From the NCBI GenBank assembly GCA_030525825.1, contig JAUNDZ010000010.1:1-57256 (forward strand): a stretch of DNA of 57,256 nt, read 5' to 3'. The first letter of the stretch is position 1. Each line of letters opens with the position of its first letter. The notes beneath the pieces were generated by a model. The model had not been told where the DNA came from. It made no database searches and saw nothing but the letters and a program-made list of their open reading frames with translations. The position numbers and the translations under genes are program-made. The DNA comes from Moraxella sp. (GTDB lineage: Bacteria > Pseudomonadota > Gammaproteobacteria > Pseudomonadales > Moraxellaceae). Positions 1 to 57,256 of the stretch are shown here, in pieces.

Positions 1-433
1 AACTACCCATTTTGGGTAAATCAGAACTACTCATTTTGGGTTGTTCCATTTGCCCATTTTGGGTAAATGGATTTACCTGTTTTGGGTGATGATTTTTTGC
101 AATATTTGCTGAAATTTCGTCCAATTTTTCGTAGTTGATGGTATAAAATTTGGTCTGATTTCTGTACTTCTGTTGCAGTTTTTCGCTTGTTACCACGCCC
201 AATTTTTCCAAGCTGTCAAACGCACGAATGATGGTATTTTTGCTAAAAAATGGAAAAATACTCACCCAGCCATCGGCGGTGTTATAAACCCATTTTTTAT
301 TGTCGTGTTCAACCGTGGCATAGGCAAGCAGGTAGTGCAGTTGCTGCAACACAATCGCCTCATTTAGCCCAATCGCCACTGCCAAAGATGGCAGAACCTG
401 CTGGGGCGGTTCGTTGATTAATAATGCGCTCAT
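1..433 (-). CDS. Phage replication initiator (O-like), 3' end off the window
   Basis: This reading frame begins at an ATG at 433 and runs off the left edge, so the C-terminus is not seen. About 144 residues are visible. The first ~100 residues look like a winged-helix phage replication/DnaD-like N-terminal domain: a motif around LNEAIVLQQLHYLL, then W-x-Y-N and a segment resembling FPFxSxxTIxRAFxxLExxG. This pattern is typical of replisome organisers that bind an origin. After that the protein becomes low in complexity because the gene carries DNA repeats (see 5-90). Its start overlaps the stop of the upstream gene by 4 bp (ATGA), so it is probably translationally coupled and is the last visible gene of the leftward operon. 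Family assignment is by pattern only. Confidence 0.7.
   Translation of the reverse strand, partial: MSALLINEPPQQVLPSLAVAIGLNEAIVLQQLHYLLAYATVEHDNKKWVYNTADGWVSIFPFFSKNTIIRAFDSLEKLGVVTSEKLQQKYRNQTKFYTINYEKLDEISANIAKNHHPKQVNPFTQNGQMEQPKMSSSDLPKMGS
5..90. repeat. Four iteron-like direct repeats inside the replication gene
   Basis: Four copies of a core close to CATTTTGGGT begin at 8, 32, 55 and 78, spaced 24, 23 and 23 bp apart. The fourth copy has TGTTTTGGGT. Because 23 is not a multiple of three, the copies are read in three different frames by the gene that contains them. The repetition is therefore conserved as DNA, not as peptide. This matches the arrangement in lambda, whose origin iterons lie within gene O, and the array is the likely phage replication origin. 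More copies may lie beyond the left edge. Confidence 0.6.
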
Positions 434-792
434 CTTGATAACTCCATCACTCGTACTTGCTTAGTTGTTGTGATTGTTTTGATAGTGTCTGTTAATTTGA
501 GCCCGTACTGCTCTTTAATCGCTCGTTTGACCTGCGTCATCATCTGCGTACTATGCCCGCATTGCACTGAAAATCTGCTGTAAGTCATGCCCTGCATTCG
601 TATTCTATTGACGACGGCGTCCGCTTTTTTGCGTACCTTTGCATCTATTGCTGGCTTGGCTTTGCGTTTAGGTGCGACACGCTCAAAGTCTGCTAATACG
701 GTCGGCTTGTTGTATTTTAGCCACTCCTCCACATCGCTGTTGTCGTGCTTTTTTGGGCGGTTGGGCAATGGTGTGTGTAGGCGGTCAGTCAT
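430..792 (-). CDS. Hypothetical phage protein, 120 aa
   Basis: I do not recognise a family. The protein is basic and soluble: it begins with a polar, proline-containing stretch, then has Lys/Arg-rich segments around residues 40-65 (KRKAKPAIDAKVRKKAD) and a C-terminal half with helix-turn-helix-like spacing (TYSRFSVQCGHSTQMMTQVKR), which would suit DNA binding. It overlaps both neighbours by 4 bp: its start lies in the end of the AntA gene (789-792), and its stop overlaps the replication gene start (430-433). The three genes are therefore a tightly coupled leftward unit. Position between antirepressor and replication initiator suggests an early regulatory or replication accessory role, which is inference. 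Confidence 0.6.
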   Translation of the reverse strand: MTDRLHTPLPNRPKKHDNSDVEEWLKYNKPTVLADFERVAPKRKAKPAIDAKVRKKADAVVNRIRMQGMTYSRFSVQCGHSTQMMTQVKRAIKEQYGLKLTDTIKTITTTKQVRVMELSR

Positions 793-1478
793 GCTACCAC
801 CCCTTCGCTTGTGATTTGCTCAATCACCCACGCTTCGCCTGTATGGGTAAATACCGCTTGGTCATAGCCTTGTTCGGTCTGTATCATCTTGCCGTAGCCT
901 TTGCTGATGAACCAATGATTAAAGGTGCGTTTGTTGCGTTTGATGGCTTTGTTATAAACACCGCGCTCGTCCAAAAACTTATTTAGATTAACCGCTGTTA
1001 AGCCCACTTTTGAGCCGACTTGCGACGCATTCATTAGATTGGTTCGGTCAGCAACAAGGTCGTAATGTCGCACCTTTGGGGCATCATGGGTAATTTTGTC
1101 TTGCAGGGCTTGTTTTTGCTTTTCGCTCTCCAGTAGAGCTTCTAGGGCTTCAATGTATGTGCTTGGCAGATTGGCTTTTAGGCGTTTTTCACACTCAATG
1201 AAGTATTTGCGAGCTTGTTTGCCCTGCTCGTTTCGTTCGACCATTGACAGCTCTTTTGCCATGTCTAGGGTGATGGCGTATTCTAGGCGTGGACGACCTT
1301 TTTCGGAATTTTCCGAAAAAATCACAAAGTCTTGATTTTCTTGAAAATCATATTGTGAGATACGGTCTTTAATCCAAGTTGCAAAATGGTCTTTATTTTG
1401 CAAAAATGCGTGTAACTCACGAGCGTTGACTGCTTGGGTAAGTGTTTTATGCCCTTGCACTTGTGGTAGATTTGTCAT
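789..1478 (-). CDS. antA: AntA/AntB-type phage antirepressor with KilA-C-like C-terminus
   Basis: The first ~100 residues match the AntA/AntB antirepressor family: VNARELHAFLQNKDHFATWI, then a region ending in ITLDMAKELSMVERNEQGKQ and ARKYFIECEK. The C-terminal ~110 residues (from about 120) resemble the KilA-C antirepressor domain, with VADRTNLMNASQVGSKVG and LNKFLDERGVYN. Known members bind and inactivate phage repressors, promoting lytic growth. The gene lies in the leftward operon behind cro and is preceded by a GGAG ribosome site and a 15-codon leader ORF whose stop overlaps this start. Only the sequence family is seen; the repressor target is assumed to be the adjacent CI protein. Confidence 0.85.
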   Translation of the reverse strand: MTNLPQVQGHKTLTQAVNARELHAFLQNKDHFATWIKDRISQYDFQENQDFVIFSENSEKGRPRLEYAITLDMAKELSMVERNEQGKQARKYFIECEKRLKANLPSTYIEALEALLESEKQKQALQDKITHDAPKVRHYDLVADRTNLMNASQVGSKVGLTAVNLNKFLDERGVYNKAIKRNKRTFNHWFISKGYGKMIQTEQGYDQAVFTHTGEAWVIEQITSEGVVA

Positions 1479-1522
1479 ATAATAGACTCCGTTATTGATA
1501 CTTCGTTAATAACACCGTTCAT
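1475..1522 (-). CDS. 15-codon leader ORF coupled to antA
   Basis: On the minus strand an ATG at 1522 opens a 15-residue ORF (MNGVINEVSITESII) with an AGGA ribosome site about 8 nt upstream. Its TGA overlaps the antA ATG (ATGA at 1478-1475). An inverted repeat, GTTATT/AATAAC, lies within it. A short ORF translationally coupled to an antirepressor recalls phage P1, where translation of icd controls antA and c4 antisense RNA controls icd. The ORF itself is seen; the regulatory role is inference. Confidence 0.4.
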   Translation of the reverse strand: MNGVINEVSITESII

Positions 1523-1559
1523 TTGACTTTTCCTAAAAGTTAATCCGAAAATGGACATT

Positions 1560-1586
1560 ACCCCTAGTTAGAGCTAGGGGTTTTTT
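1560..1586 (+). terminator. Perfect 8-bp hairpin with T6 tail
   Basis: Arms ACCCCTAG (1560-1567) and CTAGGGGT (1574-1581) enclose a 6-nt loop and are followed on the plus strand by six T residues. In that orientation it is a canonical intrinsic terminator and would stop rightward transcription entering the immunity region from the left. On the minus strand, between cro and antA, it lacks a T tail but could still attenuate or stabilise mRNA. It overlaps the last codons of the cro-like gene. Confidence 0.5.
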
Positions 1587-1788
1587 GTTGAATAAAAAAA
1601 TCACACAAATCATCAAATTTCAATTTGCCGTCGCTTGCGTCCGCCATACGCTTAATTTTTACAAGTGGCGGTGTTTTTCTTTTGTGAATTAAGTGCAAAT
1701 TGATGTAAGATGCCTTATAGCCACTTTTTTTAGCATACTCTTGTTTTTCATCATTGGTCAGAGATGACCAAAACTCATATAAACCCAT
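1564..1788 (-). CDS. Cro-like phage DNA-binding protein, 74 aa
   Basis: A small protein transcribed divergently from the CI repressor gene, the classic position of cro. Residues ~8-45 form a plausible helix-turn-helix: LTNDEKQEYAKKSGYKASYIN followed by a second basic helix, similar to YdaS/Cro-type proteins, which often have the pattern A-x-x-x-G-x-x-x-x-x-I. The C-terminal 20 residues are acidic and aromatic. It is the first gene of the leftward operon and would bind the operators in the divergent region to repress CI synthesis. The assignment rests mainly on size, HTH pattern and location. Confidence 0.7.
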   Translation of the reverse strand: MGLYEFWSSLTNDEKQEYAKKSGYKASYINLHLIHKRKTPPLVKIKRMADASDGKLKFDDLCDFFIQQKTPSSN

Positions 1789-1818
1789 TTTTAAAAATCC
1801 TATTTGAAATAAGAAAAA

Positions 1819-1847
1819 ATTATACTAAAAAAGTATATATTAGTAAA
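1819..1847 (-). promoter_or_regulatory. Leftward early promoter with overlapping operator
   Basis: On the minus strand a -35 TTTACT (1847-1842) and a perfect -10 TATAAT (1824-1819) are separated by 17 bp. A palindrome of arms TATACT/AGTATA around five A residues (1821-1837) overlaps the -10, as expected for a repressor operator. The same promoter-operator design occurs at 4960-4987 on the plus strand, so both probably answer to the CI protein. It would transcribe cro, the leader ORF, antA, the 120-aa gene and the replication gene. Confidence 0.7.
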
Positions 1848-1897
1848 GTAAAATTTTACCATTTTAGTTATATACCTTTTCGCAAATTTATGCAATA

Positions 1898-1913
1898 ATA
1901 CCTAAAAAGGTAT
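1898..1913. promoter_or_regulatory. Second operator-like palindrome in the cI promoter region
   Basis: Arms ATACCT (1898-1903) and AGGTAT (1908-1913) flank four A residues, close in sequence to the 1821-1837 palindrome. It lies about 20 bp upstream of the cI start, so binding here would control cI itself. A further half-site TATACC lies at about 1871-1876. A clear -35/-10 pair for cI was not identified. Confidence 0.5.
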
Positions 1914-1931
1914 AAGATATTGGAGCAACCA

Positions 1932-2654
1932 ATGAAAAGCATATCTGAAATTCGCAGAGATAATGTCAAAAAAATCATTGAAGAAAAAGATATGACCCGC
2001 ACCGAATTTGCAGAAAAAGTCGGTATAGCGTACGCTCAACTTGCTCAATACATCGGTGAAAACCCTACAAAAAACATCGGAAATTCAGTCGCTCAACGCA
2101 TAGAAAAATCTTTAGGGTTGTCGGAAAATTGGCTAGACCAAGATTGGAGCATTAACAACGGCATCATTGTTGGTGGCAATAACGCAAACACAGGTACGCA
2201 GATTGGTCAGCAGAACAACTATGACAACGCCGAACCTGTACCACAACAAAAAATCAAAATTGCACCAGCTTTAAACTCAATCCAGGCAGGTAAATTTACG
2301 GGAATTGGTGACAACACTTATGATGAATACCTGCCTTATTTTGGTGATTATGGCGATGACAATGTTTATTGGCTGAAAATCAGTGGTAATAGTATGTATC
2401 CTGATTTCAAAGATGGCGAATATGTACTCATTAACAAAGACCGTCAGGCAGTGGCTGGTAACTATGTCGCCGCCTTAAAGCACAGCGATGAAGAAGCAAC
2501 ATTTAAAAAATATCGCCCAAAAGGCTATGATAATGACGGTGTGGAATACTTTCACTTGGTACCATCAAATGAAGAATTCCCCATCATTGACAGTCGCTTT
2601 GAGCCATTTGTTGTTCTTGGTGTTGCAGTTGAGCGTAATCAAAAATTGGTGTAA
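1932..2654 (+). CDS. CI-type prophage repressor (HTH + S24 peptidase)
   Basis: A 240-residue repressor. An N-terminal helix-turn-helix (about residues 10-60, TRTEFAEKVGIAYAQLAQYI) is followed by a Gln/Asn-rich hinge (GTQIGQQNN) and a LexA/UmuD-like S24 domain. The self-cleavage dipeptide Ala-Gly is seen in SIQAGKF, the catalytic serine in GNSMYPDF, and the lysine region in AALKHS. Known relatives keep the prophage silent and self-cleave after DNA damage. The longest frame starts at a TTG at 1920, but the GGAG at 1922-1925 sits 6 nt before the ATG at 1932, so I chose 1932. It is the first gene of a rightward lysogenic unit ending at the 4824 terminator. Confidence 0.9.
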   Translation: MKSISEIRRDNVKKIIEEKDMTRTEFAEKVGIAYAQLAQYIGENPTKNIGNSVAQRIEKSLGLSENWLDQDWSINNGIIVGGNNANTGTQIGQQNNYDNAEPVPQQKIKIAPALNSIQAGKFTGIGDNTYDEYLPYFGDYGDDNVYWLKISGNSMYPDFKDGEYVLINKDRQAVAGNYVAALKHSDEEATFKKYRPKGYDNDGVEYFHLVPSNEEFPIIDSRFEPFVVLGVAVERNQKLV

Positions 2655-2656
2655 AG

Positions 2657-3180
2657 ATGGAAAATCAAGGCATTATCATTGATGGCGACAATCAAAATAA
2701 CGGCACGCAAATCGGCACGCAGAATAATTTTAGCCAAACCATACTGCCTAAAGAAAATGTTGGCAAACCACCAAAGGCGTTGAAACCATTACCGCTTTAT
2801 GATATTGATGCACATGACGAAATGCACGAACTGTCAGAAAGCACCACAACTTATGTCGCTGATGATAGTCCAGCGTTCGCCATCCGTATCGCATATGGCA
2901 TTAAAGGCGTTACCCCAACACCCCCATTAATGCTGATGATATATTAGTGATTGAGCCGTGTTTATACCCTAGAAATGGGGATTTGGTGTTAGTCCGCTTG
3001 TCTGACGGGCGAGGCATTATTGCAAGATTAACTGTTGATATACACAGCAATCAATACATCAAACACAGCACAGCAAAAGCTGAACCAATGCCAAAAAATG
3101 CCAAAATTGAAGGCGTTGTGATTGAGATTAAACGCTTGATGATTGACCCTGCCATCGTTAAAGCAAGGATTGCAAAATGA
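2657..3180 (+). pseudogene. Frameshifted S24/LexA-fold protein lacking an HTH
   Basis: Two frames (2657-2947 and 2947-3180) make one protein if one C is added to the C5 run at 2921-2925. The restored product (~174 aa) would read ...VTPTPPINADDILVIEPC..., an S24-like C-terminal fold with GDLVLVRLSDGRGIIARL. It has no DNA-binding domain. Its N-terminus repeats the repressor hinge motif (GTQIGTQNN against GTQIGQQNN in CI), so it looks like a duplicated hinge plus C-terminal domain. The usual catalytic serine of G-x-S-M is replaced (GIKGVTP), so it is probably not a protease. The second frame starts at GTG/ATG-poor sequence, which also favours decay or a sequencing error over two real genes. Confidence 0.65.
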
Positions 3181-3260
3181 AAAAGTTGTTAAATATTTTA
3201 TCTGTGATTTTGTTCGTAAATTGCAATTCATTTAGACAAAGAGAAATAAAAAATGGCTAA
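3177..3260 (+). CDS. Possible 27-aa hydrophobic peptide
   Basis: An ATG at 3177 overlaps the preceding stop (ATGA) and opens a 27-codon frame with Lys-Lys at residues 2-3, a hydrophobic core (LLNILSVILFV) and a Cys at 16. It resembles a lipoprotein or membrane-peptide leader, although the residue before Cys is Asn, which is poor for a lipobox. It ends just inside the nuclease gene start. It could be coincidental or part of decayed sequence. Confidence 0.25.
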   Translation: MKKLLNILSVILFVNCNSFRQREIKNG

Positions 3261-4293
3261 TATTCCCAGTTTTGCCACAATTCTTGCTGATGTGTATGAG
3301 ATTTATCATAGTAAAAAATCGCAGTACAAAAGCATCTCAAGGCTGACCGAGTCCCTACTTACCAAACACCAAACCCAAGAAATCTTTTATGCCCCATATT
3401 GGGATAAGAACGATGAATTTGGGCTGTTTGAACAGCTGGTCGGTATGTCGGACGATTTATTAAGCCGTGCAGGGCTTAAAAAACAAAAGATTGAAGTGGA
3501 TTTAACCACTTTAGATTTCATCAAAGGCAAACAAGCATACACGCTACATCTCATCAACATGTTGCATGATTTTAGCCTGCAAAACGATTGGGATATATCC
3601 AAAACGCTTGATAGCATTGATTACGAATTTGACCAGTACAACCAGCATCTACCAGATGACCCACTACTTGCAGAGCTTAAACAAGACTTACTCAGCGTAT
3701 TGCAATTCAATCCTAGCGATATCGCTGAGCAGACCATATCTGATTCGTCAGATTCACAGCTCCCTATTGTTACTCTCACAGCACCGCTGACATCTACACC
3801 TATTAACGACATTCAAGATGAGCTACTGCGGCGTGTCAAGGCATTAAATCCAACCCAATTTGAGCATTTTTCCCTGCATTTGATTGGTTCTATCGTACAA
3901 GACCGCAACGACAGCCTAGATGATTTAATCACGCATAACGGACAAGTGGGCGATGGTGGTGTTGATGGCATTGTCAAAGTAAGGCGATTGCTTGGTGGAC
4001 ACGATGAATATTTTGTGCAATGTAAACGCTACGATAAGACATCCATCGGCAGACCAGAATTACAAGCCTTTGTTGGTGCAATGGTTGGTTACAACATCAG
4101 AACAGGCATTTTTATTACAACATCAAAATTCAGCAAGCACGCCTTAGAATACTTAGAAAAAGCCAAAGATTACAAGATTGATTTGCTCGATGGCAGTCAG
4201 CTTGTCAAATATATGATTGAACACGAAATTGGCGTAAAAAGCATTAGCCAACATACGATTGATGATGAGTTTTTTAAGCGGTTTGAACAATAA
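3253..4293 (+). CDS. Mrr-type restriction endonuclease
   Basis: A 346-residue protein. The N-terminal ~190 residues are unrecognised, helical and acidic. The C-terminal ~150 residues are an Mrr/RecB-fold nuclease: LNPTQFEHFSLHLI (helix 1 with Glu), GDGGVDGIV (catalytic Asp), and YFVQCKRY (Q-x-K motif), then GIFITTSKFSKHALEYL and IDLLDGSQLVKYM. Known Mrr enzymes cleave modified DNA. It sits between the repressor gene and the 4824 terminator, so it is probably transcribed in the lysogen and may protect against other phages or be a lysogenic-conversion gene. It has its own weak purine-rich site before ATG 3253. Target specificity cannot be inferred from sequence. Confidence 0.85.
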   Translation: MANIPSFATILADVYEIYHSKKSQYKSISRLTESLLTKHQTQEIFYAPYWDKNDEFGLFEQLVGMSDDLLSRAGLKKQKIEVDLTTLDFIKGKQAYTLHLINMLHDFSLQNDWDISKTLDSIDYEFDQYNQHLPDDPLLAELKQDLLSVLQFNPSDIAEQTISDSSDSQLPIVTLTAPLTSTPINDIQDELLRRVKALNPTQFEHFSLHLIGSIVQDRNDSLDDLITHNGQVGDGGVDGIVKVRRLLGGHDEYFVQCKRYDKTSIGRPELQAFVGAMVGYNIRTGIFITTSKFSKHALEYLEKAKDYKIDLLDGSQLVKYMIEHEIGVKSISQHTIDDEFFKRFEQ

Positions 4294-4358
4294 TCAATCA
4301 TCTAGCTTAATTATGATTTTTCCTGATGTTACCAGACTATTGATAAAAGAAGCAAAAT

Positions 4359-4811
4359 ATGACGCAAAAAGAATGGTTTGTATTGATAGCAACAGGTATT
4401 TTGCTACCTGCTGTTGGCTCACTTCTTGGTCGGTTAATGCCATTTGAGCGGTTGTCGGCAATAATTCAAAAAGAAGTGCCTCCGTCAGACCTAGTTGGAA
4501 TATTGTTAATACTGCTATTAGTGATAGCAGGAATATCCCTGTGTTTTTTGTATATAGCATTAAAATACCACAGGTTACAAAAAGAGTTATCAGAATCCAA
4601 TAAACCATCACTCACTCCCAACAACGGCATTTACAAAGACCAAGCAGGCAACCCATTTTGCCCCATTTGTCAAGTTCTCATCAGTCAGCATTCCCCATTG
4701 GGCGGACATGACCCGCATCATTACTATTGCCCAAAGTGCCAAAAGTTTTTTGCCACAGACCCAAAACGCTCCGATGACGATGATGACATGATGCCTTTTT
4801 CAGTATATTAA
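4359..4811 (+). CDS. Membrane protein with C-terminal zinc ribbon, 150 aa
   Basis: The protein has two likely membrane segments (about residues 7-25 and 45-68), a short charged linker, and a C-terminal domain with two CxxC knuckles (CPIC and CPKC) and several His residues, giving a zinc-ribbon-like end with an acidic DDDDD tail. No family is recognised. It is the last gene before the strong terminator at 4824 and follows the repressor and the Mrr-like gene, so it is likely expressed from the prophage during lysogeny. A role in superinfection exclusion or as a membrane effector is a guess from position. Confidence 0.6.
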   Translation: MTQKEWFVLIATGILLPAVGSLLGRLMPFERLSAIIQKEVPPSDLVGILLILLLVIAGISLCFLYIALKYHRLQKELSESNKPSLTPNNGIYKDQAGNPFCPICQVLISQHSPLGGHDPHHYYCPKCQKFFATDPKRSDDDDDMMPFSVY

Positions 4812-4823
4812 ATTTCCAATCAT

Positions 4824-4850
4824 AACCACCCCCATGGGTGGTTTTTTTTA
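4824..4850 (+). terminator. Strong intrinsic terminator of the lysogenic unit
   Basis: Perfect 8-bp arms AACCACCC (4824-4831) and GGGTGGTT (4836-4843) with a 4-nt loop are followed by eight T residues. It ends transcription of repressor, Mrr-like and membrane genes and insulates the next promoter. Confidence 0.85.
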
Positions 4851-4931
4851 TGTCTATTTTAACAGCTATTATACCAAAATAGTTAAAAAAATAATTCTTT
4901 TAAAATCAATTATTTATAATATATTTTATCT

Positions 4932-4987
4932 TTTTGGTAAAAAATATACCAAAATTGTATTTACTTATTATATCTTTTTAGTATAAT
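4932..4987 (+). promoter_or_regulatory. Rightward early promoter with repressor operators
   Basis: A -35 TTTACT (4960-4965) and -10 TATAAT (4982-4987) are 16 bp apart. The spacer-to-minus-10 stretch TATATC-T5-AGTATA (4969-4985) matches the palindrome at 1821-1837 in arm length and spacing. A second inverted repeat, TTTTGGTA (4932-4939) and TACCAAAA (4947-4954), lies just upstream. The design mirrors the leftward promoter, giving a lambda-like pair controlled by one repressor. The surrounding gene-free stretch (4812-5217) otherwise holds only the terminator and the hairpin at 5154. Confidence 0.7.
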
Positions 4988-5153
4988 ACACCCATCAACA
5001 GCAGATGATGCCTTGAATACTATTTAACACACTAGAAGCCCTACTACAAGGGAACAATGTAGAGTTTAGACTGGATTAGATTATCAAAATCTAAAATCGG
5101 CTAAACAAAGCCCACACCACCGTGGCAGATAACGGGGTGAAAGCTAATCAGCT

Positions 5154-5190
5154 ATTGGCAACCTGTAACCATATCTTACAAGTTGCTAAT
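5154..5190 (+). promoter_or_regulatory. Long hairpin in the early leader
   Basis: The segment folds into a stem of 13 pairs: ATT, GCAAC and TGTAA pair with TTACA, GTTGC and AAT, with one bulge and one mismatch, around a 7-nt loop (CCATATC). It ends 27 nt before the ATG at 5218. It has no T tail, so it is more likely a leader structure controlling translation or RNA stability than a terminator. Confidence 0.45.
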
Positions 5191-5217
5191 GTCGGATTAA
5201 CTTTTTTGGAGCTTAGT

Positions 5218-5535
5218 ATGAGCATCTACATTCACGAGATTAGCGAGACCGCCGCCATGGTTGAAATTGGCTCGCTGTGGGTATCGCTAGAATTAGAAAG
5301 CAAGAGCCAGCGTGTGCATGATGAGAACTGTGAGCGTGAATACAGCTACACAGAGTACACGCCAATTATTAAGGCTGTACAAGGGCTAGACGAGAACGAT
5401 ACGCCCTACTCGCTTTCTGATGAGATGGTCGCACAAGTTAGAAAATCATTGGATTGTGATGAGTTTTACAATGCCTATCAAGCCCTATTTGATGATGAAT
5501 TTGAATATGGCAAAAGCGTGGCGGGTTGGTATTAA
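5218..5535 (+). CDS. Hypothetical early phage protein, 105 aa
   Basis: The longest frame starts at GTG 5122, but the ATG at 5218 has a GGAG site about 7 nt upstream (TTTTTTGGAGCTTAGT), and the extra N-terminal residues would come from the hairpin leader, so I chose 5218. The product is acidic (many Glu/Asp), soluble, rich in Tyr, with no recognised domain. It is the first gene of the rightward early transcript, so it may be a small host-takeover or anti-silencing protein. No function can be named. Confidence 0.6.
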   Translation: MSIYIHEISETAAMVEIGSLWVSLELESKSQRVHDENCEREYSYTEYTPIIKAVQGLDENDTPYSLSDEMVAQVRKSLDCDEFYNAYQALFDDEFEYGKSVAGWY

Positions 5536-5563
5536 AAACTTGACACAGTGGGGAAAGTGGGCT

Positions 5564-5788
5564 TTACATCAACTTATTCATCAGCCACTCTCTTAACGCA
5601 CGGTTGATTTTATCATCTCTATTTTCGCCAAATAGTTCAAACACAGCAACAAGCTCCTTGTCAATTTTGACATTCACTCGGTTTGCCTTATTGATTTTGG
5701 CTTGTTCTTTGGCTTGCTTTTCAGCTTCGTTTATGCCACGAAATATATTGGCGACTTCTTCGGGAAAGTGTTCGTATTTGTCAGTCAT
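5564..5788 (-). CDS. Ribbon-helix-helix (BrnA-like) regulator, 74 aa
   Basis: The C-terminal ~35 residues (VNVKIDKELVAVFELFGENR then DDKINRALREWL) match ribbon-helix-helix antitoxin-like proteins such as BrnA. The N-terminal part is a charged helix. The longest frame would begin at 5815, but an AGGAG lies 8 nt before the ATG at 5788, so 5788 is preferred. It is transcribed against the early operon and has its own -10 at 5819-5814 and an operator-like palindrome at 5829-5845. No BrnT-type toxin is adjacent, so it may be an orphan regulator. Confidence 0.65.
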   Translation of the reverse strand: MTDKYEHFPEEVANIFRGINEAEKQAKEQAKINKANRVNVKIDKELVAVFELFGENRDDKINRALREWLMNKLM

Positions 5789-5813
5789 TGGATAGCTCCT
5801 AAAAAATTTGCTC

Positions 5814-5845
5814 ATTATAGCAAATTTTACTTTACAAAATAAAGT
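5814..5845 (-). promoter_or_regulatory. Promoter and operator of the RHH gene
   Basis: On the minus strand a perfect -10 TATAAT occupies 5819-5814. An inverted repeat with arms ACTTTA (5829-5834) and TAAAGT (5840-5845) and a 5-bp centre covers the -35 position. A 6-5-6 palindrome there suggests autorepression by the ribbon-helix-helix product. No good -35 is visible. Confidence 0.45.
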
Positions 5846-5943
5846 ATGTGTAGTAGTATAACGCTACGGTGTTTCAAAACCACCCAAATCAACAGCGTTA
5901 TCGCTACGCCTAGCGATTTTTTATTGCCTATACTTTCTGTTAT

Positions 5944-6030
5944 GGGCAAGATGGTGCAACTCGTGAGACTGCACAGCCGACTGTTGACGGTGTTTTGAAC
6001 ATCTTGCCCACCCCATTTCAAAACTGGGGT
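5944..6030 (+). promoter_or_regulatory. Multi-hairpin structured leader upstream of the BRO gene
   Basis: Perfect 10-bp arms GGGCAAGATG (5944-5953) and CATCTTGCCC (6000-6009) enclose 46 nt, within which GTGCA (5954-5958) pairs with TGCAC (5970-5974) right against the outer stem. A further hairpin, ACCCCA (6010-6015) with TGGGGT (6025-6030), stacks directly after it. None has a T tail. It ends 28 nt before the BRO antirepressor start, like the immunity RNAs of P4/P1-type phages that regulate antirepressors, although that parallel is inference. The rest of 5846-5943 holds nothing recognised. Confidence 0.5.
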
Positions 6031-6058
6031 TAAATCTCAATCAACAGGAGTATTAGCA

Positions 6059-6838
6059 ATGTCTAATCAAATCTCTACTTTCATCTACGAAACTCTAACC
6101 GTGCGTACTGCTACCAACAACCAAGATGGTAGTATTTGGTTTTGTTTGCCTGATGTGGCGAATGTTTTGGAAATCCAAAATAGCCGTGATATTGTTGCAA
6201 AACAATTAGATAAAGCTGGTGTAGAAAAAATCTACATCAGCCACGAAAGCGGTAAAAAATTGGCTACTTTCATCTCCGAACCCAACCTTTACCGTGTGAT
6301 TTTCCGCTCTAACAAAGCCGAAGCGGTAAAATTCCAAAATTGGGTATTTGATGAAGTCTTGCCAAGCATTCGCAAAACAGGGCAATACCGCCACACCATC
6401 TCAACCGAGCAACAAGCCCAAATTCAAAAGTGCGTCCGCCAAAAATGCAAGGACAACAGCACCCATTATCAGACGGTGTACACCGCCTTAAAAGATAAGT
6501 TTGGCGTGCCTAGCTACAAAGACATTTTGGCAACGGATTTTAAGAGTGCTTTGGCGTTTATCAACACATTTGCATTGCCACAGTACAGCGAGCACAACGC
6601 CTTCTGGCGAATGGTGGGTATTTTGGAATACAACCGCCTAAGCGATGAGCTGACAGAGCTACAAGACAGCCTAGATGCCGTACAGCGTAAGCTAAACCAC
6701 ATCGTCAAAAACAAAGGCTTATTGTACGACAGCCTAGGCGAACAACGCCACCCCTATAACCCCAATACGCTTGCCGATGCCACCGCCTTTATTGAGCGTC
6801 AAATGGCTAGAAAAAAGCAACTTGGCTTAATCTCTTAA
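6059..6838 (+). CDS. BRO-N / ORF6C-type phage antirepressor
   Basis: A 259-residue protein. Residues ~5-115 are a Bro-N domain: IWFCLPDVANVLEIQNSRDI, ATFISEPNLYRVIFRSNKAE and FQNWVFDEVLPSIRKTGQY are its hallmarks. The C-terminal half (residues ~120-230) resembles the ORF6C domain: HYQTVYTALKDKFGVPSYKD followed by a region ending FINTF. Such proteins act as antirepressors or DNA-binding regulators. A CAGGAG ribosome site precedes the ATG. It is thus a second antirepressor in the same prophage, but on the opposite transcript from AntA, and lies behind a multi-hairpin leader. Confidence 0.85.
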   Translation: MSNQISTFIYETLTVRTATNNQDGSIWFCLPDVANVLEIQNSRDIVAKQLDKAGVEKIYISHESGKKLATFISEPNLYRVIFRSNKAEAVKFQNWVFDEVLPSIRKTGQYRHTISTEQQAQIQKCVRQKCKDNSTHYQTVYTALKDKFGVPSYKDILATDFKSALAFINTFALPQYSEHNAFWRMVGILEYNRLSDELTELQDSLDAVQRKLNHIVKNKGLLYDSLGEQRHPYNPNTLADATAFIERQMARKKQLGLIS

Positions 6839-6858
6839 TCCCCTTTTACTAAGTTTTT

Positions 6859-6890
6859 GCCTTGTGTTTGGCACAGGGCAAGGGCTTTTT
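6859..6890 (+). terminator. Probable terminator after the BRO gene
   Basis: GCCTTGTG (6859-6866) pairs with CACAGGGC (6872-6879) with one G-U pair and a 5-nt loop, followed after 6 nt by TTTTT. A related sequence with an AAGGGC-T7 end occurs at 10302-10336, so the prophage uses a repeated terminator design. The gap before the T run makes it weaker than usual. Confidence 0.5.
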
Positions 6891-6914
6891 GCACCCAAAA
6901 TTTAGGAATTTACC

Positions 6915-7061
6915 ATGAAAACACTTGCAGGAATACTGATTTGGTCGATTGCTGGCGTGCTGTTCGTCGCTGGTAGTCTAAAAGCGTGCGATAGAGAATA
7001 TGAGCTTGAACAAGCCAAAATTGAGCAATACAAAGCAGAACTTGGGTATAAAGCCCAATGA
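6915..7061 (+). CDS. Small membrane-anchored phage protein, 48 aa
   Basis: The frame starts at the ATG at 6915 after an AGGA site and gives MKTLAGILIWSIAGVLFVAG, then KAC and a charged helical tail (YELEQAKIEQYKAELGYKAQ). It has one membrane-spanning segment or a signal sequence with a possible, non-ideal lipobox (LKAC). Its stop overlaps the next ATG (ATGA at 7058-7061). Function is unknown. Confidence 0.5.
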   Translation: MKTLAGILIWSIAGVLFVAGSLKACDREYELEQAKIEQYKAELGYKAQ

Positions 7062-7330
7062 AAGCTACAACACCACTTTTAACGCTAATCGTGCTGACAA
7101 GCCCTACACTTGATGAGATGAGAAATGCAAATCAGCACGCCAATCAATTTTTAACCACAATCTACGGAGACAATCATGCAAATCCCACAATACCACGCCG
7201 AACAAATCGCCCAACTGACCGCATTGTACTTGGACGCATTAAAGAAAATCCAAAATCTGGAATTTATCAACAAAATGCAACACGACGAGTTGACGGAACT
7301 GAGACAGAAAGTCAAAGATACACCCAGTGA
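7058..7330 (+). CDS. Doubtful 90-aa frame
   Basis: The start is coupled to the preceding stop, but from about 7176 it overlaps the better-supported 60-aa gene in another frame and its residues there (Arg/Thr/Asn-rich) look like a shadow translation. Only the first ~38 residues could be a real peptide. It is listed because the coupling is exact. Confidence 0.2.
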   Translation: MKATTPLLTLIVLTSPTLDEMRNANQHANQFLTTIYGDNHANPTIPRRTNRPTDRIVLGRIKENPKSGIYQQNATRRVDGTETESQRYTQ

Positions 7331-7358
7331 GTATGTTGATGAATTGATGGTGGGTTAA
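7176..7358 (+). CDS. Hypothetical small phage protein, 60 aa
   Basis: An ACGGAG site lies 7-8 nt before ATG 7176. The protein is soluble and mostly helical (residues 8-50, e.g. EQIAQLTALYLDALKKIQNL), with a heptad-like pattern suggesting a short coiled coil. Its stop overlaps the next gene's start (TAATG at 7356-7360). No family is recognised; it sits with other small genes ahead of recT. Confidence 0.55.
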   Translation: MQIPQYHAEQIAQLTALYLDALKKIQNLEFINKMQHDELTELRQKVKDTPSEYVDELMVG

Positions 7359-7663
7359 TGATTAGCAAAAAACACGCCACCAAGCAGTATATGGCAGCAC
7401 TGCAAGCCGAAAATAAAGAATGGCACAAATGCCATGCCCAAAATGTTGCCGAAAACGAGCGGTTACAGTCTGTTATTGCAGACTTAACCGCACAACGGGA
7501 TATTTTAGCGAAAGAAAATGGCGAGCTTCGCTACATGGCAACCATTCTTAAGAATATCCATGAAGTCATCATGGATAAAGATAACGCCAAAATCGCCCAA
7601 TTTGTTAATACATACCGTCAAATAGAACTGGAGAGACTCAATGACCAATCAACTATCCATTAA
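7358..7663 (+). CDS. Coiled-coil phage protein, 101 aa
   Basis: Nearly the whole chain is predicted coiled coil with heptad-spaced Leu/Ile/Val (AENERLQSVIADLTAQRDIL, then AKENGELRYMATILKNIHEV). It overlaps recT by 23 bp at its end and the 60-aa gene at its start, so all are cotranscribed. No enzymatic motif is present. It may be an accessory of the recombination module, an inference from position. Confidence 0.6.
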   Translation: MISKKHATKQYMAALQAENKEWHKCHAQNVAENERLQSVIADLTAQRDILAKENGELRYMATILKNIHEVIMDKDNAKIAQFVNTYRQIELERLNDQSTIH

Positions 7664-8507
7664 GGGGTTTTTTAATAGCCCCATCGCCCAGCAAAAACTT
7701 TGTGAGATTTTAGGCAAAAACGCCGCCAGCTTTACCACTTCTGTGCTACAAGTGGTTAATTCTAACGACATGCTAAAAAATGCCGACCCGCAGACGGTAT
7801 TTAGTGCAGCACTAATGGCAGCAACGCTTAATCTACCGATTAACAATAACTTGGGCTTTGCTTACATTGTGCCATTTAAAAACAACAAAGCCAACCGCAC
7901 AGAAGCACAGTTTCAGCTAGGGTATAAAGGCTTTATCCAGCTTGCACAAAGAACAGGGCAATTTAAGCGTATCAATGCTTGTGCGGTATATGAACACGAT
8001 ACCGAACAAGATGTCTATAACCGCCTAACCAGCCTACTACCCAAGCCGCCAAGCGGTCAAAAGACAGGTTATATCGCATACTTCCAGCTTTTAAATGGCT
8101 ATGAAGCCCATCTATCAATGAGCATGGAAGAGCTAAACGCCCATGCTCAAAAATACAGCCAAACCGCCAAAAAAGGCTTTGGAGTATGGAAAGATAATTT
8201 TGATGCGATGGCACAAAAAACGGTCATTAAATTACTGCTATCTAAGCAAGCACCGCTATCTATTGATACACCGCTTGCCACCGCCATACAGGCTGACCAA
8301 TCTGTCATCGTTGATGGCGAATATCGCTACACTGACAATGAGCAAACTGGCGGACAACTGGCGGTAACTGATGAGCAGATGCCCCAAATCCTAGCTTTAA
8401 CAAGTCAGATGAGCCAAGATGAAATTTTTGGGCGATATGATTTGAATTTTGAGCAAGCTCAGCAAGTGGCGGCAGCCTATCAGCAGCAGGTGCATCATGT
8501 TAATTAG
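7641..8507 (+). CDS. recT: RecT-family single-strand annealing protein
   Basis: A 288-residue RecT family protein. Hallmarks are NADPQTVFSAALMAATLNLP and AYIVPFKNN followed by AQFQLGYKGFIQLAQRTGQF, then KGFGVWKDNFDAMAQKTVIK. RecT proteins anneal complementary strands and, with an exonuclease, recombine phage DNA. The gene directly overlaps the start of a nuclease gene (8497), forming a RecE/RecT-like pair. A GAGAG site precedes ATG 7641. The length is near the usual ~270-300 residues. Confidence 0.93.
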   Translation: MTNQLSIKGFFNSPIAQQKLCEILGKNAASFTTSVLQVVNSNDMLKNADPQTVFSAALMAATLNLPINNNLGFAYIVPFKNNKANRTEAQFQLGYKGFIQLAQRTGQFKRINACAVYEHDTEQDVYNRLTSLLPKPPSGQKTGYIAYFQLLNGYEAHLSMSMEELNAHAQKYSQTAKKGFGVWKDNFDAMAQKTVIKLLLSKQAPLSIDTPLATAIQADQSVIVDGEYRYTDNEQTGGQLAVTDEQMPQILALTSQMSQDEIFGRYDLNFEQAQQVAAAYQQQVHHVN

Positions 8508-9117
8508 ATGCTCAAGCCTTGATGACTTGATGACCAATCCTAGAAGCGGTGGCGGCTTATCTGCTACCGCCAAAGGCGTGATAGAAAAATTGGCAATAGA
8601 GAGCAGGTTTGCAACACCGATATTATTTGGCAATAAATACACCAAAAAAGGCATTGAATGTGAAAACGACAGCATTGAACTGTTTAACACCGTCTTTTTC
8701 AAAAATCTAAAAAAGAACGATGTCAGACTATCCAATGACTACATCACAGGCGAATGCGACTTGATAGATGGTGATACCATCATTGACATCAAGACCAGCT
8801 GGGATATTAAGAGCTTTGCCAGCCAGATGCTGACCCCAGCCGTGTATGAGTGGCAACTTCGTGGCTATATGTGGTTATATGATAAAGACAAAGCGTGTAC
8901 AGTGCATTGTCTTGTAGATACACCCACCCATCTTTGCCAGTTTGATGATGGCGTGCATGAGTTTGAGCATATCCCCATGACCGACCGTGTCATCGTGGGC
9001 AATGTGGTAAAACGAGATGCCAAAAAAGAACAAGAACTCATTGATAAAATTGAGCTTGCAAGAGCGTATTATCAAGAAGTTTTGGATAAATTAAATCAAA
9101 AAGCAATTTTGCCTTAG
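8497..9117 (+). CDS. YqaJ/RecE-like exonuclease partner of RecT
   Basis: The longest frame begins at 8449 inside recT; ATG 8497, 11 bp before the recT stop, gives a natural N-terminus (MLIRCSSLDDLMTNPRS) of a 206-residue nuclease. The RecB/PD-(D/E)xK core is visible: GNKYTKKGIECE (helix Glu), GECDLIDG (Asp) and TIIDIKTSW (D-x-K). A C-terminal helix ends at ...LNQKAILP. It should resect double-strand ends to give 3' tails for RecT. Coupled translation with recT supports a working pair. Confidence 0.85.
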   Translation: MLIRCSSLDDLMTNPRSGGGLSATAKGVIEKLAIESRFATPILFGNKYTKKGIECENDSIELFNTVFFKNLKKNDVRLSNDYITGECDLIDGDTIIDIKTSWDIKSFASQMLTPAVYEWQLRGYMWLYDKDKACTVHCLVDTPTHLCQFDDGVHEFEHIPMTDRVIVGNVVKRDAKKEQELIDKIELARAYYQEVLDKLNQKAILP

Positions 9118-9127
9118 GAGCTTAAAA

Positions 9128-9391
9128 ATGAGTAACCAAATTACCCTGCCCACACATCCACTGCTTAGAATGAGTGAGTTTATGCCATTCTTACCCATTG
9201 GTAAATCTACCGTATGGGTGTGGATTAAAGACGGCAAATTTCCACAGCCCATCAAACTATCCCCTACCGTTACCGTATGGCGAAACAGCGACATTCAAGA
9301 ATGGCTTGATGACCCAACAAAATGGGTTGGTGAAGTAACACCAGCAAATTACAAAAAAGAAAATCCAAAGGAGAATTTACATGAGTGTTAA
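9128..9391 (+). CDS. AlpA-family MerR-like DNA-binding protein
   Basis: An 87-residue protein with the AlpA pattern: LLRMSEFMPFLPIGKSTVWV, then WIKDGKFPQPIKL and WRNSDIQEWL. AlpA proteins are phage excisionase-like regulators. AGGAG precedes the ATG. Its last codons overlap the start of the ssb fragment (9381-9391). A second protein of similar type is at 14898. Confidence 0.8.
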   Translation: MSNQITLPTHPLLRMSEFMPFLPIGKSTVWVWIKDGKFPQPIKLSPTVTVWRNSDIQEWLDDPTKWVGEVTPANYKKENPKENLHEC

Positions 9392-9467
9392 TCGTGTATT
9401 TATTATCGGCAGACTAGGACAAAACCCAGAAATCCGCCAATTTCAAGATGGCGGTAATGATGATTAA
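9381..9467 (+). pseudogene. ssb: 5' fragment of a single-stranded DNA-binding protein gene
   Basis: The frame encodes MSVNRVFIIGRLGQNPEIRQ and a few more residues before stopping at 9467, exactly the beginning of an SSB OB-fold (M-x-N-x-x-x-I-G-x-L-G-x-x-P-E-x-R). A good GGAG lies upstream. The coding sequence is cut off where the HNH endonuclease frame begins (9457), so this is an interrupted ssb rather than a complete gene. A second SSB N-terminus appears at 9932. Confidence 0.7.
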
Positions 9468-9939
9468 AAAAGAGAGAAAATATATTGTCAATAAATATGC
9501 CCAATTTTTATCAAAAGTTAATACTCAAAACTTTGAACACGATAAATGTTGGATTTGGCAAGGTGCAACAAAAGGGAATGGGTATGGAAATGTAAGGTTG
9601 GGAGATAAGAATATCACCGCCCACCGATATGCTTATCAGTTATTTATTGGCGAAGTCAAAGATGGTTTAGATGTTTGTCATACTTGCGATAATCGTTTTT
9701 GTGTAAATCCTGACCACCTGTTTTTGGGAACTCGCTTAGACAATATGCAAGATTGCAAAAATAAGGGTAGAACCGCAGGGTATTACAGAAAGTCTATAAC
9801 CGAAAAACAAAAGCAAGAGGTAATTACATTGCTATTGAACGGTAATAATCCATCAGTTATTGCAAGAGCAGTCAAATTACCAGTTGCCACCATTCACAAA
9901 ATTAAAAGAAACTTTCAAAAGGAAATATGTTATGAGTGA
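9457..9939 (+). CDS. HNH homing-type endonuclease inserted in ssb
   Basis: A ~160-residue HNH_3-type enzyme. Residues 28-90 show CWIWQGATKGNGYGNVR, AHRYAYQLFIG, then DVCHTCDNRFCVNPDHLFLG, with zinc-coordinating Cys and catalytic His/Asn. The C-terminal ~50 residues form a helix-turn-helix (PSVIARAVKLPVATIHKIKR), as in mobile phage endonucleases. It begins inside the broken ssb and ends overlapping a second ssb start by 8 bp. Start may be 9457 or 9460. Such genes spread by cutting and converting alleles that lack them. Confidence 0.85.
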   Translation: MMIKKERKYIVNKYAQFLSKVNTQNFEHDKCWIWQGATKGNGYGNVRLGDKNITAHRYAYQLFIGEVKDGLDVCHTCDNRFCVNPDHLFLGTRLDNMQDCKNKGRTAGYYRKSITEKQKQEVITLLLNGNNPSVIARAVKLPVATIHKIKRNFQKEICYE

Positions 9940-10216
9940 TTTGAACCAATGCAACTTTATCGGACGCTTGGGCGATAATCCTCAAATTCGCACCACCCAA
10001 TCAGGCGAAGCAATGGCAACCTTTTCCATTGCTGTATCTGAAAAGTGGAACGACAAACAGGGCAACCGCCAAGAACGCACCGAATGGGTCAATATCCAAG
10101 CCTTTGGCAAACTTGCTGAGATTATGGGGCAATATCTGCAAAAAGGCTCACAAGTGTTTATCAGCGGTAAACTACAAAATCGCAAATACACAGGTCAAGA
10201 CATGACTATGTCATAA
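9932..10216 (+). CDS. ssb: Truncated SSB downstream of the HNH gene
   Basis: ATG 9932 follows an AAGGAAAT site and encodes a 94-residue SSB OB-fold: MSDLNQCNFIGRLGDNPQIR, GEAMATFSIAVSEKWNDKQG, TEWVNIQAFGKLAEIMGQYL, then QKGSQVFISGKLQNRKYTGQ. It stops at DMTMS, before the final OB-fold strand and the acidic DDDIPF-type tail that normally recruits partners. Its N-terminus differs from the 9381 fragment, so it is not simply the continuation of that gene. It may be functional only in DNA binding, or be decayed. Confidence 0.75.
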   Translation: MSDLNQCNFIGRLGDNPQIRTTQSGEAMATFSIAVSEKWNDKQGNRQERTEWVNIQAFGKLAEIMGQYLQKGSQVFISGKLQNRKYTGQDMTMS

Positions 10217-10301
10217 ACATAACAACCCTGTCATCTTTAACTTCAATGGTGACGGCTGGGGCTAAGCCAAAATGACCCAAAAAAGCGTGCTATAAGTTTT
10301 T

Positions 10302-10336
10302 GCCCTTTTCACTAGATTAGAGCAAGGGCTTTTTTT
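10302..10336 (+). terminator. Terminator after the ssb region
   Basis: GCCCTT (10302-10307) pairs with AAGGGC (10324-10329), an inner CTA/TAG hairpin fits the loop, and seven T residues follow. It separates the recombination genes from the clamp-like operon. Confidence 0.6.
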
Positions 10337-10384
10337 ATCCAAAATTTGAGTTGTTTTTTATTATTTTTAATTTGGAGCTTAAAA

Positions 10385-10954
10385 ATGAATACATCAACCA
10401 CCCACAAAATCCCCCTAAAAGCACTTATTGCCAGCACTTTTAGCGTTGTCAAGAAAGGTTTCCCAAAATATCTTCGCTATGTCAGAATTCAGAATGGTTA
10501 TGTCGCAAGTACAGATAATCATAGAGCTATTTTATTTGATATTGATGGATTGGACAAGGAATTAGATATTTCTATTCAGACAAATATCATCAAAGAATTG
10601 CACGCAGGGCTTGGCAAAAAAGAAAAAGATGGCGATGTAGAAATATCTGTTACAACCAATCAAGATAGCGAACAGATTATAACAATGAGCTACAAAAATC
10701 ACTATGTTGAATTTATTAATGAAGAAATTGGCAAATTCCCAAATATTAAAAGAGTGATACCAAGCGATGATAAGATTGTGGATTGTATGCCAAGTTTTAA
10801 TGTAAGTTATGTGATGGATATGCAAAAAGTGGCAAATTTAATCAGTCGTGGCGATATGCAGATATTACCAACAGGTAAAAATTCGCCAATGATTTTCAAA
10901 TTCCCTGCCAGTGATTTAAATGTCGTTGGTGTTGTTATGCCAAAGCGGAGCTAA
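10385..10954 (+). CDS. Phage sliding-clamp-like protein (DNA polymerase III beta fold)
   Basis: Starting at ATG 10385 after GGAG (the longer frame from 10346 would cross this ribosome site), the protein is 189 residues. Its segments recall the bacterial beta clamp: GYVASTDNHRAILFDI (compare the L-V-A-T-D-x-H-R-L motif), GKFPNIKRVIPSD (compare F-P-x-x-x-x-V-x-P), and an end NVVGVVMPKRS (compare the clamp C-terminus V-V-M-P-M-R-L). It is about half the usual 366 residues, roughly two of three domains. It would act as, or mimic, a processivity clamp in phage replication. The assignment is by pattern and should be tested with structure prediction. Confidence 0.6.
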   Translation: MNTSTTHKIPLKALIASTFSVVKKGFPKYLRYVRIQNGYVASTDNHRAILFDIDGLDKELDISIQTNIIKELHAGLGKKEKDGDVEISVTTNQDSEQIITMSYKNHYVEFINEEIGKFPNIKRVIPSDDKIVDCMPSFNVSYVMDMQKVANLISRGDMQILPTGKNSPMIFKFPASDLNVVGVVMPKRS

Positions 10955-10957
10955 AAA

Positions 10958-11365
10958 ATGAAATTACTAACACCACAAGAGACCTTACAAGCCATTATTG
11001 ATGGTAAGAGGGTTGAGATTAGAGGTGCTATTGACTCACATAACAGTGGTTGGAAACCCCTCAACGAACATGAAATCCATATCAGAGTACTAACCAATGG
11101 TTTGTTTATTTTCCGCTTAGCTAAAGAAACAATCACCATTGGTGATGTGAGTTTTCCCAAGCCTGAGAGCAGTCCTCCTAAGCAAGGTACTAAGTACTGG
11201 GCAGTTAGCATTACAGCACATTATATTCCGCCACTTAGGATTTGGGAAGATGATAACATTGATAAAAGTTATCTTGCTCATGGCTTAGTTCACTTATCCA
11301 AAGAAAACGCCATCGCACATGCCAAAGCATTGATTGAATTATCTGGAGGAAAAGTAGATGAGTAA
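10958..11365 (+). CDS. Hypothetical phage protein, 135 aa
   Basis: It starts 3 bp after the clamp-like gene with a short gap containing GGAG (AGCGGAGCTAAAAA). The N-terminus MKLLTPQETLQAIIDGKRVE resembles a small family of phage early proteins (LTPxEALxALLDGK). The rest is soluble. It overlaps the next start by 8 bp. No function can be named; it belongs to the run of small early genes. Confidence 0.65.
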   Translation: MKLLTPQETLQAIIDGKRVEIRGAIDSHNSGWKPLNEHEIHIRVLTNGLFIFRLAKETITIGDVSFPKPESSPPKQGTKYWAVSITAHYIPPLRIWEDDNIDKSYLAHGLVHLSKENAIAHAKALIELSGGKVDE

Positions 11366-11846
11366 TTTTAAGACTGGGGATAAAGTTTACTATCCCAAAG
11401 CATCAAATGAAATTTTAACTATCCGAGAGCGTTCCCATAACAAGTATCCCTTGTTTGTTGAACTCGGCTATCAGATATATTCTTTCACTACCGACGGTAA
11501 GCACATGGCTGATGATTCTAACCCATCAGTCTTTCCCGCAACGCGGGGATGGTACGAAAAACTTGTGCAGATTTATCCTGACCTTGAACCACCACTAAAA
11601 CAAAAAGAGCCGAGAGAGATTATTGAGGCGATGTTAAAAGCGGGCTATGATGGCGTGCCCTGCAAAACTGAATACACGCAATATAGATTTATTTGCACTA
11701 ATGTGTCTGATGACCAACATTTTCCGTTTGTATACGACGATGTTAATGGTGAAGATAACGCATTTTCGTCTGCTATACCTTATCACTGCGAGACGGGCAA
11801 AGTCATTATTGACTATGTAGATGGCAAATTAGTTTTGGAGGATTGA
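11358..11846 (+). CDS. Hypothetical phage protein, 162 aa
   Basis: An AGGA site lies upstream and the start overlaps the previous stop. The protein is soluble, acidic and has an SH3-like opening (FKTGDKVYYPKASNEILTI), a motif seen in several small phage proteins. The C-terminal half contains CKTEYTQYRFICTNVSDDQ and ends in a beta-rich segment. Function is unknown. Confidence 0.6.
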   Translation: MSNFKTGDKVYYPKASNEILTIRERSHNKYPLFVELGYQIYSFTTDGKHMADDSNPSVFPATRGWYEKLVQIYPDLEPPLKQKEPREIIEAMLKAGYDGVPCKTEYTQYRFICTNVSDDQHFPFVYDDVNGEDNAFSSAIPYHCETGKVIIDYVDGKLVLED

Positions 11847-11878
11847 AATGTTAATTTATAAAGACGGTTGGGACGGTA

Positions 11879-12277
11879 ATGATTAAATATTTGCCCGACA
11901 TAATGTTACTAACAGCGATAAATTTGTTTATCGCTGTTAAGACTGACTTACTAGCTGATACATACTTTACAGTAGTTGTTTTTCTTGCGGTTAATGCCAT
12001 CTTTCTTTTAGCTGTTCAGATGATTGCGTATCTTAATAAAGACGCAAACAGACTTGAATACTTATGGAGAGATGCTGAAAAGGCACTCCCTAAAGAAGCC
12101 TCTTATGTCAAAGTAGTCGTTAAGCATAAAGGCACATTGCATATATGTGATGCCTTTTATGATATGGATTTATACGGTAAATATGATGGGTGGGGAGTTT
12201 CAGATAGGTTATTTGGTGCTAATACCGAAGTAATTTTATGGCGATATCGCACTTTTGAAGAAATGAGAGAGTATTAG
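11879..12277 (+). CDS. Membrane phage protein, 132 aa
   Basis: Two membrane segments near the N-terminus (residues ~5-20 and ~28-50) are followed by a soluble C-terminal domain. A 12-codon ORF at 11848 precedes it and overlaps its start region. No family is recognised. Its place among early genes offers no clear function. Confidence 0.55.
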   Translation: MIKYLPDIMLLTAINLFIAVKTDLLADTYFTVVVFLAVNAIFLLAVQMIAYLNKDANRLEYLWRDAEKALPKEASYVKVVVKHKGTLHICDAFYDMDLYGKYDGWGVSDRLFGANTEVILWRYRTFEEMREY

Positions 12278-12310
12278 AATTATTTTACCACAACCATTGG
12301 AGGGGTAAAA

Positions 12311-12500
12311 ATGTTAGACAGAGAAACAATCAAACAAATCGCTTTACAGAGTGGCTTTAAATTAAAAGAGCAAGCAAATGGCGAGATGGATTTAAATCCA
12401 TATGTTTATGAAGATGGTTGAAGTAGGCAATCAGGCAATGCGTATTTTTCAAACAAAACTTGATAAATACGAGAAAGAATTAACAGAAACTGGAGAGTAA
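12311..12500 (+). pseudogene. Small phage gene, probably frameshifted
   Basis: An AGGGG site precedes ATG 12311; the frame stops after 36 codons (…MDLNPYVYEDG). A second frame from 12408 (MKMVEVGNQAMRIF, ending at 12500) overlaps it by 14 bp and is shifted by one base. Reading through with a frameshift near 12404 would give one ~60-residue protein, a typical length for such small phage proteins (ETIKQIALQSGFKLKE then LNPYVYE). It could also be two overlapping short genes. Confidence 0.4.
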
Positions 12501-12514
12501 AGGCGGAGGTAAAA

Positions 12515-12880
12515 ATGACAATTAAAGATGATATGCTTGAGCAGGAAATGTTAGAAAAAGACATTTGCTTTGTTTGTCATGAACAAAATGACACCTGTGA
12601 ATGCAACAATCCATTAACCTACGCACAGGCAAAGAATACCGATAATCCTACATGGATAAGAATTACCTGCGTTGATGATATGCCAATAGATGAGGGTTTT
12701 GTTTTACTTAAACATAAAAATGATGACATTCTAGTTGGGCAACATGCTTTTGATACAAATCCGTTTACAGCAACAACCGAGTTTTACCAATCGCAAGATT
12801 ATGAATGGCTTGCAGACTTAAGTGATATTGTAGCATGGTGCAAAATTCCAGAGGAGAGTACAAATGACACAGACCATTAA
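12515..12880 (+). CDS. Hypothetical phage protein with Cys cluster (DUF551-like)
   Basis: A GGAGG site precedes ATG 12515. The N-terminus has a metal-binding-like pattern (CFVCHEQNDTCEC). The rest, TWIRITCVDDMPIDEGFVLL…VAWCKIPE, resembles DUF551 proteins common in phages (W-I-x-x-x-D-x-x-P … W-x-x-x-P). It overlaps the next gene by 17 bp. Function is unknown. Confidence 0.55.
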   Translation: MTIKDDMLEQEMLEKDICFVCHEQNDTCECNNPLTYAQAKNTDNPTWIRITCVDDMPIDEGFVLLKHKNDDILVGQHAFDTNPFTATTEFYQSQDYEWLADLSDIVAWCKIPEESTNDTDH

Positions 12881-13130
12881 ACCAGGCGATTTAGTTTATG
12901 TTCCTACACACAGCTTAAAAGTATTATCAGTAAAGTTAGATGTTTATCCTACCTTGTATGCAACTGATGCTGAAAATGTACTTGTTTATTTCCATCCAAC
13001 AGGTTTGGGTTTTAGTTATGAAGATAACACACCCCCTGAAAGACCTATCGTGTGGTTAGCCACGCCTGAAAACAAAGCTAAGATTGAAGCATTTTATGGT
13101 TGTCAGTTAGAAGATATTCCATCTGTTTAA
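12864..13130 (+). CDS. Hypothetical phage protein, 88 aa
   Basis: The gene overlaps the previous one and follows a GAGGAG-like site. It is a small beta-rich soluble protein (KPGDLVYVPTHSLKVLSV…), again with an SH3-like start similar in style to the 11358 product. No family is recognised. Confidence 0.6.
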   Translation: MTQTIKPGDLVYVPTHSLKVLSVKLDVYPTLYATDAENVLVYFHPTGLGFSYEDNTPPERPIVWLATPENKAKIEAFYGCQLEDIPSV

Positions 13131-13144
13131 AGAAAGAGGCAAAA

Positions 13145-13552
13145 ATGAACAAACTAAAAATCATCGCAATCGCATTGTTATCGGCTTTGACTGTCGCCTG
13201 CGTTGATGATGCTCATGTCGCAGCGAAAAATACCATGAAAGCTGCTGATAATTTTGAGATTAACAGGCGAATCGTATTTTACAACGGCATCACCGACAGT
13301 TACATGTTAGAAATCGAAGGCAGATGCTCTATTGAATTAAACGACGCGCAAACAGCTTTTAATGTGATTTGCAAAACTGGCGAACAGGAATTTAAACGCC
13401 ACACGCTTGTTTTATCTGACAATGTCACTGCGTTTGTCGAACAAATTGATCCAAACCAGGCAAGCAGTCATTTTTATCGCGTTACTTTTAAACCAACCAT
13501 TGTTGTGCCAGATATTGATGTTCGTTTACCATCAAATGACAGTGAGAATTAG
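13145..13552 (+). CDS. Beta-sandwich phage lipoprotein
   Basis: The longest frame begins at 13100, but ATG 13145 after AGGC gives a lipoprotein signal: MNKLKIIAIALLSALTVAC with lipobox TVAC and Cys at residue 19. The mature part resembles the phage beta-sandwich lipoprotein family (NRRIVFYNGITDSYMLEIEG, RHTLVLSDNVTAFVEQID, FYRVTFKPTIVV). Known only as a conserved phage-encoded periplasmic lipoprotein; it is followed by a two-TM protein. Confidence 0.7.
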   Translation: MNKLKIIAIALLSALTVACVDDAHVAAKNTMKAADNFEINRRIVFYNGITDSYMLEIEGRCSIELNDAQTAFNVICKTGEQEFKRHTLVLSDNVTAFVEQIDPNQASSHFYRVTFKPTIVVPDIDVRLPSNDSEN

Positions 13553-13560
13553 GAAAACCC

Positions 13561-13785
13561 ATGACTGTAAAACAACAAAAAACACTATATCTTGTATTGA
13601 CAGCCATTGGCTTATTGATGGCATTTGTAACTATCGCATATTGCACAATACTAATTCTCGACCTTGATTATTGGGATAATATCCCACAACACTATATTTT
13701 GCCTTTGGCAGTAATCTCACTCCCCTTGGCTAAATATGGTTTAATCAAGTACGAAAGATTAAATGAGGATTCACAAAATGATTAA
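13561..13785 (+). CDS. Two-TM phage membrane protein, 74 aa
   Basis: Two hydrophobic segments (residues ~8-33 and ~43-60) are joined by a short loop. Its 3' end overlaps the next gene's start (ATG at 13778). Unrecognised; placed directly after the lipoprotein gene, so both may act at the envelope. Confidence 0.5.
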   Translation: MTVKQQKTLYLVLTAIGLLMAFVTIAYCTILILDLDYWDNIPQHYILPLAVISLPLAKYGLIKYERLNEDSQND

Positions 13786-14701
13786 AGCAACCATCATCGC
13801 TGACAGTATTTCAGCACACACAGGACAGCGTATTACTACTTTTGAATTAGAGTACCATCGCTACATCCACGCAGAGCTTCTAACGCACCGCCAGTTCTCA
13901 CGCAATGCTGCTTCGTCTCGAGCTATCCCTATTGATAAGATGATTGAGCAAGTACAGACCAATCCTGCTACACCTATCCATTGGGGTGCTAATCAGAGTG
14001 GTATGCAAGCACATAAAGTACATCACGACCCACATATTTGCGAAGAAGTATGGTTGGATGCTAGAAATTCCGCCGTTAATTCCGCCATGCAACTTCAAGC
14101 ACTTGGTCTGCATAAGCAAATCGTGAATCGTGTACTTGAACCATTCCAGATGATGAAAACGATAGTAACTGCTACCAATTTTGATAATTTCTTTAATCTT
14201 CGTTGTCATAAAGACGCTCAACCTGAAATTAAAATGCTGGCTGATAAGATGTATCAAGCAATGCAAGAAAGTGAGCCAGAAGTGTTATATGCAGGCGAAT
14301 GGCATACGCCTTATATTGAACATTCTCGCAATATTGAGGGTAAGATAATCTATATCGTACTAAATGAAGGAGGTCTTCCCAATATTGTTGATGTAGAAAC
14401 AGCTATCAAAATATCCTGTTCTTGTGCAGCACAAGTATCATATCGTAAAAATGATACAAGCATTAAAAAAGCATTGGCTATCTATGACAAACTCGTTAAT
14501 AGTGAGCCAGTCCACGCTTCAGCCTTTGAGCATTGTGCTACGCCTATTGATAATACGAGAAAAGCACCAGACGGCATTACCCATTGGCTTAGACGCACCA
14601 GTATACCTTGCTCAGGCAACTTCACAAACTGGGTACAGTACAGACAGCTTATTCCTAATCATGATTGTAAACAATATAAAGGTGTAAATCATGCTCACTA
14701 A
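13778..14701 (+). CDS. ThyX-like (FAD-dependent thymidylate synthase) protein
   Basis: Starting at ATG 13778 after GAGGA (a longer frame starts at 13763), the product is 307 residues. It shows the ThyX signature in variant form: LLTHRQFSRNAASSRAIP (compare R-H-R-x7-S), then SCSCAAQVSYR, HASAFEHCATP and GNFTNWVQYRQLIP. ThyX makes dTMP with FAD and methylenetetrahydrofolate; phages encode it to supply thymidylate. It sits at the far end of the early operon, overlapping the next small gene. Activity of this divergent form is unproven. Confidence 0.75.
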   Translation: MIKATIIADSISAHTGQRITTFELEYHRYIHAELLTHRQFSRNAASSRAIPIDKMIEQVQTNPATPIHWGANQSGMQAHKVHHDPHICEEVWLDARNSAVNSAMQLQALGLHKQIVNRVLEPFQMMKTIVTATNFDNFFNLRCHKDAQPEIKMLADKMYQAMQESEPEVLYAGEWHTPYIEHSRNIEGKIIYIVLNEGGLPNIVDVETAIKISCSCAAQVSYRKNDTSIKKALAIYDKLVNSEPVHASAFEHCATPIDNTRKAPDGITHWLRRTSIPCSGNFTNWVQYRQLIPNHDCKQYKGVNHAH

Positions 14702-14816
14702 AGATGATATTGATAAAGCTGTGATAGAAGGTGTTAAAGCAACAATATGGGCTATCATTTTGTTTTCAGTTGCAGGTTTACTGGTAGCAACTATGATATT
14801 TCTCATGCACCACTAG
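14691..14816 (+). CDS. Single-TM small phage protein, 41 aa
   Basis: ATG 14691 lies inside the last codons of the ThyX-like gene. The product begins MLTKDDIDKAVIEGVKATIW and ends in a hydrophobic helix (AIILFSVAGLLVATMIFLM). The short coding length and coupling are typical of small phage membrane proteins. Function is unknown. Confidence 0.45.
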   Translation: MLTKDDIDKAVIEGVKATIWAIILFSVAGLLVATMIFLMHH

Positions 14817-14897
14817 GGTTTGTAAAAATATATAAGACAACAACACGCATGGCAACGCTATCTATTCCACACGATAATTGTTAATTGGAGTAAAATT

Positions 14898-15071
14898 ATG
14901 AATATCCAAAAACGCATCAGAATTAAAGAATTTTGTCAGTTGCTTGGCAGAAAACGCTCAACATTTGACAGGTGGCGAAAAAATGGTAAAATACCCAAGC
15001 AAGATGGCAATGACCCATACCCATATTGGCTTGAATACAATGTTAAAAAATTCATCGAAACTCTTGATTGA
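14898..15071 (+). CDS. Excisionase-like / AlpA-like HTH protein, 57 aa
   Basis: ATG 14898 follows TTGGAG. The 57-residue product has an excisionase-like winged helix: RIKEFCQLLGRKRSTFDRWR, KNGKIPKQD and a C-terminal YWLEYNVKKFIETLD. It is the last prophage-type gene and ends 6 bp before a terminator. A gene of this type at the prophage edge suggests a role in excision, yet no integrase is visible in the window. Confidence 0.65.
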   Translation: MNIQKRIRIKEFCQLLGRKRSTFDRWRKNGKIPKQDGNDPYPYWLEYNVKKFIETLD

Positions 15072-15076
15072 AAATT

Positions 15077-15106
15077 AGCACGCTCTAAAATGGGCGTGCT
15101 TTTTTT
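15077..15106 (+). terminator. Terminator at the prophage-chromosome junction
   Basis: AGCACGC (15077-15083) pairs with GCGTGCT (15094-15100) and T residues follow. The same stem sequence occurs after asd at 40309. It closes the phage operon before trpG. Confidence 0.75.
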
Positions 15107-15177
15107 GAGTTTAATTTTGAGTGTAAATATGGTCGTTTTAATAAAAAATCTATAAAAATCAAGGAGTTAAATTTAAT

Positions 15178-15801
15178 ATGCTTTTAATGATTGACAATTA
15201 TTGCAGCTTCACCTACAACATCGTTCAGTACTTTGGCGAATTACAACAAGACATCAAAGTTTTGCGTAATGACGAGACCACCCTTGATGAGATTCGCTCA
15301 CTTGCCCCCAAAGCCATCATCTTAGGTCCTGGTCCTTGCAGCCCAACCGAAGCAGGTGTTACCCTACCCATCTTGACCGAACTGTCAGGCGAGATACCCA
15401 TCCTAGGTGTGTGCCTAGGTCATCAGGCAATCGGACAAGCCTTTGGTGGTCAGGTGGTGCGAGCAGGTGAAGTCATGCACGGCAGACTCTCACCCATCCA
15501 TCATCGTGATACAGGCGTGTTTTTGGAATTACCCAGCCCCTTTAATGCCACTCGCTATCACTCACTTGTGATTGATAAAAACACCCTGCCCGACTGCTTG
15601 GAGCTGACCGCATGGACGCAAAATGCCGATGGCAGTATTGAAGAAATCATGGGTGTACGACACAAGACGCTGTCGGTAGAAGGCGTGCAGTTTCATCCAG
15701 AATCCATTTTAAGTGAGCATGGTTATCGTATTTTTAATAACTTTTTGGCACGGCATGGACTTGCAAAATTAGAGCATGGCAACTTACCAGAAGTCGCCTA
15801 A
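15178..15801 (+). CDS. trpG: Anthranilate synthase component II (glutamine amidotransferase)
   Basis: TrpG of 207 residues, the usual length. The class-I amidotransferase motifs are [22 protein letters not shown] (catalytic Cys) and QFHPES (His-Glu). It supplies ammonia to TrpE for anthranilate in tryptophan (or PabB in folate) synthesis; no trpE is adjacent here. AAGGAG precedes the ATG. It begins the chromosomal block to the right of the prophage and is followed by trpD and trpC. Confidence 0.95.
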
Positions 15802-15880
15802 ACCATTAGGTTTTACCGATTGCTTGTATTTTTCACTTGCACCTTTATTTACCGACCATTAAAAAACCACAAGGACAGCC

Positions 15881-16969
15881 ATGATTACACTTGATAACAT
15901 TCATCAGCTTGGCGATGATGACATTCAAAGTTTTTTAAGCCAAAGTCTAAATCAGCTGCTACAAAATCAAGACCTAGATACCGATACCATGCGTTCAGTG
16001 ATGCTTGCCATCATGCACGGTCATTGTCCTGATGCATTGATGGGGGCAATTTTGGTTGCCTTGCGTATCAAAGGCGAGAGCATCGATGAAATTAGTGCTG
16101 CTGCCAGCGTCATGCGACAACTTGCCGACAAAGTCATGCTTGATGATTTAACTGGCGTGGTGGATATTGTCGGTACAGGTGGTGATGGGGCAAATCTTTT
16201 TAATGTCTCGACAGCTGCCGCCTTTGTGGTCGCATCCAGCGGTGCTACTGTCGCCAAGCATGGCAATCGTGGCGTTTCTACCAAGTCAGGTTCGTCAGAT
16301 TTATTACAAGCGGCAGGCGTTCGCTTGGATTTAGATAATGAACAAATCATCACCTGTCTAAACGAACAACATCTTGGATTCTTATTCGCCCCAAACCATC
16401 ACAAGGCGATGAAGCACGCCATTGGTGTCAGAGCCCAATTAAAGGCACGCACCATCTTTAATGTCTTAGGTCCGCTCACCAATCCTGCTGGCGTGGTCAA
16501 TTCGGTCATCGGCGTCTTTGATAAATCACTGTGCCGCCCACTCGCCCAAGCCCTACAAAATCTGGGCAGTCGTCATGTCATCGTGGTGCATTCTGCTGAT
16601 GGCTTGGATGAATTTAGTCTATCGGGCGACAACTTTGTCAGCGAACTAAAAGACGGTATCATCAGCGACCATGTCGTACGACCTGATGATGTGGGTCTTA
16701 TTACGCAGTCTTTGGATGGGCTAGCCATCCGCTCATCAGATGACAGCCTTAATCTCATCAAGCAAGCCCTACAAGGCACATCCGATGACGCACGCATCAA
16801 AAAAGCCCAAGACATCATCGCCTTTAATGCAGGGGCGGCGATTTATGTGGCAGGTCAAGCAGACAGCTTACAACATGGCGTGGAGCGTGCCAGACAGCTC
16901 ATCAATGACGGACAAGGCTACCAAAAGCTACAAGACTTCGCCGCCTTTACCCAATCTTTAAAAGCCTAA
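15881..16969 (+). CDS. trpD: Anthranilate phosphoribosyltransferase
   Basis: A 362-residue TrpD. The PRPP-binding motif GTGGDGANLFNVST and KHGNRGVSTKSGSSDLLQAAG are clear. It attaches phosphoribose to anthranilate. It lies 79 bp after trpG with an AAGGACAG site and 31 bp before trpC; the three genes are probably one operon. The length is within family range. Confidence 0.95.
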   Translation: MITLDNIHQLGDDDIQSFLSQSLNQLLQNQDLDTDTMRSVMLAIMHGHCPDALMGAILVALRIKGESIDEISAAASVMRQLADKVMLDDLTGVVDIVGTGGDGANLFNVSTAAAFVVASSGATVAKHGNRGVSTKSGSSDLLQAAGVRLDLDNEQIITCLNEQHLGFLFAPNHHKAMKHAIGVRAQLKARTIFNVLGPLTNPAGVVNSVIGVFDKSLCRPLAQALQNLGSRHVIVVHSADGLDEFSLSGDNFVSELKDGIISDHVVRPDDVGLITQSLDGLAIRSSDDSLNLIKQALQGTSDDARIKKAQDIIAFNAGAAIYVAGQADSLQHGVERARQLINDGQGYQKLQDFAAFTQSLKA

Positions 16970-17000
16970 GCCACCAAAAACGCAATATCTAGGAAATATC

Positions 17001-17837
17001 ATGACACAGCCAAGCACGCCAAGCATTCTGCAAAAAATCGTCGCCACCAAACACCAAGAGATAGCCGCCGCTAAAGAAAAACTCAGCCAAGAAGCCCTGC
17101 TTGACATCATTCGCCAAAATGACGACACGCCAAGGGGTTTTGCTGATGCGTTGCGTGCAGTTAATACCGAGCGTGGCAATATTGGTGTTATCAGCGAAAT
17201 CAAAAAAGCCAGCCCATCCAAAGGCATCATCTGCCAGAACTTCGACCCTGTCGCCATCGCTCAAGCCTATGCCAAAGCAGGGGCGACCTGCCTATCAGTA
17301 CTGACCGACCGTGAGTATTTTTTGGGTCATGACGACTACATGAAAGCCGCCCGAGCCGCCTGCAACCTACCTGTACTGCGTAAAGACTTTATGGTGGATG
17401 ACTATCACATCATTGAGTCTCGTGCGTTGGGAGCGGACTGCATTTTGCTAATCATGGCATGTCTTGATGATGAGACGGTGTCTCGCCTGCACGCTCTTGC
17501 CATTAGCTTGGGCATGGATGTACTGATTGAGATTCACACCCAAGATGAGCTAAATCGTGCCTTACAACTACCCAAATCCAAGCACAACATCTACGGCATC
17601 AACAATCGAGATTTAAACACTTTTAAGGTGGATTTGGCACACAGCATTTGCCTATGTGAGCAGCTGTTTGAGACGCTAGGCGATGATGCGTTGGTGGTAA
17701 GCGAAAGCGGCATCAATGACGCAGACGACATCCATCTGATGCAAAATAACCGCATTCATCACTTCCTAATCGGTGAACAATTCATGAAAACCGACAACGC
17801 AGGCAACGCCTTAGCCAAGCTGCTATCAAGCGTTTAA
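17001..17837 (+). CDS. trpC: Indole-3-glycerol phosphate synthase
   Basis: A 278-residue (beta/alpha)8 enzyme. Catalytic and phosphate-binding motifs are EIKKASPSKG, VLTDREYFLGH, VLRKDFMVDDYHIIESRALG, YGINNRDLNTF and VSESGI. It makes indole-glycerol phosphate for tryptophan. It is separate from TrpF, the standard non-fused form. An AGGAA site precedes ATG 17001. Confidence 0.95.
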   Translation: MTQPSTPSILQKIVATKHQEIAAAKEKLSQEALLDIIRQNDDTPRGFADALRAVNTERGNIGVISEIKKASPSKGIICQNFDPVAIAQAYAKAGATCLSVLTDREYFLGHDDYMKAARAACNLPVLRKDFMVDDYHIIESRALGADCILLIMACLDDETVSRLHALAISLGMDVLIEIHTQDELNRALQLPKSKHNIYGINNRDLNTFKVDLAHSICLCEQLFETLGDDALVVSESGINDADDIHLMQNNRIHHFLIGEQFMKTDNAGNALAKLLSSV

Positions 17838-17912
17838 TGCCCGTATGATTTAACACGCATCAATTTTAAGATGGTGTAATTAACAAAGATACAAGATTCA
17901 TCATGCACCATA

Positions 17913-17932
17913 GGGCGAAAAATATTTCGCCC
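17913..17932. repeat. Short inverted repeat
   Basis: Arms GGGCGAAA (17913-17920) and TTTCGCCC (17925-17932) with a 4-nt loop. It lacks a T tail. It may be one copy of a dispersed palindrome, but no second copy is seen in this window. Confidence 0.5.
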
Positions 17933-17972
17933 CCTACAAATCGTATCAAATAAAATATCTGGTTCATACAAT

Positions 17973-18005
17973 AAAAAAAAGCGAATAAAATCATTCGCTT
18001 TTTTT
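17973..18005. terminator. Bidirectional terminator between trpC and marC
   Basis: AGCGAAT (17980-17986) pairs with ATTCGCT (17993-17999). A run of A residues on one side and T residues on the other makes it work for both convergent transcripts. Confidence 0.75.
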
Positions 18006-18156
18006 ATTTAAAGTGCCAACTAAACTCAAAAATTCAATGTGGTTTTATTAGAATAAAGATGAAGGCGAAGAATGTTACGCCTTTACGATTTGCACCAATT
18101 GTCAAATTTGGCAAGCATCAATAAGCCCACTGGCTTTACTCATCAAACCAGCTAAA

Positions 18157-18804
18157 TTAAGCCAACTGCGGAAACAGCGTTCTTAGTCCGCTGACCATGA
18201 TTTCAATGGACAATGCCGCCAAGATGATGCCCATCACACGGTTGATGACATTAAGCCCTGTATTGCCCAGTGCCTTACTAATCTTGCCCGCCCCCATCAA
18301 GCACACATAACAAAACAGACTGATGGCAAGTCCTGATGCCAAAATCATCGACAGACCCATCAAGCTGTTATATTCAGCAGCATAGATAATCACGGTAGAA
18401 ATTCCGCCCGGTCCTATCATCATCGGAATGGCGATCGGTACGACCGCCACACCTGCCAGACTGCCTGCCTGACTTCGCTCGCTCATCTCGCCATCCACAT
18501 CTTTTTCTTGGGGTTTAGCAGGGTTGTTGCCAGCACTCATCATATTTAGGGCGATGAGTAGCAACAACAAACCGCCTGCCACCCGAAACGACCCCAGCGA
18601 GATGCCCAATGCTTGTAGCAATAATTCACCAAACAGCGTAAAAAACGCCATCGTAATAAAGACGGTCAAACACGCCACTCGTGCTACTTTTTTCTTAGCG
18701 GCATCCGAATAACCATTAGTAAAATGCAAAAACAGCATCAACGCCCCAGATGGGTTAATCAGCACCAAAAATGCCAGCGTGATTTTAACAATATCAATGT
18801 CCAC
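18157..18804 (-). CDS. MarC/UPF0056-family membrane protein
   Basis: A 215-residue protein with about six hydrophobic helices. It starts ITLAFLVLINPSGALMLFL and has the conserved GPGG segment (IPMMIGPGGISTVIIYA) typical of MarC/UPF0056 proteins, whose transport function is not established. It is transcribed leftwards, like its paralogue 113 bp upstream. The name MarC does not imply multiple-antibiotic resistance. Confidence 0.85.
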   Translation of the reverse strand: MDIDIVKITLAFLVLINPSGALMLFLHFTNGYSDAAKKKVARVACLTVFITMAFFTLFGELLLQALGISLGSFRVAGGLLLLLIALNMMSAGNNPAKPQEKDVDGEMSERSQAGSLAGVAVVPIAIPMMIGPGGISTVIIYAAEYNSLMGLSMILASGLAISLFCYVCLMGAGKISKALGNTGLNVINRVMGIILAALSIEIMVSGLRTLFPQLA

Positions 18805-18917
18805 AGCGTCATCTCGTTTTTATAAAATCGGCTATTTTATAACAAAAAGAGACATTTGATAAATGGAAAAAATCCATCAATTATCGGTAATTCCGATAAT
18901 TCACCATCAATCATTCA

Positions 18918-19559
18918 TTACAGACCGACGGACGCATAAATCACAGGCAGCACCGACTTAATGCCACTGATGACAATCTCTACCGCCACCGCCGCAAGTA
19001 GCATACCCATCACACGACTCATGATGTTAAGCCCCGTATCACCCAAAAATCGGCTGATCTTGCCTGCCGCCATGAGCGAGACATAACAAAATATCGCAAT
19101 CAGCAGCCCCGCCCCCACGATGGAGAGCTTTTGTGAGACAGACGGCATCTGACTGGCATAGATAATCACGGTGGAGATGCCGCCTGGTCCTATCATCATC
19201 GGAATGGCAAGCGGCACGACCGCCATCGCCGCCAATGGGCTATGCACGCTGATGCTGTCGCCATCAGGCTTGACAGGGTTGCCACCACCATTCATCATAC
19301 TGATGGCAATCAAAAACACCAAAATACCACCAGCAATCTGAAACGACCCCACCGAGATGCCCAAAAATTTGAGCAGATGCTCGCCCATGAATGCAAAGAA
19401 TGCCACCGTTGCAAATATGGTCAAGCAAGCAATTTGGGCGACTGTCTTTCTGTCTTTGGGGCTATAACCGTTGGTGATGTTCAAAAACAACCCCAAGGCA
19501 CTAAACGGGTTGATAAGCACCACAAATGCCAAAATAATCTTAATCAGTTCGGTATCCAT
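18918..19559 (-). CDS. MarC/UPF0056-family membrane protein, second copy
   Basis: A 213-residue paralogue of the previous gene, sharing INPFSALGLFLNITNGYS and GPGGISTVIIYA, with the same six-helix layout. The two genes are tandem on the minus strand, and differ most in the central loop (GGGNPVKPDGDS against AGNNPAKPQEKD). They probably arose by duplication. A promoter may lie at 19560-19620 but I did not pick a clear one. Confidence 0.85.
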   Translation of the reverse strand: MDTELIKIILAFVVLINPFSALGLFLNITNGYSPKDRKTVAQIACLTIFATVAFFAFMGEHLLKFLGISVGSFQIAGGILVFLIAISMMNGGGNPVKPDGDSISVHSPLAAMAVVPLAIPMMIGPGGISTVIIYASQMPSVSQKLSIVGAGLLIAIFCYVSLMAAGKISRFLGDTGLNIMSRVMGMLLAAVAVEIVISGIKSVLPVIYASVGL

Positions 19560-19704
19560 CTCTTATTTTCATCACTCTTGTTGGTTTTTGGGCTACCCCA
19601 TGAACGACCTATTGTAACACAAGGTCGGCGAAATACTTACCAAAATCCGTGCTTTTTGTGGTAAAATTTTGCCCAATTTTTTTGATAAAAAACACTTCAT
19701 CTGT

Positions 19705-20421
19705 ATGCAACACACCGCCAAGCACACCGACTTTCAAGACAAGCACGCCGTCGTCCTATTTTCAGGCGGGCTTGATTCTACCACCTGTCTTTATTGGGCA
19801 AAATCACAATTTAAAAGCATCACCGCCATCAGTTTTCGCTATGGGCAAAGACATTCTAGCGAACTCATTGCCGCCAAAAAAATCACCGAAAATCTGGGCA
19901 TTGACCACCGCATCATCGACATTGACATCGCCCAGCTTGGCGGTTCTGCCTTGACCGACCAAAGCATCAGCGTACCTGATTATGATGCACACGCTGATGC
20001 TGTGCCTGTTACCTATGTACCAGCCAGAAACACCATCTTTTTATCCTATGCCCTAGCAGCGGCAGAAGTCATGCAGGCAAATCACATCGTCATTGGTGTC
20101 AGCTCGGTGGATTTTTCAGGTTATCCTGACTGCCGCCCTGATTTCATCGCAGCGTTTGAAAACCTTGCCAATCTTGCCACTGTCGCAGGTCGTGCAGGCA
20201 ACCGCCTGTCTGTCATCGCTCCGCTACAAAATCTCTCAAAAGCCCAAACGCTAGAACTTGGGCTGTCTTTGGGTGTAGACTACGCCCAGACGGTGTCCTG
20301 CTATCAGGCAGACGATGACGGTCGTGCTTGTGGTGTGTGCGACAGCTGCGTCCTACGCCATCAAGGCTTTGTGCAAGCTGGCGTATCCGACCCCACTCGC
20401 TATCAACACCCCATCAGCTAA
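19705..20421 (+). CDS. queC: 7-cyano-7-deazaguanine synthase
   Basis: QueC of 238 residues. The N-terminal PP-loop [16 protein letters not shown] binds ATP, and the zinc-binding cysteines are in [14 protein letters not shown] with an upstream SCYQADDDG. It makes preQ0 for queuosine. The longest frame starts with TTG at 19669; the ATG at 19705 gives a more normal N-terminus, although its ribosome site is weak. The gene stands alone; other queuosine genes are not nearby. Confidence 0.9.
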
Positions 20422-20486
20422 GCTGCTTTCATATTCACATATGATAAGTGGTTGGCGGTTGACTTTTTTGTACTGATTTAATAAAA

Positions 20487-20502
20487 TACCGACCAGTTGG
20501 TT
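20487..20502. promoter_or_regulatory. Probable TetR-family operator
   Basis: TACCGACCAGTTGGTT reads as the imperfect palindrome ACCGAC-CA-GTTGGT, a shape common among TetR/AcrR operators. It lies about 50 bp before the TetR-type gene, consistent with autoregulation. Confidence 0.5.
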
Positions 20503-20552
20503 TTTTATTAAATCCAATCAAACATATCAAGCCAATTAACGGAAAAAAAATC

Positions 20553-21158
20553 ATGGAAAATCAATCGCTTAACCTACTAGACGATGCTATACATCTCCCA
20601 AACCACCCCCAAAACAAACGCAAAAACAACCCTGAGCTACTCAAACACAACCTACTCATCGCCGCCAAGACGCTCATGTTAGAAGATGGTATCGCCAACC
20701 TTTCTATGCAGAAAGTCGCCACTTTGGCAGGCACGAGTAAAGGCGGTCTGTTTCATCATTTTAAAAATAAAGATGTCTTGATAGCGTCTGTTTTTGAGCT
20801 GTTCATCGCTCAGGTGAACACTGCCATTTTGGATGAAATCAAGCGACTGGGCGAAAGTAAAGGGGTGTTTACTCGTGCTTATGTGAATGTGTTTTTTGGC
20901 AATGCCGACATTGGTCTTGCAAGCGATTGGACAGGTCTGATTCGTGCCATGAATGCCGAAAGCAAACTGGTGCTACTGTGGACAGATTGGCTTAATCACA
21001 AGCTAAAAGCCTACGCCCACACCGATGATGATGTGCGTCTGATGAGCATTCGCCATGCCGTCGATGGGGCTTGGCTCAATGATTTATCCGATGATGAGAT
21101 GCCCAAGATTCACGCCTATCTAAATACGCTGATTGATGACATCACGATAAAAGCCTAA
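20553..21158 (+). CDS. TetR-family transcriptional regulator
   Basis: A 201-residue regulator. After a ~30-residue polar N-terminal tail, the TetR HTH is clear: LIAAKTLMLEDGIANLSMQK, VATLAGTSKGGLFHHFKNKD. The C-terminal ligand domain has no recognised ligand. It faces the convergent purine permease gene, with a shared terminator between them. Target genes cannot be named from sequence; an operator-like site upstream suggests it represses itself. Confidence 0.85.
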   Translation: MENQSLNLLDDAIHLPNHPQNKRKNNPELLKHNLLIAAKTLMLEDGIANLSMQKVATLAGTSKGGLFHHFKNKDVLIASVFELFIAQVNTAILDEIKRLGESKGVFTRAYVNVFFGNADIGLASDWTGLIRAMNAESKLVLLWTDWLNHKLKAYAHTDDDVRLMSIRHAVDGAWLNDLSDDEMPKIHAYLNTLIDDITIKA

Positions 21159-21173
21159 ACAGCACCACAAAAA

Positions 21174-21200
21174 AACACCGCCCAATAAGCGGTGTTTTTT
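21174..21200. terminator. Bidirectional terminator
   Basis: AACACCGC (21174-21181) pairs with GCGGTGTT (21189-21196) with a 7-nt loop; T residues follow on both strands. It terminates the TetR gene and the convergent permease gene. Confidence 0.85.
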
Positions 21201-21217
21201 GGTTAATGAATTGCGTC

Positions 21218-22531
21218 TTAGATGGCATAGCCTAAAGCATAGAACGCCACCAACGCCACAGCGATAATGACCGTACCGATGTTGAGCTTATTAAACTCAC
21301 CTGCGATGACACGACCCAGCACCAATGATGCAAAGCCAAGCATGATGCCTGTTACGATGTTCGCTGTCAGCACGATGAACACCGCACACACCAGACCACT
21401 CATCGCCCCCACAAAGTCATCAAAATCAAGTTTTGAGACATTGCTTAGCATGAGCAGACCCACATACATCAAGGCAGGTGCAGTTGCATAGCTTGGTACC
21501 AAGAACGCCAAAGGTCCAAAGAACAACATGAGCAAGAACAGCACACCCACCACAACGGCAGTCAAGCCCGTCTTACCACCGACAGCCGTACCTGCTGCCG
21601 ACTCAATATAAACGGCAGCAGGTGCTGTACCAAATACACCTGAAAAAATGCTCGACACCGAGTCAGAAGTCAGTGCCTTGCCACCGCCCACGATTTGACC
21701 GTCTTTGTCAATCAAACCTGCCTGCCCTGCCACCGCACGAATCGTCCCTGTGGCATCAAACACTGCTGTCATCACTAGGGCAAATACCGCAGGCAGTACC
21801 GCTGCATTTAACGCACCCATGATGTCTAGCTTAAAAAACTGCGATTCGCCATCGACCACAGGCAGTTTAAAGATGGAGCCACCAAATTTCACATTGGGGT
21901 CAAAAATCAGTCCAATCACCGTGATGGCGATAATTACCCAAAGGATACTGCCCTTGACCTGTCTGCGTTCTAGACCGATGATGGCAGCCAAACCAAGCAA
22001 CGACATCAGCACAGGGAACGCTGTAAACTCACCCATCTTGACAGGCAGACCCGCATCATTACCGATGACCAGACCCACGCCATTGGCAGCGATGAGCAGC
22101 AAGAACAGACCAATACCAATGCCTGCACCATGAGCGATGGAACTTGGTAAGTTACGCAAAATCCAAGCACGAATGCCTGTTACCGAAATCAGCGTAAACA
22201 CCACACCCATCAAGAATATCGCACCCAATGCCACAGGAATGCTGATGCCCTGACCCAAAACAAGGCTAAATGCGGTAAAGGCAGTCAAGCTAATCGCACA
22301 GCCAATCGCCATCGGCACATTCGCCCAAAGACCAATCAAAATCGAGCCAAGACCTGCCACCAAACAAGTAGCGATGAACACCGACTCAGCAGGGAAGCCT
22401 GCTTCTGCTAGCATGTTTGGAACGACGATGACTGAATAGACCATCGCCAAAAATGTCGTCAAGCCTGCAATGACTTCTTGACGCACAGAAGAGCCACGCT
22501 CCTCAATTTTAAAAAAAGAAAGCAAAGACAT
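21218..22531 (-). CDS. NCS2 / AzgA-family purine permease
   Basis: A 437-residue protein with about 12-14 membrane helices, of the AzgA branch of NCS2 transporters ([26 protein letters not shown], then [15 protein letters not shown] and [20 protein letters not shown]). Family members carry hypoxanthine, guanine or adenine with protons. The specific base cannot be told. It is transcribed leftwards; 22532-22816 upstream is very AT-rich and holds no recognised riboswitch. Confidence 0.85.
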
Positions 22532-22816
22532 AAAACGCCTATTGAGTTTGCCAAAGTAACAATGAGTAAGAAAAAATTTACTAATTTTACTTGATAGTGA
22601 GTTTTTTTACAATTTTTAACGAATGGTTTTTTGTAATTTTGGGCGATTTTTTAAAAAATTTGGCAAAACTTAATGAAATGATGCGGACTTTTGTGCGTTT
22701 TTTAGGTAAAATGGTACAATTTTTTAAGAATGATTTTTAAAATTTGATAAAAATTCGATAAAGCCTATCGCTTTTTATTGATGATAAATTTTAACCCAAG
22801 AAGCTGCCCATTAACC

Positions 22817-23314
22817 ATGAAAAACACCCAAGAAAACATCGCTCTACCCACCTTTGCCGTCAATCTCGTTACAGCTGATGGCGAACGCACCATCAGCCTG
22901 CCCGAACTACTCAACGAGAGTGGACAAGGGCTGGTGCTGTATTTTTATCCCAAAGACAACACGCAAGGCTGCTCGGTGCAGGCGGTTGATTTTAGTCAGT
23001 TAAAAGGGGCATTTGCCGATAAGGGCTATCAAATCATCGGCGTGTCTCGTGATGGCATCAAGTCGCACCACAATTTTATCAATAAAAAAGAGCTATCTAT
23101 TGACTTAATTAGCGATACCGACGAGACGCTGTGCCAGCATTTTGATGTCATCAAAGAAAAGATGATGTACGGCAAGACCCATTTGGGTGTCGTCCGCTCA
23201 ACTTTTGTGTTTGATAACGCAGGTCAGATGGTGGCAAGCTATCGCAACATCAAAGCCAAAGAACACGCTCAAACGCTGTTAGATATGCTTGTGAATTCAT
23301 GCCAAAGTGCATGA
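22817..23314 (+). CDS. bcp: Peroxiredoxin of the Bcp/PrxQ type
   Basis: ATG 22817 is preferred over the longer frame from 22778. The 165-residue product has the peroxidatic Cys motif PKDNTQGCSVQAVDFS and VVRSTFVFDNAGQMVASYR. It reduces peroxides using thioredoxin. A second cysteine of PrxQ (four residues after the first) is absent: the motif continues SVQA, so it may be a 1-Cys form or use LCQHF. It is 8 bp from the next gene. Confidence 0.85.
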   Translation: MKNTQENIALPTFAVNLVTADGERTISLPELLNESGQGLVLYFYPKDNTQGCSVQAVDFSQLKGAFADKGYQIIGVSRDGIKSHHNFINKKELSIDLISDTDETLCQHFDVIKEKMMYGKTHLGVVRSTFVFDNAGQMVASYRNIKAKEHAQTLLDMLVNSCQSA

Positions 23315-23322
23315 GATGACCC

Positions 23323-24522
23323 ATGAAAGTTCTACACCTATCATCATCATTAAAGCACGATGAGTCCGAGCGTGGCATCTACGCCATCACGCACGCACTC
23401 ATGCGAGCAGGTCATGAGTCCATCGTCATCGGAGCCGCTCACGAAGACGAAGAACTCATCACTCGCCTTGTGCGTGATGGGACGATTTATCATCGCCTGC
23501 CCATGCCAAAAAAATCATGGTGGGCGTTAAAGCACATCTTTAAACTTAGTAAGCTCATCTGTGAGCATGAGCCGAACATTGTTCATGTGCATTCTCGTAC
23601 GCCTGCATGGGTGCTGCATTGGGCATTAAAACTCATTCCCAAAGACAAACACCCCAAGATTGTCACCACCATGTATGGCTTTTATCCGCTCAATTCGTAC
23701 TCTCGAGCCCTGTTTAATGCCGAGGTCATCATCACCGCATCAAAAAGCGTGGATAAATACCTAAAAGATAAGCTCATCGACAAAGAAGAAGACATTCAAA
23801 AACTCCCTTTTGACATCGTGTGTGTCAAACGGGGCATCGACATACGCAGCTACCCCTATCGGCACACATCATCCGTCTATTGGCTACACAATGTCTTTGC
23901 TCAGTATCCAGAGCTTGAACACAAAAAATGGCTGCTGTTCCCCACACCCATTGGCACGCAGTACGGTCAAGAATGGCTGGTGGATATTTTGGGCAATCTA
24001 CAAGACAAATTCCCAGACATTCACGCCATCGTCGCCGAAGACTTAGAGGCCAGCTTCACCGACCAAGATGTCGCCCATGAAGAGTTTGTACAAAGAATCC
24101 ACGCCCTAGGACTTGATGATAAAGTTACTTTTATCGGCAGACGACCGCCCGACATGAGAGAGTGGTTGTCATCTGCCAATATCGTACTCGCCCTAGCCAG
24201 TCGCCCAGAAAGCATCGGCATCACCGCCTTACAAGCCATTCATCTAGGCACGCCTGTCATCGGTTGGGCAAAAGGGGCATTTGCCGACATCCTGTCCGCC
24301 ACCTACCCACAAGGTCTGGTCAAAGAACAAACCGCCACCGCCCTATGTAAAGCGGTCAAATCCCACCTACAAAACCGCCTGCGTCCTGCCATGACACACG
24401 AATACACCATCGAGCAGATGACGGCTGAGACTTTGGCGGTGTATCAGTCGCTCATGCCTGAATGCAAGCTCGTCAAAAGCGACCGACATGACAACTTGGT
24501 CTGCATTCGTGTTGATGATTAG
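23323..24522 (+). CDS. Glycosyltransferase family 4 protein
   Basis: A 399-residue GT-B protein. The N-terminal domain has NIVHVHSRTPAWVLHWALKL. The C-terminal domain has RRPPDMREWLSSANIVLALA and SRPESIGITALQAIHLGTPV, the GT4 donor-binding Glu motif. It likely adds a sugar to lipooligosaccharide or another surface glycan. The acceptor is unknown; no LOS genes are adjacent. It is 8 bp from bcp, so cotranscribed. Confidence 0.85.
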   Translation: MKVLHLSSSLKHDESERGIYAITHALMRAGHESIVIGAAHEDEELITRLVRDGTIYHRLPMPKKSWWALKHIFKLSKLICEHEPNIVHVHSRTPAWVLHWALKLIPKDKHPKIVTTMYGFYPLNSYSRALFNAEVIITASKSVDKYLKDKLIDKEEDIQKLPFDIVCVKRGIDIRSYPYRHTSSVYWLHNVFAQYPELEHKKWLLFPTPIGTQYGQEWLVDILGNLQDKFPDIHAIVAEDLEASFTDQDVAHEEFVQRIHALGLDDKVTFIGRRPPDMREWLSSANIVLALASRPESIGITALQAIHLGTPVIGWAKGAFADILSATYPQGLVKEQTATALCKAVKSHLQNRLRPAMTHEYTIEQMTAETLAVYQSLMPECKLVKSDRHDNLVCIRVDD

Positions 24523-24886
24523 TCCATTTTGGTCGTGATTTTACTGGCTTGTGCTGCTGTTAATCACTTTTTTATCCAAAAAACTTAGCCAGAAACCCAC
24601 CCAAAAAACAACCCAAAAAAATAACCCAGCTTGGGTAAGCTGGGTGTGTGGGTAAATACCATCCGTAGCAGTTCATCCTTTGGCAATCATTGCCTGTGGC
24701 AAGCCACCTAATCTCCTTATCATCTATCCATGTGTGTATTATAAAGCGATGCACAAGTCCATGCCATCAGTCATTACCGCCACGATATGTAAGCGATTGC
24801 CGACAATTACCACCTTTACCACAGTTTCAACCTTTTATCTTTCCATCCCTTGACTTTATCAATCTTCAAACAACAACCTTACCCAA
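24523..24886. other. Gene-free stretch before the CDI locus
   Basis: This ~360-bp stretch includes a hairpin of arms ACCCAGCTT (24624-24632) and AAGCTGGGT (24637-24645) next to an A-rich run, and at 24847-24860 a 14-bp sequence (CCCTTGACTTTATC) repeated in front of tpsA at 25200-25213. A short minus-strand frame across 24572-24754 is not convincing. Confidence 0.6.
24615..24645 (-). terminator. Hairpin with T run on the minus strand
   Basis: A perfect 9-bp stem with loop GGGT is followed on the minus strand by TTATTTTTTTGGG. No clear minus-strand gene precedes it, so its role is uncertain; it may be a leftover terminator or a rightward attenuating hairpin. Confidence 0.4.
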
Positions 24887-25167
24887 ATGAGTATACAAGA
24901 AATTTCATTACTACACACCCCGTTAAAAGAGTGTATTAATAAAAAACAAGAACAAGAGTTTTGTGGGCATAATCTTAATGCTCTTTGGGATTTGCTTTCT
25001 TGGGGGGGGTGGAAAGACCAGTTTGTATTATTTGGAATAATTCTGAAAATTCAAAAAAACTCATGGGTGCGTCAGTATTCTACCAAATCATTCATGTATT
25101 ACAGAGGGTTGAAGAGCAAGATGAGGGTTTTGGTTGGGCAGATCGTTTTGATTATATACTAAACTAA
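24887..25167 (+). pseudogene. Barstar-like immunity protein, frame-broken at a G8 tract
   Basis: Frame 1 (from ATG 24887) gives MSIQEISLLHTPLKECINKK… HNLNALWDLLSWGG and then loses sense at the G8 tract 25002-25009. Frame 2 continues as ERPVCIIWNNSENSKKLMGA…FYQIIHVLQRVEEQDE… WADRFDYILN. A ninth G (or removal of two) would join them into a ~90-residue barstar-family protein (A-L-W-D-x-L, then a beta strand ending in W-x-N-S). Barstars inhibit barnase-like RNases. Its place before a CDI locus suggests an immunity gene, possibly phase variable, for an RNase toxin not found in the window. Confidence 0.65.
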
Positions 25168-25202
25168 AATAAGCAGATGCAAGGTTTTTAAGTTTGACCC
25201 CC

Positions 25203-25230
25203 TTGACTTTATCCATCCTCAAGCTATAAT
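25203..25230 (+). promoter_or_regulatory. Sigma70 promoter of tpsA
   Basis: TTGACT (25203-25208) and a perfect TATAAT (25225-25230) are 16 bp apart, about 60 bp before the tpsA start. The -35 region matches 24850-24855 in front of the barstar gene, where the -10 is degraded. Confidence 0.8.
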
Positions 25231-25291
25231 CTTAGTCAATTCAGAAACAAAAAAACCAAGAAATTAAGAAACTAAAAAACCAAGGATGGTT

Positions 25292-28200
25292 ATGAATCGA
25301 TTGTGTTATCGGGTGATTTTTAGTCGGGTATTGGGTAGGCTGGTTGTCGTCTCAGAAAAAACCTTGCCTCCTACAAAAAATGGCAGCCGCTCTGGTGTGA
25401 TTGGTATCAATCAGCATCATGATAGGGCAGCTGCTTTATTACAAACTACACTCAACTCGTTAAGTGTTGCCATACTGCTTGGGTTTGGCTGTATTGGTTC
25501 GGCTGCTTATGCCAATATCACTTTAGACACACAAGCCGCCAATGCACAAAAACCTATTGTTGGCATGGTAAATAATGCCAACAATCAGCCCATCCCCGTC
25601 ATTCATATTCAAACACCTCAGCATGGCGTCTCTCACAATAAGTACACGCAGTTTGATGTACACACATCAGGCGTCATCTTAAATAACTCAAGACAAGGTG
25701 CCAACACTCAGCTGGCAGGTCAGCTGTGTCCGCCAACCCCTTTTTACAAAAAGGCGAGGCACACACCATCATCAATGAGGTTCGTAGTAGCAAGCCAAGC
25801 CAGCTAAACGGTGTCATTGAAGTGGCTGGACAAAAAGCCAATCTTATCATCGCTAACCCCTCAGGCATTCAGGCATCAGGGGCAGATTTCATCAATGTTC
25901 ATGAAGCCACTTTATCAACAGGCAGACTCACCCATCATTTAGGCGACATCCGCCATGAGGTAACCCAAGGGGTTATTAGCATTGAGGCATCTAATGACAG
26001 CACCAAAGGTCTGGGCAATACCCATCGGTCTGACTTTGTCAATCTATACAGCCAAGCTGCCAGCATCAATGCTCAAGTACAAGCCAACCATGCCATCACA
26101 GCAGTTGTTGGCAGTAATGTCGTCTATGATGATGGGCGGACATCACCCATAGCCACGCCAAAGACCACAAGCTCTAAACCAAACACCACGCCAACCATCG
26201 CTCTTGATGTTAAGGCGTTGGGCGGTATGTCTGCAGGCAGCATTACTTTAATTGGCACAGATAAAGGCTTGGGCGTGAATCAGGCAGGCAATTTAACAGC
26301 CAAACATGGCATCGCTATTAGTGCTGATGGCAAAATCAAGCACACTGGTCAAAGCATCACTCAGCTTGGCTTAGTACAGCTAAACAGCAAAGCAAGTATC
26401 GAGCTAGGCGATACACCAACAAATCAAGCAGCAAGCATACAAGCAAATCAAGGCATCAAACTTGATGCCAATCAAATCACCAGCCAACACGCCACCATCA
26501 GCACCCAAGGCAATATCTTACTCACCGCCAAGCAAGACCTTGGGGTCAATAGCGGCACCCTGACAGCAGGCGGTAATATCCAAGCGGTGGTTACTGGCGA
26601 CGGAATGGCGGGCAATCATCAGACATCTGCTGCATTTAAAGACAGTCACTTAACCGCCAAAGGCAATATTACCACCGCCAATATTGATGGCAACTTAACG
26701 CATCGTGGCAGCGCCATGAATGCTACAGGCAACATCTCAAGCTTTGCTAAGCACAAACAAACCTTGGACAATACCACGCTTAACAGCGAAAAGAACACTC
26801 AGATACAAGCCAATCATGATCTAACCATCAACAATACCAGCATCAACACCAAACAACACACAGCGATTTACACCAAAGGCAATCAAACAACCAATAACAG
26901 CTTAATAAACACCCAAGGTGTACTAAGTAACATCACCGATGGCAATCACACCATCTTAGGTCAGGTCAAGCACACTGGCGGTGCAGTATTATTACAAAGC
27001 AATGAGCTGCTCGTTCAAGACGATGCCAAATTAACCGCTCGTGCCACAGGCTCTGCTCTACTGGCAGACAACCCAAGCACCAAACACCTAGATGGCGACC
27101 TATCCATTCAAACCAATCAAACACTCACTCTCTCACCACACAATCACGCCATTCATGCTGCAAAAGATTTATCCTTAAGAGCCATCCAAGGAGATCTAAA
27201 CCTACAAGAACAAAGTGGCAACAAGGGCAATGGCTCGCAACAAGAGCTGCACCTAAACGCTCTTGGCGGCGGTATTGAGCTACAAGGTCAAAACATCCAT
27301 TTACAAGGCAGTCAGCTTCATGCAGCTAAGGACATTGGTCTATATGCCACCCAAGGTCATGTTGTCATCAATGGCATCAAAAACACCCTGACCAATCGAC
27401 AAGCAGTCAACGCCCTACAGCACACCAAAAAACAGTTCGATGACACCCAAGCACAGCTTACCGCTCTCAAAAAGCTGCCAGAATACACCGCCTATCAGCA
27501 AGAAAAAGCTCGATTACAGCACCTACTTGCTCAACATCAAAAATATTTAGATTATCTAGAGGATCTGGAAGATTCGAACCCAACCAAACCACCCTCTTTG
27601 CCTAACATTCCTCCAAGAGCAGAGCCTCCACCGCCGCCGCCTATGCCACCATCAGGGCGTCCCTACACCATGCTGATCGGCATAAATACTTATGCTGCAC
27701 CCAGAGCCATGTCATCTACAGTCAGCACCAGATTCAATCACGGCTTTCCTCCAGAGGTGGTGAACTTTAAGGCAGATGAGGCATTTGGTCGGTTAAATCA
27801 AACCTATAAAGACTTAATTGTCAAAGAGACAAGCCTCACCAAGCACCAAGACCGCTTGCAGTCTCGTATGGGCTTTTTAAATCAAGCTGTTACTGGCTAT
27901 GAACATAGCACCTCCTTGCTCAATAGCAATCAAGGAGATATTACTCTTGCTGCTCGTCAAGGCATCTTGTTAAGCGGTGCCAATCTTCAAGCCAAAGCAG
28001 GTAATATCAGCCTATCTGCTTTGGGCGTGATGCCAAATACATACACCCAAAGCACCAAGTCAGAAAACACCCAAACTCTAAACAGCAGCATTCTGCTAGA
28101 TGGGCTGCAGCATTACTATGAAATAGGGCGTGAAAATAGCGATTATCATCGCATTCTTGCCTTTAGCACACCCACCACACTCACCGCAGGCAAAGACATA

Positions 28201-30633
28201 CACCTAAACGCTACCCATCAGCACTCTGATGCTCATCTGATCGTTCAAGGTGGTCAGCTGACAGCCGACAAAGACATACGCCTAAACGCCAATCATCATA
28301 TCCTACTAGATACCGACCTAGACTATGAGTATGGCTATGACCGCAGCACTCGCCGACATGGCAGTTGGTATAAGCGTAAATACACCACCACCATTTCAAC
28401 CAATGAGTGGCAAGATGCCGTACCCACTCTACTGACCGCCAACAATATCCACCTAAAAACACACGGGCTAACCCATAAAAATAACCTCACCTTGTACGGC
28501 ACCCGAATGCACACCACAGGGGGAGACATCTCATTATGGTCATCAGGCAACATCGCCCTATATGCTGTGGATAATCTACATAGTAATGAATACAACAGCC
28601 ACACCAAAAAAAGGCTACTGGGCATTCGTTATAATGACACGCACACCCAAGGCTCAAGACATCTAAAAACCGCCCTACCCGCCACATTGACCGCCAACTA
28701 TATCGGCAGTCACTCACAGGGCGACACCACACTTGAGGGTACGCAGTTTAATTACCTATCAGGAGCAAGCATTACCGCAGGTGGTCGTTTGTCCTTATTG
28801 CCCGCCATCAACATATTGCAAGAACGCCACCAACAAGACAGCAATTCGGTTGTATGGCAAAGTCTATCTGACCAAGGTCAGGTACAAGAAACAGCTGCCC
28901 TACCAAGCTTTACTGGCATCAGCCAGCCCACACTTCATGCCACAGGTGGTATCAGTGTACAAATCCCTCTTAGTGAAAAAGACACTCAAAAACAAGAGCT
29001 AAAAGCACAGATTCTACAGCTTGCCACACAGCCTGAATACAGCTACTTAGCAGAGCTGTCGCATCGGGATGACATTGATTGGCAAAAAATCATTCTTAGC
29101 CAAGAAGAATGGAACTATAAACAACAAGGACTCACCCCTGCAGGGGCAGCCATTGTTACCATTGCCCTTAGCATAGCAACAGGCGATGTCAGCGGCAGCA
29201 TTGCCACTGCTGCTACGACCGCCTTTCAAAGTCAAACCATCGGTGCCATGGCAAGTGCCGCCTTTAGTTCCCTAACCACCAAAGCCACCATCAGTTTGAT
29301 TAACAATCAAGGGGACATTAAAGCAACTTTAAGAGAGCTTGGCTCTAATGAGAGTGTCAAGCAGCTTGCTACAAGTGTTATAACAGCAGGCTTACTTTCT
29401 AAATTTGAGGTTGAAAACTGGGTAAGCAACTTTGATGATACTAAATTAGATCATCGAATTATCAAAAATCTAGTGGATGGAACCGCAAGAGCGTTAGTAG
29501 AAACGGGTATTCAGGGTGGCAGCCTAAAAGATAATCTAGAAAATGCCTTACTAAACGGTCTAACCACCGCAGTGCATGGTGAGCTGGCTGAACATATCAA
29601 GGGACTAGAAGATGGTAACTATCTGCTACACAAAATAGCCCATGCTGCCGCAGGCTGTGCTGCACACGCCATTCAAAAACAATGTGAAGCTGGTGCAATT
29701 GGTGCAGCGGTTGGGGAAGTGGTGGCAAGCTTAATCCCAACAACCAATTACTTCCATCTTGATGACGAACAGCAAAAAATTCAAATATACGGACAGTTAA
29801 TTAGTGCCACCATTTCTTCTTATGCTGGTTACGACCCAACCATTGCATCACAATCTGCTCAAACCGCTATTGAGAATAACAGCTTAAAGCTTTTATCATC
29901 TACGGGCAAGGTTTTGGTTAAAGTATATCAAGGGTATCGTAAATTAGGCAAAAAGGCAACAGCAAATGACATTGTACAACTACTTAAAAAACAAGGAGCT
30001 GATGAATTGGTAGGAATGGCTGTTGACCTGTATACTATTTTTGGCAAAGGTCACTCCTCTACCGATAGATTGATTGCTGCTATTGATCTGGTAATTGGAT
30101 CCGATTTTAACAACAAAGGAAAAGCAGAAGTTGCTAAAAAATCTGCCGAGATAGCACGCATTTTTCAGCAAAAAGGTGGTTATACAATCACAATTCAAAC
30201 CATTAAAAACACCGATTTTTCAAAACTAAATTATAGACAGATCCAAGTTATTTTTGATAATATATCCCCAGCTGAGTTTGCTCAGATATGGTCCAATCCA
30301 CAAGCCAAAGCAAAAATAATTTCTGTACTAAGGAAGCCTAGCGGTTACCATGAATGGATGATGGTTTCCAAAGCTGATAAATTTCAAAAATGGGGCGTAA
30401 AAGTGGATGACATTTGGTCTTATCGCACAAGAATTAAAAATCTAACTTGGACTGTACCCAATGGACTTGCTAATGCAGGACAAAAAGGATGGCATGGCGG
30501 CAAGGGATCCGGTGCTTTTCATCATGAGCTTGGTCAGTTAATTGATAATAGTAAAAACTTACAAGAATTTCGGGCTGGCTTAATCAGATTGGGGCAGCGA
30601 TGGAGCATCCCTAATATTCCGTTACCAAAATAA
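25292..30633 (+). pseudogene. Two-partner secretion exoprotein (TpsA/CdiA-like), one frameshift
   Basis: Restored, this is a ~1780-residue TpsA. Frame 1 starts at ATG 25292 with an extended signal peptide (MNRLCYRVIFSRVLGRLVVV) and signal cleavage near AAYA; the TPS secretion domain follows. At about 25718-25728 the frame changes: frame 1 reads QLAGQ then garbage, and frame 2 resumes VSANPFLQKGEAHTIINEV (from 25726), with NPSGIQASGADF. Then come haemagglutinin-type repeats, a proline-rich strip near residue 770, a DUF637-like pretoxin region and a C-terminal toxin. As written, the frameshift prevents secretion; adding one base or removing two repairs it. The CT follows an AIENN pretoxin variant and ends HHELGQL…RWSIPNIPLPK, an unassigned domain. 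Confidence 0.85.
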
Positions 30634-30653
30634 TCTAAATAGGAGTAAAGACA

Positions 30654-31001
30654 ATGCGTCGTATTTATCTTGGCTATTTTACAGAAACCGATAAAGACAA
30701 ATTGCACGAAGCTTTTGATATTTATGGTGAGTTCATGAAGGTTCTCGCCAAAGGGTATCTAGACCCAGGTGCATTTGAGATGTACACCAAGGAGGATAGC
30801 TCTTGGTTTTTTGATAGTTATGTTGCCCTACAAAACAACCTTCCATTTTATGTTGAGATGGAGAGGCTAGAAAAGCTTAACATCGACCATGTTTTTGGTG
30901 TTTTTTGGGTAAATTATGAAAACGACCTTGCATGCAAACAAGGCAAAATCCTAACCATTGTTGATGATTTCTATATTGAAAAGTTTCCTTGGGAGGATTA
31001 G
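30654..31001 (+). CDS. Candidate immunity protein 1
   Basis: A 115-residue soluble, acidic, aromatic-rich protein starting 20 bp after the tpsA stop with an AGGAG site. No family is recognised. Position directly after the CT is the standard place for a CdiI. It presumably neutralises the tpsA C-terminal toxin, a genetic inference. Confidence 0.6.
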   Translation: MRRIYLGYFTETDKDKLHEAFDIYGEFMKVLAKGYLDPGAFEMYTKEDSSWFFDSYVALQNNLPFYVEMERLEKLNIDHVFGVFWVNYENDLACKQGKILTIVDDFYIEKFPWED

Positions 31002-31022
31002 TGATGTAAACCTGCTTTTGTC

Positions 31023-32294
31023 ATGGCAAGTGCCGGCATGAGTCATAAGATTGATAAAGGACTGGGGTTAAAAGGAATAGACATTACTCAAACAGGCTTT
31101 AATGACAGAGTGATAAAAGCCATTGCTGATAGTACCAGCAAAAGTTTATTAGAATCTGCGGTTTATGGCACAAGCTTTGAGGAGAGTTTAAGAAATAATC
31201 TTAGGGGTCAGCTGGTTGGTGTGATTAGCCAAGAAGCGTTTCGTGGTATTGTTAAAGACTTAGATGGTGAGACATTAGGCGATAATATTGCTCATAAGAT
31301 CGCCGCTGGCATCACAGGCTGTCTGTCCGCCAAAGCCTCTGGTCATGCTTGCGATGCAGGGGTGATTGGTGCTACTATAGGAGAGATGTGGGGAGATTGG
31401 ATTACTGATGATCCCAATGAACTCACACCAGCACAAAAAGAAACCATCATCAATCAAGCCAAACTGATTGCAGGAATTGGTGCTGCCTTTGCTGGTGAAG
31501 ATGTCAATGCGGCTGCTGATATGGCGGCGGAGGCGGTGAGGTGGAATGGGCTAAAAGGTAAGGAAATAAAAGATTTTTACGATCAATATGACAAGTATTG
31601 CTCCGCAGGTCCTTCTACATCCTGTACATCAACAATCAATGAATGGAAGCGAGCTAGCTACAAACATGCCAGTATGACTTCTCAAGAAATTACCGTTTGG
31701 GAAGATGGTATTACAACAATGATTGAGCACTACAAAAAGCAATGCAAAAGTGATTCTTGTCATAAACACTTAAGATCACAAAAATACCGATACATGATTG
31801 AATATGCAGGCAACCCTGCTATCTTTTATCAGCTGGAGAGCACACTTGTTACCTATATCCACGGACCTTTTGCTAATATACAAATGGTGGGAGCTCATCT
31901 TGCAGGTTCTTTAGTGGAGGCTTATAATGTGGTTTCACGAAATTCCATAAAACAGAATCGCCCCACTATCAATATAACAAAGCCTAAAAAACCATTAGAT
32001 GATGCAATACGAACCTCTATTCGTCGATTTGAACTTACTGGACAGAAGCCCAATGCTGTATTATATAGGCAGGATAATGATGGCACTATCACAAGCTACG
32101 CAGTATACGATAGTAAAGGCATGATTCTTAAGCGTGTTGATATGAAAGGTGCAGCTCATGGAGGCGTTCCCACCCCTCATGTGATAGAATATGGTAGAAA
32201 TTACCTACCTAATGGTGAAATCAAGGTGCATCGTCCTAGAGGCAATCCAAGACCTGCTAGACCAGATGAAATTCAATATATTAAGGAGGACTAA
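31023..32294 (+). CDS. Orphan toxin cassette A: pretoxin plus CT toxin
   Basis: A 423-residue frame without signal peptide or ribosome site of note, beginning MASAGMSHKIDKGLG inside a DUF637-like region, so it is a displaced 3' part of a tpsA. The pretoxin region (to ~residue 175) carries the repeated GDWITDDPNELTPAQKETII segment and ends AEAVRWN. A Cys-rich linker follows, then a C-terminal domain with RVDMKGAAHGGVPTPHVIEY and RPARPDEI, which resembles polymorphic toxin type 24 RNase-like domains. It would be used after recombination onto the full tpsA. Immunity gene at 32298. Confidence 0.75.
   Translation: MASAGMSHKIDKGLGLKGIDITQTGFNDRVIKAIADSTSKSLLESAVYGTSFEESLRNNLRGQLVGVISQEAFRGIVKDLDGETLGDNIAHKIAAGITGCLSAKASGHACDAGVIGATIGEMWGDWITDDPNELTPAQKETIINQAKLIAGIGAAFAGEDVNAAADMAAEAVRWNGLKGKEIKDFYDQYDKYCSAGPSTSCTSTINEWKRASYKHASMTSQEITVWEDGITTMIEHYKKQCKSDSCHKHLRSQKYRYMIEYAGNPAIFYQLESTLVTYIHGPFANIQMVGAHLAGSLVEAYNVVSRNSIKQNRPTINITKPKKPLDDAIRTSIRRFELTGQKPNAVLYRQDNDGTITSYAVYDSKGMILKRVDMKGAAHGGVPTPHVIEYGRNYLPNGEIKVHRPRGNPRPARPDEIQYIKED
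31386..31547 (+). repeat. Pretoxin repeat copy A
   Basis: About 162 bp from ATGTGGGGAGATTGG through AGGTGGAAT, encoding the segment MWGDWITDDPNE…AEAVRWN. Near-identical copies are at 32822, 33983 and 36834. These are the likely recombination sites that swap toxin ends. Confidence 0.85.
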
Positions 32295-32297
32295 ATA

Positions 32298-32759
32298 ATG
32301 TTTACCAATAATTGGAAATTTAAAAAATGGCAACAAGAAATGCGAGAGTCTATATATAATTCAGATTCTAGTTTGCGTGCCTACATAAATCTGGAAATAT
32401 ATCCCGAAGATATAGAGATTTTTCTTAATGTATTAACACCAAAAATTTTTGAAATAGGAGATAGGATTTTTTTTGATATAGATGGTGAACGAGAAATAAT
32501 TATTAGAGAGAATTATAGCAAAAACGACCCCCTTGACAGATCTGATTCGGAAAGACAGAAAGACTGGAATTCCACAAATGTTGCAGAAATATTTTTTAAT
32601 AATATGGACAACTCTTCCAATGAAACCATAATGAATATTGCAAACCTAATTAAAAGCAACTGGGAGTACTATCTACTAAATAAATATCCTGATACAAAAT
32701 TTACTGTAGAAATTTATGGGGAATATTTTGAACCTTGGGTGACATTTTATCAGCCGTAA
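32298..32759 (+). CDS. Candidate immunity protein A
   Basis: A 153-residue soluble, very AT-rich gene starting 4 bp after cassette A. The protein is acidic, with an Asp/Glu/Ile-rich centre (YPEDIEIFLNVLTPKIFEIG). No family is recognised. Placement predicts neutralisation of the cassette A toxin. Confidence 0.6.
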   Translation: MFTNNWKFKKWQQEMRESIYNSDSSLRAYINLEIYPEDIEIFLNVLTPKIFEIGDRIFFDIDGEREIIIRENYSKNDPLDRSDSERQKDWNSTNVAEIFFNNMDNSSNETIMNIANLIKSNWEYYLLNKYPDTKFTVEIYGEYFEPWVTFYQP

Positions 32760-32821
32760 AACCAATAATTTGTCAACATTTAATGAGTTAACTTAATAGA
32801 GGATATCAATCTTAGTGAGGC

Positions 32822-32983
32822 ATGTGGGGAGATTGGATTACTGATGATCCCAATGAACTCACACCAGCACAAAAAGAAACCATCATCAATCAAGCCAAAC
32901 TGATTGCAGGAATTGGTGCTGCCTTTGCTGGAGAGGATGTGAATGTTGCTGCTGATATGGCGGCGACTGCAGTAAAGTATAAT
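32822..32983 (+). repeat. Pretoxin repeat copy B
   Basis: Same segment as copy A and nearly identical until the end, where AVKYN replaces AVRWN. Differences cluster in the last ~20 bp, at the VENN-like junction. Confidence 0.85.
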
Positions 32984-33553
32984 AGCTTAAAAGTAATTTC
33001 AAGCATTGGAAGAGCGTTGGTAAAAAGCCTTGATGAGTTAAATGTAATTAGAAAATCAGGCAAGACAATTAATATTTCTGATTTTACAGAATTGCTGAAA
33101 AAACAGGGTAAAGATGAGTTGCTTGGTATAGCAAATAATATTTTTACTATTTTTAATGGCGATGCAAATTATGTGGATAAAATTTTGGCAGCAGTTGATT
33201 TAGCATCTGGGCTAGATTTCAATAAAAGTAAGGGAGAGGCTGCAAATTTATTAAAAGATGCTCAAGCACTTAGAAGACAGTCAGAGATTGCATCCAATGT
33301 TATAAAAGCCAACAAATACAAACCCGCCGATCATATCATCAAGCAAGCATCTCAAAATGCGATTGAAATGGCTAAAGGCGGGAAGATAGACAAGGTGGAC
33401 GAGTTGGTTGCAAAATTTGGTGGGGATCGTAACTCATGGAAAAAAATGAAAGGTAAAGATAGTCAGGGCAGAGAATGGCATTGGTATACACGAGGTGATG
33501 GTTCAAAAATTGGCTGGAAAATCAAAGGTGTTCATTTGCATGATCCTTTTTAA
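32822..33553 (+). CDS. Orphan toxin cassette B
   Basis: A 243-residue frame that begins exactly at the repeat (MWGDWITDDPNE), so it has only the last part of the pretoxin region, ending ATAVKYN. The middle (NSLKVISSIGRALVKSLDEL… LLKKQGKDELLGIANNIFTI) is homologous to the corresponding region of the tpsA CT (SLKLLSSTGKVLVKVYQGY… LLKKQGADELVGMAVDLYTI), a shared delivery/entry module. The C-terminal ~60 residues (KGKDSQGREWHWYTRGDGSK IGWKIKGVHLHDPF) differ and would be the toxin. No enzyme family recognised; His/Trp-rich end suggests a nuclease. Confidence 0.7.
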   Translation: MWGDWITDDPNELTPAQKETIINQAKLIAGIGAAFAGEDVNVAADMAATAVKYNSLKVISSIGRALVKSLDELNVIRKSGKTINISDFTELLKKQGKDELLGIANNIFTIFNGDANYVDKILAAVDLASGLDFNKSKGEAANLLKDAQALRRQSEIASNVIKANKYKPADHIIKQASQNAIEMAKGGKIDKVDELVAKFGGDRNSWKKMKGKDSQGREWHWYTRGDGSKIGWKIKGVHLHDPF

Positions 33554-33571
33554 CCTAGAGGGTAATTTATC

Positions 33572-33967
33572 ATGAAAGTAAAGTTAAAATCACAGCTTTT
33601 ACCACATTGGCACATCCGTCATTTGCAAGCTGATAAAATTCATGAAGTAATTGAGGTTGGATTTAGGTACTATAGACTTATTGGTGGTTGGGATAACAAA
33701 CCTTATCTGTATGACAAAAGAGCGTTTGATATTATAGATCCTAGTATACCGAATGATTGGGTGTATGAAGTATATACAGAAGATATTGGTGAAGCATATC
33801 AAGATCCAGATGTAGAAGAGATGATTTATCAGGATTTTATAGAAGAGTATTACATAATACCTAGATGCTTTACAATATATAGAAATTTTTTTGAAAGATA
33901 CCATGACGACGACCCTGAGTGCATTAAGATTTTTAATGAGTACATAAAAACAAATAACATACTCTAA
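33572..33967 (+). CDS. Candidate immunity protein B
   Basis: A 131-residue soluble protein starting 19 bp after cassette B with an AGGG-like site. It is rich in Tyr and acidic residues. No family is recognised. Expected to protect against cassette B's toxin. Confidence 0.55.
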   Translation: MKVKLKSQLLPHWHIRHLQADKIHEVIEVGFRYYRLIGGWDNKPYLYDKRAFDIIDPSIPNDWVYEVYTEDIGEAYQDPDVEEMIYQDFIEEYYIIPRCFTIYRNFFERYHDDDPECIKIFNEYIKTNNIL

Positions 33968-33982
33968 CCATGTCTATTAAAT

Positions 33983-34090
33983 AAAACCATCATCAATCAA
34001 GCCAGACTGATTGCAGGAATTGGTGCTGCCTTTGCTGGAGAGGATGTGAATGTTGTTGCTGATATGGCGGCGGAGGCGGTGAGGTGGAAT
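33983..34090 (+). repeat. Pretoxin repeat copy C (truncated)
   Basis: Begins inside the unit (AAAACCATCATCAATCAAGC) and ends AGGTGGAAT like copy A, so the first ~55 bp are missing. Confidence 0.85.
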
Positions 34091-34936
34091 GCATTATCCG
34101 AAAAGTTATTATCTGACTTTATTAGCGAGTTTGAAAAATGCAAAGAGGCTGACTTGAACTGCCAGCAATCTATAGTTAATCAATTCATAGATCGGTCTCG
34201 GCATTACGACAATCTTATGGTTCAAGAATGTTCATCAAACACCAGAGGTAGTGCATGTTCCAACTTAATTAAACCATCTCTAAATTACAGCGGAGACTCT
34301 CTTCCATTAAAATCATTAATAAATGAAAAATCCAAAAATGAGATCATAATGAAGAACCTCAGTAAGGATATAGCTAGAAGTAGAAAAGTAGTCTTACAGC
34401 AGATATTTAATAATCAAGAAATATTTAATAATATTAACACCATAGAAAGCAGGGCTGATTTTTTTGATGCGATGTCAAAAGAATTTCCAAAAGCCAAATG
34501 GTTTGCTGGAGCTAGTGATGTTTCAAGGCGGTGCTTGACCGGTTTGGGTGCTTCTAGGTGTTATATTTTTGGAACAATACCCCTACATTCAAATGTTACA
34601 TTTCTTTCAGGATCTTTCGCTTCTTGGCATACTAGTGGTACTAAATGGAGAAGAGAGGCTGGGCAAGCATTGATGGCTGATGGTTACAGAGATTTTAAAA
34701 GACTATGGCAAGGTGAGGTGGTGGATTATAGGCAATGGGATATTGATCGCTTAGTTCAAGAACAAACTATCTTAGACCCTATACATAAAAAACATATTAA
34801 TGGTTCTTTAATATTTACATTACCTCCTAAATATTTTACCGGCTCAGGAACTGTTGATATGACAAATCTTCAAGACAGGATACGCTATGGTTGTTTGATG
34901 TTGGGTTATACTTATACTAATGGGGTCTGCAGATGA
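34046..34936 (+). CDS. Orphan toxin cassette C
   Basis: A 296-residue frame starting inside the truncated repeat (MNVVADMAAEAVRWN). The ATG is internal, so it is silent unless recombined onto tpsA. The first ~80 residues after RWN have a Cys-pair pattern (CKEADLNCQQSIVNQFI) loosely like cassette A. The C-terminal ~170 residues (from RADFFDAMSKEFPKAKWFAG) are unrecognised and end with Cys residues (YTYTNGVCR). Overlaps a membrane protein gene by 4 bp, which is the strongest hint that the toxin acts at the inner membrane. Confidence 0.65.
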   Translation: MNVVADMAAEAVRWNALSEKLLSDFISEFEKCKEADLNCQQSIVNQFIDRSRHYDNLMVQECSSNTRGSACSNLIKPSLNYSGDSLPLKSLINEKSKNEIIMKNLSKDIARSRKVVLQQIFNNQEIFNNINTIESRADFFDAMSKEFPKAKWFAGASDVSRRCLTGLGASRCYIFGTIPLHSNVTFLSGSFASWHTSGTKWRREAGQALMADGYRDFKRLWQGEVVDYRQWDIDRLVQEQTILDPIHKKHINGSLIFTLPPKYFTGSGTVDMTNLQDRIRYGCLMLGYTYTNGVCR

Positions 34937-35670
34937 ATCAGTCTAACGGTGATGCACTGGATGTCAAGATAGATAAAGTAACAGCCATATTATCAAGAAA
35001 AGCTAAAGAAGTTGGAAATTATTTGTCTAACACTACTATTATTTTTGTATTTGCATGGCTCTGCTTTTTATTCAATTTCTTTGTATTAAGTGATATATTT
35101 CTTATTTATAAGAATTTAATTATATTCTTTACTTTTCTTTTAATATTCTCATTTTCCTTGATTACTATAGATATACTAAATTATTATGCAAAAACAAATC
35201 TGGTATCGTTTTTATTTTTAATATTGCTATTTTCTTTTAGAAAATTTGCCATATATACTTTAACTCATGATGGAGAAACCTATGATTTTTCTAGAGGGTT
35301 CATTGTTGGTAATTTTTTCTACTACATAGCTCCATTTGCGTTATTGCCATTCTTTGCATCTTTTATATCAGAAAATATAAAAAATACAAAGAAAATATCA
35401 TTGGGAATTGCTGCACTATTGTTTTATTTTCTTTATGAATATACTATTGATTTATTGAATATCAGTTATGAAGAAATGATTAAGGGTAATTCACTCTATT
35501 TGGTGAATATTCAATCATATATTTATTCATTATTAATTTTTTTCTTTTTCAAAAAAAATGTAAAATATAAAAAGACTAGATTTTTGTGTTTCATACGCAA
35601 TAGGTACATCAAATTATTTATGTCCATCCTTGGCTTACCTATATTTATATTATTTTTTCTGTTTGCCTAA
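34933..35670 (+). CDS. Membrane immunity protein for cassette C
   Basis: A 245-residue protein with about six or seven membrane helices (e.g. IIFVFAWLCFLFNFFVL and LIIFFTFLLIFSFSLI). It overlaps cassette C by ATGA at 34933-34936. CDI immunity proteins with several TM helices normally protect against toxins that attack the inner membrane, so this gene is best read as the cognate CdiI. The low GC and isolated context suggest recent acquisition. No family recognised. Confidence 0.65.
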   Translation: MNQSNGDALDVKIDKVTAILSRKAKEVGNYLSNTTIIFVFAWLCFLFNFFVLSDIFLIYKNLIIFFTFLLIFSFSLITIDILNYYAKTNLVSFLFLILLFSFRKFAIYTLTHDGETYDFSRGFIVGNFFYYIAPFALLPFFASFISENIKNTKKISLGIAALLFYFLYEYTIDLLNISYEEMIKGNSLYLVNIQSYIYSLLIFFFFKKNVKYKKTRFLCFIRNRYIKLFMSILGLPIFILFFLFA

Positions 35671-35747
35671 TATTCAATATGGTAACATTTGTATTTACAA
35701 ATTGTAGATCAAGATTGAATTTATTAAGTTGGGTAGGTATAAGATAG

Positions 35748-35846
35748 GTGGTTAGCCTTGTGATTAAAGAGTCATCAGGAATGATTCAAAGATTTGATCC
35801 TTCAACAGGAAAACTAGTAACAATTAAAAATTGGACAAGGCGATAA
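35748..35846 (+). pseudogene. Tail fragment of a lost toxin
   Basis: A 32-codon open stretch, in frame from GTG 35748, ends MIQRFDPSTGKLVTIKNWTR, a typical CdiA-type C-terminal tail (D-P-S-T-G-x-L-x-T). No start or pretoxin is attached, so it is the residue of a deleted toxin. Confidence 0.5.
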
Positions 35847-35848
35847 TC

Positions 35849-36133
35849 ATGATTAAAATTAAAACCCCAATCCATGCCACAGTATATACCAAAGAAATGC
35901 AGAGAGACCCTTTGGATTTTATGGCACGATTGCAGCATTTTTGTGAAAATTTTCTAGAATTATTGCCAGAAAAGTGTGGTTTTAGCAATCCAAAAACACC
36001 ATTTGAATTAAATCAATCGGTATTACTTCCTAAAGACCGCCAAGGTGCAGCAGATACTTTATATTGGCAACGAAGTAAAAAGATGCGTGCCTCTAGTATT
36101 TTTTCCCATCTTAGCCTGTGCAGGAGTTATTAA
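35849..36133 (+). CDS. Possible truncated immunity gene
   Basis: ATG 35849, 2 bp after the tail fragment's stop, opens a 94-residue frame (MIKIKTPIHATVYTKEMQRD…). The N-terminal ~75 residues look protein-like; the last 25 are probably out of frame, since another frame (36045-36275) takes over. It may be the cognate immunity gene of the lost toxin, now disrupted. Confidence 0.4.
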   Translation: MIKIKTPIHATVYTKEMQRDPLDFMARLQHFCENFLELLPEKCGFSNPKTPFELNQSVLLPKDRQGAADTLYWQRSKKMRASSIFSHLSLCRSY

Positions 36134-36275
36134 AACACAAGGGAAAAATGGAGAATCCATCATTACTTACGGTCTCGGATCATCGCAAATTAATGCCTCT
36201 ACTGGCGGTATGAGAAAAACAAATATAATTTTAAGCAAAAATGAAATACAAAAATGGCTAAAAAGTGGTAGATAA
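36045..36275 (+). pseudogene. Tail fragment of another toxin
   Basis: The frame continues GVIKTQGKNGESIITYGLGS then RKTNIILSKNEIQKWLKSGR to a stop, again a CT-like end without pretoxin. The first part overlaps the 35849 frame and is not credible. It is followed at 36277 by an immunity-like gene. Confidence 0.45.
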
Positions 36276-36276
36276 A

Positions 36277-36801
36277 ATGGAAAAATTTAATAAGGTTATG
36301 TCATTTCTTGTGGGTAGTTTTTGTATAATTATTTTCTTTGCATCATATAGAGGTATGCACGAGGAAGAAAGTAGATATCCAGAATTGTATAAAAAAACCA
36401 TATGGATAGACATGCCCACTTTTGAAAAACTAGAGGAATTATTAGTACCGATTACTATTTCCACTACCCAGCATATAGACAAAAAAGACCATTTTAAAAA
36501 GATTGGTTCTTCCATATCTATCAGTATTAAGTACACCAATCCAACCCAAGAAACCGTCGACAAAGTGTTTGGTAATATTAAGAAACAGAATCTTTGGGAA
36601 TTGGTTAATCCACCAGAACCAACGGAAGATTATAAAACTTTTCGCCATCACTTTTGTTATGGTGAGTACAGCCTAATTGTTAGCGACCATATACATACCC
36701 CCAACATATTTGAAAATACACAAAATACAAATTTTGTTATTTATCTTTTTTGGAACCAGTCAAGTTTTTGTAGAAAAAAGGCAATATATAGGTCTAATTA
36801 A
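36277..36801 (+). CDS. Candidate immunity protein D
   Basis: A 174-residue protein with an N-terminal signal/TM segment (VMSFLVGSFCIIIFFAS) and a soluble C-terminal domain with two His-rich segments. It starts 1 bp after the preceding tail fragment. Likely the leftover immunity gene of that toxin. Unrecognised family. Confidence 0.5.
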   Translation: MEKFNKVMSFLVGSFCIIIFFASYRGMHEEESRYPELYKKTIWIDMPTFEKLEELLVPITISTTQHIDKKDHFKKIGSSISISIKYTNPTQETVDKVFGNIKKQNLWELVNPPEPTEDYKTFRHHFCYGEYSLIVSDHIHTPNIFENTQNTNFVIYLFWNQSSFCRKKAIYRSN

Positions 36802-36833
36802 CCACTAAGGAATAGTACCACAATAGATAAAAT

Positions 36834-36918
36834 ATGGGGAGATTGGATTACTGATGATCCCAATGAACTCACACCAGCCCAAAAAGAAACCATCATCAAT
36901 CAAGCCAGCCTGATAGCA
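36834..36918 (+). repeat. Pretoxin repeat copy D, ending at tpsB
   Basis: About 85 bp matching the first half of the repeat (GGGGAGATTGGATTACTG and on to AATCAAGCCAG), with one small deletion near its start. It ends within 50 bp of tpsB, so it is the fossil right-hand end of the array. Confidence 0.85.
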
Positions 36919-36963
36919 GGGATGAAACATTGCCATAAATCAATACAAGCCACAAGGTCAATC

Positions 36964-38880
36964 ATGATAAACAAAAGCCAATCCTACTTCACCCTACTTT
37001 CTGTCAGTATTTTTTATACTGACATTGCAAGTGCTACTGCTTTTACAGACTTTCCTGCGACAAGTGATCCATACCATATAATGACCGAGATGGTGCAAAA
37101 ACAGCGTGATTTAGAACTTTTGCACCAGCATCAGCAAGATTTTTACATCAATAACACCCCAATGGATATAACTAATCAATTGGCAAATAGCTCTTTACAA
37201 ACCACTCCCTCCACCACCAATCCCAACTGGACGCCAGATACAGACGCACCCTGTTTTAAACTTCAGTATATTTCTTTAACGACTGGCAATCTTAATGACC
37301 CAGCAAGTCAATCAATAGATGAGAAATCTTTTTACCCAATTTTAAACCCATTACTAGACAGCACAAAATCCACCTACGCTCTTAATCGTTGCCTAAATTC
37401 ACACAATCTGTCCCTTATTAGTCACATTGCCCATAATGAATTACTCAAACTGGGGTTTTTAACCAGTAGTATCAGCATACCCGAGCAAGACATTTCAACT
37501 GGCAAGTTAATCTTAAGCATTGATATCGGCAAGGTAAATGAAATTTTAACCCACAAGAAAGATGGGGAACAAATTACCAATAATCGTTTTATTCGCCAAG
37601 CTCTGCCCATAAAGTCAGGTCAGGCACTAAGATTATCTGATTTAGAACAAGGAGTGGATAATTTAAAAAAGATTGATGACAAAGCACAAATACAAATTAT
37701 CCCAGCAGCCAGCATAAATCAACTCGGGTTTAGTGATTTACAAGTCATCATGAATAGAATCAAAAGTAGCGGTATGGATTTTATGATAGATGATAGTTTG
37801 TCACGGACGGATGGTAAGTATTTAACAAGCCTATCTTTAAAAGCAAACAATCTAATGCACTTGAATGATGAATGGGTGCTTACTGCCAATTATCCGTTAA
37901 AAAGACTGATTAGTTCAACCAAAGGTGATACACTGACACATCTTGATAATGATAAACAATTAAATTACCAAGCAGGTCTGTCTTTTTATCAAGGGTTTTA
38001 TAAATTTGGCATCACGCATGGAGTAAGTGAATATGAAAGATTTGTGGCAGGCTTTCATGCACCACTTCGTTATCACGGTCATTCAAAAACTTTGACAATT
38101 AATCTAAATCGCCTACTACATCGAGATGCGACACATAAAACCGAAGGATATATAAAAGCTCATCATAAAAATAGTCGTCATTTTATTGATGATATTGAGA
38201 TTGAGGTGCAGCGAAGACGCACGACAGGCTGGAGTGCTGGCATTATTCATCAACAATACTTTGATGATAACGCTTATTTATACGCCAATCTAGAATACAG
38301 ACGAGGCACAGGAGCTTTAAAGGCACAACCTGCACCCGAAGAGAGTATTTACAACGCCTTTGGACAACAAATGCCCGCCGAAGGATATGCTCGAGCACCC
38401 ATCTGGACATGGTATCTACATTATCAAAAACCAATGCAATTAAACTCGCCAAAACAATACCCCATTCATCTCACCCACAACATCAAGAGCCGAGGGCAAT
38501 ACGCCAAACAGCTTCCTACATCACAGGATAAATATTATCTTGGAGGTCGAGATAGCATGAAGGGCACAAAAGAAGGCATTTATATTTCTGGTGAACATGG
38601 TGCCAATATATCCTATGAACTCTCCTACCAACTGCCCTATCACAATAAACGACACAACGGCTTTTTATATATAAACTTCAGCAAAGGGATGGTATGGAAT
38701 AGCAATGTCGATAAAACCCAGCACCATATGGCGGCGGCTGCCATAGGCATTCGCCATAGCCACCAGTCGTCATCAGGATGGCAGGTATACTCAGATATTT
38801 TTATTGGCAAGCCTTTATCTACACCCAATTTTATACAAAAACAGACCACCACAGGTCTTAGCATAGGCATTACTTTTTAA
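36964..38880 (+). CDS. TpsB outer-membrane transporter of the CDI locus
   Basis: ATG 36964 (a longer frame starts at 36922 inside the repeat) gives a 638-residue protein with a signal peptide (MINKSQSYFTLLSVSIFYTD then ASATA). A POTRA region follows (FKLQYISLTTGN… LGFLTSSISIPEQDISTGKL, LSIDIGKVNEI), then a barrel ending in Phe (STPNFIQKQTTTGLSIGITF), with LGGRDSMKGTKEG. TpsB proteins export the TPS domain of TpsA. It is intact, unlike tpsA. The 22 kb between them is not typical; in most systems tpsB is next to tpsA. Confidence 0.85.
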   Translation: MINKSQSYFTLLSVSIFYTDIASATAFTDFPATSDPYHIMTEMVQKQRDLELLHQHQQDFYINNTPMDITNQLANSSLQTTPSTTNPNWTPDTDAPCFKLQYISLTTGNLNDPASQSIDEKSFYPILNPLLDSTKSTYALNRCLNSHNLSLISHIAHNELLKLGFLTSSISIPEQDISTGKLILSIDIGKVNEILTHKKDGEQITNNRFIRQALPIKSGQALRLSDLEQGVDNLKKIDDKAQIQIIPAASINQLGFSDLQVIMNRIKSSGMDFMIDDSLSRTDGKYLTSLSLKANNLMHLNDEWVLTANYPLKRLISSTKGDTLTHLDNDKQLNYQAGLSFYQGFYKFGITHGVSEYERFVAGFHAPLRYHGHSKTLTINLNRLLHRDATHKTEGYIKAHHKNSRHFIDDIEIEVQRRRTTGWSAGIIHQQYFDDNAYLYANLEYRRGTGALKAQPAPEESIYNAFGQQMPAEGYARAPIWTWYLHYQKPMQLNSPKQYPIHLTHNIKSRGQYAKQLPTSQDKYYLGGRDSMKGTKEGIYISGEHGANISYELSYQLPYHNKRHNGFLYINFSKGMVWNSNVDKTQHHMAAAAIGIRHSHQSSSGWQVYSDIFIGKPLSTPNFIQKQTTTGLSIGITF

Positions 38881-39153
38881 CCGCTTACTGTCAACAGCAT
38901 TAGGGCAAATACACACCAAAAAAATCAAGCACCCTTTGGCTGGTTTGGTATATTATTGGTGAATTTAACTGCAATGATGGCAATCTATCCTTAAATATTT
39001 AAACAAAAAATCACAAAAAGCACTTGATTTTTTATAAATAAAAGTGCATAGTTATACGCTTGTTCGCACTAACGAACAAAGCATCTAAACCATCTGATGA
39101 TATTTGCCCATCAGATGATACTAACCGTTGAATTTAACATAAAGGTGAAGATA

Positions 39154-40284
39154 ATGGCAGAAAAATTAGTCGTAGGCTTGGTGGGTTGGCGTGGCATGGT
39201 TGGTTCTGTGCTGATGTCTCGCATGGTTGAAGAAGGCGATTTTGCACACATTACGCCAGTATTTTTTTCAACCAGTAATGCAGGCGGTCAAGCCCCAGAC
39301 TTCGGTACGGATGCAGGCACATTAAAAGACGCCAACGACATCACCGAGCTTGCCAAATGCGATGCCATCATCACCTGTCAAGGTGGCGACTACACCAAAG
39401 CCGTTCACCCTGCCCTACGCCAAAGCGGCTGGAATGGCTACTGGATTGATGCCGCCAGCTCACTACGCATGGACGATAATGCGGTCATTATCCTAGACCC
39501 TGTGAACCGTGATGTGATTGATAAAGCTCTAGCCAATGGTCAAAAAGACTTCATCGGTGGCAACTGCACGGTGAGCCTAATGCTGATGGCGATTGGCGAG
39601 CTATTCCGTCGTGGTTGGGTTGAGTGGGTGTCTGCCATGACTTATCAAGCCGCTTCTGGTGCTGGTGCTGCCAATATGCGTGAGCTCATCACAGGCATGG
39701 GCGTGCTGCGTGATAGCGTTGCTGATGAGCTTGTCAACCCTGCTTCTGCCATCTTGGACATTGACCGCACCATCGCCACCACCCAGCGTTCGGACGATTT
39801 TCCAAAACAAAACTTCGGTGCGGTATTGGCAGGCAGCCTAATCCCCTACATCGATAGTCAGCTGGACAATGGTCAATCTCGTGAAGAGTGGAAAGGTCAA
39901 GCCGAAACCAACAAAATCCTAGGCAAATCAGGCGACGAACTCATCAACATCGACGGCATCTGTGTGCGTATCGGTGCGATGCGTTGCCATAGCCAAGCTC
40001 TAACCATCAAGCTCACCCAAGACATTCCACTAGAACAAATCGAGCAAGCACTGCGTGAAAGTGATAACCCTTGGCTTGATGTGGTAGAGAACGACAAACC
40101 TGCCAGCATGGAACGCCTAACCCCTGTAGCGGTAACTGGCACGCTTAATGTCGCTGTGGGTCGTCTGCGTAAGATGAACATGGGCGGCGAGTATTTGACA
40201 GCCTTTACCGTGGGCGACCAGCTGCTATGGGGTGCTGCTGAGCCGCTGCGTCGTATGCTTGCCATCATTCAAGGTCGCATTTAA
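39154..40284 (+). CDS. asd: Aspartate-semialdehyde dehydrogenase
   Basis: ATG 39154 after an AAGGTG site gives 376 residues, the usual length. NADP-binding [14 protein letters not shown] and the catalytic Cys in [12 protein letters not shown] are clear. It makes aspartate semialdehyde for lysine, threonine and methionine. The leader (38881-39153) has a stem TTGTTCG/CGAACAA at 39060-39079 but no recognised lysine riboswitch. Confidence 0.95.
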
Positions 40285-40308
40285 TTGACCAAACAGCACC
40301 ATCAATCA

Positions 40309-40334
40309 AGCACGCTATTTTGGCGTGCTTTTTT
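40309..40334 (+). terminator. Terminator after asd
   Basis: AGCACGC (40309-40315) with GCGTGCT (40323-40329) and a T run. Identical stem to the terminator at 15077. Confidence 0.85.
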
Positions 40335-40376
40335 GTGTTATGATATGTGTCAATTTTTGTGAATTTGACAGACTTT

Positions 40377-41378
40377 ATGAACCCAACCACCCACATCATC
40401 TACGCTGGCGGTACTTTTGGCAGTCATGGCACGCCATTATCGCCCCTGCCTGCCGACAAGTTTTTGCCGATTTTAAAACAGCAGCTGACAGACAGACTGC
40501 CAAGCATTAGTATCGACATTCTACCAAACACCATCATCAAAGACAGCAGCACACTCACACCTAGCGACTTTACCGAGCTGTACGGGCTTATCCTGCACGC
40601 CTATGCCGATGGTAAGCGTCGTTTTGTGCTGATTACAGGGACGGACAGCCTAAGTTTTTTGGCGGCATTTTTAGCCAATGCCTTTGCCGATTTTGATGAC
40701 ATTCGCTTGATCATCACAGGCAGTATGCAGCCGCTATTTGTTAGCGACAATCCCATTTACACCATCAATGAGACTTCGGACGCTTGGGCAAACCTATCTG
40801 AAAGTATTATGGCAACGACCATACAGACAGGGGTGTTTGTGCAATTTGCTCATAAGCTCATGTATGCTCTTGACACCCAAAAGCTCGACAGTCAAAACTT
40901 TGATGCGTTCGTGGGCAGATTGGTGGGCGATGGCACCGATACAGTAAACCAACAAACCGATCAAGCGGTTTTAGATTCACAACAAGCCAATATCACACCA
41001 ACACTTGATGGCAAATTAGCTCGCCTGCCGAACCTGCTAGACCGTGCCAAACGCACACAAATCAGTGCTGTGTACTGCTTGCCCAATGATGTCGTGAATA
41101 TAGAACATCAGCTGACCCATCTGAGCGATGCCACCAAAGCGGTGATACTCATCGGCTTTGGGGCGGGCAATGTGCCGTCATCACAGGGTTTGATTGAGAT
41201 TTTAGATGACTTGTCCAAACGACAAATCTCCGTGATTTGCACCACCATGTGTGCCTTTGGTGGCACTAATACCAACTATGCCGCTGGTGCGTGGCAGTAT
41301 CAGCATGGCGTGCGTGGCAGTGATAAAGGCATTGCAGGGATTTATGGGCAGACACTTTGGCAGGTATTACAGGCATGA
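40377..41378 (+). CDS. ansA: Type I (cytoplasmic) L-asparaginase
   Basis: ATG 40377 (a longer frame from 40347 is rejected) gives 333 residues. It has the nucleophile motif GGTFGSHGTPL and ITGTDSLSF with Thr and Asp. Asparaginase hydrolyses asparagine to aspartate. It overlaps truA by ATGA (41375-41378), so the two are cotranslated. No signal peptide, consistent with the type I form. Confidence 0.9.
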   Translation: MNPTTHIIYAGGTFGSHGTPLSPLPADKFLPILKQQLTDRLPSISIDILPNTIIKDSSTLTPSDFTELYGLILHAYADGKRRFVLITGTDSLSFLAAFLANAFADFDDIRLIITGSMQPLFVSDNPIYTINETSDAWANLSESIMATTIQTGVFVQFAHKLMYALDTQKLDSQNFDAFVGRLVGDGTDTVNQQTDQAVLDSQQANITPTLDGKLARLPNLLDRAKRTQISAVYCLPNDVVNIEHQLTHLSDATKAVILIGFGAGNVPSSQGLIEILDDLSKRQISVICTTMCAFGGTNTNYAAGAWQYQHGVRGSDKGIAGIYGQTLWQVLQA

Positions 41379-42235
41379 CGGACAATTTGACACACACAGC
41401 ACAGACGGCATTGACAGATAAGCTCAACTCGCAGCAGCAGACATACGCCATCGGGGTAGAGTTCATCGGCACAAACTATCGTGGCTGGCAGCGACAGCAG
41501 GAAGTAGACAGCATACAGGCACGCTTGGAGACTGCCCTATCCACCATCGCCAATGAGCCTATTGAAGTCATCGCCGCAGGTCGTACTGACGCTGGCGTTC
41601 ATGCAGGCAACATGATTGCTCACTTTACCACCACCGCACGCCGCAGCGAATACAACTGGATGCGTGGGGCGAACACTCTACTGCCTGATGACATCGCTCT
41701 AAGATGGATTGCACCCATGCCGTCTGATTTTCATGCACGCTTTAGGGCAACAGCTCGTCGTTATCGCTACATCACGCTCAATCAGCCCTACCGCCCTGCC
41801 ATCTTACGCCATCAGGTAACACACATCTTTGAGCCGCTTGATGTCGATAAGATGATACAGGCGAGCAAGCTTCTGGTTGGCACGCACGACTTTACGAGCT
41901 TTCGGGCGGCACAATGTCAGTCCAATCAGCCTGTACGCACGGTCAGCCACGCCAATCTGTTTCGTCATGGGGCGTATCTGGTGCTAGACATTCAGGCGGA
42001 CGGCTTTTTGCACCACATGGTGCGAAACATCATGGGGACGCTGTTTGCCATCGGTAAAGGCGAGCTTAACCCTGATGACATCGCACGACTCATAGATGCC
42101 AAAGACCGCACACTCGCTCCACCGACTGCTTCGGCTGATGGGCTGTATTTTATCAATGCTTATTATCCTGACAGATTCCAACAGCTGCTGCCAAATCCAC
42201 CTTTGACACCGATGTGGCTTGGGCTTGGAGAATGA
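41375..42235 (+). CDS. truA: tRNA pseudouridine38-40 synthase
   Basis: A 286-residue TruA with the catalytic RTDAGVHAGN motif (active-site Asp), GWQRQQEVDSIQ and FLHHMVRNIMGTL. The start is taken at 41375 because it overlaps the asparaginase stop. It modifies the anticodon arm. The short N-terminal tail is unusual but within family range. Confidence 0.95.
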   Translation: MTDNLTHTAQTALTDKLNSQQQTYAIGVEFIGTNYRGWQRQQEVDSIQARLETALSTIANEPIEVIAAGRTDAGVHAGNMIAHFTTTARRSEYNWMRGANTLLPDDIALRWIAPMPSDFHARFRATARRYRYITLNQPYRPAILRHQVTHIFEPLDVDKMIQASKLLVGTHDFTSFRAAQCQSNQPVRTVSHANLFRHGAYLVLDIQADGFLHHMVRNIMGTLFAIGKGELNPDDIARLIDAKDRTLAPPTASADGLYFINAYYPDRFQQLLPNPPLTPMWLGLGE

Positions 42236-42236
42236 C

Positions 42237-42722
42237 ATGAACCCTACCAACAGACGCCGCCACAATCCAGCCTATCCTAGATTTAGGGTGGTTATGTGCT
42301 TTTTGTTGGCAGGTGGTGCTGTTGGCGGATTTCTCATTGCTTTAGTAAGCATTTTTTATCAGTTTGTTGATTATATTCAAAACCGCAGATTGTTTTATGA
42401 TTTTATAGAAACCGTCGTGGCATCGCTCTTTTTTATGCCTTTGATTGGTGCTGTTGTTGGTAGCATACCTGCACTACTCACAGGCATTTATTTGGCTTAC
42501 ACACGCTTTTATATTGCTGAAAAAGCCCATTATGCTTATCTATTTTTGATGGGGATTGTGGTTTCTTTTCTTGTTTTTGTTATTGCCTTTACGGTAATAT
42601 TTCACGGAAAATCAGTTGCCAGTGAGGACATTATGGGCTGCTTGCTATTTAGTCTGGCGGGCGGTTTGTCAGCGATGATTTGTGGCAAGCTGTTTTTACC
42701 CAAGATACCAAAAGATACTTAG
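42237..42722 (+). CDS. Hypothetical membrane protein, 161 aa
   Basis: ATG 42237 gives four hydrophobic segments (e.g. VVMCFLLAGGAVGGFLIALV). The longer frame from 42219 overlaps truA. It follows truA by 1 bp. No family is recognised. Confidence 0.6.
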   Translation: MNPTNRRRHNPAYPRFRVVMCFLLAGGAVGGFLIALVSIFYQFVDYIQNRRLFYDFIETVVASLFFMPLIGAVVGSIPALLTGIYLAYTRFYIAEKAHYAYLFLMGIVVSFLVFVIAFTVIFHGKSVASEDIMGCLLFSLAGGLSAMICGKLFLPKIPKDT

Positions 42723-42866
42723 AAAATCCCCAAATCAGACAGCAAAATATCAATGCCATAAACTCATCTTTTTTTGTAAATTCTAGACACAAAAACTGAC
42801 CCATCAGCAGTCCACCACCCTAAAAAACAACAAAAAAAATTCCAATAACCCCTAGTTTTTTTCTAA

Positions 42867-42892
42867 AAATTAGCCTAAGATAGGGCTAATTT
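42867..42892 (+). terminator. Hairpin in the gap before fadD
   Basis: AAATTAGCC (42867-42875) and GGCTAATTT (42884-42892) form a 9-bp stem; few T residues follow. It is an imperfect terminator or regulatory stem. Nothing else is seen in 42723-42973. Confidence 0.4.
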
Positions 42893-42973
42893 GGCTGCTT
42901 GGCAGTTAAGTTTATTCAAATTTATTAAGGAACACGATTGTAAGCAAGTACAATCAACATCAAAGGAGAGAAT

Positions 42974-44656
42974 ATGACCACCCCAAAAGTCTGGCACAAG
43001 CTATACGATGAGTACAACATCGCCAAAGACATCAGCTTACCAAGCACAGATACTTCACTGCTGGACATCTTTGAGCGTAACCGTGAGCTGTTCGCCACTC
43101 GCACGGCATTCATTCACGGCACGCATCGTCTATCCTTTGAAACCTTGGGCGATTATAGTGATAAGCTGGCGGCTTTTTTGCAGGGTTTGGGTTTCGCCCA
43201 AGGCGAGCGAGTCGCCATCATGCTACCCAATAGCCTACAATACCCTGTGGTGGTACAGGCCATCTTAAAGGCTGGCTTTATCGTCGTCAATGTCAACCCC
43301 CTGTACACACCCTTTGAATTAAAACACCAGCTCAACGATGCAGGTGTCAAGGTCATCATCATCTGGGATAATGTCGCCCCCACTCTAGCCCAGATTCTCC
43401 ATGAGACGAGCATTGAGCATATTTTAATCAGCCAAATCAATGACTTATACGATGACATCAGCCATTCATCTGCACCAGCTGATGCGACAAGCACCCTGCC
43501 CAATGCCATCGCCTTAACGCACGCCATCAGTATGGGCAATTTAGACAACTACACCCGCCCAACCTTGATGCTCGATGACATCGCCGTCCTACAATACACA
43601 GGTGGCACGACAGGTCTGTCTAAGGGAGCCAAACTTAGCCATAAAAATTTCATTGCCAATCTGTTGCAGCTTGATGAATGGTTTTCTTCAAAGCTGGGTG
43701 GCAAAGGAGCATCATCGCCAGATTATCCGTTCTTTTGTGCATTGCCACTGTACCATATTTTTACCTTTACTGCCTGCTAGCTCTTTGGTATGTATAAAGG
43801 GCAGATGAACATACTTATCAGCAACCCCAGAGATTTGGGCAGTGTGATTGACGCTCTGCGCGAGCATCGCCCAACGCTTTTTCCATCGGTCAATACGCTG
43901 TATCACGCCCTTGTCAATAACGATGAGTTCGCCAAGCTCGACCACAGTCGCCTGACGCTTGCGGTCGGTGGCGGTATGTCGGTGCTGCCCGCCACCGCTG
44001 AAAAATGGCAAGCCATCACAGGTCATACCATCATCGAAGCCTACGGACTGTCCGAGACTTCGCCACTGGCGACCGCCAACCCCGTGCAGCACACACACTT
44101 TTCGGCGATGATTGGTGTTGGCGTATCCAGTACGGACATCGCCATCTTGGACGATGATGGCAGTCACATCCCAGCAGGGGCGACCGATGATGATGGCGAG
44201 CCTTTGACAGGGGAGATTGCCATCAAAGGTCCGCAGGTCATGGCAGGCTACTGGAATAAGCCTGATGAGACCGCCAAAGTGATGACGGCTGATGGATTTT
44301 TCCGCTCTGGCGATGTGGGCATTATGGATAAAGATGGCTTTGTCAAAATCGTGGATAGAAAAAAAGACATGATTTTGGTCTCTGGTTTTAATGTCTTTCC
44401 CAACGAGATTGAGAGCATCGTTACCAAACATCCAAAAGTGCTAGAAGCCGCTGTCATCGGCGTGCCTGATGAACACTCTGGCGAAGTTCCAAAGCTGTTT
44501 GTCGTCAAAAAAGACGATAGTCTGACCGCTGATGAGCTGATTGACTATACTCGGCAGTTTTTGACCGCTTATAAAATCCCACGCCATGTGGAGTTTTTAA
44601 GCGAAATCCCAAAATCCAATGTCGGTAAGATTTTAAGAAAAAATCTGCGGACTTAA
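42974..44656 (+). pseudogene. Acyl-CoA synthetase (AMP-binding) with one in-frame amber codon
   Basis: Two halves in the same frame are separated by a single TAG at 43778-43780 (…LYHIFTFTAC-stop-LFGMYKGQMNIL…). Together they are a ~560-residue long-chain fatty-acid-CoA ligase: Walker-like LQYTGGTTGLSKGAK, SETSP, YWNKPDET and the C-terminal KSNVGKILRKNL. In relatives the junction region is …HIFALTxNxL…, so the TAG replaces one ordinary residue. It may be a true nonsense mutation or a sequencing error; suppression is possible but unproven. An AAAGGAGAG site precedes ATG 42974. Confidence 0.85.
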
Positions 44657-44665
44657 AACCCAACC

Positions 44666-44704
44666 AACCAACAAGGTGGGCTTGACTTACCTTGTTGGTT
44701 TTTG
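44666..44704 (+). terminator. Strong terminator after the acyl-CoA synthetase
   Basis: A 12-bp stem of AACCAACAAGGT (44666-44677) and ACCTTGTTGGTT (44689-44700) is followed by TTTTT. It also lies before the convergent WG-repeat gene. Confidence 0.85.
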
Positions 44705-44738
44705 TGCTTTTCCGCTCATATCCGTACAAGAAATGCTT

Positions 44739-46190
44739 TTATTCTGCGGTGGGAATGTCCCCACACACCACCTCACTCACCTCACCTCCTAACAGCTCTT
44801 TAACCATCACCTTGCCACGCTCAACATCGACCGAAACCACCTCAAAAGGTATGGGAATCATACGAAAAAACATCACCTCAAACCGCTGCCCAGCTTCAAC
44901 ATGACGGCACGCCTGCTCATGTATCAGCCAAGAGCCGCCGATTTGTCGACCTTGCTCATCAATATAAAATCCTTTGCCGTCCTTACTGACTTCCACCCTC
45001 CCTTCATCAAAGAAACTTATGTTATCATAAACGATGTCAATTATAGGCTTGCCATCAATATTAAAAACGCCATATTTCTCGCCCAACTGCACATGAATCC
45101 TACCATCATTTTTATAAAATGGTATCAATACACTATCATACTCTGGTGGTATGATAGATTTACCCGTTTTATCAATCACTCCATACTTCATGCTACTCTG
45201 AGATTCATCATGCTTATCCAAGCTTTCAACCCTGTTAGCCACTTCTGCCAAACCATGATTAAATCCAAATGCTAACTTATAGTCAAAATCAACCACCACC
45301 TTGCCAGTTTGGTCAATATAGCCGTATTTGTCATCTTTTATAGCCGCTGCCAAACCATCTTTAAACTCATGAATGGCATCGTACTCAAAATCAACCACGA
45401 CCTTATTTTGTTTATCCACCACACCCCATTTGTCATTTTTCGCCACAGGGAACAGCTCTTCGGTTATATTGTCAATATCATCATATTCAAAAGGAATGAT
45501 TTTTTGCCTGCGACTGTCAATCACACCCCATTTACCATCTCTTTTAACCATCAGATATTCATCAGGATAGGTGCGTTTAAATTCATCAAACCGCTCAATT
45601 AAGCGATGCTGACGGTCAATTAATCGCACTTGATTGTCTTTGGTTGCAAGAAAATAATCAGCAAAACTTTCAATGTCTTCATATTCAAAAGGAATAATCA
45701 CATTTTCTTGATAATCCAACACGCCAAAAAGCCTTGATGTGGCATTCGTTGGGTTATCTCTCGTGATGATTAACCCACCCACATCCTTAAAATGCTCGTA
45801 TTTTGGTGGTATCAATATATTGCCGTCATTATCCATCAAACCCAGCTTATGATTTTGCCATATGGCATAAGTATCGTCCGTATCTGGCATAATAGCATCG
45901 TAATCCATTGGCAATACGACCTTGCCACTGCGGTCAATCAAGCCATATTTTTCACCATCAGACACTCGAAACAGTTTATCGTTTAATCGTGCCATATGGC
46001 GATACTTTGGCGTAAGGATTGAACGACCGTCCGCATCCACCAGACCATGATGAGTATCTTTATAAGAAATCGCCATGCCGTCTTGCACACAACCCACCCA
46101 ATCATAATCCCCCAAAGGTGGTCTGTCGCACGCCTGTGCTGATGCTGCCATCATCACGACAGATAGAGCCAATAATTTTAAGATTTTCAT
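44739..46190 (-). CDS. Secreted WG-repeat protein
   Basis: A signal peptide (MKILKLLALSVVMMAASAQA) is followed by about nine or ten WG-type repeats, such as KWGVIDSRRQKIIPFEYDDI and KYGYIDQTGKVVVDFDYK, each a small beta-hairpin. Start ATG 46190 is chosen because GGAG is 8 nt upstream (GTG 46193 is also in frame). The protein is 483 residues. WG-repeat proteins are poorly understood; binding to peptides or surfaces is suspected. No partner gene is visible. Confidence 0.8.
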   Translation of the reverse strand: MKILKLLALSVVMMAASAQACDRPPLGDYDWVGCVQDGMAISYKDTHHGLVDADGRSILTPKYRHMARLNDKLFRVSDGEKYGLIDRSGKVVLPMDYDAIMPDTDDTYAIWQNHKLGLMDNDGNILIPPKYEHFKDVGGLIITRDNPTNATSRLFGVLDYQENVIIPFEYEDIESFADYFLATKDNQVRLIDRQHRLIERFDEFKRTYPDEYLMVKRDGKWGVIDSRRQKIIPFEYDDIDNITEELFPVAKNDKWGVVDKQNKVVVDFEYDAIHEFKDGLAAAIKDDKYGYIDQTGKVVVDFDYKLAFGFNHGLAEVANRVESLDKHDESQSSMKYGVIDKTGKSIIPPEYDSVLIPFYKNDGRIHVQLGEKYGVFNIDGKPIIDIVYDNISFFDEGRVEVSKDGKGFYIDEQGRQIGGSWLIHEQACRHVEAGQRFEVMFFRMIPIPFEVVSVDVERGKVMVKELLGGEVSEVVCGDIPTAE

Positions 46191-46348
46191 CACAACTCTC
46201 CTTGACTACTTTGCAATGTCTTTTTAAAGCACTTGGCTTATTGTCCATGAAATATAGCACATCCCTAACCGCAAAAACAGCAAAAACCATAGCATTTCAT
46301 TAAAATATCCGCTATAATACAGTTTTTCATTTTAACTTTATTTAACTT

Positions 46349-46570
46349 ATGGCAAAAAAAGACGACATCATCGAATTTGAAGGCGAAGTGATTGACACCT
46401 TGCCAAACACTTTATTTAAAGTCCGCCTAGACAACGGACACGAAATCATCGCTCACATCTCTGGCAAAATGCGTAAGCACTACATCCGCATCTTGACAGG
46501 CGATAAAGTCAAGGTTGAGATGACTCCATACGACCTATCCAAGGGTCGCATTACCTATCGTGGCAAATAA
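46349..46570 (+). CDS. infA: Translation initiation factor IF-1
   Basis: A 73-residue S1-like OB-fold, the standard IF-1 length, beginning [20 protein letters not shown] and ending KGRITYRGK. It helps assemble the 30S initiation complex. It stands alone between convergent genes and ends at a nearby terminator. Confidence 0.97.
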
Positions 46571-46577
46571 TCACTCC

Positions 46578-46600
46578 CCCAGCCGTTTGGCTGGGCTTTG
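46578..46600 (+). terminator. Terminator after infA
   Basis: CCCAGCC (46578-46584) pairs with GGCTGGG (46589-46595), followed by CTTTG. The T run is short, so termination may be partial. Confidence 0.65.
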
Positions 46601-46612
46601 TTTATACATATC

Positions 46613-47275
46613 ATGACGACCACCAAGCCACTCACCTTACTCATTCATGGTCTACACATGAATGGGCTGTATATGCGACCGCTTGCCAAAAAACTCTCTC
46701 ACGCAGGGTTTAATACCCACGCTCCAAGCTACCACAGTCTCACCAAGTCTATCGACGCACACAGTGCCATGCTACACGACTGGCTAAGCCGCCATCATGA
46801 TGGCTCGCCCATTAACTTGGTCGGGCATAGCTTGGGCGGACTGGTCATTCGGCATTTTTTGGCGAATTTTAGCGAGCATTCGGTGCATCGCTGTGTTACG
46901 CTTGGCACGCCCCATCAGGGCAGCATCTGCTCTACTTATACCAATCGACTGTTGCCGCCACTGGTTCGTAAGGCTCACTTTGGTGCCTTAGACGGCACTT
47001 GCCCCGCCCTATCCGACGGTATCTCGATGGGCGTGATTGCAGGAACCAAATCCATCGGACTGGGACTACCCCTACTGCATTACCACAGCAAAAAACACCG
47101 TCTAAGCCCAGACGAACACCAAAATGACGGTACCGTCTATCTGTCAGAGACACCGCTTGTTGGAGCGAGCGATTATCTTGTCATGCCTGTGAGCCACACA
47201 GGATTTTTGACCGACAATCAGGTTGCTCATCAGGTGAGGCATTTCTTGGAACATGGGCGGTTTTATCGCACATAA
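46613..47275 (+). CDS. Alpha/beta hydrolase (lipase-like)
   Basis: ATG 46613 gives 220 residues. The nucleophile elbow GHSLGGLVIRHFLA, an HG oxyanion motif (LIHGLHMNG) and GTPHQGS are visible. Members hydrolyse esters; the substrate is unknown. No signal peptide. A GGC-type site is weak. Confidence 0.75.
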   Translation: MTTTKPLTLLIHGLHMNGLYMRPLAKKLSHAGFNTHAPSYHSLTKSIDAHSAMLHDWLSRHHDGSPINLVGHSLGGLVIRHFLANFSEHSVHRCVTLGTPHQGSICSTYTNRLLPPLVRKAHFGALDGTCPALSDGISMGVIAGTKSIGLGLPLLHYHSKKHRLSPDEHQNDGTVYLSETPLVGASDYLVMPVSHTGFLTDNQVAHQVRHFLEHGRFYRT

Positions 47276-47277
47276 AA

Positions 47278-47299
47278 AACCACCATCATCGGTGGTTTT
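47278..47299. terminator. Bidirectional terminator
   Basis: AACCACC (47278-47284) pairs with GGTGGTT (47291-47297); T residues on both sides serve the convergent hydrolase genes. Confidence 0.75.
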
Positions 47300-47315
47300 A
47301 TTGTCTGATTTGTCC

Positions 47316-47999
47316 TTATGATGCAAACACTTGCTTTATCCACGCACCAATTGCCTTAATCTGCGACAGACACACCTGATGAGCCATCGGATAGCTGCTA
47401 AAAGTTGGGGCAAGACCTAAGTTCTCCACACCCGCTTTGGCATTGACACCCAGCACTTTTGGGACGATGTCGTCATAGTCGCCATGGTCGATTTTTACCT
47501 GAATATTGCCATTGACCCCAGTATTTTTGATGTCATCTTTGGTGGCAAAATAAGTCGATAACGCCAGCAGTCCTGCGATTTGGTGTGGCGTGGTAAAGGC
47601 GTGATGATACGCCACCGCACCCCCTTGTGAAAAGCCTGCAATGATGATGTTTTGGCTAGGCACACCCTTTTGAATCTCTTGTTCTATCAGCACATCAATG
47701 GCACGAGCGGATGACTCAATCTGCTCTGCATCCACCTTTCTCTCCAAGCTCATCTCAATGATGTCATACCAAGCAGGCATCACATAGCCGCCATTGACCG
47801 TAACAGGAATCTGCGGTGCGTGCGGAAACACAAACCGCACCGCCAGCTCCCCCAAATCCAGCTCAGGCACCACAGGCTCAAAGTCATGACCGCTCGCCCC
47901 AAGTCCATGCAGCCAAATCACACTATGGCGAATGGGGGCATCGGCAGGGTTATGCTCCACCACCACACAAGGTAGGGGCTGATTATTCACATTACTCAT
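47316..47999 (-). CDS. Carboxylesterase/phospholipase family alpha/beta hydrolase
   Basis: ATG 47999 with AAGGA upstream gives 227 residues (the longest frame starts at 48083). The family motifs WLHGLGASGHDFEPVVPEL, GFSQGGAVAYH (nucleophile Ser) and HGDYDDIVP are clear. Such enzymes act on short-chain esters or lysophospholipids. No signal peptide. Confidence 0.9.
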   Translation of the reverse strand: MSNVNNQPLPCVVVEHNPADAPIRHSVIWLHGLGASGHDFEPVVPELDLGELAVRFVFPHAPQIPVTVNGGYVMPAWYDIIEMSLERKVDAEQIESSARAIDVLIEQEIQKGVPSQNIIIAGFSQGGAVAYHHAFTTPHQIAGLLALSTYFATKDDIKNTGVNGNIQVKIDHGDYDDIVPKVLGVNAKAGVENLGLAPTFSSYPMAHQVCLSQIKAIGAWIKQVFAS

Positions 48000-48225
48000 C
48001 TTATTATCCTTACTATCAAAAGTTGTTAAATTAAAGCCATTCATCTTGATGGACACACAAAACTTGTCAAAGCACCCCATCATTAGCCAACGCTAGTCAT
48101 CATATCATAAAGTCGTCATCTTTGCCTAGATTTACCAAAAGTCATCACAGACAGCGAATTTTTCCCACTTTTGACAAAAAACCGTTATAATAAGCACTCA
48201 TCTTTTATTTTAAGGTCGAACATCT

Positions 48226-49128
48226 ATGCAATGGAAAGGTCGCAGACAAAGTAGCAACATCGAAGACCGTCGTGGTGGTGGCGGTGCCCGCAAAGTAGGC
48301 GGCGTGAGCATCTTTGGCTTGATTTTGGCACTCATTGTCTGGAAAGTTTTTGGCATCAGCCCAGAGACCACCTTAGGCGTTACCGAGCAAATCACCCAAA
48401 GCAGCCAAACCGCCCAAGCCCCCGCCCAAGAGACAGCCGAACAAGCCGAGACTCGTGCCTTTGTCGCCACCATCTTGGCGGACACCGAAGATGTCTGGAC
48501 ACCGATTTTTCAGCAGCTCGGTGGTACTTATCAGCCGCCAAAGCTCGTCATGTTCAGCGGTGCGGTGCAGTCTGCCTGTGGTTCTGCGACATCAGCCAGC
48601 GGTCCTTTTTATTGCCCTGCCGACCAAAAGGTGTATTTGGATACCAGTTTTTTTAAGGCGATGCGTACACAGATGGGCATTACTGGCGAGAAAAACACCA
48701 CCGAGCTTAGCCGAAAAGACCAAGCCGCTGACTTCGCTCAGGCTTATGTGATTGCCCATGAAGTTGGTCATCATGTTCAGACCTTGCTTGGCATCTCAAA
48801 CCAAGTACGCCAAGCCCAAGCTCAAACTGACAAAGCCACCGCTAACAATCTATCGGTACGCCAAGAGCTACAAGCCGACTGCTTTGCTGGACTGTGGGCA
48901 AGACACAACCATGAACGCACGCAGTTTTTACAAAAAGGCGACATCGAAGAAGCTCTAGATGCTGCCGAAAAAATCGGTGATGACTACTTACAGCACAAAT
49001 CGCACGGACACGCTGTGCCAGACAGCTTTACGCACGGCACCAGTGAGCAGCGTCAGCGTTGGTTCTATCGTGGCTTTGAATCTGGCGACATTAAGCAATG
49101 CGACACTTTCGCCACTCGCCAGTTATAA
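48226..49128 (+). CDS. ypfJ: YpfJ-type neutral zinc metallopeptidase
   Basis: A 300-residue protein with an N-terminal basic stretch, one membrane segment (FGLILALIVWKVFGI) and the zinc site HEVGHHVQ in YVIAHEVGHHVQTLLGISNQ. It belongs to the KPN_02809/YpfJ family; its substrate is unknown. The gene is monocistronic. Confidence 0.9.
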   Translation: MQWKGRRQSSNIEDRRGGGGARKVGGVSIFGLILALIVWKVFGISPETTLGVTEQITQSSQTAQAPAQETAEQAETRAFVATILADTEDVWTPIFQQLGGTYQPPKLVMFSGAVQSACGSATSASGPFYCPADQKVYLDTSFFKAMRTQMGITGEKNTTELSRKDQAADFAQAYVIAHEVGHHVQTLLGISNQVRQAQAQTDKATANNLSVRQELQADCFAGLWARHNHERTQFLQKGDIEEALDAAEKIGDDYLQHKSHGHAVPDSFTHGTSEQRQRWFYRGFESGDIKQCDTFATRQL

Positions 49129-49216
49129 GCCTTTTGTCTCATGCCATCAGTCATCTTGATGGCATCTTTGTTTTTGGTTTTTAGTCATTTTAAACCCACC
49201 GCCTTGATAATTGTGA

Positions 49217-50110
49217 ATGAACATGAATATATTGACCCTATCTGAGCCATTAAATACGCTATTGACCGAATTTTTACGCCAGCACACCAGCACGCCCATT
49301 GTGATTGAGCCTGATGTTTTGGCTTATCGCTGGGTGAGCGGCGAACACGGCAGATTGGTGCCGATTGATGTGGTGTTTGGCGTGGATTTGGATGACCTTG
49401 TTGGCATTGACACCCAAAAAGACAAGCTCATCACCAACACACGCCAATTCCTGTCAGGTTTGCCTGCCAATCATGTACTGATGACAGGCTCTCGGGGTGC
49501 AGGCAAATCATCACTGGTGCGAGCATTATTAAAACGCCATCATGCCGCAGGGCTGCGAGTCATCGAAGTGGCTCGTGATGACTTGTTACACTTGGACAAA
49601 ATTCGCCAAGCCATCAAGACATCACAGCAAGCAGGCAATACCAATCACTACATCGTGTACTGTGATGATTTGGCATTTAATGCCCAAGATGAGAACTACC
49701 GCACCCTAAAAAGCGTGCTCGATGGTGCCTTAGACAGCGAACAAGAGCGACTGCTTGTCTATGCCACCAGTAACCGCCGCCACCTGTTACCGCAGCTGAT
49801 GAAAGATAATATCAATATCTACAACGGTCAGACCGACGAAGTCAATCCTTATGAGACCATCGATGAGACCGTGTCGCTGTCTGACAGATTTGGTCTGTGG
49901 CTGTCATTTTATCCGATGAATCAAGACACCTATTTGGACATCGTCGCAGGCTACCTCGCCAAGCATGGTTTGGCATTTGATGAGACAGCACGCCAAGAAG
50001 CCCTAAAATGGGCAAGCACTCGTGGCGGTCGCTCAGGTCGTATCGCTCATCAGTTTAGTCGCCACTGGGAAGGAATGATGCGGTTACAGCAGATAACACA
50101 ACCTGATTAG
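49217..50110 (+). CDS. DUF815-type AAA ATPase
   Basis: A 297-residue protein with Walker A TGSRGAGKSSLVRALL, Walker B-like YIVYCDDLAF and a sensor segment (VYATSNRRHLLPQLM). DUF815 proteins are predicted ATPases of unknown role. Start could be 49217 or 49223. Confidence 0.85.
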   Translation: MNMNILTLSEPLNTLLTEFLRQHTSTPIVIEPDVLAYRWVSGEHGRLVPIDVVFGVDLDDLVGIDTQKDKLITNTRQFLSGLPANHVLMTGSRGAGKSSLVRALLKRHHAAGLRVIEVARDDLLHLDKIRQAIKTSQQAGNTNHYIVYCDDLAFNAQDENYRTLKSVLDGALDSEQERLLVYATSNRRHLLPQLMKDNINIYNGQTDEVNPYETIDETVSLSDRFGLWLSFYPMNQDTYLDIVAGYLAKHGLAFDETARQEALKWASTRGGRSGRIAHQFSRHWEGMMRLQQITQPD

Positions 50111-50493
50111 CACCAATCCTTATCGCTCATGACCGATGGGCGATTTTTTTGGCGTAATTTCCACCCATCATTACTTTTTTTAAACCACCCAAATATACCC
50201 GATAGCCCAACTATCACTCAAAAAAATCAGCAATACGCCCCTCAAAACAAATTGACAAATAATCATTATCAGTTACAATATGGCAATGAGAAATAAAGGG
50301 AATACTACCATCAGCAACATTGATGGATGTTTTGGTCATAGGTTTGGTGAAATTAACAAGATTTCACTTTTTTAAGGTTTATAAATGTAAATAATTCTCT
50401 TTTGTGCTTAATATCTTTCTTACATTAGTGAATGGTGTGCTTTATTTCTCAATCACAATCACCCATAAAAAACCAACCACCAAAAGGACAATC
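50111..50493. other. Gene-free stretch with the iron-regulated promoter
   Basis: This 383-bp gap lies between the DUF815 gene and TonB receptor 1. It contains the Fur-overlapping promoter at 50252-50279 and otherwise AT-rich sequence with no coding frame. Confidence 0.7.
50252..50279 (+). promoter_or_regulatory. Promoter with Fur-box-like overlap, receptor 1
   Basis: TTGACA (50252-50257) and TACAAT (50274-50279) are 16 bp apart, and the 19-mer at 50252-50270 ends AATCATTATC, matching 13 of 19 consensus Fur-box positions by my count. A repressed promoter under iron-rich conditions is implied. Confidence 0.6.
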
Positions 50494-53020
50494 ATGAACA
50501 ACCAACCAATCACACACCCCCATCCGCAGACACGCCTATCATTGCCTAACCTTGGCGGTGCTGACGGTGCTATCACAGCAGGCATGGGCAGATGATGACG
50601 ATCCGTCTGTTACCCTAGATGCCATGACGGTTACTTTAAATAGACAGCCCACCGAGCAGCTTGGCGAGACCATCACCACTCGCAAAGAACTTGACACACA
50701 AAATATCCAAAACGCCCAAGACCTCGTCCGCTACAACACCGAAGTCGATGTGGCGGAAGTGGGTCGTTATGGCAATAAAGGTTTTGCCATTCGTGGGGTA
50801 GATGGCAACCGTGTGGCGATGAACATCGATGGGGTGGCACTGCCTGAGGTGGAGAGTAATGAGCTGTTTTCTCCTTATGGTTATATTTATGAAGGGCGGT
50901 TTAATCCAGACTTAGAGATGATGGGTGGTGTGCGTATCGCTGCTGGTGCTGACAGCCTACTATCAGGTTCAGGGGCGGTGGGTGGCTCGGTATCTTACCG
51001 CACCAAAGAGCCTGCCAGCATGGTCAAGGGCGATGGCAATCTGGGTGGTTATGCCAAAGTCGGTTACACCACCAAAAATGAAGAATTATTGACCGCCGCA
51101 GGACTAGCAGGGGTGTGGGATAAGGCAGAATTTCTGCTAAACTATTCACACCGCAAAGGGCATGAACTTAAAAACCATGGCATGCGAAGCTATAATAAAG
51201 AGCGTGAATATAATATCAATTATGATTTTGCAGGCAATGGTGAGCTGGGTCGAGCCTCACAGCCACAATCCGCCTTTTATCCTGACAGTCTAACCTATAA
51301 GCGTGATGCTGTGCTGGGTAAGTTTTATTACCATCTGAATGATGAGCATCGTATCGGAGCACAGGCGATTTACCAAAAAACAAAAACACACTCTTATGCG
51401 TACAGCAAAAGTAGCAGTGCTGGCTATCGTATGCCAGACGATGTCGAAGAGCTAAAAAGCTATGGTTTAAATTATCGTTTTACCCCACAAAACAGCTCAT
51501 GGCTAAACAGTCTTGATGCCAAATATCAGTATCATGATGTGCTGGGTTTGGCAGATACTTGGGTGTACTCTGGCCATCCGACACGCATTCTGTCTCGCCG
51601 AGAGTATCGTCCCACCGAAACCCAAACCCACCAATTTAGACTAGATGGCAAACTTAATCCCATAGACTTCGGTAAACTTGGCTCACATCAAATCACAGCC
51701 AGTGCCATCTACAACAAACAAGACTTTAAGCAAACCAATGTCTCGGTTGGCTACAACAGTGCTGGTGAAATTAGTTGGGCCACTCAGCCATACATCATGG
51801 TTTTTCCTGATGCCAAAAAAGACCAGCTTAGCTTTATTTTGTCAGATGATATACAGTTTAATGACCGTTTTAATGCCAAGTTAGGACTGCGTTACGACCA
51901 TCATACGGTCGCTCCATATTTTCAAAACGACACTTACTTTGGCGACGAGCAAAGCAATGAGCAAAACGAAATTGCCAAAAATATCAACTCCTCCACCAAG
52001 TTTTATACCGATTATCGAGCTGGTGTATACCACCAAAAACCTAAGTTTGATAAGCTGACTTATAGCGGACTGTTTGACTATGAGTTAATCCGTGATAAGC
52101 TCACCGCTCGTTACAAAGTTGGCACAGGATTTTTAGCACCTAATGTTACACAAATGTACTCTGCTTTTCAGGGTATGGGTGTCATGCAAATCGTCAATCC
52201 AAGCCTAAAACCAGAAACCTCAGTCAATCACGAGTTAGAGTTAGAATTTAAGCCTGATGATGTATGGACTTTGACAGGCTCAGTCTATCAAAGCGACTAC
52301 AAAAACTTTATCTACACAAGCTACTGGGACAGATGGGATAACCGAGCTAAGTCTAACAAATGGAGCTGTAATAGTGGTAGTACCTGTATTTTATCAGAAA
52401 ACCTAAATGATGCCCAAATCAAAGGCTACAAACTGGGCGTGCGTGCCGATGTCTCAAAATACTTAGGCACCAATGATAGAATGTATCTGACGCTAGATTA
52501 TCACAAATCCAAAGACAAAGCCAAAGTGGTCGCCGACCAAGAAGCTGATGGCATACTAGAAATCAATACCTTAGCAGCGGTGCCCAGTAGCACCATTTTG
52601 GGCGTGGATTACCACTTTGGTAATGATGACAAAGCCTCACTACACTTTAAGGCGAAATTCACCGAAGCCAAACGAGCCGATGAGACCAAATATGTCAAAG
52701 CCGTTAGCGACCGCTCTCGTGCCAGCGGTTATCGGGAAGAAGTGGCGACTTACGACCACCTAAACCGCCTAAAAGATACTTGGGTGTTTGATGTCTACGG
52801 CAACTACAAAATCGCCAAAAACTTAACCTTACAAGCAGGCATCTACAATCTGACCGACCTACGCTACTATCCATGGGAGAATATGAGACAGTTTGGTAAT
52901 AACCCAAGCATCAATAACTTTGTGGATTATAGTTCCACTCGTGGCGGTGCAGGTCATGGCTTCAACCGCTACACCGCACCGGGTCGTAACTATGCTCTAT
53001 CGCTAACTTACGAATTCTAA
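50494..53020 (+). CDS. TonB-dependent haem/haemoprotein receptor 1, frameshifted near the start
   Basis: An 820-residue outer-membrane receptor in one frame from 50552. The plug (LRYNTEVDVAEVGRYGNKGF AIRGVDGNRVAMNIDG) and the barrel (ending YALSLTYEF) are haem/haemoglobin-receptor-like. The proper start is probably ATG 50494; that frame breaks in a C5 run at 50517-50521. Deleting one C yields MNNQPITHPIRRHAY… with a good signal peptide (LTLAVLTVLSQQAWA). As written the receptor has no signal peptide, so it is off or phase varied. It is preceded by a Fur-type promoter and followed by an SLP/Slam pair. Confidence 0.85.
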
Positions 53021-53035
53021 CACCAATTGCACAGC

Positions 53036-53059
53036 AAAAACCCATTTCGATGGGTTTTT
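53036..53059 (+). terminator. Terminator with a UUCG loop
   Basis: A perfect 10-bp stem AAAAACCCAT (53036-53045)/ATGGGTTTTT (53050-53059) with a TTCG loop, the most stable tetraloop type, follows receptor 1. Confidence 0.9.
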
Positions 53060-53068
53060 GTTTTTTAT

Positions 53069-53123
53069 CTTAATGATAATTATTTTTATTATTATTGACA
53101 ATATTAATAATGACTACTATAAT
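53069..53123 (+). promoter_or_regulatory. Strong promoter and Fur-box-like site, lipoprotein gene
   Basis: A perfect TTGACA (53095-53100) and TATAAT (53118-53123) with 17-bp spacing. A Fur-box-like 19-mer at 53069-53087 matches about 14 of 19 positions. Together they give strong, iron-responsive transcription of the lipoprotein and Slam genes. Confidence 0.7.
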
Positions 53124-53182
53124 AAAAATGTAACTATTTGGTTTCAAAACTTTCTTAAATATACACGCAAGAGGACTTTTGT

Positions 53183-55249
53183 ATGAAAAAGCTACAACTC
53201 ACACTACTAGCTACCAGTTGTGCAGTAGCATTGACCGCCTGTAGTAGCAATAGTACTACAGCCGCCAAACCCACCACCCCAAGTGTTATTCCAGCCGTTA
53301 GCACTGCCGAACAAGCCACAACCGCTACTGCTGAGGCAGCCAAAGCCAAGCAAGCTGCTACAACTGCCAGTAATGCCGCCACTTCTGCTGCTGCCCAGAC
53401 CCAGCTTGACATCGCCAAAGCAGCTCTAGCCAAAGCCCAAACTGCCGCTACTGACGCCAAAGCCAAAAACCCCACCAGCGATGACACCAAAAAAGCAGAA
53501 AATGCCGTCAAAGAGGCACAAACGGCAGTAACACAAATTGAGGCAAAAGTCCAAGAACTTAAACAAAAAGAAAGTGCCGATGCAGCTGCCCAAGAACAAG
53601 CCGAAAAAGAGCAGATTGTTACTGACGCATTGACAAGTGCCACCAGTGCCAGCACCAATGCCCAAGCCGCCAAATTAGCAGCAGAAAACGCCAAAAATGC
53701 CGCCATCAGTGCCACCGATAAGGCAACCGCCCAAGCCGAACTGGCCAAAGCCAATGAGGCACTTGCCAAAGCCGAACAAGCCGTCAAGGACGCACAAAGT
53801 GCCTTAGATAAAGCCAAAGCCGCTTTGCCAAGCAGTCCAAAAATCGCCCAAATCCAAGCCCAGCTTGATGCCGCCAAACAAGCAAAAACCGCCATCGAGA
53901 CTGCCAAAGCAGACATTCAAAACAAAATCAACTCAATCTCCGACACACCAAAGCCTGCGGACACCACTGCAGTGGATAATGCCATCAGTAGTGCCACAAA
54001 GTCTGCCGCTGCCGCTGACAATGCCAAAAAGACAGCAGATGAGAAAAACGCCACCGCCACCACCGCCGTCAATCAAACCCAAACCAAACTTGACCTAGAA
54101 AAACAAAAACAAGCTGAGGTTAAGGACAAAAACGATGCTGAGCTCAATGTAGAGGCTGCCGAAGATGCAGTAGAAACCAGCAAACAATCCCAAACCGTTG
54201 CTAATGAGGCAAAAGCAGCCGCCCACGAGGCTCTAACACAGGCTCAAACAGCCAAAGCAGATGCTGAAAAAGCCCTAGCAGAGGCAAAAAAAGCAGGCGT
54301 TAAAGAAAGCGAGGCTCAAAAGCTCCTAGATGAGGCAAATGCCAAATTAGCAGCCGCCCAGACTGCCCTAAACACCGCTAATGCCAATGCCGCTAAGGCA
54401 GACACGCTCGCAAAAGAGGCAAACACCTTAAAAGAAAAGGCCGATGCCAAACTCAAAGAGTTTGATGGTACTACCCCACCGCCATCATCTACCGATACCA
54501 CCCCAACACCAGAGGCATTTAAAGCAGCATTAGATCAAAGTTTTGAGAGTAAAAAACTAACCACCACCAGAACAGGCGAATATCAAGAATTAACCACCAA
54601 AGATGATGGCTTGTGGAGTGCTTATCACACCTCATTAATCTCAGTAAATTCTGATGGCAGTGTTATTGCTACCTCAAACCCTTATGACGCAGAAAATAAA
54701 CCATCACTAAATAAAATCAGAATCAATGGCGTAACCATCAGCATCGACGATACACAAGGCAGACCAGCCATCATTGAAACTGACAATCTACCAAATGGCT
54801 ATCAAGCTGGTGCAAGTGGTGCGTTCTCATCTTTGCGTTACGGTGTACTGGTGGATAATAACAATGCCAGCCATCTGTATGTACATGGTGAACCGTACTC
54901 AGCATATCAATTAGCAGCAACTACCAACAAAGACATTTATTCATTTAAAGGTCATGCCATCATCGGTAAAGATGGTAAATACAGAACGCTGGACAATAGT
55001 CTAACCGCAACTGCCAACTTTGGCACCGACATTATTGACATCAGTATTCAAGATGGCAGTAACACCTTAGAGTTTGGTGGCAACATTAATGGCAACACTT
55101 TCTCTGGCAGTCGCAATGGTGTGGACACACGAGGAGGATTCTTTGGTGGCTACGCAGCAGGAATACAACTGGGTGGTGTCTTTAATGTTACTGAGGGTGC
55201 ATTAAAAGGCAATCATGGTGTTTTTGGTGGCTCGGGCACCAAACAATAA
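53183..55249 (+). CDS. Slam-dependent surface lipoprotein with long coiled coil
   Basis: A 688-residue lipoprotein. The signal peptide (MKKLQLTLLATSCAVALTAC) has lipobox LTAC with Cys at 20. Residues ~40-425 are an Ala/Lys/Gln-rich coiled coil of irregular heptads (e.g. AKAALAKAQTAATDAKAKN); the DNA is correspondingly repetitive. A Thr/Pro linker (~430-445) leads to a C-terminal barrel (~450-688) with TbpB/HpuA-like features: GNINGNTFSGSR, TRGGFFGGYAAGIQLGGVF and the end GVFGGSGTKQ. Slam-linked SLPs capture host iron proteins and pass iron or haem to a TonB receptor. The coiled-coil stalk is unlike typical SLPs. The gene is coupled to slam. Confidence 0.8.
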   Translation: MKKLQLTLLATSCAVALTACSSNSTTAAKPTTPSVIPAVSTAEQATTATAEAAKAKQAATTASNAATSAAAQTQLDIAKAALAKAQTAATDAKAKNPTSDDTKKAENAVKEAQTAVTQIEAKVQELKQKESADAAAQEQAEKEQIVTDALTSATSASTNAQAAKLAAENAKNAAISATDKATAQAELAKANEALAKAEQAVKDAQSALDKAKAALPSSPKIAQIQAQLDAAKQAKTAIETAKADIQNKINSISDTPKPADTTAVDNAISSATKSAAAADNAKKTADEKNATATTAVNQTQTKLDLEKQKQAEVKDKNDAELNVEAAEDAVETSKQSQTVANEAKAAAHEALTQAQTAKADAEKALAEAKKAGVKESEAQKLLDEANAKLAAAQTALNTANANAAKADTLAKEANTLKEKADAKLKEFDGTTPPPSSTDTTPTPEAFKAALDQSFESKKLTTTRTGEYQELTTKDDGLWSAYHTSLISVNSDGSVIATSNPYDAENKPSLNKIRINGVTISIDDTQGRPAIIETDNLPNGYQAGASGAFSSLRYGVLVDNNNASHLYVHGEPYSAYQLAATTNKDIYSFKGHAIIGKDGKYRTLDNSLTATANFGTDIIDISIQDGSNTLEFGGNINGNTFSGSRNGVDTRGGFFGGYAAGIQLGGVFNVTEGALKGNHGVFGGSGTKQ

Positions 55250-55323
55250 CCATTCGCCAAACACAAGTAAATTTGAGCGGCTTAGGCTGCTCAAATTTTT
55301 AATGTTAAAACCAAAAGAATACC

Positions 55324-56763
55324 ATGAAACCACATCTATTTTACATTGCCATTTTATTTACTGCACCAGTATTTGCCAACACTCCAGAGCCAAATATTCC
55401 AGACAAAACAGATATCTACCAGCCCATGCCAGAGCCACAAAAGCTCGCGGACACTCCGCCAAAAGACGCTGCCCAGCAGATGGCACTAGATGTCAGCGAG
55501 CAGGATTTATTAAACAACCCTCCCCTACTGCAACAGGCATTGTATGCTTCTGTACTTAATAATCATGTCAATGCCATTGCCCTATTATTGCCTCTATACG
55601 AGCAGCTCCCCAGCGAATACCACGCAGGCAGTAATAACGAAATGCTATTACTGCTTGCTCGTGCCAGCCTCGCCAAAGAAAACGGCAAGCACCTTGATGC
55701 TATTGGTTTTTATAAAAAGGCACTCGCCCAAGACCCAAACATTCATGCCGCTCGCTTTGCTTTGGCACAGAGTTTTTTTAATGACAAACAATACCGCCAC
55801 GCCAAAGCAGAGTTTGATAAACTCAAAGACACCCCAAACCTCCCCCAAGAGATACAAGTCGCCATTGGATACTATTTGGGTGCCATTGACAAAAAAGACG
55901 ATTGGCAAATCAGCATAAGTGGCAACTACACCCAAGACAAAAACATCACCAACAGCCCAGATTATAAAACGGTCAATTTTGGCTATGGCGAATGGACACT
56001 ACCCAAACAAGAATCCGCACAAGGACTATCTTATCAGCTAAGTGCCAGCAAAGACATTCATCTTGATGGACGCTGGCACACCAAAAGCGAATTTGACCTC
56101 TATGGCAAATGGTACTGGGACAATCACGACTATGATGACATGACTGTGCGTGCCTCGTCAGGCTTATCCTACCAAACCGCCAAACACGAGCTTGCCATCA
56201 CGCCCTACTTTGAGAGGCGTATTTATGCCGATAATGGCTACTCTCGTGAAATGGGCGTGCGTGGCGAAATTAGCACCCATCTTACCAATCGCCATCGCCT
56301 CCGCCTCTTTGGCGAATATGGCAATGAAGACTATGACGACCGCCCTCGCCTAGATGGCCATCGCAGACAAGCAGGAGCGTCATGGCTATGGCTCCAAAAC
56401 TCCAAACAATACTGGACACTGTCGGCAGATTTTAGCCATAAAGACGCTCACGACCTATCAGAGGCGTATTATCGCCGCAGCCTAAGGCTAGGCTGGGTAC
56501 ACTCATGGGGTAACACCAACACCGCTTTATCACTGAGTGTCGCTCGCAGACACTTTACCGACCCCAAAGTCATGTTTTTGGTACCGACCATTCATCGCAA
56601 AGACATGGAATATCATACCAGTTTATCCATTTGGGATAACCGCATTAGCTTTTGGGGCATCACCCCTCGTCTGGTTGGCACTTATCAGCGAGTGGACAGC
56701 AACCACCCTTTTTATGATTATGACAAACATCATGTCTTTGTACAGCTTTCCAAAAGTTTTTAG
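55324..56763 (+). CDS. Slam (surface lipoprotein assembly modulator)
   Basis: A 479-residue outer-membrane protein with a signal peptide (MKPHLFYIAILFTAPVFA). Residues ~60-170 form TPR-like helices (e.g. LLLARASLAKENGKHLDAIG, ALAQSFFNDKQYRHAKAEF). The C-terminal ~285 residues are a DUF560-type barrel beginning WQISISGNYTQDKNITNSPD and ending in SKSF. Slam moves surface lipoproteins across the outer membrane; the SLP before it is its probable client. It lies 74 bp after that gene. Confidence 0.9.
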   Translation: MKPHLFYIAILFTAPVFANTPEPNIPDKTDIYQPMPEPQKLADTPPKDAAQQMALDVSEQDLLNNPPLLQQALYASVLNNHVNAIALLLPLYEQLPSEYHAGSNNEMLLLLARASLAKENGKHLDAIGFYKKALAQDPNIHAARFALAQSFFNDKQYRHAKAEFDKLKDTPNLPQEIQVAIGYYLGAIDKKDDWQISISGNYTQDKNITNSPDYKTVNFGYGEWTLPKQESAQGLSYQLSASKDIHLDGRWHTKSEFDLYGKWYWDNHDYDDMTVRASSGLSYQTAKHELAITPYFERRIYADNGYSREMGVRGEISTHLTNRHRLRLFGEYGNEDYDDRPRLDGHRRQAGASWLWLQNSKQYWTLSADFSHKDAHDLSEAYYRRSLRLGWVHSWGNTNTALSLSVARRHFTDPKVMFLVPTIHRKDMEYHTSLSIWDNRISFWGITPRLVGTYQRVDSNHPFYDYDKHHVFVQLSKSF

Positions 56764-56802
56764 CAATCTATACAGATTGATTAAATATTTTTATCATTGT
56801 TA

Positions 56803-56863
56803 TTGACATTATTAACATTATTACTATAATGTATCATATCTCTCAATAATGATAATCATTATA
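56803..56863 (+). promoter_or_regulatory. Promoter with near-perfect Fur box, receptor 2
   Basis: TTGACA (56803-56808) and TATAAT (56825-56830) are 16 bp apart. The 19-mer AATAATGATAATCATTATA at 56845-56863 matches the Fur consensus at 17 of 19 positions by my count. The site lies just downstream of the -10. Confidence 0.85.
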
Positions 56864-56898
56864 TTTTTTTAACTTTATTTGTAATTAGGAAGGATTTT

Positions 56899-57256
56899 AT
56901 GACTACCAAACCCCAATTACCATCTTCTTATCGCTATCTTTCCTTGGCGATACTTGCTGTTTTGTCGCAACAAGTGTGGGCAGATGAGAGCCATGATGAT
57001 GAACCGACCGTAGTTCTGGATGCTTTAACTGCTACCATAAACAGAAAACCCGCCGAACAGGTAGGCGAAACCATCATCACTCGCCGTGAGCTTAACGAGC
57101 AAAATATCCAAAACGCCCAAGACCTCGTCCGCTATAATACCGAAGTTGATGTGGCAGAAGTCGGTCGCTATGGTAATAAGGGTTTTGCCATTCGTGGCGT
57201 GGATGGCAACCGTGTGGCGATGAACATCGATGGGGTGGCACTGCCTGAGGTGGAGA
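56899..57256 (+). CDS. TonB-dependent receptor 2, 3' end off the window
   Basis: ATG 56899 after AGGAAGGA gives a signal peptide (…LSLAILAVLSQQVWADESHD) and a plug whose segment VDVAEVGRYGNKGFAIRGVD is the same as in receptor 1. At the DNA level the shared part is nearly identical, so it is a paralogue. The barrel lies beyond the right edge. Unlike receptor 1, its frame is open from the start codon. It belongs to the same iron-regulated island. Confidence 0.85.
   Translation, partial: MTTKPQLPSSYRYLSLAILAVLSQQVWADESHDDEPTVVLDALTATINRKPAEQVGETIITRRELNEQNIQNAQDLVRYNTEVDVAEVGRYGNKGFAIRGVDGNRVAMNIDGVALPEVE

Follow-up and report, generated by a model that had tools for sequence, protein, structure and literature searches.

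An alanine-rich helical lipoprotein with a TbpB-type barrel, encoded beside a Slam gene and between two TonB-dependent receptors in Moraxella sp.

Gene layout of the locus

The analysed stretch of DNA (the window, 57,256 nucleotides) comprised bases 1-57256 of the 69,572-base contig C2, which belongs to a Moraxella sp. genome assembly of 45 contigs totalling 1.82 Mb, with a completeness of 89%. Four genes were found on the + strand in the order TonB-dependent receptor 1, surface lipoprotein (SLP), Slam, and TonB-dependent receptor 2 (Table 1). The preliminary description of this DNA was correct in placing the lipoprotein directly before its Slam and between two TonB receptors. Among the loci read, this receptor-SLP-Slam-receptor arrangement could be observed only in the window, and among the literature matches listed, no title dealt with this locus or with a Moraxella Slam client rich in Ala. 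In a separate part of the window (positions 1-14000), the matching phage records all had M. catarrhalis as the host (9/9).

Table 1. Features of the lipoprotein locus and their coordinates in the window
Feature	Coordinates	Strand	Basis
Sigma-70-type promoter-like site before receptor 1 (11/12)	50252..50279	+	Consensus match only
Fur-like site overlapping the receptor 1 promoter-like site (14/19)	50258-50276	+	Consensus match only
TonB-dependent receptor 1, 822 aa from TTG	50552..53020	+	TIGR01786 match; haemoglobin/transferrin/lactoferrin class
Terminator-like hairpin between receptor 1 and lipoprotein genes	53033..53062	+	13-pair stem, then T run
Fur-box-like site, weak (15/19)	53075..53093	+	Consensus match
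Sigma-70-type promoter-like site before lipoprotein (12/12, 17-nt spacer)	53095..53123	+	Consensus match
Surface lipoprotein gene, 688 aa, ATG start	53183..55249	+	ORF and translation
Signal peptide and lipobox (LTAC, Cys20)	53183..53242	+	Read by eye from translation, plus simple pattern
Ala/Lys-rich helical part, residues 38-428	53294..54466	+	Composition and predicted structure
Handle/pedestal position between the helical part and the barrel, residues 440-584	54500..54934	+	Structure model
C-terminal eight-stranded barrel, residues 585-688	54935..55246	+	PF01298 match at 54947-55231; model
Terminator-like hairpin after the lipoprotein gene and before the Slam gene (13 pairs)	55269..55298	+	Hairpin scan
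Slam (T11SS outer-membrane protein), 479 aa, TPR domain and SlipAM barrel	55324..56763	+	PF24575, PF04575
Sigma-70-type promoter-like site before receptor 2 (12/12, 16-nt spacer)	56803..56830	+	Consensus match
Fur box (17/19, 2 mismatches)	56845..56863	+	Mean of 0.01 matches expected by chance at <=3 mismatches
TonB receptor 2 start, paralogue of receptor 1	56899..57256	+	Runs past window end; resumes after 100-N gap (L011:7359-9548)

Each of the three promoter-like sites had a Fur-like site within 15 nt, and only the Fur site at 56845 was well beyond chance. Another Fur scan placed the site before the lipoprotein at a shifted position (53072-53090, 0.12 expected by chance), and seven 14/19 Fur-like sites were present in the window when both strands were counted. 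Taken with the separate promoter-like sites, the terminator-like hairpins point to two or more transcripts. Promoter-like sites numbered 25 in the whole scan, compared with 13.0 in shuffled sequences, and terminator-like sites 17, compared with 9.1, so individual sites of either kind may be chance hits.

Lipoprotein barrel and Slam

The last 249 amino acids of the lipoprotein matched PF01298 (TbpB_B_D) at 34 bits against a cut-off of 26, and this was the only PF01298 match in the ORF. Structure prediction of the barrel, which had been proposed in the preliminary description, revealed eight strands at residues 585-687 with NHBA as the best fold match, followed by fHbp, HpuA, and TbpB. These results bear out the TbpB/HpuA-like C-terminal barrel described earlier. 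In the region between the helices and the barrel, strands were modelled at residues 551-558 and 561-569, while residues 454-547 were poorly modelled. When solved structures were searched by sequence, the barrel alone found a single match (E 1.2), and a seven-sequence profile found clear ones. Scanning the genome contigs for the barrel alone produced 50 pattern matches and zero confirmed relatives, and comparison with 72,556 plasmid records produced zero matches at E <= 1e-3.

The adjoining Slam protein matched PF04575 (262 bits) and PF24575 (93 bits), both above the cut-offs. The lipoprotein therefore carries traits of Slam clients, namely a signal peptide with a lipobox (recognized by eye and with a simple pattern), a C-terminal eight-stranded TbpB-type barrel (PF01298 match, strand count, and fold matches), and an adjoining Slam gene. 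Judged by the rules of the family, it is most likely a Slam-displayed surface protein.

Composition and predicted fold of the helical part

Residues 40-427 (388 residues) consisted of 30% Ala and 13% Lys, with zero Arg, Trp, Tyr, Met, and Cys. Helices were predicted at residues 38-95, 100-175, 180-214, 219-251, 261-371, and 375-428, of which the longest had 111 residues. The A/I/L/V/M residues demonstrated a periodicity of approximately 3.4-3.5 in segments 100-214 and 260-427, above 1000/1000 composition shuffles in each, and the whole helical stretch exceeded 998/1000. Segments 40-95 and 219-253 were not above the shuffles (68/1000 and 277/1000 shuffles were as high, respectively), while in segment 219-253 the I/L/V/M residues alone exceeded 1000/1000 shuffles. 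Polar residues gave no periodicity signal over the whole stretch (525/1000 shuffles). Since the shuffle tests were passed in some segments and failed in others, the periodic pattern exceeds an effect of composition, but it is uneven. The full-length lipoprotein had zero Pfam or NCBIfam matches up to E 1, which is probably due to this biased composition.

The model broke the helices near residues 95, 175, 214, 251-261, and 371, and Pro 97, 216, 219, 256, and 258 as well as Gly 372 coincided with the predicted breaks. Fold likenesses with good scores were antiparallel bundles and hairpins, at a level that is common with helical models according to the tool. Based on this low-confidence model, the helical part is probably folded back on itself, as bundles or hairpins, and is not one 58-nm rod. 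The earlier term coiled coil is fair if taken to mean helical, whereas a single extended coil is doubtful. The related proposal that the stalk raises the barrel to a great distance as a rigid spacer is likewise doubtful, as it conflicts with the predicted breaks and with the weakly supported bundles of the model.

Flanking TonB-dependent receptors

Receptor 1 matched TIGR01786 at 388 bits (cut-off 323.75). In the contig, a run of 100 N splits receptor 2; the sequence after the gap scored 338 bits against the same model, and the piece inside the window alone scored 69 bits. Both receptors scored under the cut-off of the TbpA/LbpA model (469 bits), which receptor 1 matched at 260 bits, and the solved relatives of receptor 1 were PhuR and TbpA. 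The two receptors shared 82% identity across their first 101 residues and 53% across residues 103-822, and on account of this identity they are likely to have arisen by duplication. The only in-frame start of receptor 1 was a TTG with a very short leader, no in-frame ATG with a full leader could be found, and the nearest ATG (50494) was in a different frame; the start of receptor 1 may therefore be disrupted or misassembled.

TonB receptors were present in 120/185 published Slam clusters (PMC5449769). In 12 of 25 other loci read from the same genus, an ORF similar to receptor 1 could be detected, with the best pieces 28-35% identical. Judged by these matches, a Slam together with a receptor is common. 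Homologues of the receptor (E <= 1e-60) were found in 27/298 Moraxellaceae genomes, including the present one. Twenty receptor loci were read from 20 of the 26 other genomes, and neither a Slam nor a barrel lipoprotein was found in any of them (0/20; ORFs of at least 100 aa in stretches of up to 18 kb, some ended by contig ends).

Relatives of the lipoprotein in Moraxellaceae

Matches to the lipoprotein were found in 20/299 Moraxellaceae genomes, including the present one, and 16 of the 20 were Psychrobacter. In the 19 other genomes, the match was confined to residues 503-687 and the helical part was reached by none; because searches of this kind can hardly detect sequence of biased composition, uniqueness of the stalk is not claimed.

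Fourteen loci were read from the 16 matching Psychrobacter genomes (L079-L092, L174-L187). Every one of them contained a Slam by profile (an edge piece only in L087) and at least one TbpB-barrel ORF in which Ala made up 45% or more of a 100-residue stretch. The lipobox pattern was present on the Ala-rich barrel ORF in 12/14 loci, and the ORFs of L086 and L090, which lacked it, touched a contig end. These proteins resemble the window protein in their Ala-rich stretches, their TbpB_B_D barrels, and the Slam in the same locus. They differ from it in size, most being larger and the longest reaching 2663 aa, in barrel number, with as many as five strong matches, and in that no ORF of the 14 loci matched receptor 1; stalked barrels therefore need no such receptors there. 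No haem oxygenase ORF match was found in these 14 loci. The plan of the window protein could be recognized in L092:656-2329 (557 aa), which has a lipobox, a helix-like stretch rich in Ala, and a single barrel at the C-terminus. This protein contains short tandem repeats, and two other barrel proteins separate it from the Slam. A scan with a tight alignment of ten Psychrobacter barrels recovered 14 loci, all of them in Psychrobacter (14/14).

Within the genus of the window, a Slam also adjoins L071:9804-11687 (627 aa), whose N-terminal stretch is rich in Ala and Lys (at most 24% Ala per 100 residues) and which carries a PF01298 barrel (57.5 bits). Another Ala-rich, Slam-adjacent lipoprotein of the genus (L074:1675-3237) was considered as a case of stalk and barrel and dropped, as it had no PF01298 match. 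In a tree of 52 barrels, the window barrel grouped with the 37 barrels of Psychrobacter and a further long branch at 88/80 support, which is below the mark for a sure branch. The nearest single BLAST match to the window barrel was a small SLP of the same genus (60 bits, 29% identity), and the best Psychrobacter match scored 51 bits. One origin of the stalked forms is not claimed because of this tree support and the same-genus BLAST match. Among the loci read, the combination of a long, non-repetitive, Arg-free Ala/Lys helical part with one barrel and two flanking paralogous receptors was not seen elsewhere.

Comparison with known systems

The window barrel resembles NHBA most closely in fold. 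The N-terminal region of NHBA is disordered, unlike the helical part of the window protein, and NHBA is not known as an iron co-receptor. The locus resembles the HpuA-HpuB and HphA-HsmA-HphR systems in combining a barrel protein with a TonB receptor of the haem class, and it differs from them in having two receptors where those have one. Neither of these systems is known to have a helical stalk. HphA has an adjacent Slam of its own (PMC8560813), and NHBA is listed under immune evasion in PMC5449769.

The preliminary description had held that no stalk of this kind occurs in known Slam clients and that the protein represents a new design. The first statement fails and the design is not new, since Pls-like cargo is already in print (PMC12282271, 2025) and Ala-rich barrel proteins are common, with Slam, in the sister genus Psychrobacter. 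In the Pls-like T11SS/Slam cargo group of that paper, which numbers 173 lipoproteins and 20 soluble members, a long helical repeat precedes the handle and barrel. Like Pls of Haemophilus parahaemolyticus, described in the same source with its exporter TepS, the window protein is a lipoprotein with a long helical region before a handle (here poorly modelled) and a C-terminal barrel, and it has a genomically associated T11SS/Slam; for Pls, display was shown to depend on that partner. The helices of the Pls-like proteins are built of EEARKA repeats (PMC12282271), whereas the window stretch is without Arg and hence without EEARKA; the flanking by two TonB receptors also sets the window pair apart. 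According to the same paper, one Pls-like member expressed in E. coli gave no surface protein without the co-expressed T11SS protein and surface protein on approximately 40% of cells with it, while some protein was present in vesicles without the T11SS protein (PMC12282271). A Psychrobacter surface protein is described there as having PTD repeats and several handle-barrel pairs (PMC12282271); the window protein had one PF01298 match and no PTD in its translation.

Proposed function and alternative explanations

On a modest balance of probability, we infer that the lipoprotein is a Slam-displayed co-receptor which captures a haem- or iron-protein with the flanking TonB receptors, has a folded helical spacer, and is under Fur control. 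The lipoprotein would be exported by Sec, lipidated at Cys20, and carried to the outer membrane, where the Slam encoded downstream would move it to the surface with the TbpB-type barrel as the presumed export-linked part. The Ala-rich helical part may lie in antiparallel bundles or hairpins and space the handle and barrel from the lipid anchor. At the surface, the lipoprotein would capture its predicted ligand in cooperation with one or both receptors, and the locus would respond to Fur. The partnership rests on one genome, because none of the 20 homologous receptor loci holds a Slam or SLP. The signs of more than one transcript, the lack of receptor-1 matches in the Psychrobacter loci, the poor model of the handle, and the start of receptor 1, with no full-leader ATG in frame, also count against this reading. 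The best fold match, NHBA, would also argue against a co-receptor and favor a Slam-displayed adhesin, biofilm protein, or host-factor binder of the NHBA, Pls-like, or Psychrobacter type, whose position between the receptors is incidental, for example through insertion of an SLP-Slam pair beside a duplicating receptor gene. Such a binder is the main alternative, though a less likely one. It agrees with the Psychrobacter loci, which pair Ala-rich barrel proteins with no receptor-1 match, with the receptor homologues that stand without SLP or Slam, and with the naming of the Pls-like group after a biofilm protein (PMC12282271). It agrees less well with the weak Fur-like site preceding the lipoprotein promoter-like site, with receptors on both sides, and with the frequency of TonB receptors in published Slam clusters.

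Uptake of iron from transferrin or lactoferrin, with the lipoprotein as a single-lobe TbpB/LbpB, appears unlikely. The barrel belongs to the TbpB family and receptor 1 does match the TbpA/LbpA model below its cut-off, but contig C35 of the same genome encodes two proteins that each carry a pair of TbpB-type barrels, and C42 encodes a receptor far above that cut-off (994 bits) beside a second Slam. Transferrin or lactoferrin uptake therefore seems to be served elsewhere in the genome, and haem or a haem protein would be the better guess for the window locus. A haem oxygenase gene also lay near 7 of the 20 homologous receptors (3/7 checked with Pfam); in the present genome one is located on contig C25. 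Regarding shape only, and compatible with the other readings, a fully extended rigid coiled coil of approximately 58 nm projecting the barrel is very unlikely: the long predicted helices and the helical periodicity in two segments would fit it, and the Pro and Gly residues at the predicted breaks and the bundle-like fold likenesses speak against it. Residues ~305-430 were modelled as a hairpin resembling the one with which colicins E2, E3, and E9 bind their receptors. It is a most improbable conjecture that the helical part is more than a passive stalk and that this hairpin serves as a docking element for the flanking TonB receptors; a single lipoprotein would then serve or link both paralogues, with the host protein bound by its barrel domain.

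Significance

The window protein is a local variant of a protein design known from related bacteria. The sole tested helical Slam cargo was compared in print with a biofilm protein (PMC12282271). If the helical part of the window protein does serve receptor-linked capture, helical Slam cargo would extend to iron uptake, and the locus would offer a compact setting for asking how much N-terminal cargo a Slam passes. If it does not, the protein would add a case from the Moraxella family to the class in which a conserved export barrel bears very different N-terminal parts.

Ala-rich multi-barrel proteins of Psychrobacter

The Slam-carrying loci of Psychrobacter (L079-L092 and L174-L187) encode proteins of up to 2663 amino acids, in which Ala-rich stretches, with an Ala content of up to 54% per 100 residues, alternate with several TbpB-type barrels. 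Multi-barrel Psychrobacter proteins with PTD repeats are mentioned in a paper on T11SS/Slam cargo (PMC12282271), and its sections 15 and 16 and further passages contain no mention of Ala-rich helices.

Other genes of the window

Phage-like genes occur at 1-14000, and comparison of this region with the Mcat-series phages of M. catarrhalis revealed short matches of 81-89% identity (among the matches listed, 8 of 9 records). Small ORFs, which could be immunity genes as a guess, sit between the larger genes of the two-partner secretion locus, which looks like a contact-dependent inhibition locus. As judged by eye, the WG-repeat protein resembles a stretch beyond the window end (L011:18922-19347).

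Two-partner secretion and WG-repeat features of the window
Feature	Position	Evidence
Two-partner secretion locus	25726-38877	
TPS/DUF637/PT-VENN protein	25726-30630	domain matches
Second ORF, DUF637 + PT-VENN + Ntox24	31023-32291	domain matches
ShlB-type transporter	36922-38877	
WG-repeat protein	44742-46193	PF14903, 213 bits, six stretches

TonB receptors and their relatives

No in-frame ATG with a complete signal peptide could be found for receptor 1 within 50494-50620; the closest ATG, at 50494, lies in a different frame and runs into stops. The leader of its paralogue, receptor 2, is normal-looking. Within receptor 2, a run of 100 N (L011:7257-7356) immediately follows the window end at 57256; the run probably marks a gap in the scaffold and may explain why the window ends there.

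Genes broken into several ORFs were observed in relatives for the small Slam-linked lipoprotein (L018:8349-9060), the receptor (L153:7903-10425) and Slam (L077:7069-8343), and unbroken copies are present in other species.

Near receptor homologues in two other loci (L155:261-5534 and L167:9896-12869), a haem oxygenase and an Lcl_C-domain (PF07603) protein were encoded. Neighbours similar in appearance to those assigned PF07603 in these two loci occur in L158, L159 and L168. The Lcl_C protein is perhaps a second partner type in this family.
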